This document shows positions 1 to 64,000 of a stretch of DNA of 64,000 nucleotides, piece after piece. Every line of letters starts with the position of its first letter. Within the stretch, counting starts at the first letter, position 1. Both the position numbers and the translations under genes were made by a program. The notes under the pieces are model-generated. The model searched no databases and was not told the origin of the DNA. It worked only from the letters and a program-made list of their open reading frames with translations. The stretch comes from Ascidia mentula. Taxonomy: Eukaryota > Chordata > Ascidiacea > Phlebobranchia > Ascidiidae. The DNA lies in NCBI GenBank assembly GCA_947561715.1, contig OX387204.1, positions 7,135,001 through 7,199,000 of the forward strand. The letters run 5' to 3'.

Positions 1-304
1 TATAGCTTACCTCTGTGACGATTACGCTGACGGGAAGGTACATCACGTGTCTGAGATCAGTACAATTTAAATCCTAATCGGTTTAAACGGGTCGATCGAT
101 AAGGATTACTCACTAATGTGACCATGCCACTCACGCAATAATATTAGCATTGTTATGCAGTGACGGTAAGAGGATGCAGTCTTGTGTTCCATTTATTTTA
201 CTGTTTGTGAAGTTGTGAAAATGCATGTTAGTTTGAGCTTTACATGCAAGTGCTTTAATGGGCAAACAAATATTAAATTGATTTCAACCTGATTTAAAAT
301 CTAG
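1..304. other. Intron, or unassigned sequence, at left edge
   Basis: This stretch ends in an AG acceptor at 303-304, in front of the first exon I can support. No coiled-coil-like reading frame is visible here. A possible donor near 36-37 (GGGAAG|GTAC) is not enough to call an exon, because its phase and composition do not clearly join the exon at 305. The 5' end of the large gene lies to the left of the window. Confidence 0.5.
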
Positions 305-3300
305 GAAGAAATAGAAAGGCTAACGACTGAGTTAGAGGATTCCAAAGATCTTCTTCAATCGTTGAAAAAGCGAAATCAAGACCTTGAAAGAGAGGTGGTT
401 TTTATTATTTATTTAGTTTACCTTTCGCTGTTCGATGTAAACACAAGTTAATATTCCTTCCGACTGACAGGCATTGGATTTGGAGGAAAAACTCCAAGAA
501 ACTCACCGAAATTTGGCGGTAAAAGAGGATGAATGGTCGGAAACACAAAAGCTTCTTACGATGAATGAAGCAAACTCAAAGGAAAGTCTCAGAAGGTAGG
601 TTTGTATCCTTGAAACTTTAAACACGTGAAAGGCGTAAGAACTGCAAAATGTCATATGTCGAAAATTCCCGCTTAAAAGTTTAAATTTATCTCTTCAATA
701 TTCGAAACATGTGACTTTGTGAGCAGCAAGGAGGAGGATATCGAAAAGCTGGAGGAGCGAATACAATCGCTTAACTTCGACATTAAAGAAAAGGTCCAAG
801 AAGTTCGTCGTCTAGAAGAGAAAACCGAAACCACCAACGAACAACACGACGCGAAAATTTCACAAATGGAGAAGAAACTGATGAATCTTACAGCTGCAAT
901 GGACAGAAAGGTAACATGCTATTAGCTTTTTACTTAAAAGGGTTTAGATTTTAAAAGCATTTTCCTGTGTGTTTTCCGTAACCATTATGCGACATCTTAC
1001 ACCACACTTGTGGCTTTATTCTATCACGGTTAGAACACTAAAAGTGAAGCACTGAATCGTTTACTATTGAGTTCAAGAGGCCTTGCTAAACTGTGTGTAT
1101 TGGACAATGAGCTTAAGTGCGCTACAAATCCTTAAGACGACGCGGTGTACTTCCGAAAGTGCCACTTGGACACTCGCCGGAGAAACCGCGCATCTCCGTC
1201 ATACTTGCGGCATAAGTTCATGTGCTTATGGTTTTTGACAATTTGAGTGGGATATTAGTGCCATGTTGTTGCTTTAGCGGTGCAATGTTATTTTTTGACA
1301 TTAGTCATTATATCGACACCTAAACAAAAAGCGCTGTTTGATTTGGCCACCGATCAACAAATGTCTATTTCTTCAAGGCGGAGGAGAATGACCTTCTCTC
1401 ATCAGAAACAAGAGAACTGAAACGAACAAATCACGAGGTCAAGTTGCTTTTGGAAAAAAAGGACGAAGAAATGAAGACGATGCGGGAGGAGAGACAAAAG
1501 GAAGAGGAAAATCTACGGAAATCGTTAAATTCTTTACAAGATAAATATACAGGTGGCGAAGATCTGTACAAACGTTGGTCCCGCGATAACATTCAAAAAG
1601 TCAGCTTAACTATTATGACCGCTAGGGAAAAATTGTGTGATGGTGTGGTCTTATCTTAAAGGTATTTTCTCTTTCGCTGTTCGTAGAAAAATGTGACGAT
1701 GAAATTGCTTTGAACAAAACTCTGCATTTCCGTCAAAACGAAATCGACCAATTAAAGGAAGCCGCTCGAAACCTCGAAGAAACGGAAAATCAGCTGAAAG
1801 CTTCGTTGCAACTAAATGGTAAAACTTTCTTAACACCCAGCTTTCGTCCATCTTTTACAATTATAAAGGGTCATTTTCTCAAACAGAACAAAGTCTATCA
1901 AATCTGAACAATCAACTGAGTGACAGAGAGGAGCGAATTGAAACCTTGAGTGCCAGATTGGACAAGTTGCAAGAAACAGAGGGGGCGCTGAGGAGCACGA
2001 TGGAAAGCGCCGACGAAATTATTGCTGAGAGGGAACAGCGACACCAAGAGGAAGTGGAGGAACTCAAGGATGGATTAAACAAGTAAATTGTTTTCTGGCA
2101 TCATACTGGTACGGATTAGTTTACTTTAAAAACTTTGAGCAGGACTTTGTCGGAGGCTAATAGAGCAAAGATGAGCAGCGAAGAGTTGCAAGAGGAAATC
2201 ATCCTTCTCGAAGAGAAGAACCAGTCGCTGGAGAACGAAATCGAGGAGATGAGGAAAGAAGAGCGCGACTGTGCAAACGACATGGAGACTCTGGAGGTTG
2301 TTAAAACTGTGCTAATGTCGTGATTCTTACCAGTTACCATATGCAACGGCTCTTTCCATAAGCAAAAACATACGAACCCAATTTTATCCTATATGGTTGA
2401 AAAGAACGTAAATAAAAAAAAAACATTTTTTATCCCGTGCATATATAACTTATTTACCAGATGGAACGCGAGCTTATGAACACAAGCCTTAACAACGCTA
2501 GGGAAGAAACCCAAGAGGCTCGCGACAAAAGCAATGATCTCGCTCTTACCGTTGACGAACTCAACGATATAATTGATGAAATGCAAGCGACTATTGACCA
2601 ACTGAACGCCCAGGTGGTGGCGCTACGGAGCGAGTGCGACCAGTTGACTTCAGACGCGCAGCAGGAGAGGATGGAAGCAGCGGAATTAAGGGAGGATAAC
2701 CAGGTTTTAAAGGAACAACTGCAGAAACTGCGCTCATCCACCTCGACCGGGTCGGCGACTCCACATGCCCAAAGACCCGTTGAAACTGCTAATGGCGAAC
2801 AGACGGAAAGGTAATTGGTTTTGGAAATTGAATTGCTTCAAACCTCGTGGATTGATTTGATTGTACTATTAATATTGAAACTGTTGCGATGGTAACGAGC
2901 AAACTGAAAGAGGTCACAAAAAATTTGGGAAGTACTGGATTAAATAACTTGTCTACAGCTAGTCAACAACTTGTCATACGAGCCAAACTTCCTGTGAAGG
3001 TTAATATTTAATTTGTAATCAGTGTACGACTACTCAAACAAACAACTAAAACATGTCGATGACGTAATCAGTGCGTCTATATTCGTACTTAACCAATACA
3101 GTTCACAGTCTCGTGTTTTCCATTGAAATATCTCGAGAGTAAAATCATTTAGGCACGCGTGCAAGTGCTTACTCAAGAAATCAAGTAAAAGGTCATTTAT
3201 GAAATCTGATCCCACAAAAAAAAATTGATTTTCCTTTTCCAGACTTGAAGAAGAGATTTGTCTCCTGCGAGAAGGTCTTGCTCAGGCTCAAAAGCTCATT

Positions 3301-6300
3301 CACTCGCTAAGAATTGACAAGGAGCATCTAGAACAGGAAGTGACGCGAATGCAGACCGACAGCGCTCGCGGTTCACTGCAGTGGACGGATGGCGCTGCCG
3401 ACAACACATATGACGTCAGCGATCGTGATGTATCAACCATGCACAGTGAAGAAGTCAAGATCCCAGAGGAAACAAAAATACAAGTAAAATCAAAATGAGT
3501 GACAAACACTTTCCTTCTGATATCGGTGACTGAAAAACATGCAGGAGATTGAAATATTTTCGATACACTCCGAAATGTTATTCCATGTAAACTTCATTTC
3601 AACGAAGTTAGGTTTCGTTTATTTATGTCAGCATTCTGCTCAGTTAACGCAATAACATGACGCAAGACAGTCAGGCAATTTGTTGCCAATTATTGCAGAG
3701 GAAACGTAACGTCCTGCTGTATAGGGTTTTACAAAAAAGCACGAATTATGAAGGCCAACAAAACGCACTGTCCCTTTTAAGATTTAGTTCAGTTTCTTTT
3801 GTTTATTTAACAGGAAGATTCAATCTCTCTTCGCTCTGAAAACGAAGCCTTACGTTGCAAGATCGCATCTCTGGAAGACAGTCTGAACGAGATGACCGAA
3901 AGGTTGGTTCCCAAACTGGAGTTAGGAAGTATTGCCGAAAGCGAGCCGAAGCAACGGCATGATGACGACACTGGTCGTTACCTGGATGACTGCGACGTGG
4001 ACACAGCTCGCGTTATCGATCACGAGGAGGTGGTCGAAAGCTTGAAAGAGAAACTACGCGCATCTGAGGACGCGGCCACCAAACTTTTGTTGCAGGTTGG
4101 TTTACCCTAATGTTGACCATAAATCGTTTGTTATATGCACAGGGTCCTATTTGTAGTTTGGTATATTTTTCGTCTCAGAGGCATAGCTTGACCAGAAGTT
4201 TTAGATGGGACCAAATATTTTATAGACGTGTAAAGGTTTTTGGTTTTATCGCCGCAGTAATTCATGGATTCAACAAAGTCTATAGTTTAAAAAAATATAT
4301 TTTTATATAAACTGTGGAAATTTGGAGTAACCCAAGCTTATAGGAAATCTTTATCATAGACTTGGTCACTTATTTTAAGTCGTTTTTAGTATCATTTACT
4401 GTCCATTGGGTCAGAGCCGGATCGGTTTTTCATTTACAACCTTTTTGTAAATGTCGAGTTTGGGCTTGTGTAAATGGTGATGTACCAGACAAAATCTCGC
4501 TAGTGTGATGAAGAAAATATCAATTCAAGAACAAACCGTTTTGAATGACACCTGTGTGTATGTGTAACAAGGGGGTGTAAGGCAAAGAGCAGCTCATATT
4601 CTCCAAACTTCCGAATATCAGGGTTAGTTTAGCCAACACTCGAAATGTTTTTCTCCCGGGAACTCCCACTTGTTCAAACGCTCCAAGCATTTGTGGTTGA
4701 CGTTCGTTTGTGGTTTAAATCCAGAAAACAAACTAGAAACGTAATACGTTGACCCACGGCCTGATGGGCAGTATTTGAAAGTTATATCATGCCTAGAAGC
4801 AACAGTAGCAAACTAGTAGGTTACATTCTTGAAATATCGTTCTATAATGCACCTATTTGAATGGCGCCATGCGTCAGATTTTATAAATGTCGATCAGCTT
4901 TATACCAGACCAAGCTAGCCGAAACTTGTCGGCTTTAACAAACATTGATTTAAGTAAGTGTTTATTTGCTTGTACGTGCTCTGGTTTCTTAAAAACAACT
5001 CTGTTCGACCTTGATTAAAAACTGAAGTCGTCCTTTGGGTTGTATCAAAATAGTAAGCTGGAAAAGGTCACAATGGATAGTTGGAGGCCAATCTTATCTA
5101 AAACTCGTCTTTGTTTAGGCCGTAAAAGAATTTAGTTACCGTTGCTATGGTTGCAGCAATCGCATAGCGAAGTAAATGGCGAACCCACGCTAAGGAATGA
5201 CCATTTTATAGCCAATATAGTTCTGTTTCGCGTGGAATAAAACATCTTACAGCGACGGTGACAAACAAAGCGCGTGTTGACACAGATCCGAAGCGCGTCG
5301 TGTAAGTACACAATCGGATCCCGAGCATCTCGAAAACCTTCACATGGGCAAGTATTTTACGATTCCGCTTTGGCCACAGCAGGGGTGACTATAGTGTATG
5401 TAGTATAGTCGTAGGTTAAACGGAGCATGGCAATTAATCTAGTGGAGATGTAGGTACAAGAAATGGAAGAAGAATCGGGATCCCTGCGCGAGAGAGTCCA
5501 GGAGCTCGCCAAGCAGAATGACGACATGCAGAGCGAGTTTTTTGGAGCAATTCACGACAACTTTCAGACTCAGGTGCTCGCGGATTTTCCAGCCACTTTT
5601 TTGCTAGTTTCGTTAGTGTCGATGCATGCTACATTAAAAAAAGGGCCAACTTATATGCAAAAAAATTTGTACAAGAAAAAAAAACGCCAGTTATTTCCCC
5701 CATTGCGTTCAAATAAGAATCCAAATTTAGATTCTCAGTTTAAATTTTTCATAAAATTTTACATGAAGATTGACGAGCTTACCACCGACAACGAGAAGCT
5801 GCAAGAAGAGTTGACTAACAAAGAAAAAGAACTGGAGGAAACAAAGTCGCAAATGCAGCAAACTTCGGGATCTGAGAACCAATGGCGTTTGAGGTTGGTG
5901 CTGGCTAAGTGTATGTCGGAAAGCTTTAAACTCTGAACTGGCTTTGACCATTCTCTAGGCAGATCAAACGTGTTGATTTAATAAAGTTTAATATGTTAAA
6001 TAGGATTTCCAAAATTTCTTTTTCGAAGGTAAATATTTATTCCAAAAAGGACATTCATATTTTCCCTCTATTGTCAGTTCAAGAATGTAAACATTTCAGA
6101 GCGACTAAGAAATCAATTTTACCCGGATTTTTCCTCCACAATATAAGCTAGCTATATCTTCATTGCTGGTATTGACTGGCTGCACAAAATTATCACAGGT
6201 ACCAAGATGTGCAAAAGATGGCAGAGGAACTTCGATCTCGGCTTCAACGAACAGAGAAAGACAACCACGAGCTCCAATGTCGACTGATCGACCTCGACCA

Positions 6301-9300
6301 GGAGTGTCAGAAAATGATGAACCAGGTTGAGCCGGCGATAAGCGAACGTTCGCATGCGGTAAGTTTCTATTCGTTTCTACTGCTGGGTGGGTTACGATGT
6401 AACTAGTTCAACGCACATAAAGTGAGTTTGGAGGAATAGGATATACGTACGTACAACAAGGAATAGCTCAAGTTTCTGGCCATTTTTGTGCTTGTTTCTA
6501 ATCCATCGAAAATGTTTTGTCCTACGTGTTCTCGTTGGAAACCGTGATATGGACGAATTTGGATTGTTTAGCTGAAATATGAACAAGTTTTCCATAAATA
6601 CAGTTTTATTGCAAAGGTTTCCCAAATGAGTTAAAGTAAGAAAACACTTCTGCACTTGACGCCACTTTATCGCGATCTCTTATCGCTTTCTACTGCTGGG
6701 AAAACCTTAGTAAACAGCTCATTGTGTTTAGCATTTGGCGCACATCATTTCACATTTCTGTCAGTGGGCATTCGATGGAGTTAATTCAGTTCTGGCAACG
6801 TTACGACGACAAAAATGCCAATGCGCAAACTTCTGCCGCCCGCATCAATCTTTTCCTGGGCAAATAGCGGAGACGCCATACTGCCCCATGGCCTGAAAGA
6901 GCTCAGGCAATGAAACCGCGAACACAGCGGGTCGTTACTCAATGTTTTCCGACTCTTTCCGCCTCGTAAAACTGGCGGTCATGTCCGGACAAGATTGTCC
7001 TTCCTCGGTCGTCACATTGAGTTACAGCTACTTAGTTTTCGTCAGTTTGCTTTGGGGATGTTTGTTTTGGCTCAAGATGCCGTATTGCCGCTATAACCGA
7101 CTTTTAAATTTTTGAACTTTATTGTTGCGTGTCGCCAGAGCGAAGTTAACTGGTTTTAATGGCTTAAAGGTTAAGATGTAAATGCAGTTTGGCCCAGGAA
7201 TTAGATTTAAGTGAAGCACTAAGGCAATCCATCGATGGTAGTTAATGTAGTTTTTACGACTTGCTGGTAACCTGATAAACTTAACGCTTTTATCAAGTGA
7301 GCTTTTAAGCTGAGAGTGTAGTAAAACCGATATCCAAACTAACCTATAGCTCTTCAGTTTGTTATGAAATAAATATCTTTCGGCCAAAACCTATTAACCC
7401 AGGACGCGAGTACAACAAAAGAGGGTCGTATGGAACATACATGGGCGTATCGCGTATTTGTTTTGCTCACATGTGCGCTATTGTGTTTCATTGTGGCGAA
7501 GGCTAAGCTCCGGTATGTAGTCCTCGGAAGGCGTATGGCAACAAGCGATTCTGTCTCGGCGAGCTTTACTTCTGTGCGCCAAAAAAGCATCCGACTCTGA
7601 ACCTCAGAATGTTAAAACCTGTCTGAGTTTCAACAAAGCTGTTGCGTTTAGGTTAAAGCAAGTTATTTTAGCAGACAACCAGCTGCTATTTGCGCGAGCG
7701 CTTTTTGTGGGGGAAATTATTGCATACTGAAGCAAGCGGTAAAGATAGCTGCCAAACTGACCTTCAGCGTTGCTTGTGTAATATTTATAGGTAGCTTGAG
7801 TTCAAACATAGTTTGTTTGCTAACGTGTTTGGATGAGGCTGTGTGTTTAGAGTATAGGTAAATTTGTTATTACTACGCAGTTTGATGTTCTGTCTTCCAA
7901 AACCAACAAGATATATATGTTGGTGGATGCACTAGCCGAAAAAACGAAAAACATACATTGTGCCTTGTTTATTAAACCAGCGCAATCTTGATTTAAAGAA
8001 GAAATTTCAGAAGAGGCAACCAGATAGAAAGTAGAAAATAAACCAGCTGCTCTCATTTGCATCACTGGGACACAATATAAGAATTGCTTGTCGCCTTGTA
8101 GAAAAATAATGTTGAATACATGATACCAAGCACAGCGTGAGAAAGCTTGGGCTCTGACAATACGGACTGATATTACAGAGCATCGATGCTACCGACATGA
8201 AACCAAAGTCGTGCGACGCGTGCGCTCAGACCCTCTCCCTCGATGACGTCATACGGGAGGTGAGAGAGGCAAGGAAGGCAAGAAAACGACAACAAATAAC
8301 GACCAATGGCATCGATGATACGGGTACTAAAATAACTATCTTAGAAAAAGCTGAAAGGTTTATTTTACCGCTTGACTACATACATCCCGTTGCAGAGAAC
8401 GAGGTTTCCGACATAGATTCTCATTCCACCGGTTCGGCGCAAAATCTAGCGGCCGAACTTCTGGTCATCTCCGAGACGCAAGGGGGAGCTACGGAGGCAG
8501 ACGGCCTCGCAAACGATCCGCTTCTTCAGCGGAGCATCATCCGAGAAAAAGTTGCCCCCGAGGAAGTAAAATTTAACGAAGGTTCGTCCGTTTATTGTGC
8601 AATTTGGTTTAACGTAAATATTGGTAAATTAAAGATTAAAGATGACTGGACTAACTTTATAACCAGCTTTAATAAAAGAACGATTAATCACGAGGCAAAT
8701 AAGTACACCGACCACTCAACCAACTTTATCAACATTTTTCAATTCAAGCTGACATTCCTCTTCCCGTGACGCAAAATGGTGACGTGGGAGGAACGAGGAG
8801 CCCGGATTCCGAACCGCCCTCGATATCAATCGCCACCAAAATCGGTGCGACCCTCGGAGACCAAATCAAGTCGCTGCAGAGCGAAATCTTGGGCTTCCAG
8901 CTGATGATCGAGAAGCTGAAAAAGCGGAATCAAGTAAGTTTTGTCAAATGCATACGTCGAAAATCTTAACGAAACGTGCGGAATTTTTGTTGGTATAAAG
9001 TGTGTTATACCCAAGGTGGCAAAAATTCTAAGTGAAAAGAAACGTCGACATGACAAATTTCCGTAATATTATACGTAGCCGACGCACTACAACAGCAGAC
9101 TTTCACAAAATCAATCATTTTTCCATTCCGTTGTACAATTCACACCACCTTTCACCGTTAAACCATTGTCGTAACTTCTGGTAATACACAATGAGGTTAA
9201 ATCCGCTACCTTTGCTACATCGCTACAATAGCGAGCGTCGCGTGTTTTTCTTGTACACCGACCGCGACACATCTCCTATTCATTGAGCGTGGCGCTATGC

Positions 9301-12300
9301 GGCAAACGATAACAGGGGATCGTCGAGTTACGTTTTGTGGGAGTGCAGACTCGAAGTTTGTGTAGAAAACATCCCTTTGCGTGATTTGATTTTCGAAAAA
9401 CTGTTGGAGAGGGCGCTACACTCGACACACGTTAGCGGACGAAGTTGGGAATATACCAATAAACTAGAACAGCCAAAGTAATACAGCAGGTTAAATGTGA
9501 CAAGGTCTAGAATCTAAACAGTAATAGTACAAATTGTTATTGATTTCGAGGTATAACTTATGAACCAAAAAGTTTCATTTAACAGATTTTAGCTTAGGGG
9601 TAGGCAACCCACGGTGTCCGCTCAGCAAAATCATCTGCCCCGCCTCTTTACAAATTGCAGTATAATATGTAAAGAAGAAGGACATTGTTAGTGGAAAAAT
9701 AATACGGCCCGCTGATACTATGCAGAGTTTGGCTTTGGCCATCAACTTGGGAAACTGCTTTAGCTTGTTCAGTGCCTTTCGGTGCAATTTTTCCGTTGTG
9801 CAACTGTGCAAGTTCATAACTCGAAACAGAGTAGAGTTGATATTTGTAATGTGTTTGACAAACAGTTTTCGTTGTTGTGCGCAGTGTTCATTTACAGGTT
9901 GAAATTAAACCAAAAATATATCCTGTAGGACTGTGTTCCAAGTCAACTCACACCCTAACGTTTGACCAGGTGCCTCTTCGACTGTGTTTATAAAGTCTCT
10001 AAGCTATAGAAGGGTCAGCGATTGTTCGGTGTTGCTTTAGCACTTTTCAACCTGCCATACACAAACTTCAACAGGAACTTCTCGACGGAGCTGGCGCGGC
10101 AATGACGCAGGACGACAAGGAGGCGATGGAACGTGAAATCAGTGCCCTTCGCGGTCAAGTAGCTCTTCTCGAACGGAACAATCGAATCTTCTCGGATCGT
10201 GAGAGAACTGACCTAAAGCAGGTGGGTTGCTATATTTGGGTGTTGTACTTTATTGTAGAATATAGGGATAGTGTAAAACAACGGCGAAATAATTTTAACT
10301 TGCTGATTTTTCTGCATTTCCATTAACAAATTTAAACACGCTGACTTTACTATCGGCACAAACTCCATTGCGCCGAAAAATGTTTACTGATCTCTTTCAA
10401 TGAATTAACAAAAACTATGCATGTTTTCTTGGGTGCTGCTCTCTGAAAGAAACACCTACATTAGCACACCCATTATTCACTTGCTCAGCTTACATTCACC
10501 ACTGAGGTGTAAAACACAAACAATTGTGATAAATCGATTTGATTTATTGTTGCTTTTCACACATTATCACCTCACATGTAGTGAAAGCTTACACTTTTCT
10601 TCAAACCCCGGCGCCTTGCCACTGTAGGATCTGGAGATGTCCAACAAGCGATGCAACAACTTACAGACACAACTGCTCAACATAAAGAAGCGAATGGAGT
10701 ACGAGGAGATGGAAAAATTACAGCGGGAATGCGACAAGTTCAAGGCCGAAGTTGGTTTCTAGTCTTTTTCACGAGTGTGATTTGGTGCTGATTGTCACTG
10801 CATGTCACGGAATGCCACTTTTTCATCTGTTTTCAAACGAACAAATCTTTCGCTGAAAATACAACGCTAACTTTAACCCATTGAATGTAGCTGTCAATAA
10901 GTAAGTCAGTTATTGACCTAATTCCAGCTTTAGGAGGGAAAAGTTACTTATATTGCTTTCCCTTGTTGTCTGTAGATCTTAAAACACTGTGTTAATATAC
11001 GATACGTGACCAATTGACATGCACATTTCTGCATTGGAAACTTGAAATGTAACAATATATACTAAAACAACAGGTTGACAAGCTACGGGAACAGCTACAG
11101 GAGTATGAAGATGATAAAGCAGGGAGCGGATCGGAAACTTCCGGTTCAAATCAAGGGGAAAAATACGCTCGTCTTTTGGAACTTGAAGAAGAAGCAGAGG
11201 AGCTTCAGAACAAGATAAAGGAAAAGGAAGAAGACGTGAAAGGTTGGCGAGACTTAAACAAATTGTCGTATATTAAAGTTACCTGGCACCTAGTCCCAGT
11301 GAACGTTCGTTAAGAGTAACTTTACTTCTATAGTTTAAGTTTCTATTCAGTTGTGGTGCATGTTTCAGACCGTGACGTCATGGTGGAAGAGCTGCAACAT
11401 CAACTGGAAAACGTAAGGAAGCAGCACCAGGAGGAGGCGAGGAAGTTGGAGAAGAAAAACAAGGAGCGGGAAAACGAGATGATTGAAGAAATAAGAGACT
11501 TGGAAAAGCAAGTGGAGGACTGTCAAGAGATGATAGAGGTTTTCGTGATGAATGTTTATATTGCTGGGTCCCTAAATAAGCAGGACAAAATACTTTACCT
11601 TTTACTCTGATATCTAGAATCATGTGTGTTAGGTATTTTTGTAAAATTGATAAAATAAAAGTGTTTACAGCTAAAGCAAGCCAACCTAAAAAACAAGTGC
11701 GACGAGCTCGAAGAATCAGAGTACGAGATCGAAAAGTTGCAGAAGGATATCCTGAAAAAGAGCAAGGAAATTGAAAAGCTTAAATGGGACATTGAATCTT
11801 TGCAGGTAAAACCCGCGACTTGTGGGCGATTTATGTGCGCGGCAATGTTTCACCACTGTATAAAAAATATTTTCACAGAGGGAAAATGCCTCTCTACGAG
11901 AACGCATAGACAACCTTAGACAAGCGCTAAATGACGTCAACGAATATCCCACGTCACCGCCGACGTCATTCCGCTCTCCTTCCAATGTGTCTATGCAGTT
12001 CCGTTCACGTTCTTCTTCTCGTTCTTCCAACCCAGTGACGTCACCGAAACGCAAAAGTGAATTGTCGAACCGCAGCACCGAATCAATCGGGTCATCTCCG
12101 GCTCACGTCCGAGCTACTTCTTCTGGAGACGAAGATTCTAGTGGCAAACGGACAAAAAGTCCGCTGAGAACCGGGATTGAGAGCGCAAAGAGGAAAGTCC
12201 ACGACATCGGAGATGTTCTGGACACACCAAGAGCTGCTCCAACGCCCAGAAGTTCGACTTCCAAAGAATCAAGTTGGTCGCATCCCGAACAACACCCTGA

Positions 12301-15300
12301 TAGAGAGGATATAGGAACAGACGCGATGCCTCTAAATAGAGGCGATGACAGCGATTCGAGCTTATCTTCTTCCTCGTCTCTTGAGATTTCAAAAATAGGA
12401 AGAGAGCGCCCACAGTCACTAAGCCTCTCTTTGCCGACAGAAAGTCACGCGCAGAAGGGATCTCACAGCGATCTGGAAGATATGCGCAAAGCAGTAAACG
12501 ATAGAAAAGGCCCATTCACGCCAAACAAGTCTAAAATCAGTCAAAAGCCTGAACCTGAGCATTCAGAAGCCAGAGCAGAAGTTCCGGAACAGAATGGGCA
12601 GACGAAGCCGAAAAACGGAGATCATATCAAGGAAGATATTGTGAGTGTCCTCTCGGTTCCATCGAACAACGCAACCCTGGAAACTTCACTTCCATTAGGC
12701 CGGCAAAGATTATCCTCAAGCGATGAAGGAATTTTGCCAGTAAACAGAAAAACATCACCGGCCTCATCAAAGCTAATCGGCGACGGTGGAACGAGTGACG
12801 ACGAAGCATCGACTTCTTCTAAATCTTCAGCATCCACGTTTAGACAGTCCCGCAAAAACTACAGTGAAAAGCCAGATTATAACGGAGAAGATGTTGCACC
12901 GACAAGTCAGCAAACAGCGCCAGCCACCAAACCTGTGAAAACAGTTAAAGAAACTGGAAATGCATTCAAACCAAATGTTCAGGGGTCTGAAAATCGAGCC
13001 CCACTGCTACCCGACGACCGCCCGACATTGATCCAGGAAGTGACGAAAGCGCGGGACGAGGCGCGGAAGTGGTTTCAGGAAGTGACGCAATCGGACCGGG
13101 AGAAGAGACACATAAGCAGACGCTTGGCAGAGTTGGAAAGCGAACTGGAACGTCTAAAAGGAATTGAAGACAAGTATGTAAATGTACTATCATGTGCCAT
13201 TTGTCAGCCAGTGGAAGATTTTAGCCCTAAAGTAGTGTCACCATTTCAAAGCTGACCTATATTCACTGTTAATATATTTTGAAATGTCATTCTTAGTTAT
13301 TCCGCCCTTAAAAAGAAGCAGGCAGAGGTGGAAAACGTGACACGTGACTTGGAGACGTTGCGAGCGCAAACCTCAGCAGCGAACCGAAAGGCGGAAGAGG
13401 CGAGGGAGAGAAGCGCTCTCCTCCAAGCTCACCTTCTTGACAAGGAGCAAGTAGAAGCAGAGAATGCCAAACTCAAGGAAAACATTGAAACACTTAAACA
13501 AGGAGTCGAAGAGAGGGTAAATTTCACTTTCACGTTCGCCTTATGTTTGGTGTTGGTCAGGTATTGGTCTATGATGTTGTTTGGAACAAGGAGTGACTTT
13601 TTTTTGCCTACAATGTGTTTGAAATACATTCATGTTAAAGTATACCCTACTCCATTGTTTAATGACCAAAATGTTGAGTTGCAGCCTTGGCCAACTGGTC
13701 TAAATACACTTCGATGGTATCATAGTGGTATATATTGTCGTTTAGAAACCGTCCACTACTCCACTGCGAGAATTGCAGCCTTCGTCTCTCGACTCATCTC
13801 TAAATGACCTCAAACCGTCCCCAGAGAAAAAATCGGGTGAAATTCCACCACGCGATGTCGCAATGGATCCCGGAATTGAGACACAAATTCGCAGCATAAA
13901 AGACAGCTTTGAATATGTGGCTAATAATGTACGACAACAAAACAAATACACCGATATATTTTGCGTTGTGTCCACCTTGCATTGTTTGAACTAGCCATAA
14001 ACTAACTTAAGGTTACTCATTGATGTAGTTTTCATTAACATGGATTTTCTTGGTGTATGGCCGTGTGGTTAGTGGTGCTAGTGGATGTTAAAACGTCATT
14101 GTTTGCATTTACTTTCATGTACAACTAACCGTTTGTAATTAACCCAGCTTTGTGATTTTTGTAGTTTACCAGTCTTGTTTTAAAGAAACATGACGCCGAG
14201 CTTGCACTTACCCCCGAAAAGGTACCAATGTCATGTTGTTGTGAATGACTTTTGTTGTGTGCTTTGCATAAAAACATCGATGTGTGCTGCACCAAATAAT
14301 CCACATTTTCTGTAACTGATAATGAAAAAGCAACTGAAAAGTAGTGCAATGCAGAAATTTTGTTGTTTTTGTGTAACAAAATTTTAATTGACTGGTGCGG
14401 TTATGTCATAATCCTTTGCAGGTCAAAGTCTCAAAGCTGAAGCGCAAATGCCTCGAACGCGATCAGCTGTTGGCAAAACTTGTGTTGAAATTACGCAAAA
14501 AGAAGCAGCGTGACGTCAGTGACGACGATTCGTCAGTGACGTCGTCAGTCGGACTCGACAATATGCTTGCCAAGGCGGATTCTCTGATTCGCTCAGAGGT
14601 GATTGACAGTGATTGGTCAGAGTCGGATCACGTGCTACCTGCATCGCGCAAGGACGATGGGGCAAAAAGCAATGGTAAACATTACACAGTACAAATATTT
14701 ACTAGTTATTAATAGGTAATGGAGCATTTATCTTCAGTGCGAATTAGTTTTGCGTTTTTTAAAAGAATATTTCTGTATTAACATCAAGTCGGTGGATGAA
14801 AGACAACCATTTTGAAAATATAACAATTTCAAATCACTGCCATATGCAATGAACGTGCAAAATACTCCTTTTTTAAAACACATTTATTGCCTAGAATTCA
14901 TATCTTCACCTCGTCCATCATCAGCGCTCATCCGCTCACTTACGGAGAAACCAATCAAGCGTCCCTCGACATCACCCACTCACCGGATTTTCGTCGCCAA
15001 GCGTGATTACGCCCCCTCGGCGGCAGCAGACAGCGATACGACTGCTCCAGTGACTCACGCCTTGCTCCCAGACCTCCCAGTGTTGGCTGGGGACACGGTG
15101 GTTGCCATTGGTAACCCGGACAAACGCGGTGATGGAAAAGTATGTACAGCGATACGGTTATTGTGACAGATTGGCTGAAAAACAAGAGCATGTGTTTGTT
15201 TTTTTCAGTTGTACCAACTTGCTGAAGTGCGCGGCAAGATTGGATTCGTGCCTCTGGCGCATCTGGTGGCCGCCGAGCAAGTGGAAGGCATGCAGGCTTT

Positions 15301-18300
15301 TATGCAGGAAAAGACGAAGAAAAGAAAGGCAAACAATTTTTTTATCTTTTGCCATGAGAAAATTATCTATGAAAATAACTAGGGTCAATTTGTTATTATG
15401 GAATGAACGTAATAGTTACAATAATTGTACTACATTTATTTCATTTCTTAGAGCCCGAGCTCCAGTCCCGAAAAGATCGTCGATCTATACAAGAAATTAG
15501 AACAAGCTCATCTTTTGGTGGCCGATAAGATAGACAGGTAACGATACTTCTTGATTTAAATATCCGTTTTTTGAAAACACGAATGAAACTATATAGCTTG
15601 TAATTTAAGGGCATCCAAATCGAGCAAATCATCGCCCGGTTCCAGGTCAATGGATTCCGTGACTAGCGACGGAAACCTTGGCCTGTCTCACTCAGGTCAC
15701 CATGACGACGTTTGTCGTTCTGGGAAAAAACACTCAGGCGACGAACTTGCAGCAAGCTTTGGTAGTGAAGCGAGCAGCCTTCCTAGGGACCGACGTCGAA
15801 AAGCAAAACCGCGTCTTGGCGAGTTGGGACACGACTCGACCAAACCCCTCAGCAAAACACATCTTGATCGCTCGTACAAAGGAAGTGCCCGCTCATCGAA
15901 TCGCAGCATTAGCCCAGTCCTACCAGTCGCTCGCGACTACGGCTCCGACGTTCGTTCCAGCACGCCGCTGATGTCGCCTGAGAAGCAACCGCGCCGTTCA
16001 TCATCTCTACCTCCTCGCAAAAGCTCATCCGAAAGACCAGAAGTGCTGACGTCAGCAAAACGTGCCGATCGACGTCAGCGGCGTGACCGAAACCAGTGCA
16101 GGGAGAGCGGAGTGGAACGCGCTCTGGCGCCGCCGCGGGTCCTGTCTTCACCCAAAAGTCCAACGTTCGTTGTGATTGAAAAGACGATGGGCCAAAAGAG
16201 TATGATCGTTAGCTGGACTCCGCCGGTGTTAGATATGGTAAGCCAGCCTTAATGCGACGATAACGCTCTTGGCAATTCCGGCGCCGTGTGAGATCCTGCA
16301 TTAGATTATTATCGGATTCGAGCTTTATCCGCCATCACTCAACACCTGACGGCAATAGTTATGTTTAAATATAAAACAAAGCGTCTTTGTACACAATTGC
16401 AGATGCAAGCGATCTTACAAAAAAAGCCGGGGACCCATTTAGACTGTGTTTAAGCTGGACACGCATACATTATTTTATTTATGAGAAAGTATGTAGTGTT
16501 TACGTTAGACACTGTATAATGTTTTTGTTGCTGCCAGGCATATTGTAACTTAATAATCTGTTCTTCTGGCATATATAAGTGTTATTAAGTTATTCTGGAT
16601 TATTAAGTTAGACACTGTATTCAATCAAAGCAACAAACACAAAAATGACACATGCACAGTAAAACGGCTCGCTTGAGACTTTAATCGCCTTTTCTTTTTA
16701 AATATTAAATATTTAAGGACAACACAAAAGAAACATTGTTGTTAGTGACAGGATCCATATTTATTAGAAATCGGAAAATTTCATTTTCGTATCCGACTTA
16801 AACATTTGTCTCCACGTTCAATAGCCAGACACACAAATTCAATTTGCCACCGGGTCTAAAAAGCTTTTATTTGATTTCGGTCTGGCCTCGCACGACCACG
16901 ATCGAATAAACGTGCCTGACAAGATATCAATAGCTTTGAAGGCTGCGGCCCAAATCCTGACGACTGTATACATTCTGCAGATCTCGAGAAGCAACGGCAT
17001 TCCAGTGATCGGCTACGAAATATCGATCGACGGAGAGCGACGGGTTCAAATTTCAGGAGCCTACACAAACAAGGCAAGTTTGGGTAATTCACGTGAAGGT
17101 GAAAGACAAATATATGTGGAAAATATTTCCCAGCTTCATCAAGTTGTTGTGTTAAAGGATTTACTCTGGACCTTACCTGCCCTTATATAATCTAGGGCCT
17201 TGTTAAAAGCTCTTTAGGTGCTGCCTTAGTGATTCCACAGCACGCCTCGTTGGGCCTCGGGCATTTTCTATGAATCGGACCATGTAGCTGTTGAAAAGAT
17301 AATGTTCCACAAGCTTGGCTGGACTAAAAACCGGAAAAAAAGTACTTTGTTTGCCATCGGGTGCTGTGGGGCATGGGAGATGATGACAGCAAAACTTGAA
17401 ACAACTGAGACGCGACATATCACTTCCTGTGTTGATCAATCGCTTGTGCTGCGCTTTGGCCATCTTTCAAGTACATCAAAACCAATGGGCGTTTACAGCA
17501 AGATAATCTCTATTGCGTTATGCGAAGTTCTCGACTTTTCCACTTAATACGCGGCAATTACCGGCTCTATCGGGCAATTATACGTTGTGATATACGTCCG
17601 CACAGTTGCACAAGATTATATATAGGTTGCTAAAACCACGCCTTTTTGTTCAAAGCAAGCTCTCTCATCGGAGCGATTAAATTTGCACCGAAAACAAATC
17701 TAAAAGTTTTTGAATACTGGGTTCAATTTCTTCAACAAGTGAATGAATTTACGGGAAAAAAGTTTATCTGACAATCACGGATCGTGGATACGAACTGGAA
17801 CCCCGACATGGAAAGAATAGTTTTACTGGAACGGTGTATCGGGCCGACCTGATATACCTTCACAACTGATTTACCTGAGGACAAAATCGAAGCCATATTT
17901 GTTAGCTGATGGCTTTGTATTGTCTCGCGTTTTATTCGAAGTCACGTTCATGCTCACGCGGTAGCATATTACAGACACAAAAGCATTCAACTGAACAAGG
18001 TTCGGTCATATTGCTTAAAGGATTATAAAAAGGTCAAAATCCCGACCGCCACTTCGGAGAATTGCCTTTGGCATGCCTTGAGACATCGACCTTTGTTTGC
18101 GGTTTTGTAGCGACGTGTTTTAGGAATAATGCACAGTTTGGATAAGGCTGGAACATAATTCATACGTTTCTATGAATCCCCGATTCGTTTGCAAAACAGT
18201 CCCAAAACATTCCAATAAATTTAATATCGACGCTGTGTTTGTTGTATATGCACTCGCGGCGATTCGCGATATTTTGCCCGCTTTGACTTTTTCCTTCGCC

Positions 18301-20114
18301 GTTTTGCATCGCTCCGATCTTCGGACGATCACAACTTCACGATATAGCAGTTTCATAATGATGGTGATTTTGTGCAGGCGATCCTGGGTGACCTCGAGCT
18401 GTCACGAAGCTTCCTGGTTGAAGTGCGCACGGTGAGCTCGGTGGGAACGCTGTCACGGCCAGCCGAGGTTATGTACTCACCAAATAGTGACTTCAGCTCA
18501 CGTTACGACCCTGGCGCGTCGTTCGACCTCTCGCGAGCGAGTGTTGCAGCCCATCAGAAAAGCAAGGTAAGGGAAATTCTTTAGTTCTTCTGACTCAAAT
18601 TAATTTGATCGAACCTCGATTATTTATTACTGATCGTGACTTTAACATCACTTCTTATCTCTTGACGCTTAAATGTCTATTAGGTAGTTCGTTTTCGCCT
18701 TGAATTCATCAGTCTTTGTTTCTACAAATATGCGTATGACGTAAGAGTGAGTATAGGCTTTCCAGGGAAACGCCACAAAACAGCCCGTGATCGTTGCACT
18801 TCATATAGATGCGCTATTGTATGTTCTTAAATACTAATGTTCACCCCATGTTGTACACAAACTTTTTTTTAAGCCCAAATTCTGGCGTGCGACAGCCATG
18901 GGATGTTAATAAAGTAATATATCTCCCTGATTTTTGTACCATGGGATAAAAAGTTAGTGTTTTTTTGACCAGCTGACTTTTTTTTGACTACCTATCCCGA
19001 CAAAAATTGGTGTCGCTGGTAGGAAGACAATGCTCAGTAGAGGGCTTAATTAAGGCAAAATTAGGGAACCAGCTTTTTCAACATGCCTAGAGATTTTCCG
19101 GCGAACACAATTTAATAAATATTTATTTTATTAAATTTAATCAAATACAGAAAATTAATTCAATAAATCTTCTTTATTTCAGCATCTTCTAGTCCCAAGT
19201 ACATAGTGTGTTCAATTTGAATTAATGTTTTCGTATAGAGTGAGGCAGCAAGCTTCTTAGAAACCTCGATCAAGCGTGCCACGGCCTTGTACGATTATGA
19301 CCCGGCAGTGGACAGCCCATACAAATCCCACGACGAAGAGGTCGGGCTCAACAAAGGCTCACCTGTTCTCGTGCTGGGTTCGCCGAGGCCCGACGGATTT
19401 TGTGACGTGCAGGTTAGTGCTTCAGTTACTTTCGCCTAATCTGCGAACTGTTGTTCTTTGCTATTAGCTAGCGCATTACCAGATCAAAGGTCCATATCCG
19501 CCGGGTTTATTTTGGTCGGATAACCACTGTACGAGAAGCACTTTTTCTTTATGTAACAAAACGATACAAGTTGAAAAGCAGGCATTTTAGATAAAATGCG
19601 AATACACAATTTCCATCGCATGGGACAGAAAACAGTGGATATCAAAATTATATTGTTGATTTTCCTTTATTTCTTTCACTTGTTTTTGGCCTATGTATAG
19701 AGAATTATGTTGAATATACACCTGAAAATTTGTTATATATTCTGCATCCACAATAGTTGTGGAATGGGACATCATGAGAAACGGGAATATAAAATGTTTC
19801 ACATTTCACGCATGACGACCATGCTACATGGAAGCTTTGCACATAAACAGTAAAAACACTTTTATCCTACCGAGGGTGTTCAGAAATCAAGCTTTCTACT
19901 CTTCAACTGTTTTCACAAACGCCATGCAAACTACGTCATTTGGTCCAAATACTTTTTGTGATAATCACAGGTTGGAAACAAACGTGGACTTGCCCCGATC
20001 GCCTTTCTGATTAGCGAAGATGGAGAAACTGATTCTAGCAGCGTGACGTCATCCACACGTCACAAGCCCCGCTCGTCGAGACCGCGGACCAAAAACAGGC
20101 GGCAGCAGCGCTAG
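305..20114 (+). CDS. Giant coiled-coil / SH3-FN3-SH3 protein, RIM-binding-protein-like (5' partial)
   Basis: I can chain 33 exons with consistent phase to a TAG stop at 20112-20114: 305-394, 471-595, 727-910, 1378-1552, 1687-1818, 1887-2082, 2143-2296, 2461-2810, 3243-3483, 3814-4095, 5454-5573, 5769-5893, 6199-6358, 8179-8581, 8749-8933, 10075-10221, 10628-10750, 11074-11242, 11369-11538, 11671-11805, 11879-13173, 13297-13516, 13746-13916 (or 13928), 14165-14221, 14422-14674, 14895-15139, 15209-15328, 15452-15537, 15610-16237, 16981-17073, 18378-18566, 19239-19412, 19971-20114. The visible part is about 2446 residues. The first two thirds are Glu/Lys/Leu-rich coiled coil, followed by a Ser-rich linker and then SH3, FN3 and SH3. 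The last SH3 (ALYDYDP...SP...DGFCDV) and the FN3 core (SNGIPVIGYEISIDGE) resemble RIM-binding proteins, scaffolds linking vesicles to calcium channels. That assignment is an inference from domain order. RIM-BPs usually carry three FN3 and three SH3 domains, so this would be a reduced or divergent member. No start codon lies in the window. Confidence 0.62.
4096..5453 (+). other. Intron of 1.36 kb, no gene seen
   Basis: The donor GTTGGT follows the exon ending CTGTTGCAG-like at 4095, and the acceptor TAG is at 5451-5453. I see no conserved reading frame, RNA gene or mobile element inside. Confidence 0.7.
6359..8178 (+). other. Intron of 1.82 kb, no gene seen
   Basis: The donor GTAAGT at 6359 and the acceptor ACAG at 8175-8178 bound this intron. 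Short open frames occur on both strands. None has splice context or a recognisable family. Confidence 0.7.
8324..8395 (+). other. Possible 72-nt in-frame mini-intron inside an exon
   Basis: Within exon 8179-8581 a GT at 8324 and a TTGCAG at 8390-8395 bound an AT-rich 72-nt stretch. It is open in frame and divisible by three. Removing it joins a Gly-rich turn to an acidic segment without changing frame. It could be an ordinary intron or a facultative one that adds 24 residues. Confidence 0.4.
8934..10074 (+). other. Intron of 1.14 kb, no gene seen
   Basis: The donor GTAAGT at 8934 and the acceptor ACAG ending at 10074 bound this stretch. I see nothing coding or structured in it. Confidence 0.7.
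11879..13173 (+). other. Large Ser-rich linker exon (1295 bp)
   Basis: This single exon encodes about 430 residues with low hydrophobicity and many Ser, Pro, Lys and Asp residues. It returns to coiled coil at its 3' end (ELESELERLKGIEDK). The composition suggests a disordered, phosphorylatable linker between the coiled-coil rod and the C-terminal interaction domains. Several TGACGT motifs lie in it. Confidence 0.7.
14984..15277 (+). other. First SH3 domain (two exons)
   Basis: The exons 14895-15139 and 15209-15328 together encode an SH3-like fold. It has an ALYDY-type start (VAKRDYAP), a long RT-loop insert, a hydrophobic strand (AGDTVVAIGNPD), then LYQLAEVRGKIGFVPLAHL with the usual G-x-x-P end. 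The usual Trp of the ligand groove is replaced by Leu (LYQLAEV), so Pro-peptide binding may be altered. Confidence 0.6.
15329..15451 (+). other. GC-AG intron
   Basis: The upstream exon ends AAAG and is followed by GCAAAC rather than GT. The acceptor is a normal pyrimidine-rich TTCTTAG ending at 15451. The phase on both sides is 0, and the joined protein reads TKKRK-SPSSSPEKIVDL. No GT donor in the correct phase is nearby. Confidence 0.65.
16547..16609. repeat. Short perfect inverted repeat in an intron
   Basis: AACTTAATAATC at 16547-16558 is matched by its reverse complement at 16598-16609. A direct repeat GTTAGACACTGTAT flanks the region (near 16504 and 16607). It could be a small hairpin or the remnant of a miniature element. 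No target-site duplication is evident. Confidence 0.4.
17074..18377 (+). other. GC-AG intron of 1.3 kb
   Basis: The exon ends ACAAACAAG and is followed by GCAAGT, the best possible match to the known GC-type donor consensus. The acceptor is TTTTGTGCAG ending at 18377. The join (TNK-AILGDLELS) restores the FN3 fold in frame. It is the second GC-AG intron in the same gene. Confidence 0.8.
19272..20010 (+). other. C-terminal SH3 domain (two exons)
   Basis: ATALYDYDPAVDSPYKSHDE begins the domain in exon 19239-19412, and GFCDVQ-VGNKRGLAPIAFL ends it in exon 19971-20114. The SP following ALYDYDP and the DGF motif are typical of the second and third SH3 domains of RIM-binding proteins. A basic, disordered tail ends the protein. 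Confidence 0.65.
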
Positions 20115-20850
20115 CGTGATTTGCAATTAGTTCCTTCATAAATCTGTTCTCCACACTGTAACTGTGCGTTGCTCACTGTAATTCCTAACATAGAGTTTTG
20201 TATTTTTCTACCCAGAAGTATTTTATATATCGTTGTATCATCTTTGTGTCCCTCTTGGCGCTGTAAACGATTGTACCTCTTTACAACACACAAAATATAA
20301 GCTGTCGTCGCACAATTCTGTGTATTTATTTTGCCTTCTTTTGAAGCTCACATTTTATAGTTTATCGTGCAAAACAAAAAACAGATGCACCAAGAAAACT
20401 TTCCCGGTTGGCAACAAATCTTCACATAGTATAACAACAATAATAATTCAAGAAATTTCTACAAAATAACCCTTGCAAAATAATAATATATTTTCTTGTT
20501 AAAACGGTATGATAAAGAAACAGACTTTGCTGGACAACATACTTTGGTGCCAATGAAAGTTGGTGCAGATTCACGTACAAATGGTTTTTAATTCAATATT
20601 TGACGTTTAGTGAGAGTAATGCAGGCAGTCGCTAAAAAAGTTCATTGGTTTTTGAGCTACATGCTTCCAAAAACACTGGTCAGGTTCACCATGTACACAA
20701 CAGAAAAAAAACCTCCTCACACAGTGCACGTGTATCTATTTACCCAAAGTATCAGTGACATGAAACCTAATCAACCCATGTTCAGACTGTGGGACTCCAG
20801 CTTCGCTGGGTTGCGCCTTTTCGGAAACGCCCGCATGTTTCCAGCCAGCG
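20115..20850. other. Intergenic region between two tail-to-tail genes
   Basis: This is the shared 3' flank of the plus-strand giant gene and the minus-strand transporter. It is AT-rich. I found no canonical AATAAA for the plus gene, only near-matches such as the run of AATAAT around 20430-20490. No other gene is visible. Confidence 0.6.
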
Positions 20851-23800
20851 TTAGACCAACACCCCGTTACTGGTTGCAGAATCTTCCCGCCAAATGGAAA
20901 CGTAGCGCCTGCAGGCGTTCATGGCCGAACACAGAGGGCCTGAATCGACGCCATCCTTGTGTCGGACGATAGCGTACGCGATGAGATTAAAAAACGAACA
21001 GGCGAATATTCCAAACAGCAGTATGGTGATGAAGCTTAATCTGCAAAGAAAAGACAATTACCAATATTATCACATGCCGCGTACCACCTACACATTATGA
21101 ATTGTCTTTGGCCAGGGCGCATTACTTAACCAAGCAAAACATATTCAATAATTCTTGTATGTTGTTTAGAATGTCACCTTTAGAAAAGGGCTATTGCCTT
21201 ATTTATAAACACTTCTTACCTAAATAGCTCAACGTCGTACTTCATGCAGTTGGCTGTTTCGCCACATTCCTCTTTCCACTGCAGACAAGTCCCATCGATC
21301 ACTGCGCCAGTAACGATAGGCGCCGGGACCAAACCTAAAAGAGAAATTGACTTTCGTGTTTTTAAAGATTAGAAACGCATCGACATTGTAAACATTAGCA
21401 AATATTGGTGTATAATATAAATAAGAGCATATTTGGGATATAGGCAGTCAGATGAGGATGAAATGTCCACAATTAATTTTTCAAAGTGGAAATATCTTTG
21501 CGAAAACGAAGAAAAGTGAAAAATAACCCCAACTCAAATCGACCCATGTTACCAAAATCCACACAATTTTCCTCGGCAAATATCGACCTGTCAATGAGTT
21601 GCGACTGTGAACAAACCAAGCTAACCAGAAGTGTGGCAAACAAGACAGAGGAAATGACGAAGTGTTTGTTACAGTTTTCCCACAGGAAGCACTGTTTAAA
21701 AATGCGAAAGAATATGCAGATATTTAATGCTTTCGTGACGGGAGAATTCTGTTAGTTGCGTATATTCGATTTTTTTTTGTGGTATGTTTACAAGGTAAAC
21801 AGTCCATTGCCAAAAACGGATGATGTAATCAATCTTGTTGATCAACAAACCGGCCGCGGACCACATACGTCGCTTGAACTGTGTGCTGAGGACTTGTTTG
21901 GCATCAAACAAACCGTCAAGCGTGGATTACCCAAGCCGAAAAGGTTTGAACAAAAATGTCGCTTACCCAAAACACGAATGACGAGAAACATTACACCGAT
22001 CGCTGTGCACTTGTCTTCGGGGCTCACGGACCTGTGGGGAAAATTTGGTGATTGAAAAATTCCTTTTCGTCAACAATTGGATTTGTTTGCTTCAGAGTGA
22101 ATTCATAAAAATATCAGCAGTGTTCTCAAATCTAATCCATCCAACTAAGTCCATAGCAGTTACTTGGAAAGTGGACCATTTCCAAAATTCCCGGGTCATA
22201 GTACTACGTAAAGTAATTTGTGGAAAGCGTAAATTTTACCTGAGAACCACCGTGTAAATCGGGGTCACCATATTTGCTGCAATCAGTGCTGCGATGGAAG
22301 TGACGATGACGAACACCACGGTCATCGTGTCGCAATTTGATTCACAGCTGCCAGTAGAGATATCGGTTGTAGTATTTCCACTCAAGCAACTCTGCAAGCA
22401 AATATATATTTTATAGAAAGGAACTAGATATTATTTTATAATAGTGTTGAGCGTTTGTTTAAGGTCCGAGAGCGCACCGTTCAATAAATATTTGCTTTTG
22501 ATACACAGGGCAATAATAGACTGCTCTGAGCAACCGCAAAACACGAGGGCTCTTGGCCCGACATTGACATGGAGTAGCTTTCCACACACACTTAACCACC
22601 GGAGAGGCGTAGGCAGCTGCGGCCGAATTCTTGTCATCAGATACCGCACCGTTATCGCTTGTTGGTATTCGCCACGGCATAAGAACTTTTTCACGCAAAT
22701 ACGCCGATTTTTTTGGTCACAGAGGTTTCAATATTTCTCACAGCATACCGGGTTAGCAGGTGCACAGGAAATGAAGTAAGTTGAGGCGACGGGTATGAGG
22801 GCCACAAAACCGCATATGACAACGAATCGTAGAATCTCATCACGTGACCACTTGAGGCGGTTGACGATGATGCCGCCCGAAAGAAGCCCGATGCACATGA
22901 TCGGGGGAATAACTACACCTGCGGACGACAAAATACACATTAATTCTGATTAGTTATATTTCAGTTTCAATTGCAATCGGAGACGATTTTTCAAGCCCGT
23001 TGGGCGAAACGTGGTTATATGGTAACAACGGTTTGTAAATTTTTTTGTAATTATCGATGTACTGCGAGGGTCTTTTTAGAACATTCCAATCGATATACTT
23101 ATGCTGGACTAAACCAGCGACACCTGTATTGGGGTTTCTTTTAACACTAGGGTACCATAAAAAGTGTGAAAGGCTCCATGAGCAAGCAAAAAAGTAAATT
23201 TAGCCAAAAACTGATGTATTTTGTTATTTAAAAGGGAAACCAGTCTGCCAAAACGTTTATTGCAAGGCTGGCTAATTGGAAGGTTGTGGTAATAAACAAC
23301 CAATGCGAGCACAGACCGTTCAGGCGAATCAGCGTGGCGGAAATGAGTTCTTGTCAATAGTTATGAATGTTTTTATAACACGCAATTGTACGTTCAACCA
23401 ACCAAAAATACAGAATGTTAGCCGATGTGATTGCATAATTGAACGTGCGACAAGTCATCTAAAAGGTTACATTGCGTTTCTGGCGCCAGTAACTTGCAAA
23501 TCATCACGAAAGAATAGGTGCCACCCAGATGCAATGAAAAAAAGAACGAAAAACGTTTGTGTAACCTCGACATTCTACCCTTCAAAAATTGTTACGATTT
23601 AAGCACTTAAATTGTTGTAAATCATGCCTGTTGGTGTATGGTTTCAAGTCGCATAGATAATTTCTGTAAGTTTTGGTGCGGAAATATGTTTACCGTCACC
23701 CTATATAGCTGAGCAATAACCTATTTCGTAAGATGTATAGTGTGTTGAACATGGGCGCCGTTGTGAGTAGATCATGAACATACGGAAGCAATACCGGTAG

Positions 23801-26800
23801 TACGTCCGTGGCTCGTGAATCACGGGTAGACGCCCTGGCGTCCGCTCAACTTGTAGCAGGAAGTGCAATTGTACACTGCGGTAATCAGGTAACAAAGCTC
23901 GTTAAACGACGCGATGAAACGAGGAATGCTCGTTTTTGGACTCAAATACACAACGAGTGGGTGGTAGAAACGGTTGAGGGCGCTCGCCTAGAGGTACGTG
24001 ATGATTGATATTTTTTGGTTAAAATCTTCCGCGAATGCTCGTTTTTGGGCTCAAAACCACAACGAGTGGGTGGTAGAAACGATCAAGGGCGCTCGCCTTG
24101 AGGTACGTGGTGATTGATGGGTTTTTTTGGTTGACAATCTCCGCGATCTCACGCCTTCAAACAGCTTCATAATAGACGCCTATTGACCGTTGATCATTTA
24201 CCGTCAACTCTGGGCCCCACTCGGTCATTTTTGGTACCGAAGTTATATACGGAGCACAAAGGAACCAAACCCGTATGCTGCCGACCCAGGTTTCCTTTAT
24301 CAACGGACCAATGAACCACCGCATTTTGCAGTGCTTAGTTAGACCAATAATCGCGCATCTTCGTTCTATAAAACGCATGACAAGGGATATTTGAAAAGAG
24401 GTTATTTTTGTCTTGTAAAAGCAGCATATCACGAGATGCAAATTCATTGGGGCCAAAACCTACCGAAAAGGAAATTTGCCGACCCGGGGGACTTGTTGAA
24501 CGCCTGTTCCAGTAACTTGGGCATGAAGGCTGTCAAAGCTCCGGTGACAAACATGATTCCTGAGTATCCGAGTATTATCATGAGATATGCAGGATTAGAC
24601 AGCAGGCGGGTGACGGTGGCGACAAAGTCTGTGAAAAGAGTATTGGGAAGAAGGGGGAATATCTGGAATGTTAATGAACAGTGGCTTTCAAAAACAACGT
24701 TCACGTCCATTGCAAACAGCGAAGCCGAATTTGAAACGGCGCCAAGATGCTGCATGCGCTTGAACATTTACTTGTTGGCGCTTTCATCAATTGCGTTAGT
24801 TGGTTTGGGGCTTATTTAAGGTAGAAAAAGCAAATACTTTGGATTAATGTCAGTTATGGACCACTGAGCTCGATAAACTTAAACCAGAAACTTATAATTG
24901 TCGAAGTGGTATAATTTTCCCTTGAGACTTTAAACAAGTTTAACATATTGGCAGAGCATTACCGCGAACTTGGCCCCCAGACAGAAGACTATTCCCAAAT
25001 GATTGCATTGGCTCCTTTTCAATGGCACCACTGACAATATAATTCTACGTTACGTCATGAACATCGCACCAACAAAAACCTACCTTCGCAAAAACTGATC
25101 TTCTCTGGGGTCTGCGAAAGGGCATCACTTTCGACCAAAGCCTGCCCCTTTCTTTCCACACTCTTATCGTTAACATTATCATTGCTGAAGGCACCGTTTT
25201 CGTCTCGCAAAGGCTCCATCTCTGTGGAAACTCTGTCACCGTCAGTGTGACCGCAGCCGCTGTCCTTTTCTTTGGGAAGTCGTTTCGGAAAGAAAAACAG
25301 TGGGAAGGCGGCAAGGACGACCCAAGTGCCAATAACAAGGTATCCCAACCACCAAGCGCCAATCCAAGCCGTCTTGTCTTCTGGGGTCACGGTTATATTT
25401 TCTGTGAAGAAAATTGTAATCAACTAAAGCTAATATAGGCAGTGTTATATGCAGCGCCTATGCCATTGGTCTAGCTACGTGGAACCTGCAGACACAAGGC
25501 ACGTTATCTTTACTTAATCTTTCCCATGTCTAAACAAAGTACTGACCCACATCGCTGTTTGAAAACTTTTGGATTGCGCCAGCATTTACACAGAATACAT
25601 GCATACGTTAAAACCCTTTTCTTTCCATCAAATGTTCAAACATAAACCAAAAACAACAGAAATATTTTGCAAGTTGCAATGAATTGATTTTAGCTTCATA
25701 AATCCCCCAGAGTATAGTGACTAAAAATTGTAAAACCACATGACGAGATTTTTACCTTCAGGAACGCGATCAAAATCGACGTAAATGCTCGAAGTCCACG
25801 ATCCGATGACATATCCGATACCAGGGCCAATGTTTTGAAAAACGAACGAGATTCCTGCAAACGACACAAGAAGTTGATAGATTTTCGCGGTTTCTTAAGT
25901 TCGCTGCCCGTTGCATGTTAATTGCCTTGGGCTATAATCCGACGGAAAAGATCAAATCAAGACAAAACGCGGCATTCGGTGAAACGTACTTTATTGCTCA
26001 AGTGCTATACAAATAAACTGGGGGCTCATATCGTTAGAAGGGAAAGTCAATCAGGGAAAGGTAGGCGAACAATATGAGACAAACTTTACTATGGTTTGTA
26101 CGCTTGACTGCATCGATTGAAACCTTTTGATAACAAAGTAACCATAGGCATGAAGCTAGTTTTTATTAAACAGGTCCATGTGGCATTCATCAAAATGTCA
26201 AATTTGACGACTGTCATGCAAACACTGGGACTTCCTTACGTCCATGAATCAGACCGTGGCGTTACACTTGAAGAAGCCGTAAATTTTATCTTTAAACGTG
26301 GAAGACATAACTTTAAAGCAGTAGCTAAACCTTCCGATAAACCATTTTCCAAGGGGCTAAGCGATGCATGTCGTGTTCAGTCACCTAAAATGAACTCACA
26401 CATGCGTTAAGCTGCATGTTTCGAAGCTCTCCGGCCTACTTGAAAATTTGTTTTTCGGTAAACATTGCGAAAGACAAAGGTTTAATGCCTTGCAGACGAA
26501 GTTTTCCGAGTTACCACCTCACAAGAAACGGTACACAAAACGTAACGCATTCCTGTTTGTTTTGCGCCGGTTTAAGTACGGCCTATAGTCTATTGTTTTA
26601 TCAACACAGCCTGGCGCAAGCGTAATATTGCCAAGCTGCTGAGTGAGAACCCGTTCCTAATACACCTCCCGCTCATATTTACTTGCTGGCGGACTGCGCT
26701 TGGTTCATTAAACTTGCTTGCGAAATTGGTTCATAATATTCAACTAAACGGTATCACACGCTTACCGAGATAAATTGGGGACCGTGAGGGCAGGGCAAAG

Positions 26801-29237
26801 TCGTCGATGTATGATGAAGAAACTGGTATATGGACCGTTGCTCCGATACCCTGAAGAAAAATGTTTCATAGCTTGAGTGCAAACAGGAAGTGCTACAAAA
26901 GTGAATGACCTCGTTTTAATTGTGTTTGTAACGCGACCTCTGTATCTGCTTTTCACAGAGATTGCTTTATATTAGTGATATCATAAAATGTGGCTTTGCC
27001 GTAATGAGTGAGGAAAGTACATCGTTCAGTAGTTTTAAGCCACGACTTACTTTTTATCGCTTGTTCAAGAGAACAATCAAAGCCGCAGCAAAGACCCAAC
27101 ACAATCTCAAGTTTTAAACCTTGCGCAAATTCCGCACAGTGGAGATATACATTACTAAATGGCACGTTTTGCAGGCCCTTGGAGGGTTAAACGAATCCAA
27201 ACGTTTACCTGCAGTATCTCTCCAAGAATGAGAACAAGAAATAGATGCGATCCCACGCCGCCATCCCTGCTTGAAGATGTTCCATTCGTTCCAGCGCCCG
27301 AGCAATCGTCAAACGAATCCGACGCGTTCCTGCCAAAAACCAATATTTTAGTAAGTTTAATGACAATGTCGGGCCGTTCCAGGTGACAAACTGCTGTCGG
27401 GGTGAATAAAGTTGGTCGCTTTGATTTCGTGCTTGCTAATCTTGGTAACAATTGCCACAAACTAAATCAAATAATGGATTTTTTTGACAAAGAACGGCGT
27501 GTTTAGGACGCTATAGCGTGTCCTTATCTAGATGGCCAAAGGTATCAGAAGTGAAAGTGACCTCGAGTCCTTAATGCTTTTTATCAAAACGGCCTTGTTT
27601 ACATATGGGCTCAACCAACTTCCCATGTTAACAACATGACCTTTACGTAACGGTCTTGTAACAAGGCACTATGTCGAGGTAATGCGCATGCCCAGCGCGC
27701 TCAATTACAAGTGAAAACCCTACCGAGACGGTGGCTGGTATGGACTCGAGACGAAATGCGGAATGGCGTTGACGAAGCCGCCCACGGCTATCAGCAAGGA
27801 CCCTATCGCCATGATGCGAGGTCTGTGTCGCTTGCTGCTCAGCTTGCTCACCTGTTAAATCATATTAGGTTAATCCTGTGTTGGAAGTGGGTCTGTCACA
27901 TATCACGGGAAGTGTCAGGCGCCTAGTTCTTTTACTTGTGCAGAAGCAGGTGTGATGGACAGGCGGCATTTCGAATAAATCCTTTAAATTTAACCTGGTG
28001 CAATGTCAACATAGTGGTGTACAAACTTTACACAATACCCTGTACCAATCCAAGCTTGAAACGATGGCCTTTGGTATTAAAGAAATAAATTACAGTTATT
28101 TCCTTGCACGTACACAGGGTGACAATACGTGAAAAAATGATAAGGTATAAAAGGCGAAAAGGTCACTGAGCGGCCAATTTCAGACGACTGGCACAAAACA
28201 GAGAATATTTTCTTTGTTTTCGCTGTGATTGGCCAAGTATTTCATGAGTATTGGAACGAACGAGCCATTCCATCAATAAAATACTGTATTACGGCACTCA
28301 AACTTTGTTTTGGCAATAGTCGACAATATTTATGTAGTATACCTTTCTATTGTTCTCGTTATAATCATTGCCCGGTCATTGATTGCGCGCTTTTCCAACC
28401 TAGACCGCGAGTGGGACCGGGGGGATTTGATGTTTTAACGCTCCTATCTAATCTCGTTGAAATCAACACTATCCCATACAACGCATGTGGTTGTGTAATT
28501 GTATTCTGACAAGAAACGGATGGCAGTCGGTCGCCAATGTAAAAGTGATTTTTCTCGTTGGATGGTCGTTGTGGTTGTACACACCCATATTTTTTCCGCA
28601 GTGCCGTGTCAAAGAGAAGGTCAAAGCAGTTTATGACAGAATGTGTTTTTTTTATTGCTGTAGCCTACACGAATTTTCGGAAAACCCCTAAATTGAAAAC
28701 CCTGTCATTTGGCAGGTGTCCTATCTATTTGAGCATATAATTGTTGCCAATAAAATGAGTAATTACTTTGAAGCGGTTACATTGCGGTTTGTTGCACACG
28801 ACCCTGACTACCGGCTTGTACTGTTCGTCAGTCACGATGCTGAAAGAGCGAAACACCAAGGAGAATGTGCCCGAAATGACAAGACGAGGGGGAAACGGAA
28901 ACCCCGGCTTGGTTTCTCGTTTTGGTTTGTATTGACTTGCGATGTGGTCAAACGCGGACCACATCACTCGCCTCTGACTCACCGCGACTACAAAGAGTAG
29001 ATTGCCTATGTTGAACGATCCAACGACGAAACCGGCCAGTGAGCTGGAGATTTCGAATCTCTTTTCGATGCCTGTGAGCACGCTCTTGCTGTAGATTGCC
29101 AACGACATCTGACCGCACATCACCACGCCGGCGAAAAACACGAAGGCCTTGATTGACTGAACCTGACAGGACTTCTTGCCAGTTGAGTCTTCGCTGACTG
29201 CGTTTGCATCCCTTCGTTTTGCATCTGACAGGCTCAT
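20851..29237 (-). CDS. SLCO: Organic anion transporter of the OATP/SLCO family
   Basis: Twelve exons in consistent phase give a complete 620-residue protein: 28983-29237 (ATG at 29237), 27724-27851, 27209-27329, 26766-26850, 25756-25854, 25084-25401, 24464-24628, 22749-22918, 22240-22391, 21967-22031, 21220-21334, 20851-21040 (stop). The signature DKTAWIGAWWLGYL sits at about residues 238-251. Other OATP landmarks are HRPR after the second membrane segment, the VSPEDKCTAIGVMF segment, and the late PAPIVTGAVIDGTCLQW motif with its Cys pairs. OATPs carry amphipathic organic anions (bile salts, steroid and thyroid conjugates) across the plasma membrane through about 12 helices. The loop before the last helices holds only CAPANPSCLSGN...GSCESNC. 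The usual Kazal-like domain of about 50-60 residues is missing or reduced. The length is slightly below the family's usual 640-720. Confidence 0.93.
23924..24128. repeat. Imperfect tandem duplication, 109-bp period, in an SLCO intron
   Basis: GAATGCTCGTTTTTGG begins at 23924 and again at 24033. The two copies match over nearly the whole period, including CACAACGAGTGGGTGGTAG and GGGCGCTCGCCT. They lie in the 1.5 kb intron between SLCO exons 22749-22918 and 24464-24628. There is no coding or RNA interpretation. Confidence 0.8.
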
Positions 29238-29503
29238 AATTGCGAGATGTTACAGTCGAGTTTCCGGCCGCCTTGATTTGTAACACCGTTTACCCTGGTA
29301 TCTATGTTATGTGTATTTGCTGCTATAACCTGCAAAAAATAATTTTTAAACAACGTGTTACAGCAGCTTGCGGATACATATGTATAGCACAAAAAACACA
29401 CAGAAAACCCAAAAAAAACTTCCAAGACTCATAATTGGCCCAAATTATGCTTGTATGTTGGGTAACCTTTTGACAGCTACTACATAACTGCCAGGAGAAA
29501 ACA

Positions 29504-29535
29504 CCCCCCCCCCCCCCCCACACACACACACACAC
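29504..29535. repeat. (C)16 followed by (CA)n tract
   Basis: A run of 16 C is followed directly by about eight CA units. It lies 270 bp upstream of the SLCO start codon. Such tracts are length-variable and error-prone in sequencing. Confidence 0.9.
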
Positions 29536-32500
29536 TGTACAGCGACCACCCACTTTATTTTATGCCGCTTTATTACTTTTCCCACACTCTTGCATGCCCT
29601 ACGCACCACTTACTTCCAACTACTCGTTCAAGTTAACAGCACAGGTTTCTTGAAATTTCAGTCTTAAGGAAGAATGGCGCCCGTCAACCGTAAACTTGCC
29701 CGATAGTATCTCGTTTTACGATTTCGTTGCGATCGCATACAAAAGAAGGAATTTGCAACACCACCACGCATCCGATCAAACAATAGCTGTTCGTTGCACA
29801 GGATATTCTGTCTCCCACCTCGCACCAAACAATGGAAGTGAAATCCCGTGTGGTAAATTTCGGTAACAACAAGGAGTTCCGCGAATTTCCATTCTTGTAC
29901 AAAGCAAAAAATCCACTCGATGCGTTGCGTGGCAACGAGTCTCTCGACACCACTTGAAGATTCAGAATCATGTTCATTTCGCCGACGTCCTTTCATGTAT
30001 GCAACAGACAGTTAGTGTTTAGAAACGACTGCTTTGTTTCGCGCGCAACAACCAATGCCTGTCACGACTAATTGTTCAAATTCAACTCTATCGCGTAAGT
30101 CCAATGCTTAGCAACCTTAATGAAATACACATAGGGCGGTTCATTGTTACGTTCGCTGCAGTTGTAAAAAAAAAAATTAGATTGGAAGTGAACACGAGCA
30201 GCTGACACTCCGGAAACTTGTTCTCCACAACAAGGTTGTAACGCGCGGTACTCTGCCGCGCCACGCAGTCGAAAACAGAGCACTTACGTTGTGAACAAAC
30301 GTCACAGAAAACAAACATAGCTCAACGTTACCTTGTGTTGTTTTTACTCGACCTCTGTTTCATTTTTGAAAACACAGAAATGGATAAAACTTGTTCGACA
30401 AAATTTGGAACGCGCATGTCTTTGCCGTTTCTGTTCCGAATTCTACGACCGTCGCGGAGAATTACACGACATTTAAACAAAAAAACTCTACCCTTATGGC
30501 CATGACAAGCTTAAAAATCTTAGAAGAATAAACCATTTTTATGTCAACATGTATCTTACTTCACTAGTGCGCTGCATATACTTTTCATCTTCCCACTGTC
30601 GCAACAAATGACGCTCGGACATTCTAAATTCCTGCGGAAAAGTCCTAACAGCATATTATAAGTTGGTGTCCAAAGTCCAGACGCAGGTGTCCCCTTGAGC
30701 GACACTGATATGACGCAAAAAGCCCTTGAGGGGAATTACTCTAACACCTACCTCTTTCAAGTAATTGTTTCAAGCAGAACAAAGCAAAATACGCAGGGCT
30801 TAGAGGGAGACCCAACTGATTGCAAGAAATTCTGCCATAAACGTTTGTTTCTCTGTTGCAAATTATCTCGTTTAGTTCTTACTCTATTTAACATCATTGC
30901 TAAACGTGAAGAAACAAATACGCCACAAACTGAAACAAACACGCTATTCGAACACAGCAAAAATGTAGCTCTTCTGTAAGCTGAAAATCGTTTATCGCAC
31001 AAAAAGCCAGACAGGGTAATCTCTGCACGGCGGAGGGCAGACGTATTAACTGGATTGTTCACGCTTGGCCGATTGCTATTGCCTTCTTCGCTCAAGGCTA
31101 CAAGTTCTAGGATTTTGCAACGTGAAAAAAAATGTGCCACTGTCGACCGCACAGAAAAGAGTTGTTGGGCAAACAAACCCTTGCGCGTTCCGTCTTTTGT
31201 TTGCCGTCTTTTCAAAACGATCATTAATCTTTTCGTTTCGGTCTGGAAAGAGCCTAATTAGGAAACTCAAAACTTTCTGTCTTAGAACAACGACGGAGGA
31301 TCGATCTGCTGCTGATCCATATGTTCGATATGCTGTACTTTGACGTTGGCCACACACGGTCACAAAACCCTTCGCATTCCTTTTGAGGATTAGCCTTCAA
31401 CCGTCAGTGAAGGTGTACGCTATAACAACTGAAGTCAGTCAGTTTTACTCTAAAAACACTTGACTTTTATTTTGTTCGGCGAAAAGGAAAAAGTAAACGT
31501 TTCAAGATCTTTGGATTTGTTATGAACACAAGTACTAAACATACGATAACGTTGTCAAAAGCTTCAGCCGGATAAACAACCCACAAACTTCCTGTCACAT
31601 GCCCGCGCGTATACGGTGAAAGTAAGCCGGAACTGACCGGAACGCCGTTTCGGTAAAAGAGTCAATGTCGGTACGACGTTTAGGAAAGAATTCAACGGTT
31701 GGTGTCACTAATAGTTACGAGTCTAGTTAAATCTATTCAAACCTCACCAAGCATAAGTAAACACAATGGTTTGTTTTTTTCCGCAATTTCAATTGTTCCG
31801 GTGAGAATACTTTTTACTTTCAATCAGCATGTTTCACATGATTTTTCTTGCGTGGACAAATTTGCACTTCACCCGATTTGTTCTTGCATATTAATTGAGA
31901 AGTGGGTTCCGTCAAACATACAGAGTTTTCCTTTAGTTTTTAGACCATAAATTTTTACATGTTCAAGCTATAATGTACATGACATTAAAATCACAAAAAC
32001 CTAACAAAATTTTTTTTCTCTTCCAGCTTGAAAAACGACCACCTAAAAAGTTTTTCCGGCCTTTATTTGCACTTCCAATTGAGAGGTGAAGTTCGGCAAC
32101 ATGTTAATGCTCCCCTATAGTTTGTTTCATTGTGTTAGTTGAGCGATTGTTTATTTTAACCCTTTGACTCGAAAACAAACCATATTCTTGGAAAAGTTAG
32201 TGACTTGTGTTTTCTTTGACCCATGCACTCTCTAGATATGCTTTGTACGAGAATGCCATTGAAAAAGACCCTTTGTTGCTTTGCCGTTTGACGTTACACT
32301 GTTTTGAAGCGATAAGAAACTTTACTCGGGCGCGCGAGTTATTCATCTTAATTTTCAATAGACCCCTTTTAACTGCAGGTCGTATGTCAGTCGTATTTTC
32401 CCTCGAACACCACTTCTGGCAATTTTTTTACATCATAACTGAGTGTAGTCTTTGTCAGATAATCTGACGCAATGTATGTATACGAAGGCTAAAATTTTAT

Positions 32501-32603
32501 TTATTGTTGTTTGTTTGGTAAGAATAAACATTGGGGCGTAAAACCCGTGTGAATAATCGTTCGATAAACCCTTCACCAACACCGCTTATCGTTAACGCTG
32601 CAC

Positions 32604-32609
32604 TTTATT
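32604..32609 (-). terminator. Polyadenylation signal of minus-strand coiled-coil gene
   Basis: TTTATT on the plus strand reads AATAAA on the minus strand. It lies about 75 bp beyond the stop codon at 32683, a normal distance. Confidence 0.55.
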
Positions 32610-32682
32610 TAACCGCTGGTCAAAATTTAAAGAAGAAATTTAATCGATTCCGTTGGTCTGGTCGGCGGGTCTGGGTCAAAGT

Positions 32683-33617
32683 TTAAATGTAGGTGTTAAG
32701 CATGACGAGGAACATATCCTTGGCGAAGACACTCTTATTCATCTTGGCAGAGAACTCGGCCAAAAGCTTGTTGACTAAATCGATGGTAATCTGGCGGATG
32801 TTGTCAATGGCGCTCTGTATGTTCTTGATTTTCTTTTCCTGTGCGGCATTAACTTCGGAAATCTTGCGAAGGACGGCGTCTTGGGCGGCATTGCGTCCAA
32901 TCTCGGATCGTATGATGTTGTCTTGGCCGTTGTTCTTGGCGACAGCGGCATCAATAGAGGAATCCTGTTTTCCGTTCTTTGATCTGAGCATATTCAAGCT
33001 ATCTTCCTGCTTGTTGTTGGTGTCGCGCACTGTGTTAAGGCGAATTTCTTGGGCTGAGTTTACGTCACGGATGGCATGGATTTGATTTTGTTGATCAGAG
33101 TTGACGCGCTCCTGTGCAGAGAGACGAGAGTCCTGCTTTGAGTTGTGGCTTCTCAAGGAACCCAACTGACTGTCCTGTTCGTTGTTCTTGCGCTGTGCAG
33201 CCGCAACTGACTGCTTCATCCTTGCCAACATGTTTTCCAACTCCTTGTTTTCCTTGTAAAGATAGGAAACCTCGCTATACAGACGAGCGTTGATGGTCCC
33301 TTGTTTCTTAATCAAAGCCTCCATCTTGTAGTGGGCGCTGTTGAAATTGGTTACGATGGAGTAGATGGCGCAGACCTTTCTGTTCACTGCAGCAACGTAG
33401 CTTGTAGCGCTGTTAATTCTGGCATCGCGTAGCCTAAACCAGTAGTTCACATCGTTCTTGTAGCGGTCAAAAGTGCTGCATCGCTAAAAGGTAATCGTTT
33501 AAAAATAACAAAAAAAACTCGCCGCTAAAACACTTAACTCACCAAATAGTACGCGGACGCTTGTGGAACAATCATCGACGCCACGAGGACGACGGAAACG
33601 ACAAATATCAGTTTCAT
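32683..33617 (-). CDS. Secreted tetradecad-repeat coiled-coil protein, paralogue A
   Basis: Two exons, 33543-33617 (25 codons, signal peptide MKLIFVVSVVLVASM...) and 32683-33483, encode 291 residues. After cleavage near PQASA the mature N-terminus begins YYLRCSTFDRYKNDVNYWFR. Residues ~125-250 are nine contiguous 14-residue repeats of pattern N-x-x-Q-[DE]-x-x-[IL]-x-x-x-x-x-x, for example NSKQDSRLSAQERV. Plotted as two heptads, one a/d layer pair is mainly Ile/Leu or Ala and the next is Asn/Gln. The layout matches paralogue B on the other side of a 955-bp shared upstream region. A secreted or extracellular-matrix rod is likely. I recognise no named family. Confidence 0.85.
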
Positions 33618-34572
33618 TTTGAGTTTTGAGTTTTTCTATTCTAAAAAATAAACCGTTTGTAAATATATAGACGTATATATTAAGTAAAGATTAATGTCTC
33701 CCCACTGTCTTAATTTGTGAGCAGCCTATCATCCAAGCTGTTCTACCACAATAAAAAGTATGCGTAGCGTGCCTCAGCTTATATAACGGACGATCCATCC
33801 CTGGGTATCAGCAAAGAACGAGGGGGCGTGGCTGATCGTTTGCTGTTTTAGACTAATGCGTGGTTAAGTGCTTGTCGTGTGCGGCAAACACTTCACTCGA
33901 TGAGCTTGCGGATGTTTTTAATGCAATGCATGTCGCTTTAATTTTGATTTTCTGGTGTCGAATTGAGTAGGTGTTAGAAAAACAAACCTGCCCAGGAGAA
34001 AATACGTCCTTTTTGTTTGCTTTTGGCGATAAACTTCGTAAAATGATGTCTCTAAAATAAAAACTTTTCCTGATTAGTTTCCGATTGAGAGATAGGAATA
34101 ATGCTGATAATTTCTTCGGCGTTCGCCCTACCTGTTGCAGTTTGAGACCCAAAATAAACGTAATGCAAGTTAAGAGGTTCAGTGCAAACAACTTATCTGG
34201 CGTGAACGTCAGAGCCATCTCCACAGTACTGAAACATTACAGGAAAGTTGTCGGAACAACAGAGTGCACACAAATGCAACAACGTGCAGCTGTGTATATT
34301 TAGCGCATATCCGTCACCGCCACTTGCAATATGTTTTTTAATGCGTTGACGTGCGACGCTGAAGCGCCTACGTGCGACCTGGAACTTCAGGCATATTTGT
34401 TATGTTAGATCGAATCGTGCAACTTGTTTTTCAACTCCGATTCTGCCATAAATGCAGGCATGCATGTCTCTCAGACACCAGTTGACTCACCCGAGTCTTA
34501 CAGAACACTAGTTGTAAAACCAGTCGCAACGTTGCGCTTGCTTTGTACTGCAGTTAACATAGCAGCCGAAAA
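33618..34572. promoter_or_regulatory. Shared divergent upstream region of the coiled-coil pair
   Basis: The two start codons face away from each other across 955 bp. A minus-strand TATATAA lies at 33778-33785, about 160 bp upstream of the start codon of paralogue A. A plus-strand TATATTTA occurs near 34294, roughly 280 bp before the start codon of paralogue B. No other gene is visible between them. Confidence 0.5.
33778..33785 (-). promoter_or_regulatory. Candidate TATA box of paralogue A
   Basis: The minus strand reads GTTATATAAG here. Initiation 25-30 bp downstream (near 33750) would leave a 5' UTR of about 130 nt. Confidence 0.45.
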
Positions 34573-35714
34573 ATGAAGTTTGTTTCCATTGTCGTGATCG
34601 CTTTCGCCGCAATGGTGATTCTCCCGGAGTCATCAAATGCCTGGCTTGTGGTAAGTTTCTGTGCGAAAAGAAGACTTCTGTTAACTAATAAAAACTAATA
34701 TCTTGCCTTTTTGTTCGCAGAGGTGTTCGACTTTCGACGGCTACAAGCGTGATGTCTCCAACTGGTTTAGATACCGCGACGCCAGAATCAATTCCGTTTA
34801 CTCTTACGCCAGCGCTATCGCCAGGAAGGCCTGCGATACCTACACAAAGGTGAAAAACTTCGACGCCACTACCAAGAAAATGGAATCCTACATGCGCAGT
34901 CAAGGTCACGTCAACTCACTCCTCACACATCAAATGAGCGATTTGAAGAACAAAAATGCCGCTCTCCGTAGGGAAATGGAAGCCCTCGCATCTTCCATCA
35001 ACTCCATCAACAGCAAGAACGGCCAGCAGGACAGCGAGTTGAGCAAGATGAGGAGTCACAACTCCAAGCAAGATTCACGCTTGGGCTCTATCGAGAATGT
35101 GAACAACGGTCAGAATAGGGACATTGGCGGACTCCGCGACACCAACGCCGCCCAGGACAGAAGCATCGGCGATTTGCAGTCGGTCAACAGCAGACAGGAC
35201 ACCGCCATTTCCGACTTGCGCAACAAGGATGCCTCTCAGGACAGCGCCATCTCGGCCATCAACTCCAAGAACGCGGCTCAGGACAAGGCCATCAGCGGTG
35301 TGAAGAAGGTCAACGACGATCAGCAACAAAGAATCAACGCAGCCGTGGCCATGAATGCCGCCCAGGATAGTAAGATCAACGACATGTTTAACCATTTGAA
35401 GAACATCGCTGACGTCACAACCAAGTTGGTGAAGGAACTTCTCCACGAATTTAGTCAGAAGGTGAACAAATGCGTCTTCTCCGACGACATGTTCATGTGC
35501 ATGCTTGCGCCCCCAACTCGCGCGGCCTACACCTACACCAGAGCCAGCAGCATCAGTAAGTACAAAAATCTTCATCATTTGTGTGTGCTGGTCTCGTACA
35601 AGTACACTAAAATACATTGCATTGTAGTTTCATCCATTTTGAGCGTAATTCTGGTGAAACTTTAACGCACTTATCTTTGCAGGTGCCGAGCAGGTTCTCA
35701 GTGACGCCGCATAG
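34573..35714 (+). CDS. Secreted tetradecad-repeat coiled-coil protein, paralogue B
   Basis: Three exons, 34573-34650, 34721-35555 and 35683-35714, encode 314 residues. The first 22 residues (MKFVSIVVIAFAAMVI...) form a signal peptide, cleaved near SSNA. The mature start RCSTFDGYKRDVSNWFRYRD aligns with paralogue A. Residues ~126-251 hold nine 14-residue repeats such as NAAQDRSIGDLQSV and NAAQDKAISGVKKV, in the same register and number as in A. Only B has Cys in its C-terminal KCVFSDDMFMCML segment and a short last exon (AEQVLSDAA). The alternating I-L / N-Q layers suggest a polar-core coiled coil, perhaps trimeric. That is inference. Confidence 0.87.
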
Positions 35715-36041
35715 ATGCCAAGTCCGATCCGCGCCCAATGACTCCTAACCAACGACCGCATGAACCGCCCACCCTCAAAACTTGCATTTATTATTTCTTG
35801 TCTAGTTTTTAGATTACTCGATGTTGGTTGCATTTCTACATGTGGTTGTGTAGAAAAATCCTCATTTGTTCTTTACCGTCGCAATTATTTTCGTTCGCTC
35901 GTTTTATCGCTGTTTTTGCTCAAACGTTTTATTCTGAATACATGCATGTTCAAGCAATTTGTCTCTTAAATTACATTAAATATGGCAGTTTTGGAAACTA
36001 TTTAGCGTTGATAAACATGGCAAAACTTTTTAAATTAATTT

Positions 36042-36047
36042 AATAAA
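36042..36047 (+). terminator. Polyadenylation signal of paralogue B
   Basis: AATAAATAAAAA lies about 330 bp past the stop codon, inside the first array unit. The matching sites in units 2-4 have changed (for example AATGAATGAAA), so only the copy next to the gene keeps the signal. Confidence 0.6.
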
Positions 36048-37537
36048 TAAAAATCTACGTTGTCTTGGGACAAAGTAATTTACATTCACAACTAAGCCAT
36101 GGAAGCACGAGAAAATGAAGATAATTTCAGATTATATATTAATTTTAGTTGTAAGTTTGGGTGTGTGACGAAAGTAGAAGGCTTTTCGGTGAATGACGGA
36201 GATATGCTCTTTAAACCCAAGTGTTGTCACTGACCTCGTCGCAAGATGTCGCTAATAAACAAGAAGGCAAAGATCTGTAGGCGTTTTTCGGTGCCACAAA
36301 TATCCTGGGTTCAAATACCGGTGTGGTCAAAAATAAGAATATTTTGACACGTGGATATATGTGTACATATATCAGGTACAAAAAAACCGTGATAAAGAAG
36401 GGTATACAAACATGTAGAACACTATAACCGCATAAATATTCATTTGAACTTGGATCAGATTTAAGGTGCGGTACAAAGCGGAGGTTGAATTGCCGGACAT
36501 TGGGGGCATAACATCAGATTTTGATTTTACAATTTTGAAACGAAACTAACGGACCTGGCTGCGGGCCTTTGTGTATTGCCCTCCCTACAAAACAACGCAG
36601 GATTTACTTAAACCCGAAGCATTCTGTTTGATTAGACCTCGCCTCACTGACGTATAGGTAGTGCCCTTGCGGCATCCTTTTTGTATATTTTGCAACCGTT
36701 TGTGATTGCAGGGAAGGATGCGCAAGCCAAATGCCTACAGAAGCCACAAAAAACTCGTAATTGATGTTGCGGTACGTGCGCACTTCAACGCTGTAATTAC
36801 ACAGCTGAACGCAAATATTTGCTGATGCAATATACTTTGTTCGTTGTGAAATCACTAAACTACAGTTTAAACTTGGTAACATGGATGTTTATTGACAAAC
36901 AAAGTTGCGTTAACCAACGAAAGCGCAATGGTGCCATATTTTACGCTTGGGTACACCAACAACTAACATCAATGATATATAGTAGATTTCTGCAGAAAGG
37001 TAAAAATCACTTCAGGCATTAAAGAACGATTAGTAATAACCCTTTACTACGAACACCAACCTTACAATTGCAACAAGACATTAAAAACGTAAAATCACCA
37101 AACGAATGCTCGTCAACACCGGGTGTTCCTTTATACATCAAATACACAACACCGAGCTTTTGAGGACTTTTTTCTTTCACAATTTTCTGTTTCTGTTTGT
37201 TGTGCAAATATGGCGGCGAATGTACAAGGTGCTATTTGCAGGGGGCGTGTAATCTCATACGTTTGAAACATGACAACTTGTCTTTTTATCCGCAATATGA
37301 CAATAACCTTCCACTGAACTTAACTGAGGCTGAAGTTTGATGCGCCACCTGGTGGCACGGAGTAACGGAAGGTCGTCTTTTTTCGCGAATCGTCAGATTG
37401 TTCTCCTGTGCGACAAAGAACTTGATGTTAAATATTCTCGTTCAAAAGAGGCTTTCGTGCAAAAAGTCGTCTTAATGCAACGATTTCGAATATGTTAGAG
37501 AGTGGCGAGAGTTCAACACTTATTGCTGCTATTGTAT

Positions 37538-37903
37538 TCATTGTGCCGTTTTAACCAGTTGATTTAATGAGTTCAGATAGCAAAATTTTTCTGACCTTAT
37601 CATGCATTGTATGAATGTGATTATTAGGTTGTCCTGTTCAATGCACAAACCTGAGAAGCTCCAACCGGACTGATGCATCGAACGATGACCGGAAGTTCTT
37701 GTAAATCTTTCAGACCTTTCCTCATTTTTCTCCCTAAGCTTAGGTCCGTTCACAGAAGGGAAGGCAGTCGGTGGTTCCATGCTGTCTTTGGAGCTCAAAT
37801 ATAAGCCCTTCATCATTTCATCGCGTACGTCAAATTGGCTGTAAATCAATGGCGGCTTCATGGGACGTTCCAACAAGTTACCATGTGATTGGACGACGTG
37901 CAC
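37538..37903 (-). CDS. Alternative CRMP terminal exon, copy 1 (most distal)
   Basis: The acceptor GATGCAG is followed at 37903 by GTG CAC in phase 0, and 121 codons run to the stop at 37538. The tail contains [20 protein letters not shown] and [13 protein letters not shown]. The latter matches the conserved CRMP tail motif (HQSGFSLSG in vertebrates). It joins in phase to exon 44729-45004. Using this copy needs a splice over about 6.8 kb. Confidence 0.72.
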   Translation of the reverse strand: MHVVQSHGNLLERPMKPPLIYSQFDVRDEMMKGLYLSSKDSMEPPTAFPSVNGPKLREKNEERSERFTRTSGHRSMHQSGWSFSGLCIEQDNLIITFIQCMIRSEKFCYLNSLNQLVKTAQ

Positions 37904-38010
37904 CTGCATCAACATTGTGTTTGCAGTTTGTACTCATAGCGGTATTGCGTTGAGGACATAATGAAGATGGAATAGATGGCGAAATTCATTAGCTTGGTAA
38001 AATAAATTCA

Positions 38011-40169
38011 AAAAATCCTCATTCGTTCTTTACCGTCGCAATTATTTTCGTTCGCTCGTGTTATCGCTGTTTTTGCTCAAACGTTTTATTCTGAATACAT
38101 GCATGTTCAAGCAATTTGTCTCTTAAATTACATTAAATATGACAATCTTGGAAACTATTTAGCGTTGGCAAAACTTCTTCACATGAATTAAATGAATGAA
38201 AATCTACGTTGCCTTGGGACAAAGTAATGTACATTCACAACTAAGCCATGAAAGCACGAGCAAATTAGGATAATTTCAGATTATATATTGATTTTAGTTG
38301 TAAGTTTGGATATGTGATAAAAGTGGAAGGCATTTCGGTGAATGACGGAGATATGCTCTTTAAACCCAAGTGTTGTCACTGGCCTCGTCGCAAGACGTCG
38401 CTAATATACAAGAAGGTAAAGATCGGTGGGCGTTCGGTGCCACAAATATCCTGGGTTCCAATACAGGTGTGGTCAAAAGTAAGAATATTTTAACACGTGG
38501 GTATATGGGCACATATATCAGGTACAAAAAAACCGTGATAAAGAAGGGTATACAGACATGTAGAACACTATAACCGCATAGATATTCATTTGAACTTGGT
38601 TCAGATTTAAGGTGCGGTACAAAGCGGAGGTTGAATTGCCGGACATTGGGGGCATAACATCAGATTTTCCTGAGTAATTTGATTTTACAAAAACGAAATT
38701 AACGGGCCTTTGTGTACTGCCCTCCCTAAAAAACAACGCATGATTTACTTAAACCAGAAGCATTCTGTTTGATTAAACCTCGCCTTACTGACGTATAGGT
38801 AGTGCCCTTGCGGCATCCATTTTGTATATTTTGCAAGCGTTTGTGATTGCAGAGAAGGATGCGCAAGCCAAATGCCTACAGAAGCCACAAAACACTCGTG
38901 ATTGATGTTGCGGTACGTGCGCACTTCAACGCTGTAATTACACAGCTGAACGCAAATAATTGCTGATGCAATATGCTTTGTTTGTTGTGAAAATACTAAA
39001 CTACAGTTTAAACTTGGTAACACGGATGTTTATTGACACAAGTAACAAAATATCCAAACAAAGTTGCGTTAACCAACGAAAGCGCAATGGTGCCATACTT
39101 TACGCTTGGGTACACCAACGACTAACATCAATGGTATATAGTAGATTTCTGCAGAAAGGTAAAAATCACTTCAGGCATTAAAGAACGATTAGTAATAACC
39201 CTTTACTACGAACACCAACCTTACATTTGCAACAAGACATTAAAAACGTAAAATCATCAAACGAATGCTCGTCAACACCGGGTGTTCCTTTATACATCAA
39301 ATACACAACACCGAGCTTTTGAGGATTTTTTTCTTTCACAATTTTCTGTTTCTGTTTGTTGTGCAAATATGGCGGCGAATGTACAAGGTGCTATTTGCAG
39401 GGGGCGTGTAATCTCATACGTTTGAAACATGACAACTTGTCTTTTTATCCGCAATATGACAATAACCTTCCACTGAACTTAACTGAGGCTGAAGTTTGAT
39501 GCGCCACCTGGTGGCACGGAGTAACGGAAGGTCGTCTTTTTTCGCGAATCGTCAGATTGTTCTCCTGTGCGACAAAGAACTTGATGTTAAATATTCTCGT
39601 TCAAAAGAGGCTTTCGTGCAAAAAGTCGTCTTAATGCAACGATTTCGAATATGTTAGAGAGTGGCGAGAGTTCAACACTTATTGCTGCTATTGTATTCAT
39701 TGTGCCGTTTTAACCAGTTGATTTAATGAGTTCAGATAGCAAAATTTTTCTGACCTTATCATGCATTGTATGAATGTGATTATTAGGTTGTCCTGTTCAA
39801 TGCACAAACCTGAGAAGCTCCAACCGGACTGATGCATCGAACGATGACCGGAAGTTCTTGTAAATCGTTCAGACCTTTCCTCATTTTTCTCCCTAAGCTT
39901 AGGTCCGTTCACAGAAGGGAAGGCAGTCGGTGGTTCCATGCTGTCTTTGGAGCTCAAATATAAGCCCTTCATCATTTCATCGCGCACGTCTAATCGGCTG
40001 TAAATCAATGGCGGCTTCATGGGACGTTCCAACAAGTTGCCATGTGATTGGACGACGTGCACCTGCATCAACAGTGTGTTTGCAGTTTGTACTCATAGCG
40101 GTATTGCGTTGAGGACATAAAGAAGATGGAATAGATGGCGAAATTCATTAGCTTGGTAAAATAAATTCA
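38011..40169. repeat. Array unit 2 (2159 bp)
   Basis: This unit carries CRMP terminal-exon copy 2 and the same internal variant as unit 1 near 39440. The AATAAA of the coiled-coil gene is lost here. Confidence 0.92.
39697..40062 (-). CDS. Alternative CRMP terminal exon, copy 2
   Basis: It is an intact 366-bp exon with the same acceptor (GATGCAG) and phase as copy 1. It reads [19 protein letters not shown] and otherwise differs little from copy 1. The next unit upstream lies 2.1 kb away. Confidence 0.72.
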   Translation of the reverse strand: MHVVQSHGNLLERPMKPPLIYSRLDVRDEMMKGLYLSSKDSMEPPTAFPSVNGPKLREKNEERSERFTRTSGHRSMHQSGWSFSGLCIEQDNLIITFIQCMIRSEKFCYLNSLNQLVKTAQ

Positions 40170-42342
40170 AAAAATCCTCATTCGTTCTTTACCGTCGCAA
40201 TTATTTTCGTTCGCTCGTTTTATCGCTGTTTTTGCTCAAACGTTTTATTCTGAATACATGCATGTTCAAGCAATTTGTCTCTTAAATTACATTAAATATG
40301 ACAATCTTGGAAACTATTTAGCGTTGGCAAAACTTCTCCACATTAATTAATTAAATGAAAATCTACGTTGCCTTGGGACAAAGTAATGTACATTCACAAC
40401 TAAGCAATGAAAGCACGAGCAAATTAGGATAATTTCAGATTATATATTGATTTTAGTTGTAAGTTTGGATATGTGATAAAAGTGGAAGGCATTTCGGTGA
40501 ATGACGGAGATATGCTCTTTAAACCCAAGTGTTGTCACTGGCCTCGTCGCAAGATGTCGCTAATAGACAAGAAGTTAAAGATCGGCAGGCGTTCGGTGCC
40601 ACAAATATCCTGGGTTCAAATACCGGTGTGGTCAAAAATAAAAATATTTTAACTCGTGGGTATATGGGCACATATATCAGGTACAAAAAAACCCGTGATA
40701 AAGAAGGGTATACAAACATGTAGAACACTATAACCGCATAGATATTCATTTGAACTTGGTTCAGATTTAAGGTGCGGTACAAAGCGGAGGTTGAATTGCC
40801 GGACATTGGGGGCATAACATCAGATTTTCGTGAGTAATTTAATTTTACAATTTTGAAACGAAATTAACGGACCTGGCTGCGGGCCTTTGTGTATTGCCCT
40901 CCCTACAAAACAACGCAGGATTTATTTAAACCCGAAGCATTCTGTTTGATAAACCTCGCCTCATTGACGTAAAGGTAGTGCCCTTGCGGCATCCATTTTG
41001 TATATTTTGCAAGCGTTTGTGATTGCAGAGAAGGATGCGCAAGCCAAATGCCTACAGAAGCCACAAAAAACTCGTAATTGATGTTGCGGTACGTGCGCAC
41101 TTCAACGCTGTAATTACACAGCTGAACGCAAATAATTGCTGATGCAATATTCTTTCTTTGTTGTGAAATCACTAAACTACAGTTTAAACTTGGTAACACG
41201 GATTTTTATTGACACAAGTAACAAAATATCGAAACAGAGTTGCGTTAACCAACGAAAGCGCAATGGTGCCATATTTTACGCTTGGGTACACCAACGACTA
41301 ACATCAATGGTATATAGTAGATTTCTGGAGAAAGGTAAAAATCACTTCAGGCATTAAAGAACGATTAGTAATAACCCTTTACTACGAACAACAACCTTAC
41401 ATTTGCACTAAGACATTAAAAACGTAAAATCATCAAACGAATGCTCGTCAACACCGGGTGTTCCTTTATACATCAAATACACAACACCGAGCTTTTGAGG
41501 ATTTTTTTCTTTCACAATTTTCTGTTTCTGTTTGTTGTGCAAATATGGCGGCGAATGTACAAGGTGCTATTTGCAGGGGGGGTGCAATCTCATACGTCTG
41601 AAACATGACAACTTGTCTGATAGCACGTTGCATGGCAATAACCTCCCACTGAAATTAACTGAGGCTGAAGTTTGATGCGCCACCTGGTGGCACGGAGTAA
41701 CGGAAAGTCGTTTTTTTTCGCGAATCGTCAGTCTGTTCTCCTGTGCGACAAAGAACTTGATGTTAAATATTCTCGTTCAAAAGAGGCTTTCGTGCAAAAA
41801 GTCGTCTTAATGCAATGATTTCGAATATGTTAGAGAGTGGCGAGAGTTCAACACTTGCTGCTATTGTATTCATTGTGCCGTTTTAACCAGTTGATTTAAT
41901 GAGTTCAGATAGCAAAATGTTTCTGACCTTATTATGCATTGTATGAATGTGATTATTAGGTTGTCCTGTTCAATGCACAAACCTGAGAAGCTCCAACCGG
42001 ACTGATGCATCGAACGATGACCGGAAGTTCTTGTAAATCGTTCAGACCTTTCCTCATTTTTCTCCCTAAGCTTAGGTCCGTTCACAGAAGGGAAGGCAGT
42101 CGGTGGTTCCATGCTGTCTTTGGAGCTCAAATATAAGCCCTTCATCATTTCATCGCGTACGTTTAATCGGCTGTAAATCAATGGCGGCTTCATAGGACGT
42201 TCCAACAAGTTACCATGTGATTGGACGACGTGCACCTGCATCAACAGTGTGTTTGCAGTTTGTACTCATAGCGGTATTGCGTTGAGGACATAATGAAGAT
42301 GGAATAGATGGCGAAATTCATTAGCTTGGTAAAATAAATTCA
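40170..42342. repeat. Array unit 3 (2173 bp)
   Basis: This unit carries terminal-exon copy 3. Near 41615 it has the variant CTGATAGCACGTTGCATGG, shared with unit 4 but not with units 1-2. Confidence 0.92.
41870..42235 (-). CDS. Alternative CRMP terminal exon, copy 3
   Basis: It is an intact 366-bp exon with acceptor GATGCAG, phase 0. It reads [15 protein letters not shown] and differs from copies 1 and 2 by a few residues (for example QCIIRSETFC). Confidence 0.72.
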   Translation of the reverse strand: MHVVQSHGNLLERPMKPPLIYSRLNVRDEMMKGLYLSSKDSMEPPTAFPSVNGPKLREKNEERSERFTRTSGHRSMHQSGWSFSGLCIEQDNLIITFIQCIIRSETFCYLNSLNQLVKTAQ

Positions 42343-44513
42343 AAAAATCCTCATTCGTTCTTTACCGTCGCAATTATTTTCGTTCGCTCGTTTTATCGCT
42401 GTTTTTGCTCAAACGTTTTATTCTGAATACATGTATGTTCAAGCAATTTGTCTCTTAAATTACATTAAATATGACAATCTTGGAAACTATTTAGCGTTGG
42501 CAAAACTTCTTCACATGAATTAAATGAATGAAAATCTACGTTGCCTTGGGACAAAGTAATGTACATTCACAACTAAGCAATGAAAGCACGAGCAAATTAG
42601 GATAATTTCAGATTATATATTGATTTTAGTTGTAAGTTTGGATATGTGATAAAAGTGGAAGGCATTTCGGTGAATGACGGAGATATGCTCTTTAAACCCA
42701 AGTGTTGTCACTGGCCTCGTCGCAAGACGTCGCTAATATACAAGAAGGTAAAGATCGGCAGGCGTTCGGTGCCACAAATATCCTGGGTTCAAATACCGGT
42801 GTGGTCAAAAATAAAAATATTTTAACACGTGGCTATATGGGTACATATATCAGGTACAAAAAACCTGTGGCAAAGAAGGGTATACAAACATGTAGAACAC
42901 TATAACCGCATAGATATTCATTTGAACTTGGTTCAGATTTAAGGTGCGGTACAAAGCGGAGGTTGAATTGCCGGACATTGGGGGCATAACATCAGATTTT
43001 CGTGAGTAATTTAATTTTACAATTTTGAAACGAAATTTACGGACCTGGCTGCGGGCCTTTGTGTACTGCCCTCCCTACAAAACAACGCAGGATTTATTTA
43101 AACCCGAAGCATTCTGTTTGATAAACCTCGCCTCATTGACGTAAAGGTAGTGCCCTTGCGGCATCCATTTTGTATATTTTGCAAGCGTTTGTGATTGCAG
43201 AGAAGGATGCGCAAGCCAAATGCCTACAGAAGCCACAAAAAACTCGTAATTGATGTTGCGGTACGTGCGCACTTCAACGCTGTAATTACACAGCTGAACG
43301 CAAATATTTGCTGATGCAATATACTTTCTTTGTTGTGAAATCACTAAACTACAGTTTAAACTTGGTAACACGGATGTTTATTGACACAAGTAACAAAATA
43401 TCCAAACAGAGTTGCGTTAACCAACGAAAGCGCAATGGTGCCATACTTCACGCTTGGGTACACCAACGACTAACATCAATGGTATATAGTATATTTCTGC
43501 AGAAAGGTAAAAATCACTTCAGGCATTAAAGAACGATTAGTAATAACCCTTTACTACGAACACCAACCTTACATTTGCAACAAGACATTAAAAACGTAAA
43601 ATCATCAAACGAATGCTCGTCAACACCGGGTGTTCCTTTATACATCAAATACACAACACCGAGCTATTGAAGATTTTTTTCTTTCACAATTTTCTGTTTC
43701 TGTTTGTTGTGCAAATATGGCGGCGAATGTACAAGGTGCTATTTGCAGGGGGAGTGTAATCTCATACGTCTGAAACATGACAACTTGCTGATAGCACGTT
43801 GCATGGCAATAACCTCCCACTGAATTTAACTGAGGCTGAAGTTTGATGCGCCACCTGGTGGCACGGAATAACGGAAGGTCGTCTTTTTTCGCGAATCGTC
43901 AGTCTGTTCTCCTGTGCGACAAAGAACTTGATGTTATATATTCTCGTCCAAAGAAGGCTTTCGTGCAAAAAGTCGTCTTAATGCAACAATTTTGAATATG
44001 TTAGAGAGTGGCGAGAGTTCAACACTTGCTGCTATTGTATTCATTGTGCCATTTTAACCAGTCGATTTAATGAGTTCAGATAGCAAAATTTTTCTGACCT
44101 TATTATGCATTGTATGAATGTGATTATTAGGTTGTCCTGTTCAATGCACAAACCTGAGAAGCTCCAACCGGACTGATGCATCGAACGATGACCGGAAGTT
44201 CTTGTAAATCGTTCAGGCCTTTCCTCATTTTTCTCCCTAAGCTTAGGTCCGTTCACAGAAGGGGAGGCAGTCGGTATTTCCATATTGTCGTTGGAGCTCA
44301 AATGCAAGCCCTTCATCATTTCATCGCGCACGTCTAATCGGTTGTAAATCAATGGCGGCTTCATAGGACGTTCCAACAAGTTGCCATGTGATTGGACGAC
44401 GTGCACCTGTAACAACAGTGTGTTTGCAGTTTGTACTCATAGCGGTATTGCGTTAAGGACATAATGAAGATGGAATAGATGGCGAAATTCATTAGCTTGG
44501 TAAAATCAATTCA
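42343..44513. repeat. Array unit 4 (~2171 bp)
   Basis: This unit adjoins the CRMP coding body and carries terminal-exon copy 4. It ends where similarity to the other units stops, just after GCTTGGTAAAAT, in the last CRMP intron. Confidence 0.9.
44041..44406 (-). CDS. CRMP terminal exon, copy 4 (proximal)
   Basis: The 366-bp exon nearest the gene body is preceded by GTTGTTACAG, whereas the other copies have GTTGATGCAG. It is the most divergent copy: [19 protein letters not shown], then [15 protein letters not shown] and [11 protein letters not shown]. It alone contains an S-P dipeptide in the stretch where vertebrate CRMPs are phosphorylated by proline-directed kinases. Confidence 0.8.
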   Translation of the reverse strand: MHVVQSHGNLLERPMKPPLIYNRLDVRDEMMKGLHLSSNDNMEIPTASPSVNGPKLREKNEERPERFTRTSGHRSMHQSGWSFSGLCIEQDNLIITFIQCIIRSEKFCYLNSLNRLVKMAQ

Positions 44514-47500
44514 TGTGCAGCCATTGAGCAAATACGGGAGGATGTGTTTACCGCATCCAGCGTATTGTGTTTTCTTAACGCCTGCTGAGTGGGAATGCTC
44601 ATCAACGGACTGGAGTAGCTATTTCGGAGGGATGCATTTTAGTTCCATTGTAATTAATACCGTTATAACAAACAACTATAAAAGTATTACGTGTATTTTG
44701 TACAAAATACACAAAACAAAGCACACACCTCATTTTCATCCAAAACCACTTTTCCTCGACTAATCACAACCACAGGAGCTCCGTTGCTTTCAACTTCGTC
44801 AAAGACATTCGCGCAATCGGCTTTAGTGATGTTCAGAGCCGACGCGCTGGCTGCCAATGAGCGGTGTTCGTTGGCGCGCCAAACCACCAGGTCGGCGTCC
44901 GAGCCAATGGCAACGTGTCCTTTTCGCGGAAAAAGATTGAAAAGCCTCGCAGCATTTGTGCTCGTGAGAGCAACAAATTGGTTTTGGTCGATGTTCCCTT
45001 TTTCCTGAAAAAATTATTATGTAAGACGTCGCAAAACATATTTGTTGCAGTCCATGTTGTTTAAGTTTGAACTGTTTTGTTGAGGAAAAACCTACGTTTC
45101 AAAAGAAACAACTCGTTACAACTGGTATTGGTTTAAAAGTACGAACTGTTGGATTTGTGCCAGCGCGGACGAATGAAATAGTCCCTTGTTTGCAATCAGC
45201 ACACAACTATTTTAATTCCACAGCATGATTTGAAATTAGGTTGTCTAGAGACAAAGTCTTCGGGTTCTTCGCTTGTCACACCTTGTCCAATAACTAAAAC
45301 ACAACATTTGCTCACCACCCCTAGATTCCAGAGCGCCATCATGCGTTCAAACGCGCCATTGGTCCCTGGCGGAATATTCGTAAAATCGCTTTTTCCCAAT
45401 TTGCTCTTTGATGTATTCGAGAACGTACAGTGCCCGCTGGAAACGCATTGAATGTTGCCACTAAAATGGAAAACGTTTAAACAAGGCAATCCCGTGGTAT
45501 TGTAAATATTTTTTTTGAACCTGGACAAGGCATCGAACAAGCGTTGCTGGGCGAGTGGTTCGTCCCGAAGAGGTGGCCAAGTAAGGCAGGCGGTGGCCTT
45601 GTTCCACGACGCGTTTTGATACGAGGATCCGTTTCGGCACAAGGCAACCGCGTTTACTTGGCCGTAAACTTGTTGACCTGTAAGATTGACTAAAAAGTTA
45701 AACTAAAGAAAAAACATGCGATAAAAATTCACATTTTTGTATTTAGTGGCTGTCATACCAAATACATGTCAAATGTATGCAAAAAAATGTGTGCAAACAT
45801 GTTTCGTAGACACCTCTTATGCCAGCAACCTTTTACGGATGCTGCTTACCTATTCGCCTCGCTTCGCTTATGGCGTTCACCGCTCTTACTCCAGTCAGAT
45901 TGATGAACATGACGGGACAAGAAACTTGTTTTGCGATGATGATGACGCGGTTAACTGCTTCCCACTCGACCTGCAAGGAGTAATCAAATCAACCCCGTGT
46001 GTCATTGGAGGATTCAAAGGTAACATTGCCATACATACATCCTCGTTTCTAGCAGTGAGAATACCAGCTGGTTGCGAACGTCCTTTAACCTTTTCAGCTT
46101 GACCCAGTTTTCGTACCAATGATCCGTTTTCGGCGTGAACGAGCGCCACGCCACCTAGTGTCCGGATATGCAGGAGAACCTCGAATATCTTCAGAAAACG
46201 ATTCTTTTTAGTTTTCAATATGTTAACATGCATAGGATGCTCTAATTTAATACTTTTAAGACGATTTAACTGTTTTTGAATACAACGTATATGTTTAAAC
46301 TTGTTAGAACAAATTCACTAACATTGTCATGACAGTAATAAAGTAACGTAACAGTCTTTATGAAAAACGGCATACTAAGACTTGAGATGCCCTTGGGCGT
46401 TCTACTTTGGTCCGCTAACGCATTTTGCAACACGGCCTGGAGGTCTTAAACATACTTAGTTTATGTAACTTGTTGCACAACTATCGACCTTTAAATTTCG
46501 AAAAAAACACGTAATAAACGGACGTTTTTATCGAAACATGTCAATGATTTTTTAAGCTGTCATCGCTCTCCTTTTTGATACAAACGTGGTGAAGTACTTT
46601 AATAACCAACGCTAAAGATCCTCCACACACCCACTAGAAAAGATTTCGCACTCCCAGATTAAGAACCAATATACCAAGATGTGATGTTACGATTTCAATG
46701 GCGTCAAATAAATGTTCCTTATTTCACAGATTATCTCACAGCGGTATCTATGAACAGGTGGCACAATGTTTGCCTGGAGAAGCCAATGACTTTGCGTTTG
46801 CCCACCCCTGGTTTATGATTTATTCAGAACCTGTTCGTCGCTGAGATGATATCGATCGCTCGTCCGTACACGGAAGGAGTTGACTCCGTGTTCCATCGCC
46901 AACGTCGTCATCGATTTCTTGACATCTTCGTTCCATGACGTCACGTCTACATGTAGGCTGACGTCACAGCAACTGGCCGCGCTAGTCTCCGAACGTTGCT
47001 GGTAAGAGGAAGTCAGTCCACCTTGGTCCGGCGTGACGTAATCGACTGAAGAAATAGGGTTTTAATTTTATCGCATTGATATTAATCACCCCCGTTTCCT
47101 ACCCGTGGTTTGCGGAGATTTTGTCTCATTAAAGACTGTTTTTATGTTGAAGTAAGAAGAAGTTTGCAAGATAATTTTTTTTATAGTTAGAATATCACGT
47201 TTTTATCTTTTACATATACTAGTATCCAAAATCAGCAAGTTTAAGTCAATAGTTTTGATCGCTTTTAACAACACGCAGGTAAATGGGGGTGACATGCACA
47301 CTTGTTTTAGATGCCAATATGATAAGTTCCAAAAATATTTGCAATGCTATGTTACTGTACGGAAAGGTACTTTCCACTGTTATTATTTTGTTGCTGTAAT
47401 TTTTGTGTTATATGTGGTGGGTTGATGATCGCGAAATTCAGTGGACGCATAGTTGTTTACCATGAAAATGCATAACACTACTAAGTCCTTGTACGTAAGC

Positions 47501-48725
47501 TTGTCACGGTAACATAGTCAGACGGGAATTGTCGCGTACACAATGCATTAGGAATCGATGTAAATACACAGGGCATTCCGACGCCCTTGGGATTCCTAGA
47601 AAGGTGCCGAATTCCACTGGGACGCCTTTTGGTTAGGTAAACGGTCCAGGCCGTCAATCTTGTTTGCCGGCCTCGACCCGAAAACCCATAAGACTTCCAC
47701 GTTACGCTCTAAAATGACCTAATTGCGCCGCGCAGTGAATCAATCCCAATAACGGCATTTGCGAGCACAATGAGATCACTTACAAACGGTGGTCGTGCCT
47801 CCCAGAAGGGCCGCCCTAGTTCCGCTGTAGAAGTCGTCGGCTGTCGTTTCGTCGCTGTTACCTCCGCAACCGTACCATGATGACTTTGCAGCTAGGTTAA
47901 CCGACGGGTCGACACCTCCAGGTAGGATGAGGGCATCTTTTGCGTCAATGACAATCACACCGCCTGGAACTGTGAGATCCAGACCAAGTTGCCTGCGCCA
48001 GACGAAAAAATATGGAAAATACCCATACAAATTGCTTGGGTTTGAAGCCGACGAGACAAGAGACGTTTTGCAAATTTAACAACATTTGCTACATTTTTAC
48101 GTTGTTTTGCGATGAGGGTTAAAAAGGATATTTAAAGCCTACACATTTGCATCAAATTATGTTAAAAACCATACAATATCAACACAATAGGCAAGTTTGT
48201 GGGGGCGGTTTTATCACAGCAGTTATCTGTTCGCGTATCGGGTCGTATGCACGGGAAAAAGGTTTACCTTATCAAGCCGTTTTCAACAAAAATATCCGCT
48301 CTGAAGGTGTGATCATGATTGACAACCTTTCCACCCTTGATCAACAGACGTTCGCTCTGCAAAATTTGCACGTCAATTTAGATGTATACGGTAAAGGTCG
48401 TGTTCGGGCATTTGCCAGCGATATAGAAAATTTGTACGTTATACAAAAAAACAGCTCTTGATGTGGATCCCCGAATCTTGCAATTTACGAGTTTGAGGAA
48501 ACCACCGAACCTATTTTAAAACTGCAAGTTTGTCGCCTGGAGCGTTTCAAGCGACGTTAGCCTAAATTGCTTCTCATGCCGCGCGTTTATAACATGCTAA
48601 AAACTCCCGTCGTAAGTTTCTGCTAATTATTTGCATTAAGATTGAACTGGGAAAAATCCACCGCAGGCGCTTTCGACCTCTGCACTTACCGCAATTTTTG
48701 GAATACTTCTCTTGTTCTGACTCAT
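44041..48725 (-). CDS. DPYSL: Collapsin response mediator protein (dihydropyrimidinase-like)
   Basis: Ten exons in consistent phase give 587 residues with the proximal terminal exon: 48690-48725 (ATG at 48725, [12 protein letters not shown]), 48268-48356, 47784-47992, 46831-47045, 46039-46188, 45850-45970, 45521-45677, 45316-45460, 44729-45004, 44041-44406. Vertebrate CRMPs have about 570. Family landmarks are [90 protein letters not shown] and [10 protein letters not shown]. The metal-binding HxH of active dihydropyrimidinases is absent (GGVDPSVNL), so it is probably non-catalytic. CRMPs regulate microtubules and actin in axon guidance. The C-terminal tail with HQSGWSFSG is the CRMP-specific part and exists in four tandem versions. 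Confidence 0.93.
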
Positions 48726-48962
48726 GATGTCGTCGAATTGTTGATGGCTCAACTACAGTTGGGACTCGTTGCGCTAGTGGTCCGGGTTTCGTACAAAGGC
48801 CCGACGTACTGTTCAATAGCCTGTTCGCAACAAAGGGTGTCAAGTTCAAGGACCGTTGAATTTAAATGGAACCAGAGCTCCAACGGCAACTGTTCACCTC
48901 GCATGCGCCTTTATCGGACAAACTTAGATAACAAGACCCTATTGAAGTCGCCAGTAAAATAA

Positions 48963-49134
48963 ATAAATACAGACTGGGCATAAAAACATACCTTCTTTCG
49001 GAGCGATCTGGTCCCGGCGATTGCGATGGGAGTGTCTCGAAGTGTTTGCACTTTCGCCAGCAATCAGCACTTCGTCCCTTCTTTTGACGTCGAGAAATCG
49101 ATAAGCGGACGCTTCGAGCGCTTTTCTTGAGCAA
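48963..49134 (-). other. Possible upstream exon of CRMP
   Basis: On the minus strand a good donor (CCGAAAGAAG|GTATGT) ends at about 48992, preceded by an open, Arg/Ser-rich frame starting with ATG at 49134. The phase (2) does not fit CRMP exon 2, which starts at phase 0. It is more likely a 5' UTR exon than an alternative N-terminus. No homology is recognised. Confidence 0.25.
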
Positions 49135-50849
49135 TACACAAAGAACCCTAGCCTCTGTCCGATGCAGTATGTCCCCGTTTCATTCGCCCGATTCGCTTGC
49201 GCCTAAACTTTCCATTGAATTATTCATGCTCCGGCTCTGCAGTGAAGGCATGCCATGAGAATGCGCAACAAAATGCGTTTTTCCTTTGAGTGATCAAATT
49301 CCATCTGCCATATGTCTAAGATGTTTCGTAATATAATATTTTATGCTTAAGTTTGTTTATTCGAAAAACCAGCACAAAGGTCATAACGATAATGGTGTGA
49401 TTGAAGATTGATCAATGCTGGTGTTGCAACTTGCGTGAGTAGCCAATTAAAGGACTATAAACAACTAATATGCTTAGTTGTTCATCACACTATTGAAGCA
49501 AAGTCACTGCTTTATACTACTTATGTTTATTAGCCCTTGCCTATAATGTATAAACTCAAGTAGATGCACAACAAGCATGTGCATAGGTTTTAACCGCTAT
49601 ATTTTAAACAGCTTTTGGTAAAAACTTTATTTGTGCAAACCGCTTTATCAACAAGGCAATAACATTTCATTTATTTTGCAAAAAAGAAACCATTCCATTT
49701 CTATTGGACATATTTTGTGAGACTGTGCAAAGTTTTTTCTTGCCACATACAGCTAAGATGTTTTAAGATACACATAGAGCCATTTAGGAAAGGCTGGTAC
49801 ATTGTGGCCACCTAAAAATTGTATCGAACCTTACGTGATACTCATAATAAACAAGCCTAAAAACAGGGATCGTTTCTACACAAATTATAGCAGAGTAAGT
49901 GTTAGGAGTCAGAGTTAAGTGAAATCGAGCCTTGGGCTATGCGCTCATTTTCATGCAATTTTAGCTCAGTGACCATTTTCCTTCAATAATAAAAACGTCG
50001 GTAACAGGAGACACATCAAGTGGTTAAGAATGACCTGGCACATGTTTTGAAGTGCAGAATAACCCAAAACATAACAAGTGACCAAAGCACGCGTCGCGGT
50101 GCAATTGACTCATAGCGGATAATTTACGCTTCGGTTTGCTCATAAACAGACATACGTCATTCTTACGGAAAATTGCACCTACCGTTTTGTAAACGTGAGA
50201 AAGGGGCTTGGATTTTCGTATGAAAGATTTGCTATTGAATGATTTTACCTTTTTAATTGCTTGCGTGATTAAAAATTGCATTTCGTGAGTTATGCAAGCA
50301 AGTGGTTTCACATACTTCAGTATACATATACAAACGAATTTTTTGAAATAATTTATTGAAAGATATGTATATTTGGTGTTTTTCAAAAATCATTTACGTG
50401 CTTTTAAATACTGCAACACAGTATTACATGACCAACGCTGTGCTTGCCATAATTTGAAAATTTTTCCACGTTAATAAATCGAATGTTTTAACAAGCTGCT
50501 GCAAACGCTGGTTGTAATTTAATGGAAATATCATTCCAGGGATGTATTGCTTGGGGGAAATGTATGTTACGTAACCCAGCAACTATCCGCTGGAAACAGT
50601 ACACAAAATTACCAAGCCTTCGACATCGAACATGCTCAACATCAGGCCTGATTGTACCAAATAAAACTGAAATACTACTTTTAGTCTGTCATTGAAATTA
50701 AAATATTAAATATCTTATAAGTTGAAGGTTGTGAAAAATGTTTTATATCCCCAAATGGAAATCTGATGTTTGAGTCAATTTATAGACGGAATTTTCTACC
50801 TGTGTGTTATTACATTCCTAGAGCTCCAAAAGGAGTAAAAGACGACCAC

Positions 50850-50930
50850 ACCAGTATAAGATCTTTATTAAGGAAATATTAATTTCGCCTATTGGCATCT
50901 TCAGTTTCTGTCTGAAAACAGAATAGCAAT
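50850..50930 (-). ncRNA. Hammerhead-like or retroelement-tail motif (fossil)
   Basis: The minus strand reads CTGAAGATGCCAATAGGCGAAA. A CTGANGA box and a GAAA box flank a GCC/GGC stem, and the following ATTAA...TTAAT can pair as a second stem. This resembles the hammerhead ribozyme core and the conserved 3' motif of several retroelements. The third helix is not supported and the stem has an extra U, so it is probably a decayed copy. Confidence 0.25.
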
Positions 50931-51678
50931 AAAAAAATTAAATTAATTAATTAAAAAAACAGAACAAAAACAAAATAACTCAACAGTAGGTCCACTTTTG
51001 GGACAGCCACGACAAAAAAAACGAAGCGATCAACTAATTATAACATTTTGGACAAAAATTGAATCAATTCCAAGCGCAAGGAAATGATGTAAAGAAATGT
51101 GAATTTTGCAGGTTTCACGTTTGTCGTGGTATATTATTTCCATAAGCTTGCGCGCAACATCACAGTGCGTGGGGTATATTTACCACGTTCCATGTGGACA
51201 ATAAAAGCCCAGACGCCTGGTCACAACTTACAAATAACCGTTTCAGTCGAGGATGGAAGTCAGTAATTAACCGTAAGGCACACCTGAGTTTAGCAAGCCT
51301 GTCTCATCCGATCCTCTTTAACTTGTGTGCGCCCGGGGGCTGTTTGTGCGGTCCACATGGAGAAAAAAGCAAAAGTTTCGCCGACGAGACAAATTTACAG
51401 CATAATAGAGGAACTGAGTCGACGTGACGTTGGACAAAGAACAGAACAATTCAACAAGTTTACCAAGGTATGAAAATTACGCATCAGTAATATTTTTTAC
51501 GAAGAATGAGTATCGCGATTTTGTAAAAGTTTCTTGATTTGTAAATACTGAAAAAAATTTTACAAAGAATTTAGTTGTTTAAGATATTTTTTTATTGTTC
51601 CAAACGTCTTTAAATCAAATGAATCAAATGTCAAATAAACTTCTTGCTTTGTTTTCAAGTGAAAGAAAATAGAGAAAC

Positions 51679-54600
51679 ATGTTGGTGAAACTGTTGGCCT
51701 TATTTGGCCTTCTCTGCGTTTCCAAAACGGTAAGTGCGTATTTTTTTTTCTTGTTTTTTCTTTTGGAATATTTTGGTCTTGGGGTGGTAAAATTTTTTTA
51801 AAAACCTAAACAATTTGTTTTCACTATTACGCATAGTTTAATTCAAAACATCTTGAGGCAAATTGAGCTTTTTTGCCAGGGAAAGGTTATACGTGATATA
51901 CCCCAAGGCAATGTATCTCGTGATGTGGTTTGGCGCAATCTCTTCTGGAGCATAGATAATTGCATGGTTTCGCTGTGAAATATTTGCTACGAGTTTAACT
52001 GTGACACGTCTACACAAAGCAAAAAAAACAAAACATGGTTGTGTGTGTCTGTGTGTGTGTCAGAAAGCAACAATTGTAAAATGAAACATCCTTGTTATAA
52101 ATCTTTAATAAAAGCTTTCCGAAATACTTTTCGAAACAAAACGATTTTTTAGACTATTCAATTATGTACATTTATCCGCATAAAGTCGTTTGAGTTCGGT
52201 CGTACCGCACAAACACCTGATTGTTTGGCTTCGAACTAATCCTCTTTACGTCACGAGTTTAAGTATAAGCACTCTCTCACAACAGTGATGTGTCAAATAT
52301 GGGTAAATATTTCGGACAATGTGACACATTCTGTTGTTTTCCTCAGAAAACAGTAAAATGAAAATGGCTTTTTAATCTTCAAAATGCTGTGGCGAAAAAA
52401 ACACTGTAATGCAACACCTTCAAGTGGACGTAACAAAATAATACAAATAATCGCGCTCTTGAAAGGAATTTTTGGCTTGGGTTGTTACAATTTTTTTGTA
52501 TAAAACTACCGGGGGCGGTGACTTTTACGTAAAAACTATCGCGGTTACTATCTGGTTCCGTGAATTTTTGTATAATTCCACTCTGTGGGTTTGTTGCAGA
52601 ACGCCCTTAACTGGGGGAGAGATTTTGGACTTGGGCCGTCATCACCTACCGACGAGGTTGCAACAATTAGTGATTTATAACGATTACAAATTATTGTGAA
52701 ACAGAAATAGTATATGAGTTGAAAGCAGGTTAATATCACGAAACTATGTTCTCCTTACTAAGGCCACTTGAAAGTGACGGAATTGGTCAATAATAGTAAC
52801 ACACCTAAATGACGCAACAGATATTTAGAGTAGATTTGGGACGCAGGCGGAAACCGTTGAATTGTAGCTAGGAAATATTTATTGTAACCCAATGCGCCAA
52901 TTACACTATCACGCATGCGTCTTTTACAAATTCTCCACTTTTTCGTGATACGTGCTTTTATCGTAATTAAATCGATCTAGGATAATTTTTAATCTAGAAC
53001 AGCAAAGTTTGTTTTGATTTCAAAATGAGATTTTGCCTATAATTAGATATATTATATATATATATATATATATTACACGACCCATCAAGACTAAAATTTT
53101 ATAATACAAAAGCTGTGACCAAGTATTTTTTGGCCATAAAGCTAACATGAGAGTCTGGTAATGTACACTTATGATTGAGATTTCCAAAGATAAGCTTTCG
53201 CTAAGAAGTTCACAAGAACTCGCGTGTCATCATAGCTAAGGCAGAAAACGATTGCGTCATAAGTAGCGATAAGAATGCTGCCTTTCTGTATGTGCAACTT
53301 GCGATTAAGCTGCTTATGCCTGACAAATCGCTGCTACTTGTATAATAAATCTCTGCGTATAATAAATACATGTCGCAGCTTGTTTATAGAAGGTGACCTG
53401 CTGCTGTCACTGCGAAAATCCGTTTACCGGTATTTTTGGCTCAACGGCAAAGTTTCAACAAATCTGATCCTAAAAACTGTTTATTTCGTTTCTAAGGGTG
53501 AAAACCTTCCACGATAAATATTTCAATTTCATCTTTTGTTTCAGACGTCAATGGATTCTGACGAAAAACAGTTTCCAGACATAACGAGTATGTTTGTTGA
53601 TGGGGGCGATCTACTTTCATCCTGGGACGATCTGGATGTTGAGAACGACGACAAAGCAACCCGGGATGAGTTTGTCAGCGCTCCTGAGTTGCCTGAAGAA
53701 CTGCAAACAGAGTTGGAAGGAATTAAGTCAGCCATGGATGCCATTGAAGAAGACATTTCCGCTTTCGAGGTATTTGTGTTAGTTGTTGTGGTGAAAGAAT
53801 ACTTGCCATAAGAGGATAAATATGCATTGTTCTTTTGTTCAGGAACTTATATACGCTTTGAATGTTGCCGCAGCCAATGGCAAAACATCGATTACCCTCC
53901 CTGAAAAATTTATGCAGATTGAAAATTTTACAATCTCGGTGAGCAAACTTTTGCAACTGTAGTAATTATCGTTATAATTTTCTTTTGTATTTAATTTTTA
54001 ATTTAAACCAAAACCGCTGTTGTTTTCTTCCAAATTAAGGGATTATTAGACTCATAAATTTTTGCTATTTTTAGGAGGTCGCTGAGCTTTCACTTGGTGT
54101 TTTATCTTCTCTGAGAGGTTTAATCACTCAAACACAAGACGTTATTGATGACCTATTAAACAACTTGAGAACTTCCGAGCAAAAAATTACGCAGTAAGTA
54201 TTATCTACATCAGAAATCCAAGAAGTTGGAAATTATATTATCTTTGTCCATGTCTTTAATAGACCCAGCCTGATCGGCAGCTTGGAAGTGGCTAAGGCGT
54301 ACTTGGACACACGTATCGAAGACATTGCAGAGTACCGGGGTCAACTTTCACAATTCATTCAAGGTGACCAAAAGGAAGAGATTTACGAATCGAGCGGAAG
54401 TATGGAGCTCACAGAAGATGAAAATGAACTTACAGAAGATGAATCGAGCGGAAGTATGGAGCTCACAGAAGATGAAAATGAACTTACAGAAGATGAATCG
54501 AGCGGAAGTATGGAGCTCACAGAAGATGAAAATGAACTTACAGAAGATGAATCGAGCGGAAGTATGGAGCTCACAGAAGATGAAAATGAACTTACAGAAG

Positions 54601-56309
54601 ATGAATCGAGCGGAAGTATGGAGCTCACAGAAGATGAAAATGAACTTATAGAAGGAGAATCTAGCGGAAATGTGGATCTTGCAGAAACATACATTTTCGA
54701 AGAAGAGGAGAGCGAATCATCAGGAGATATCGACCTTATGTCTGGTTCATTGGAAGACTTAAACCTATTTTTAAGTACCCTGGGGGCTGAGGCAACTGAT
54801 GAAACCAACGCCAACCCCCACGCAAATGTTGTGCAGGGAACAGAAATCGCCGAACTTCGTAACACTTTTAGAAAACTGGTACGTCGAGCCGTTGATGATG
54901 ATTTATTTGATGCTCCTGCGGCTGCAGATGGGCAGGAGAGTGATTTACCCATCCCAGTCTCACCTTTTAACACATTTCCAGTAAACAATGGCGTTGGAGG
55001 GAGCGACGGTGATAGTTTAGAGACAGACCAAGCAAATCCATTGCTGGCTGAAACAGATCCATTGGCGAGTTTCATCAATAACATTCCCACGGAATACCCT
55101 TCCACAGATGCAGAAGCATCCGCTTCTAATTCCTCAAGCGTTGAAGAAGATTCGCCCGATCTGTATTCAATTGCGGAAGAACCGCCTCTCGGCATGACCC
55201 CTGAGGAATTAGAAGCCTTAGCAGAGCAATTGTTGAATCAGGAAAAACAAAACTATGGGGAGGTTTTCACTATGGAAAATCCTCATTTTAGCACCGCATA
55301 CCTTATTCCAACCTTTGGGGTCTTTGGTAGGGGTGAGTACGATCACGGTTTGGTAACAGCGGAACCAATGACAACAACTGCAGAAGAAGTTTTTGAGAAA
55401 GTGGATGCTGCTGATTACCCGCCATACGGAAATGGTCCTAACACCGACAACAATAACAATGTCGAAGCACCGGGTACCCAGGAGCCGGACGAAATAATGC
55501 AGGAAGGTAATACTGAAGGAGGTAGAGTCGATCTAAATATAGAAGAAAATATAGTTGCGGTCGAATCTATCGAAACGGACAATCAAGAAACAGACGATGA
55601 AGAATCAGAAATAGAGAAAGAAGCGCAAGAAGAGGACGAAGAGGACGAAGAGAAAGAAAAGGAAGAAGAAGAGGAAGAAGAGGAAGAAGCGGAAAAAGCG
55701 GAAGAAGCGGAACAAGAGGAAGAAGAGGCACAAGAGAAAGAAGAGGAAGAAGCGGAAGAAGCGGAAGAAGCGGAAGAAGCGGAAGAAGCGGAAGAAGCGG
55801 AAGAAGCGGAAGAAGCGGAAGAAGCGGAAGAAGCGGAAGAAGCGGAAGAAGCGGAAGAAGCGGAAGAAGCGGAAGAAGCGGAACAAGAGGAAGAAGAGGC
55901 ACAAGAGAAAGAAGAGGAAGAAGAGGTAGAGGCCGAAGTAGAACAGGCAATAGACACGTATGAAGAAAATTTGAACGAGGAAGACTCAGAAGATGAAAAT
56001 ATAATCGAAGAAAATTTTCCTGCGAAAGATTCCCTCGAAATTCAAATTGATCCCTACTCTGACGAGTTTTACTCGGACCCTCCAAACCAAGATGAAGAAT
56101 ACCTTGCGCTAAAAATAGCTTTGCCAGCTGTTGCGTTTTTGATCTTGCTTGCTTTGATAGGTTTGGTTGCTTTCGGCCACAGACGAAGGTCCGTTAAGGG
56201 ATTCAGCAACATCCAACGTAGCACTGTGCCTTACACAAGTTACGACAACGACATCGAGGCTTACAGTCCGTCTTCCTGTCGCAAGGGTGTGTACGCTGTT
56301 CAAGCGTAA
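51679..56309 (+). CDS. Acidic single-pass membrane protein, putative proteoglycan core
   Basis: Five coding exons (51679-51729, 53545-53769, 53843-53938, 54075-54193, 54263-56309) give 845 residues in consistent phase. A signal peptide (MLVKLLALFGLLCVSKT) opens the protein. Residues ~20-170 are amphipathic and helical. Then come five 18-residue repeats (SSGSMELTEDENELTEDE), further acidic Ser-Gly sites (GESSGN, SESSGD, LMSGS), a disordered Asp/Glu/Pro-rich stretch, and a poly-Glu/Ala tract. One membrane helix (ALPAVAFLILLALIGLVAF, ~784-802) precedes a 44-residue basic/Tyr-containing tail ending in KGVYAVQA. Ser-Gly in acidic context is the usual signal for glycosaminoglycan attachment, so a cell-surface proteoglycan is plausible. 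No named family is recognised. Confidence 0.82.
53047..53073. repeat. (TA)n microsatellite
   Basis: This is a nearly pure TA dinucleotide run in the first large intron of the acidic membrane-protein gene. Confidence 0.85.
54387..54665 (+). repeat. Coding minisatellite, 54-bp unit, five copies
   Basis: Units starting with GAATCGAGCGG lie at 54387, 54441, 54495, 54549 and 54603. The first four are essentially identical, and the fifth diverges at its end. The unit length is a multiple of three, so copy number can change without breaking the frame. Each copy adds one Ser-Gly site. Confidence 0.93.
55700..55920 (+). repeat. Poly-Glu/Ala coding tract, (GAAGAAGCG)n with duplicated flanks
   Basis: About fourteen GAAGAAGCG units (Glu-Glu-Ala) run from about 55750 to 55880. 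A segment reading GAACAAGAGGAAGAAGAGGC occurs on both sides (about 55708 and 55881), so the 9-bp tract sits inside a larger duplication. Leu/Pro- and Ser-rich open frames on the opposite strand are by-products of this tract. Confidence 0.9.
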
Positions 56310-57187
56310 GGTTAACAACTTCCAAGTAACATAATACGACAGTGTGTATCATGAAGTTTGCGCTTTATTGTCAAAACACTTTTGCCAAGTAATGTTTCGT
56401 TGAGTCAACTTTATAACGATTGTAAGTAACAGCTGTAGCCCTCGATCGCATATTTGTGTACATATCATTGTTGAACAACAGCGACTTGCTGTGCGCCTAC
56501 GCACTTATGGTCTTGTTACATTTGCCTTCGTTACAAATTCTTCTGGCGAAATGGTGTTGTACATACAGCATTATGCTTGAGACCAACGTTCTGCAAAAGT
56601 AAAACAGGCCCACTATAATGTTTGGGTATGACTGCTATGAGAAACGTACAGGCTTGGTAAATAAAAGTAAAAAGATTTAAGTCATTCACCGATTTATGTC
56701 AGTCACCTTGACCCGGCTTTGACATACATATTCTAAGCAAATCGCCGCTGATTGCTATAGCACTCTCTAGGACTAGGTTCTAGGTTGAAACTCTGCATAA
56801 CAACTCTTCCTAAAGCAGATTTAAACCCTAAAATCCCGAACATGTGATAGAACTTCCTGATGAACGACAACCCTAATTTGATTAAATTAAAACTAAAAAT
56901 TACCTAACAGAGGTTTTATCGTCCTTGTTCTTTTGCGTATTTTTGGTTGCATCGGACGCCTTTCCTATTTTTTCAAATTGCCAATGGAATACGAACTCAG
57001 AATGGAGAGAAAGTTTGTTTATTTACGAGTGATTGCACGATAAAGGATCTTACCAGAACAAAAATAAAAACGATGCAATAGCATATGTAGTGTTACGACA
57101 GCACGATAAACTTTTTAGGGTACCAGCCACTGTAACACTGACAGGAGTAACCAACGGATAAATATAACAACAAATGATAAAACTCTG
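56310..57187. other. Intergenic region between two tail-to-tail genes
   Basis: It holds a plus-strand AATAAA at 56659-56664 for the acidic membrane-protein gene and a minus-strand signal (TTTATT at 57018-57023) for the small-GTPase gene. Nothing else is recognised. Confidence 0.55.
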
Positions 57188-60100
57188 TTAGTTGGGCAGC
57201 GCTCTGAGCGTGTGGTTTACTTGCAAATGGTGGCCGTCGACTTTAAGGGACTTAATCCGCTTGAAGCCGCTGCGGAGCAAGTGACTCGGCGAGCGGGCAC
57301 GCTGTCGATGACGTAATGATTTTCCGTCGCGACAAAGGTGAAGGAAAGGCTCAGCGAGGCAGAACTCGTGATCGCGGAAAGGTGACACTTTCGAAACACC
57401 GGAGACGATCGAACCGTCGCAAGATGTTTTGTCTTCTTTGGGCGAATCGACGCGAATCGAAATCGGGGACACGCGATTCGGCAGCCTTGAGGTAGTGGGA
57501 TCGCGACTGTCACTGTCCTGTCCACATGACGTAAGACTCTCTGTGCTTCCAGCTGTACTGGCAGAGCTCCCACTACTGCTGGATGAGTTTGTTTGACGTC
57601 CGTTCACTAACGTTGTTGAAGAAACTTCGCGTGACACGGGCGTCCCAGCGGCGAACAAGGTACTCGACAATCCGCTCATGAGAGTCCTACTGCCCGACTG
57701 TTTACCGTGCTTTGACTGACCGCTCGACTTGTCGGCTTTGTATATTTTTCTGCTAAGTCGCGGGGAAAGTCGTCCGATAAGACTTGTCTGGCCGAAGCGA
57801 GACTTTTTGTTCTTGGGCAACGACAAGCGATGCATGGCGACCGGCTTGCCGTCGTCGCTATCTTCCTCGCTCAGTGATGGGGTACCGGAGTCCGATTTCG
57901 GGGCCTCAGAAATGTTCACGGTGGGCGTAATGCAATTTCCATTGATCTCGCCTCGGACTCCGTACGATGAATGTGAACGTGAGTGACTGCGGGAACCTTT
58001 ACTGTCTCGGCGCGCAAATTGGTCGACGTGAGTCACGTGGGTGCTTTTTGTGACCAATCCAAATCCGAAGGGGACGTAGTTTGACGAAGTCAGCGAATCG
58101 CCCTTTGTGAGGAGGGAGAGACTGTTTGGTGGTTTTGTAATAAGTTTTGACCAACCTTCCCGCGCCGAAGTCTCATAGAAATCGCAGTGAAGCTGTTCCG
58201 CAAGTTCGTGCGCCTCTTGGCGGGAAACTCGTGTCGCAAAATCAAGGTCGCACTTGTTTCCAACAAGAAGCAAGGGTGGCACGCGGCTGCAAACAAAACA
58301 ATCGTCAATTAAATTTTATTTATTAAGCTTGGGTACAGTAGTGTGTTGGTTGGACATCTATTTTGTAAACCCGACGTCGCTTTAGAAAAATCAAATAAAT
58401 GCAGTGCAAAAAAATGTCAAACAAACGTCGTTTTTTTGGAACGATTAAATTCAAAACAGAAAAATCAGCTCAATTGGTTGCATTGTTTATATTCAGAGTG
58501 ACCTATAATTAGAGCTTTGACTAACGCTCCGTTGTTTGTTTTTACGCCAAAACTTACGCCATGTCAAGCGGGGAATCGCATGACTAAGCATAGCACGTGG
58601 AAATGCACAATACAACAATAGTCTTGAGACCAAGGCGACGGGCATACATCGGTAAGTGGCAGGAAATTAAAACACAAGCCGAAGCGCGCGGCTCTCACGC
58701 AGCATAAACTCTCACCTGGCTTCCTTCTCGTCGATCTCGTTCACTTTGTCGACGATTTTTGAGGCCGTGTCGCGAAGTTGGCGAAAACTCTCGGGATCGG
58801 TGACTGAATACACCAGCATTATAGCGTCTGCCCATCGGAGGTGGTGATCGATGGAGCCGAGGCGCATGCCCTGTGGTTTCATAGATAACTGTGATTAGAT
58901 TTTAGCCAATATAGTGCAAGACAAGCGCCGAATTTCGATTTCTCGAAAGAAATCTTATACGGACTTGATACTCCGTGAAAACAAGTTCACTTTTTCGAAA
59001 AATGTGCAAATGCTATCTTTCGCATTTAAATCCAAATCTTACATAACCCATTTTGACTGGTAATGCAAAGTAGCAAACATGTCTAAAAAGTTGTTTTCCA
59101 GCACGATTGGGAGTATGACCCTAACTTCATTGCGCAACAGTGTGCTTGTGAGAAGAAATTTAGAAACGGCCATTAGCGTCAAATTTAATTAACAGCGTCT
59201 AATTGGTAACAGTTGTCGTATACGACCGTTCATGGTGTTTATATTGTAAATAATCAAACAACAATAGTGCACACTGTACCCCAGGCGCGATCAAATTTAT
59301 ACAGCAAAATAGTGTGGGCGAATATTACAATGCTTCTCCGCACACGCCCCTGGGCGTAAAAGCGACGAACAAAACGGACGGGTATTCAGGCAGGAACGAG
59401 TAATTTGATGTTGGCTGTCATGCGAAGATGGGTATCAAAGCAAGACGTAAGCAAATCACCTTTTCGGACGTATCTTGTATGTTCACGCGTAACGTTTCGC
59501 CGTCGACGTCAACCACTCCGTTGCAAGTCATATCTGCAGGGAAATAAGGGTTTGGTTAATTATTTAGGCGTGGAGTTGAACAAATATAGCTTTGGTTTAT
59601 TCATAGAAACAGCCGGATGTGGGCTTAAGGCATACCCACGTCTTTGTCGGTACACGGATAAGAATACGTAGGGTTCACTTAACTTTTTCTTCATGTCAAA
59701 ATCGGCGATGTGTGTAACCGAATGTCTCGCAAAGAAAGAAACAAACTTGCTTTTCTTGTCAACGGAAAAGGTGTCACTCGTGACGTAAAAACAACGACAA
59801 CGCCCACCAGCCGACACGGGTTCAGCAATGCCCAATTACCTGCGATTCGGATTACCTTGACGCGGTTGCTGATGACTCAGCAGTAACTACACCTTTGTCA
59901 CCACACGAATCACCGCGGTTTCTTCAAATCGTCTTTAATATACCTCACACTTAAAACGGTCGCAATTTTAGAAATAGCTTGCGAAGATCGTTTTAGGGTC
60001 GGGAGTCATACTTACGATTCCTTATAATTTTTAGGAACCGCGCCACAGTAACCCTTATAACCGTTATCACCAAAACTATACGACTTTAAACAATAACGTC

Positions 60101-63100
60101 ACTAAACGTCCTTTGTCAAAGCAAACAGGGCAGAAGAAATGTGAAAGGGTAAACAAAAATGCTTTCAATTTGAATTATCTATTTCGGGGAATCGAAATTT
60201 CCAAAACAAGAATAAATTGGGTTATGATCACACAACGGGCCATGGCAATTTCTTTGCGCCTTTAAATCAATGCAGTGCACTGACTGTCGATCTCGCTTTT
60301 CCATAAGCCAAAAACCGTATATTCCCCGGTCTCATGAATCTTTTATGAGCGACCTGCACGCCGATACCATCTCGCTGTCCAAATTTATAAAACAAACTTT
60401 AGGTGATATCACCGGCGCTCATCAATCGGGGAACTTAAAACGTTTTGTTGTTTGTTGTTGGTCACGGAAAGCGACTCCCAGTTCCCTTGCTACTGTGCTT
60501 ACTTTAATAAGAGAAAGAAAAAAAATCATTACATTTATTATCCCATCTCGGCTGACGTCAGCTAAATTGCTTTTAAGCAAAGTTTTCTGAAAAACCTGTT
60601 TTCGATTTGCGAGCTGGAATTGGAAACACTTACTTTGTACTGGAAGGAAAAATCGCGTGCGTCAGGTGACATGACAAAGACGTATTGGCTCGTGATTACC
60701 CAATCCCTCGCATAAATCATTTTCAAGGCAAAAACATATTTGTTCGTAAACTGGAGTGTTTCAAGCATTTCACGAGGGGTCCAGCCATGGAGTGAGATGG
60801 GAGTTGCACAAAACCTGTATTGTGGCGACTGTATGGGAGGTCGTATACATACGCGCATTAATCTATGCGGTTGGTCCGCGTGCACATACGTTCCACTCAT
60901 GAGGAATGTGGACTATTTGCGTGGGTCATGTGCGAAACGGTTCGTAATTTAATCGGCCACGGCGCCATGTTCAGTGTCGAGGCTTCCACTGCATCCACTT
61001 GGACTCATGCGCGGTAAAAATTTAACGTTAAGTGTTTCAAAACTTACGGCGTCATTGCTACTGAGGAAGACGTTACATATCTCACGGCGTAGGTAACATG
61101 CGATTCATTATAATGGCTGTGAAAGTTCGCGAAGGTCGAGAGACACAGTGACGGTTTCCCCTTTTGACTGTCGTGCTCAATTTAGATGTGTTATTAAAAG
61201 TAGATTAAGGGAATTTGAAAACCAGACAAGGAAACCGATATGTTTATCGCATCACACGCCTTGCACAATTTATCATAAGCATATCTAAAACGACTTTCGG
61301 GCGTAGCTGCTTTCACGTTCAAAATTGCATTAGTTTCTGATGGGTGGGATCCTACGGCCTGCGGTGTTACACAAAAAAGTCGTTTCCAGAAAAAGCCAAG
61401 TGGGGCCACTTCATTGTCGGACAAAAATTATACCTTGTGGCGCTGTCTTGTTATCTGTGGACGCGCAATAGGTTCGCGACTTGTGATAAGAAACCGCTCA
61501 TTACGTAGTTTTTGGACGTTGGTTTCTGCCTTTACATCCTCAGCAGAAGACTTCCGACAGGCCTGACGTCAACGCCGCTTTATGCGAATCAATGGTAAAA
61601 CTAGCAGGTTTTCACTTTTGTTATGAATGCTCTTTGGACCAAGCTGTCAAAATACATGCATAATTTATGATATGGGTGGTGGCGAAAATGGATTTGGAAC
61701 CTCGGCGAGAGTTCACTGAAGCCCGAAAGGGTTTCTTGCTAGTGGAGCGACAAGTTTATTATGCATATGTTTTCCCGGTATGATCATCAAACAATCTTCA
61801 TTACAGATGGTAATGAAAGTTGTGAAGGCCAAATATGTCAATCATAACGAGTGGATTAGTAGTTACCAGTAACACTTGTCCCCCAACTGAACTCCGTTGC
61901 GACTAAAAGAACTAAGTCTGTGCCGCGAATATTCCTACGTCATTTAGTGCGGGTACAACACGGTTCGTTCCCGAACAATGCAACGGCCGCGCTCAGATGA
62001 CTTAGAGACATCTTTTGATGGATTGCCAGCAGTTGCATTCGCCACTTGGGCTGCGACAAACAATTGCCGACCGGCGCCCCAGCGCGAAGATAAACACGTC
62101 ACGGCGACGGACACGTCTCCAAAACATTGGCTCCATTATGAGGAAAGGCTCCCTCTAACCCCGTTCGCAAACACTGCCCCTGGAAACCCATTCTGTTTTG
62201 AAACAGATAAGAAGACGGTTTTATCCTTTTCCGAACGTATTGTCCCGAACAAGTCAAAAGTGACGTAATGGTTGTTTTGCGATGCTTTTGATCTTATATA
62301 GAGGAATATTTTGCGCTCTTCATCATGTTGCAAAGGCCCACCGGGGAAGAAATAAATGTTGGTTGTGAACTACGCACTGGTGGTTATGACCACCCGCCAT
62401 CAAATGCACTTCGCAAGGTTCAGAGAGCAACAGGGCAATTTTCCACCAAACTGTTTACGAATTCTTTAGTCAAAATTAAATTCCATTTATCATGCGAAGT
62501 GAAAGAAAAGCTGTCACACAAGGTGATCGTTTTTGTTCAAAAACTTCACAACACTCAAACTGGCTTTCAAACGGGTTTGACACTTTTGCTGGACCGCATT
62601 GAAGAAGATATTAAATATGTACAGAAACAACACTTGGCTTTGCACAGACAACAGGATTTACGAGGGTGCTCGCCGCTCTTCACGAGCATTCCTTGTTATT
62701 ATTAGCGCTGGAACTGTAGGCGCCGACAGAGGACCGACGTCACCAACTGCTTGTACCCGCAAAGCAACGCTATTATGCCATGTTTGGCGCAGCTATGCAA
62801 ACCGTGACGTCATATAACTGCGTACGAGTATTTGTACAGTTCCGTATAGAAGCGCAGTGAAGCATCAATAGACTTACACCCCAATGACCACTAGGTCAAG
62901 TGGACCAACTGTGCACAACCACTATTAAGCTTTGTACACTTCATTCTGTTAAATTAGGTGCAGGCAACATGTATACGTTTCGGTGGTAAACGTGCAGCTG
63001 ACCCGCGGTTGAATGACAAAGACAGGGGTTTGATGTGGGGCGGAAAACCGCGGGTGTATTTAGTGTTTTATTTTATCTGGAACGTGAGAACATCGAGCAC

Positions 63101-63751
63101 CTTTGCAAGTCTGTCATGCGGCCAAAAATGCATTGTAGAAACGAAACTGAACACCTCAATGTAAACGAACCCATGACAATTTCGAATTACATTACGTAAA
63201 CAGGCAACAAAAAACAAGTTAAAATCAATCGGTTTGAAAAGCAGGTCATTAATCCCCTGTCAAGCGACAACGGCTTTGCATTCTGTTGCAATGATGCAGG
63301 GAGGTTTCGAATTTGTTTAAAGGTCCACTCAGAGCCGATTCTTTTTTGTGCAAGCATAGAGGTAAATATTTGCCGATACGTGCACCGCGGCGCTGAGGAT
63401 TAGATTATAGATCACATTGTGTGCAGGAGAAATGCCAAAGAACTTTCAAAACCTAACAGGCTCCATTGTTTAGAAAAGTCTACGCATCGTCTAATAATGA
63501 AACGGAAACGTCTTTTGCCACATGCTGTGTAAAAAATATCGCCATGTGCCTGGGAATGCATTCATTTGTAATGTCGCGTGTCGCTGGGCCTTGTAATTTC
63601 CCGCTGTGCGGACACGAGATATTTGTCCTGCTGTTGCTGGGCGATGAAAGGTCACCACGTAACACGCTCGAATGGGAAGGCTGGATGTTCTTACCTTCGT
63701 TCTCCAGGTACTCGTTGATGAAACGTCTTGTCAGGAAGCGAACGACCAACG
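57188..63751 (-). CDS. RERG/RASL-type atypical small GTPase with Ser-rich tail (5' partial)
   Basis: Four exons in consistent phase are visible: 63695-63751, 59460-59533, 58716-58870, 57188-58286. They read ALVVRFLTRRFINEYLENE, then VNIQDTSEKGMRLGSIDHHL, RWADAIMLVYSVTDPESF, LLLVGNKCDL and FYETSARE. These are the switch I region, G3, the WAD motif of the RERG/RASL group, G4 (NKCD) and G5 (SAR). The P-loop exon must lie beyond the right edge. G3 is DTSE instead of DTAG, so the invariant Gly is lost. After G5 there is no clear last helix. Instead a ~310-residue Ser/Arg-rich tail ends in SGFKRIKSLKVDGHH and ALPN, with no CAAX box. RERG-type proteins are Ras-like growth regulators that often lack lipid anchors. 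Confidence 0.82.
59534..63694 (-). other. 4.2 kb intron of the small-GTPase gene
   Basis: Bounded by the donor after 63695 and the CTGCAG acceptor before 59533, this intron holds several medium open frames on the plus strand (60270-60590, 61978-62268, 62325-62705). I find no splice signals, start context or family resemblance for them. It also contains three perfect TGACGTCA sites. Confidence 0.6.
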
Positions 63752-64000
63752 CTGCAACATAATACGAAACAGTTTTAACTTCACGCTCGTCGAAATCAGG
63801 CTAATGTGGGCTGACAAGCGGCGTAGCGGAATTTTTTGGCCTTCGATAACTGGTTTACCAGGCAAACATTCTTTGGACGGGCGACACGGCGATTAGTATG
63901 GGCCAACCATTACAATAAACAAATACCCTGCTTGCGCTGTTACTGGAAAGCCGGGTTTACTTTGAGGCCTCGGTCGCGCCGTAATCGCTACTGGGGTTAT
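63752..64000. other. Right edge, presumed intron of the small-GTPase gene
   Basis: No P-loop (GxxxxGKS) coding sequence is present on the minus strand here, so the first coding exon is outside the window. Confidence 0.6.

What the first reader, a model, noticed from the sequence alone, without database searches (positions are those of the whole stretch)
37538..45004. CRMP gene with four tandem, intact, mutually exclusive C-terminal exons
The exon ending at 44729 (LDENE, phase 0) can be followed by any of four 366-bp exons, starting at 44406, 42235, 40062 and 37903. Each has its own acceptor, the same phase, 121 codons and the CRMP tail motif HQSGWSFSG. No copy has an internal stop or frameshift. 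In vertebrates the CRMP tail is the phosphorylated regulatory region, so choosing a tail would diversify regulation while the folded core stays constant. I know of no described CRMP organised this way.
Basis: partly seen in the sequence, partly recalled or inferred. Interest (0 to 1): 0.87.

Follow-up and report, generated by a model that had tools for sequence, protein, structure and literature searches.

The report
Ascidian CRMP gene with four tails
In a sea-squirt genome the last two exons and 3' end of a nerve-growth gene (CRMP) sit in four nearly identical tandem copies, so the gene could in principle be finished with any of four tails, but nothing here shows that more than the first is used.

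Summary
The four copies are real, but the exons were misdrawn. The claimed 366-bp "exon" is a 253-bp penultimate exon (E10) plus a run into its intron. The true end of the protein is a separate 86-bp last exon (E11) in every copy. Tunicate, fish and human CRMP tails align straight across this junction.

What is duplicated is a 2.16-2.17-kb unit (E10, intron, E11, 3'UTR with AATAAA, about 1 kb downstream), four copies head to tail at 35854-44513. The gene is an 11-exon, 578-residue CRMP, probably of an ascidian (best listed hit 56% identical, Clavelina). Three identical internal junctions and divergence concentrated at the array's outer edges point to one founding duplication spread by unequal exchange. 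An assembler loop is unlikely.

E10 is not a multiple of 3, so only one E10 fits in frame per mRNA. Intact frames are weak evidence of use (P about 0.45 under neutrality). Substitutions look neutral in the linker and constrained in the conserved end, but not under every control. Units 2-4 lack tail 1's single Ser-Pro site.

Use of units 2-4 is unproven: no RNA, own genome or relatives' DNA could be examined. Tandem terminal-exon clusters are a known kind (fly pip).

The parts
44729..48725 (-). CRMP gene, exons 1-9: 48725-48690, 48356-48268, 47992-47784, 47045-46831, 46188-46039, 45970-45850, 45677-45521, 45460-45316, 45004-44729 (single copy; 466 codons ending LDENE, phase 0)
   Evidence: Spliced by hand at GT/AG sites, 1398 nt with no stop; homology to tunicate CRMPs along the whole length and to human CRMP2, E 8e-142
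42343..44513 (-). Tandem unit 1 (2171 bp): E10.1 44406-44154, intron 242 nt, E11.1 43911-43826, 3'UTR with AATAAA at 43382, about 1 kb downstream
40170..42342 (-). Tandem unit 2 (2173 bp): E10.2 42235-41983, intron 242 nt, E11.2 41740-41655, AATAAA at 41210
38011..40169 (-). Tandem unit 3 (2159 bp): E10.3 40062-39810, intron 245 nt, E11.3 39564-39479, AATAAA at 39034
35854..38010 (-). Tandem unit 4 (2157 bp): E10.4 37903-37651, intron 245 nt, E11.4 37405-37320, AATAAA at 36893
37651..44406 (-). Span holding the four copies of penultimate exon E10 (253 nt each, enters in phase 0, leaves in phase 1): tail linker plus HQSGWSFS
   Evidence: variable residues
37320..43911 (-).
   Evidence: homologous tails
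37985..42368 (-). Span holding the three internal unit junctions (42343/42342, 40170/40169, 38011/38010), identical over the 51 bp printed: ...GAATGAGGATTTTTTGAATTTATTTTACC...

Best explanation
This is a 3'-terminal partial tandem duplication of an ascidian CRMP gene. One break, with little or no homology by eye, joined sequence about 1 kb beyond the poly(A) signal to intron 9, duplicating the last two exons and the 3'UTR (shown by the three identical junctions). Unequal crossing-over or gene conversion then raised the count to four and homogenised the interior (inferred from the divergence pattern).

The likely working is as follows (inferred). Polymerase makes exons 1-9, E9 splices to the nearest E10, and the RNA is cut at the first AATAAA, so most mRNAs carry tail 1. 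Transcripts that read past it can splice E9 to E10.2, E10.3 or E10.4 (introns of 2493, 4666 and 6825 nt against 322 nt for unit 1). These give minor isoforms with the same folded core and a tail differing from tail 1 at 8, 8 or 10 residues. E10 leaves in a different phase from the one it enters in, so including two E10s shifts the frame into a stop. Only one tail can therefore be productive per mRNA, without any special regulator.
For: Array and unit boundaries. Full gene model and tail homology. GT/AG sites at 4 of 4 E10 and AG acceptors at 4 of 4 E11 copies. Double inclusion out of frame in 6 of 6 E10 pairs; intron lengths and residue differences recounted. AATAAA 427-445 nt after the stop in 4 of 4 units. 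Identical junctions at 3 of 3 sites. Unit-1-private sites concentrate at the 5' edge (22 against 4 unit-4-private) and unit-4-private sites at the 3' edge (29 against 1), Fisher p 1.4e-10; in the middle they are 10 and 16 (the two cut-offs were set after the columns had been listed). E10 acceptors of units 2-4 are slightly poorer in pyrimidines: 8, 8 and 7 of 16, against 9 in unit 1 and 8-12 in the eight upstream introns. In the conserved end block 5 of 6 changes are synonymous (simulated p 0.006; Poisson p 0.003 for the single nonsynonymous change).
Against: No RNA was available, so use of units 2-4 is not shown. The linker evolves like neutral DNA (5 synonymous and 11 nonsynonymous of 16). 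Intact frames are weak evidence: P(no stop) is 0.45, and about 1.9 coding indels would be expected against 0 seen. The constraint signal weakens under other controls: 6.4% of noncoding windows of that size have as few changes at codon-position 1+2 analogues, and Fisher for linker against conserved block gives p 0.056. Conversion from a constrained unit 1 could also produce it.
Confidence: 0.45

Rival explanations
1. Units 2-4 are silent by-products of duplication. Every transcript is spliced to E10.1-E11.1 and polyadenylated in unit 1, and the downstream copies are decaying DNA kept alike by exchange.
For: Nearest acceptor and first AATAAA after a tail both lie in unit 1. The linker substitutions are neutral-like. 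Unit 1 keeps the PER(F/Y) proline of the Clavelina and Ciona tails, while units 2-4 have Ser (two other tunicate-like proteins, P0004 and P0006, also lack that Pro, so this is weak).
Against: No stop, frameshift or splice-site loss in 4 of 4 copies. Few nonsynonymous changes in the conserved block, though not significant under every control.
Confidence: 0.3
2. A regulated tail switch: tail 1 carries the only Ser/Thr-Pro site (Ser514-Pro515), and tails 2-4 have Phe there. Choosing a distal unit would make CRMP blind to proline-directed kinases at the tail. Tails 2-4 also change residues in the segment equivalent to CRMP2 helix 19, a tubulin interface (N488S in all three, plus D491N in tail 2 and R489Q, L490F in tail 4).
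For: Unit 1 has one S/T-P and units 2-4 have none; 10 of 10 homologs in alignment A1 have at least one in the tail, but 6 of the 10 rows are from two Ciona species and P0007 is partial. Ser514 aligns with human CRMP2 Thr509 (counted by hand) and with the matching Thr-Pro of a fish CRMP (pairwise). Residues 488-491 align with CRMP2 480-483 (counted by hand), inside 476-487, described as a tubulin-dimer interface (PMC7325199, passages read). Substitutions.
Against: The multiple alignment does not place Ser514 on a Thr-Pro, and the linker is poorly alignable. The linker changes are neutral-like. No switch signal was found: pairing between the single-copy part of intron 9 and the pre-E10 segment is not better than shuffles in 4 of 4 units (0.40-0.65 of 200 shuffles as good).
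Confidence: 0.18
3. Assembly artefact: reads of one or two haplotypes looped into four copies.
For: Tunicates are highly polymorphic (recalled), and raw reads were not available.
Against: Copies differ by 2.9-5.6% overall, with a strong positional pattern: private sites of the first unit at the 5' edge and of the last unit at the 3' edge. An assembler loop would not be expected to produce this.
Confidence: 0.04
4. Tail-only mRNAs: tunicates use spliced-leader trans-splicing (recalled), so the E10 acceptors of units 2-4 could receive a leader and yield a short message for the tail alone, starting at the in-frame Met of ERPMKPP.
For: Each downstream E10 acceptor follows an AATAAA by about 1.1 kb (coordinates), and E10 holds an in-frame ATG (translation).
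Against: No spliced-leader or RNA evidence; not tested.
Confidence: 0.03

Closest known systems
Drosophila pip and PGRP-LC (and CG42235): tandem 3' variable regions
   Same: Homologous terminal exon clusters repeated in tandem at the 3' end of a gene and chosen one at a time; eight in pip (PMC9013439, passages read)
   Different: The paper treats pip under UTR examples and says choice depends on competing RNA structures, citing another paper not seen here. In the window, use is unknown and a simple pairing test found nothing. The unit here is two coding exons plus 3'UTR in a CRMP gene
Drosophila CRMP gene, mutually exclusive exons
   Same: A CRMP/dihydropyrimidinase-family gene with homologous alternative exons (PMC7954323, passages read)
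   Different: In the fly the swapped exon changes a zinc ligand in the core; here the tail would be swapped and the core kept. The primary paper (Morris 2012) was seen only in a reference list; it is not held
Human C-terminal tandem duplicated exon substitutions, and TPM1/Tm1/lev-11 3' exons
   Same: 77 of 236 human tandem-duplicated exon events swap C-termini; TPM1, Tm1 and lev-11 each have three tandem 3' exons (PMC9741552, passages read)
   Different: The paper calls most of those events ancient, with highly expressed isoforms (start of abstract); the copies here differ by only 2.9-5.6% and expression is unseen
Vertebrate CRMP2 (DPYSL2)
   Same: Whole-length homology including the tail HQSGFSLSG...PPGG
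   Different: The review passages read describe long and short isoforms that differ at the N-terminus, and no tail copies (PMC7325199, 12 of 28 places shown)

Membership tests
CRMP (dihydropyrimidinase-related) | Full-length similarity to CRMPs above dihydropyrimidinases | tested here: met
   PDB search: CRMP2 E 8e-142 against the best dihydropyrimidinase, 4h00, E 7.9e-108 (CRMP5 chains, E 7.2e-113 and 3.2e-105, lie about level with the enzymes). Best listed proteins are tunicate and vertebrate CRMPs (120 of 6139 hits shown, 8000 candidates scored)
CRMP (dihydropyrimidinase-related) | C-terminal tail after the amidohydrolase core with the HQSG(F/W)S(L/F)SG...PPGG motif | tested here: met
   Present in 4 of 4 copies once E11 is spliced in
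CRMP (dihydropyrimidinase-related) | Amidohydrolase domain | tested here: met
   Pfam PF01979, E 7.2e-16, residues 64-461
CRMP (dihydropyrimidinase-related) | Microtubule/tubulin binding, kinase-regulated | not testable with these tools
   Needs biochemistry
Mutually exclusive tandem terminal exon cluster | Homologous tandem exons, each with an acceptor, the same entry phase and a terminator | tested here: met
   4 of 4 units: AG acceptors, entry phase 0, stop in E11, AATAAA
Mutually exclusive tandem terminal exon cluster | Double inclusion is not productive | tested here: met
   253 nt is 1 mod 3; 6 of 6 E10-E10 joins reach a stop 8 or 28 codons after the junction codon
Mutually exclusive tandem terminal exon cluster | More than one member is spliced into mRNA | not testable with these tools
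   No RNA data in reach
Mutually exclusive tandem terminal exon cluster | Competing RNA pairing (as reported for pip and PGRP-LC) | tested here: inconclusive
   Only the single-copy part of intron 9 against the 107 nt before each E10 was tested; not better than shuffles in 4 of 4
Mutually exclusive tandem terminal exon cluster | Copies under purifying selection | tested here: inconclusive
   Conserved block 5 synonymous to 1 nonsynonymous, p 0.006 or 0.003; other controls 0.056 and 6.4%

The most novel reading that the evidence does not exclude
A chordate CRMP whose regulatory tail is chosen by RNA processing. Tail 1 can be switched by proline-directed kinases (Ser514-Pro515, perhaps the counterpart of CRMP2 Thr509), while tails 2-4 lack any such site and change residues in the helix-19 tubulin-contact segment. 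Neurons could then make kinase-sensitive and kinase-blind CRMP from one gene, with the number of tail units varying between animals through unequal crossing-over.
Probability: 0.13. Interest if true: 0.75.

Novelty: new member of a known kind. Interest (0 to 1): 0.42.

Why it matters
If units 2-4 are used, this is a natural swap of a CRMP regulatory tail on a constant core. It would let one ask directly what tail phosphorylation does in a simple chordate nervous system. Even if they are silent, the locus is a clear example of how a two-exon terminal cassette with its own poly(A) signal is duplicated and amplified. That is a step one would expect before mutually exclusive terminal exons evolve, seen here with copies only 3-6% different.

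Tried and rejected
Reading the 366-bp frame as the exon: rejected. The frame past codon 85 is intron, and homologs follow the spliced E11.

Intact frames as proof of selection: rejected. P(no stop) is 0.45 under neutral change.

Competing RNA pairing: simple duplex test negative. It used a rough dinucleotide-preserving shuffle of my own.

Statistics not used: a Fisher test of codon positions was fed wrong counts (11,5 and 2,4; the script itself shows 9,7 for the linker). A linker test used a threshold of 6 although 5 synonymous changes were observed; only its mean (4.2 of 16) is used.

tRNA and Rfam (gathering threshold) scans of the window: nothing. The scan ran with the bacterial-code setting.

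A tail-only protein search scored 80 candidates and returned 2 (P0004, P0006; unnamed JGI proteins). It missed the known Ciona and Clavelina tails, so it says nothing about how widespread the array is.

Paper searches on CRMP with ascidian, Ciona, Drosophila, tunicate or exon 13 and on terminal exon duplication showed no report of CRMP tail copies in the listings (titles and starts of abstracts; searches returned no papers). The library is open-access only. No structure prediction was run.
Full report
What was checked. The minus strand at 37.4-46 kb was read and translated. The donor after LDENE at 44729 and the four acceptors are where the finding says. A window self-comparison shows a four-unit head-to-tail array at 35854-44513, with units of 2157-2173 bp and, among the hits listed (over 80 bp, E up to 1e-10), no other copy in the window.

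The gene. Splicing by GT/AG gives nine single-copy exons (48725-44729, 1398 nt, open) followed by E10 and E11, 578 residues in all. The closest listed proteins are tunicate: Clavelina lepadiformis 56% identity, Ciona savignyi 53%, Ciona intestinalis 54% (120 of 6139 hits listed). Human CRMP2 aligns over residues 3-575, E 8e-142, ahead of the best dihydropyrimidinase, 7.9e-108. The species was not identified; that it is an ascidian is inferred from these hits.

The main correction. Each copy of E10 is 253 nt and ends in phase 1 at a GT donor right after HQSGWSFS(G). Then come an intron of 242 nt (units 1, 2) or 245 nt (units 3, 4) and an 86-nt last exon encoding (G)EQ(T/S)DDSRKKTTFRYSVPPGGASNFSLS and a stop. 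The homologous tails continue in the same way: [15 protein letters not shown]...PPGGLSHFSLT in Clavelina and HQSGFSLSGAQIDDN...PPGGRANI in human CRMP2.

Consequences for splicing (inferred from phases and order). Any E9-E10.i-E11.j with j at or beyond i is in frame. That makes ten combinations but six distinct tails, because E11.1 and E11.2 encode the same peptide and so do E11.3 and E11.4. Joining two E10s gives a stop 8 or 28 codons after the junction codon in 6 of 6 pairs. Every unit has AATAAA 427-445 nt after the stop, so each could end a transcript. E10 acceptors are pyrimidine-poor in all units and slightly poorer in units 2-4.

How the array arose. The three internal junctions are identical over the 51 bp printed, so one break probably made the first duplication. 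Of 152 variable columns, unit-1-private sites dominate the 5' edge (22 against 4) and unit-4-private sites the 3' edge (29 against 1; p 1.4e-10), with mixed patterns between (the cut-offs were set after seeing the columns). This is what repeated unequal exchange or conversion leaves, with the outer edges protected and the interior homogenised. An assembly loop would not be expected to give it, but reads were not available.

Selection. Coding columns vary at 22 of 339 and noncoding at 130 of 1785. Pairwise dN/dS over the tail is 0.09-0.50. The linker (codons 1-65) has 5 synonymous and 11 nonsynonymous changes (neutral mean 4.2 synonymous of 16). The block from RFTRTSGHR to the end has 5 and 1 (simulated p 0.006; Poisson p 0.003). 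Against this, Fisher between the blocks is p 0.056, and 6.4% of noncoding windows show as few changes at equivalent positions. The block boundary was chosen from the tunicate alignment after the changes had been seen, though moving it changes the counts little (4-5 synonymous, 1-2 nonsynonymous). Exchange can also move an E11 that was constrained in unit 1 into other units. The evidence for use of units 2-4 is therefore suggestive at best.

What differs between the tails. Against unit 1, unit 2 differs at 8 residues, unit 3 at 8 and unit 4 at 10. Units 2-4 share N488S, H501Y, N505K, N507S, I510P, S514F and P530S. Unit 2 adds D491N; unit 3 adds T554S; unit 4 adds R489Q, L490F and T554S. Ser514-Pro515 is the only Ser/Thr-Pro in tail 1, and units 2-4 have none; the ten homologs of alignment A1 have 1 to 5 each (six rows are two Ciona species and one of these, P0007, is partial). 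Pairwise alignments put Ser514 on human CRMP2 Thr509 and on the matching Thr-Pro of a fish CRMP; the multiple alignment does not. Residues 488-491 align with CRMP2 480-483, within helix 19, described as a tubulin-dimer interface; Thr509 and Ser522 are described as phosphosites that affect CRMP2 function (PMC7325199, passages). Because the linker changes are neutral-like, these differences may carry no function.

Known relatives. Tandem terminal exon clusters chosen one at a time are reported for fly pip, and competing RNA structures for the 3' variable regions of PGRP-LC, CG42235 and pip (PMC9013439, passages). C-terminal swaps make up 77 of 236 human tandem-duplicated exon events (PMC9741552, passages). 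The fly CRMP gene has mutually exclusive core exons (PMC7954323, passages). No CRMP tail array appeared in the listings of the searches made, which cover open-access papers only. I file it as a new member of the tandem terminal-exon kind, structurally; functional membership needs RNA.

Limits. The own-genome search was unreachable in 11 of 11 attempts, so other CRMP genes and other copies of the unit were not looked for. No eukaryotic relatives' DNA was examined, so age and spread of the array are unknown.

Noticed in passing
32685-33617 (-) and 34573-35665 (+): A divergent pair of genes alike by eye, each with a signal-peptide-like first exon and a repetitive coiled-coil-like second exon (N-x-x-Q-D-like repeats). 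No Pfam match to the two second-exon frames. The + gene runs towards the end of the CRMP array.
   Followed up: partly
54198-56309 (+): 703-codon open frame, very acidic, with about five near-identical 18-residue repeats (54-bp period, SSGSMELTEDENELTEDE) and a long EEAEEA run, ending in a transmembrane-like segment by eye; no Pfam match.
   Followed up: partly
43770-43825 and equivalents in the other units: Just after the stop codon, units 1-2 and units 3-4 carry quite different short sequences (14 variable columns in 56 bp), like a converted or replaced tract.
   Followed up: no
residues 66-74 of the CRMP (exon 3, 47992-47784): The metal-binding H-x-H of dihydropyrimidinases (motif recalled) is absent here (GGVDPSVNL) and in the Ciona proteins (GGIDLAVEF).
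   Followed up: no
25058-25423 (-) and 57191-58315 (-): Pieces of an organic anion transporter (OATP, E 2.1e-15) and of a Ras-family GTPase (E 2.3e-8) whose open frame runs on well beyond the Ras match.
   Followed up: no
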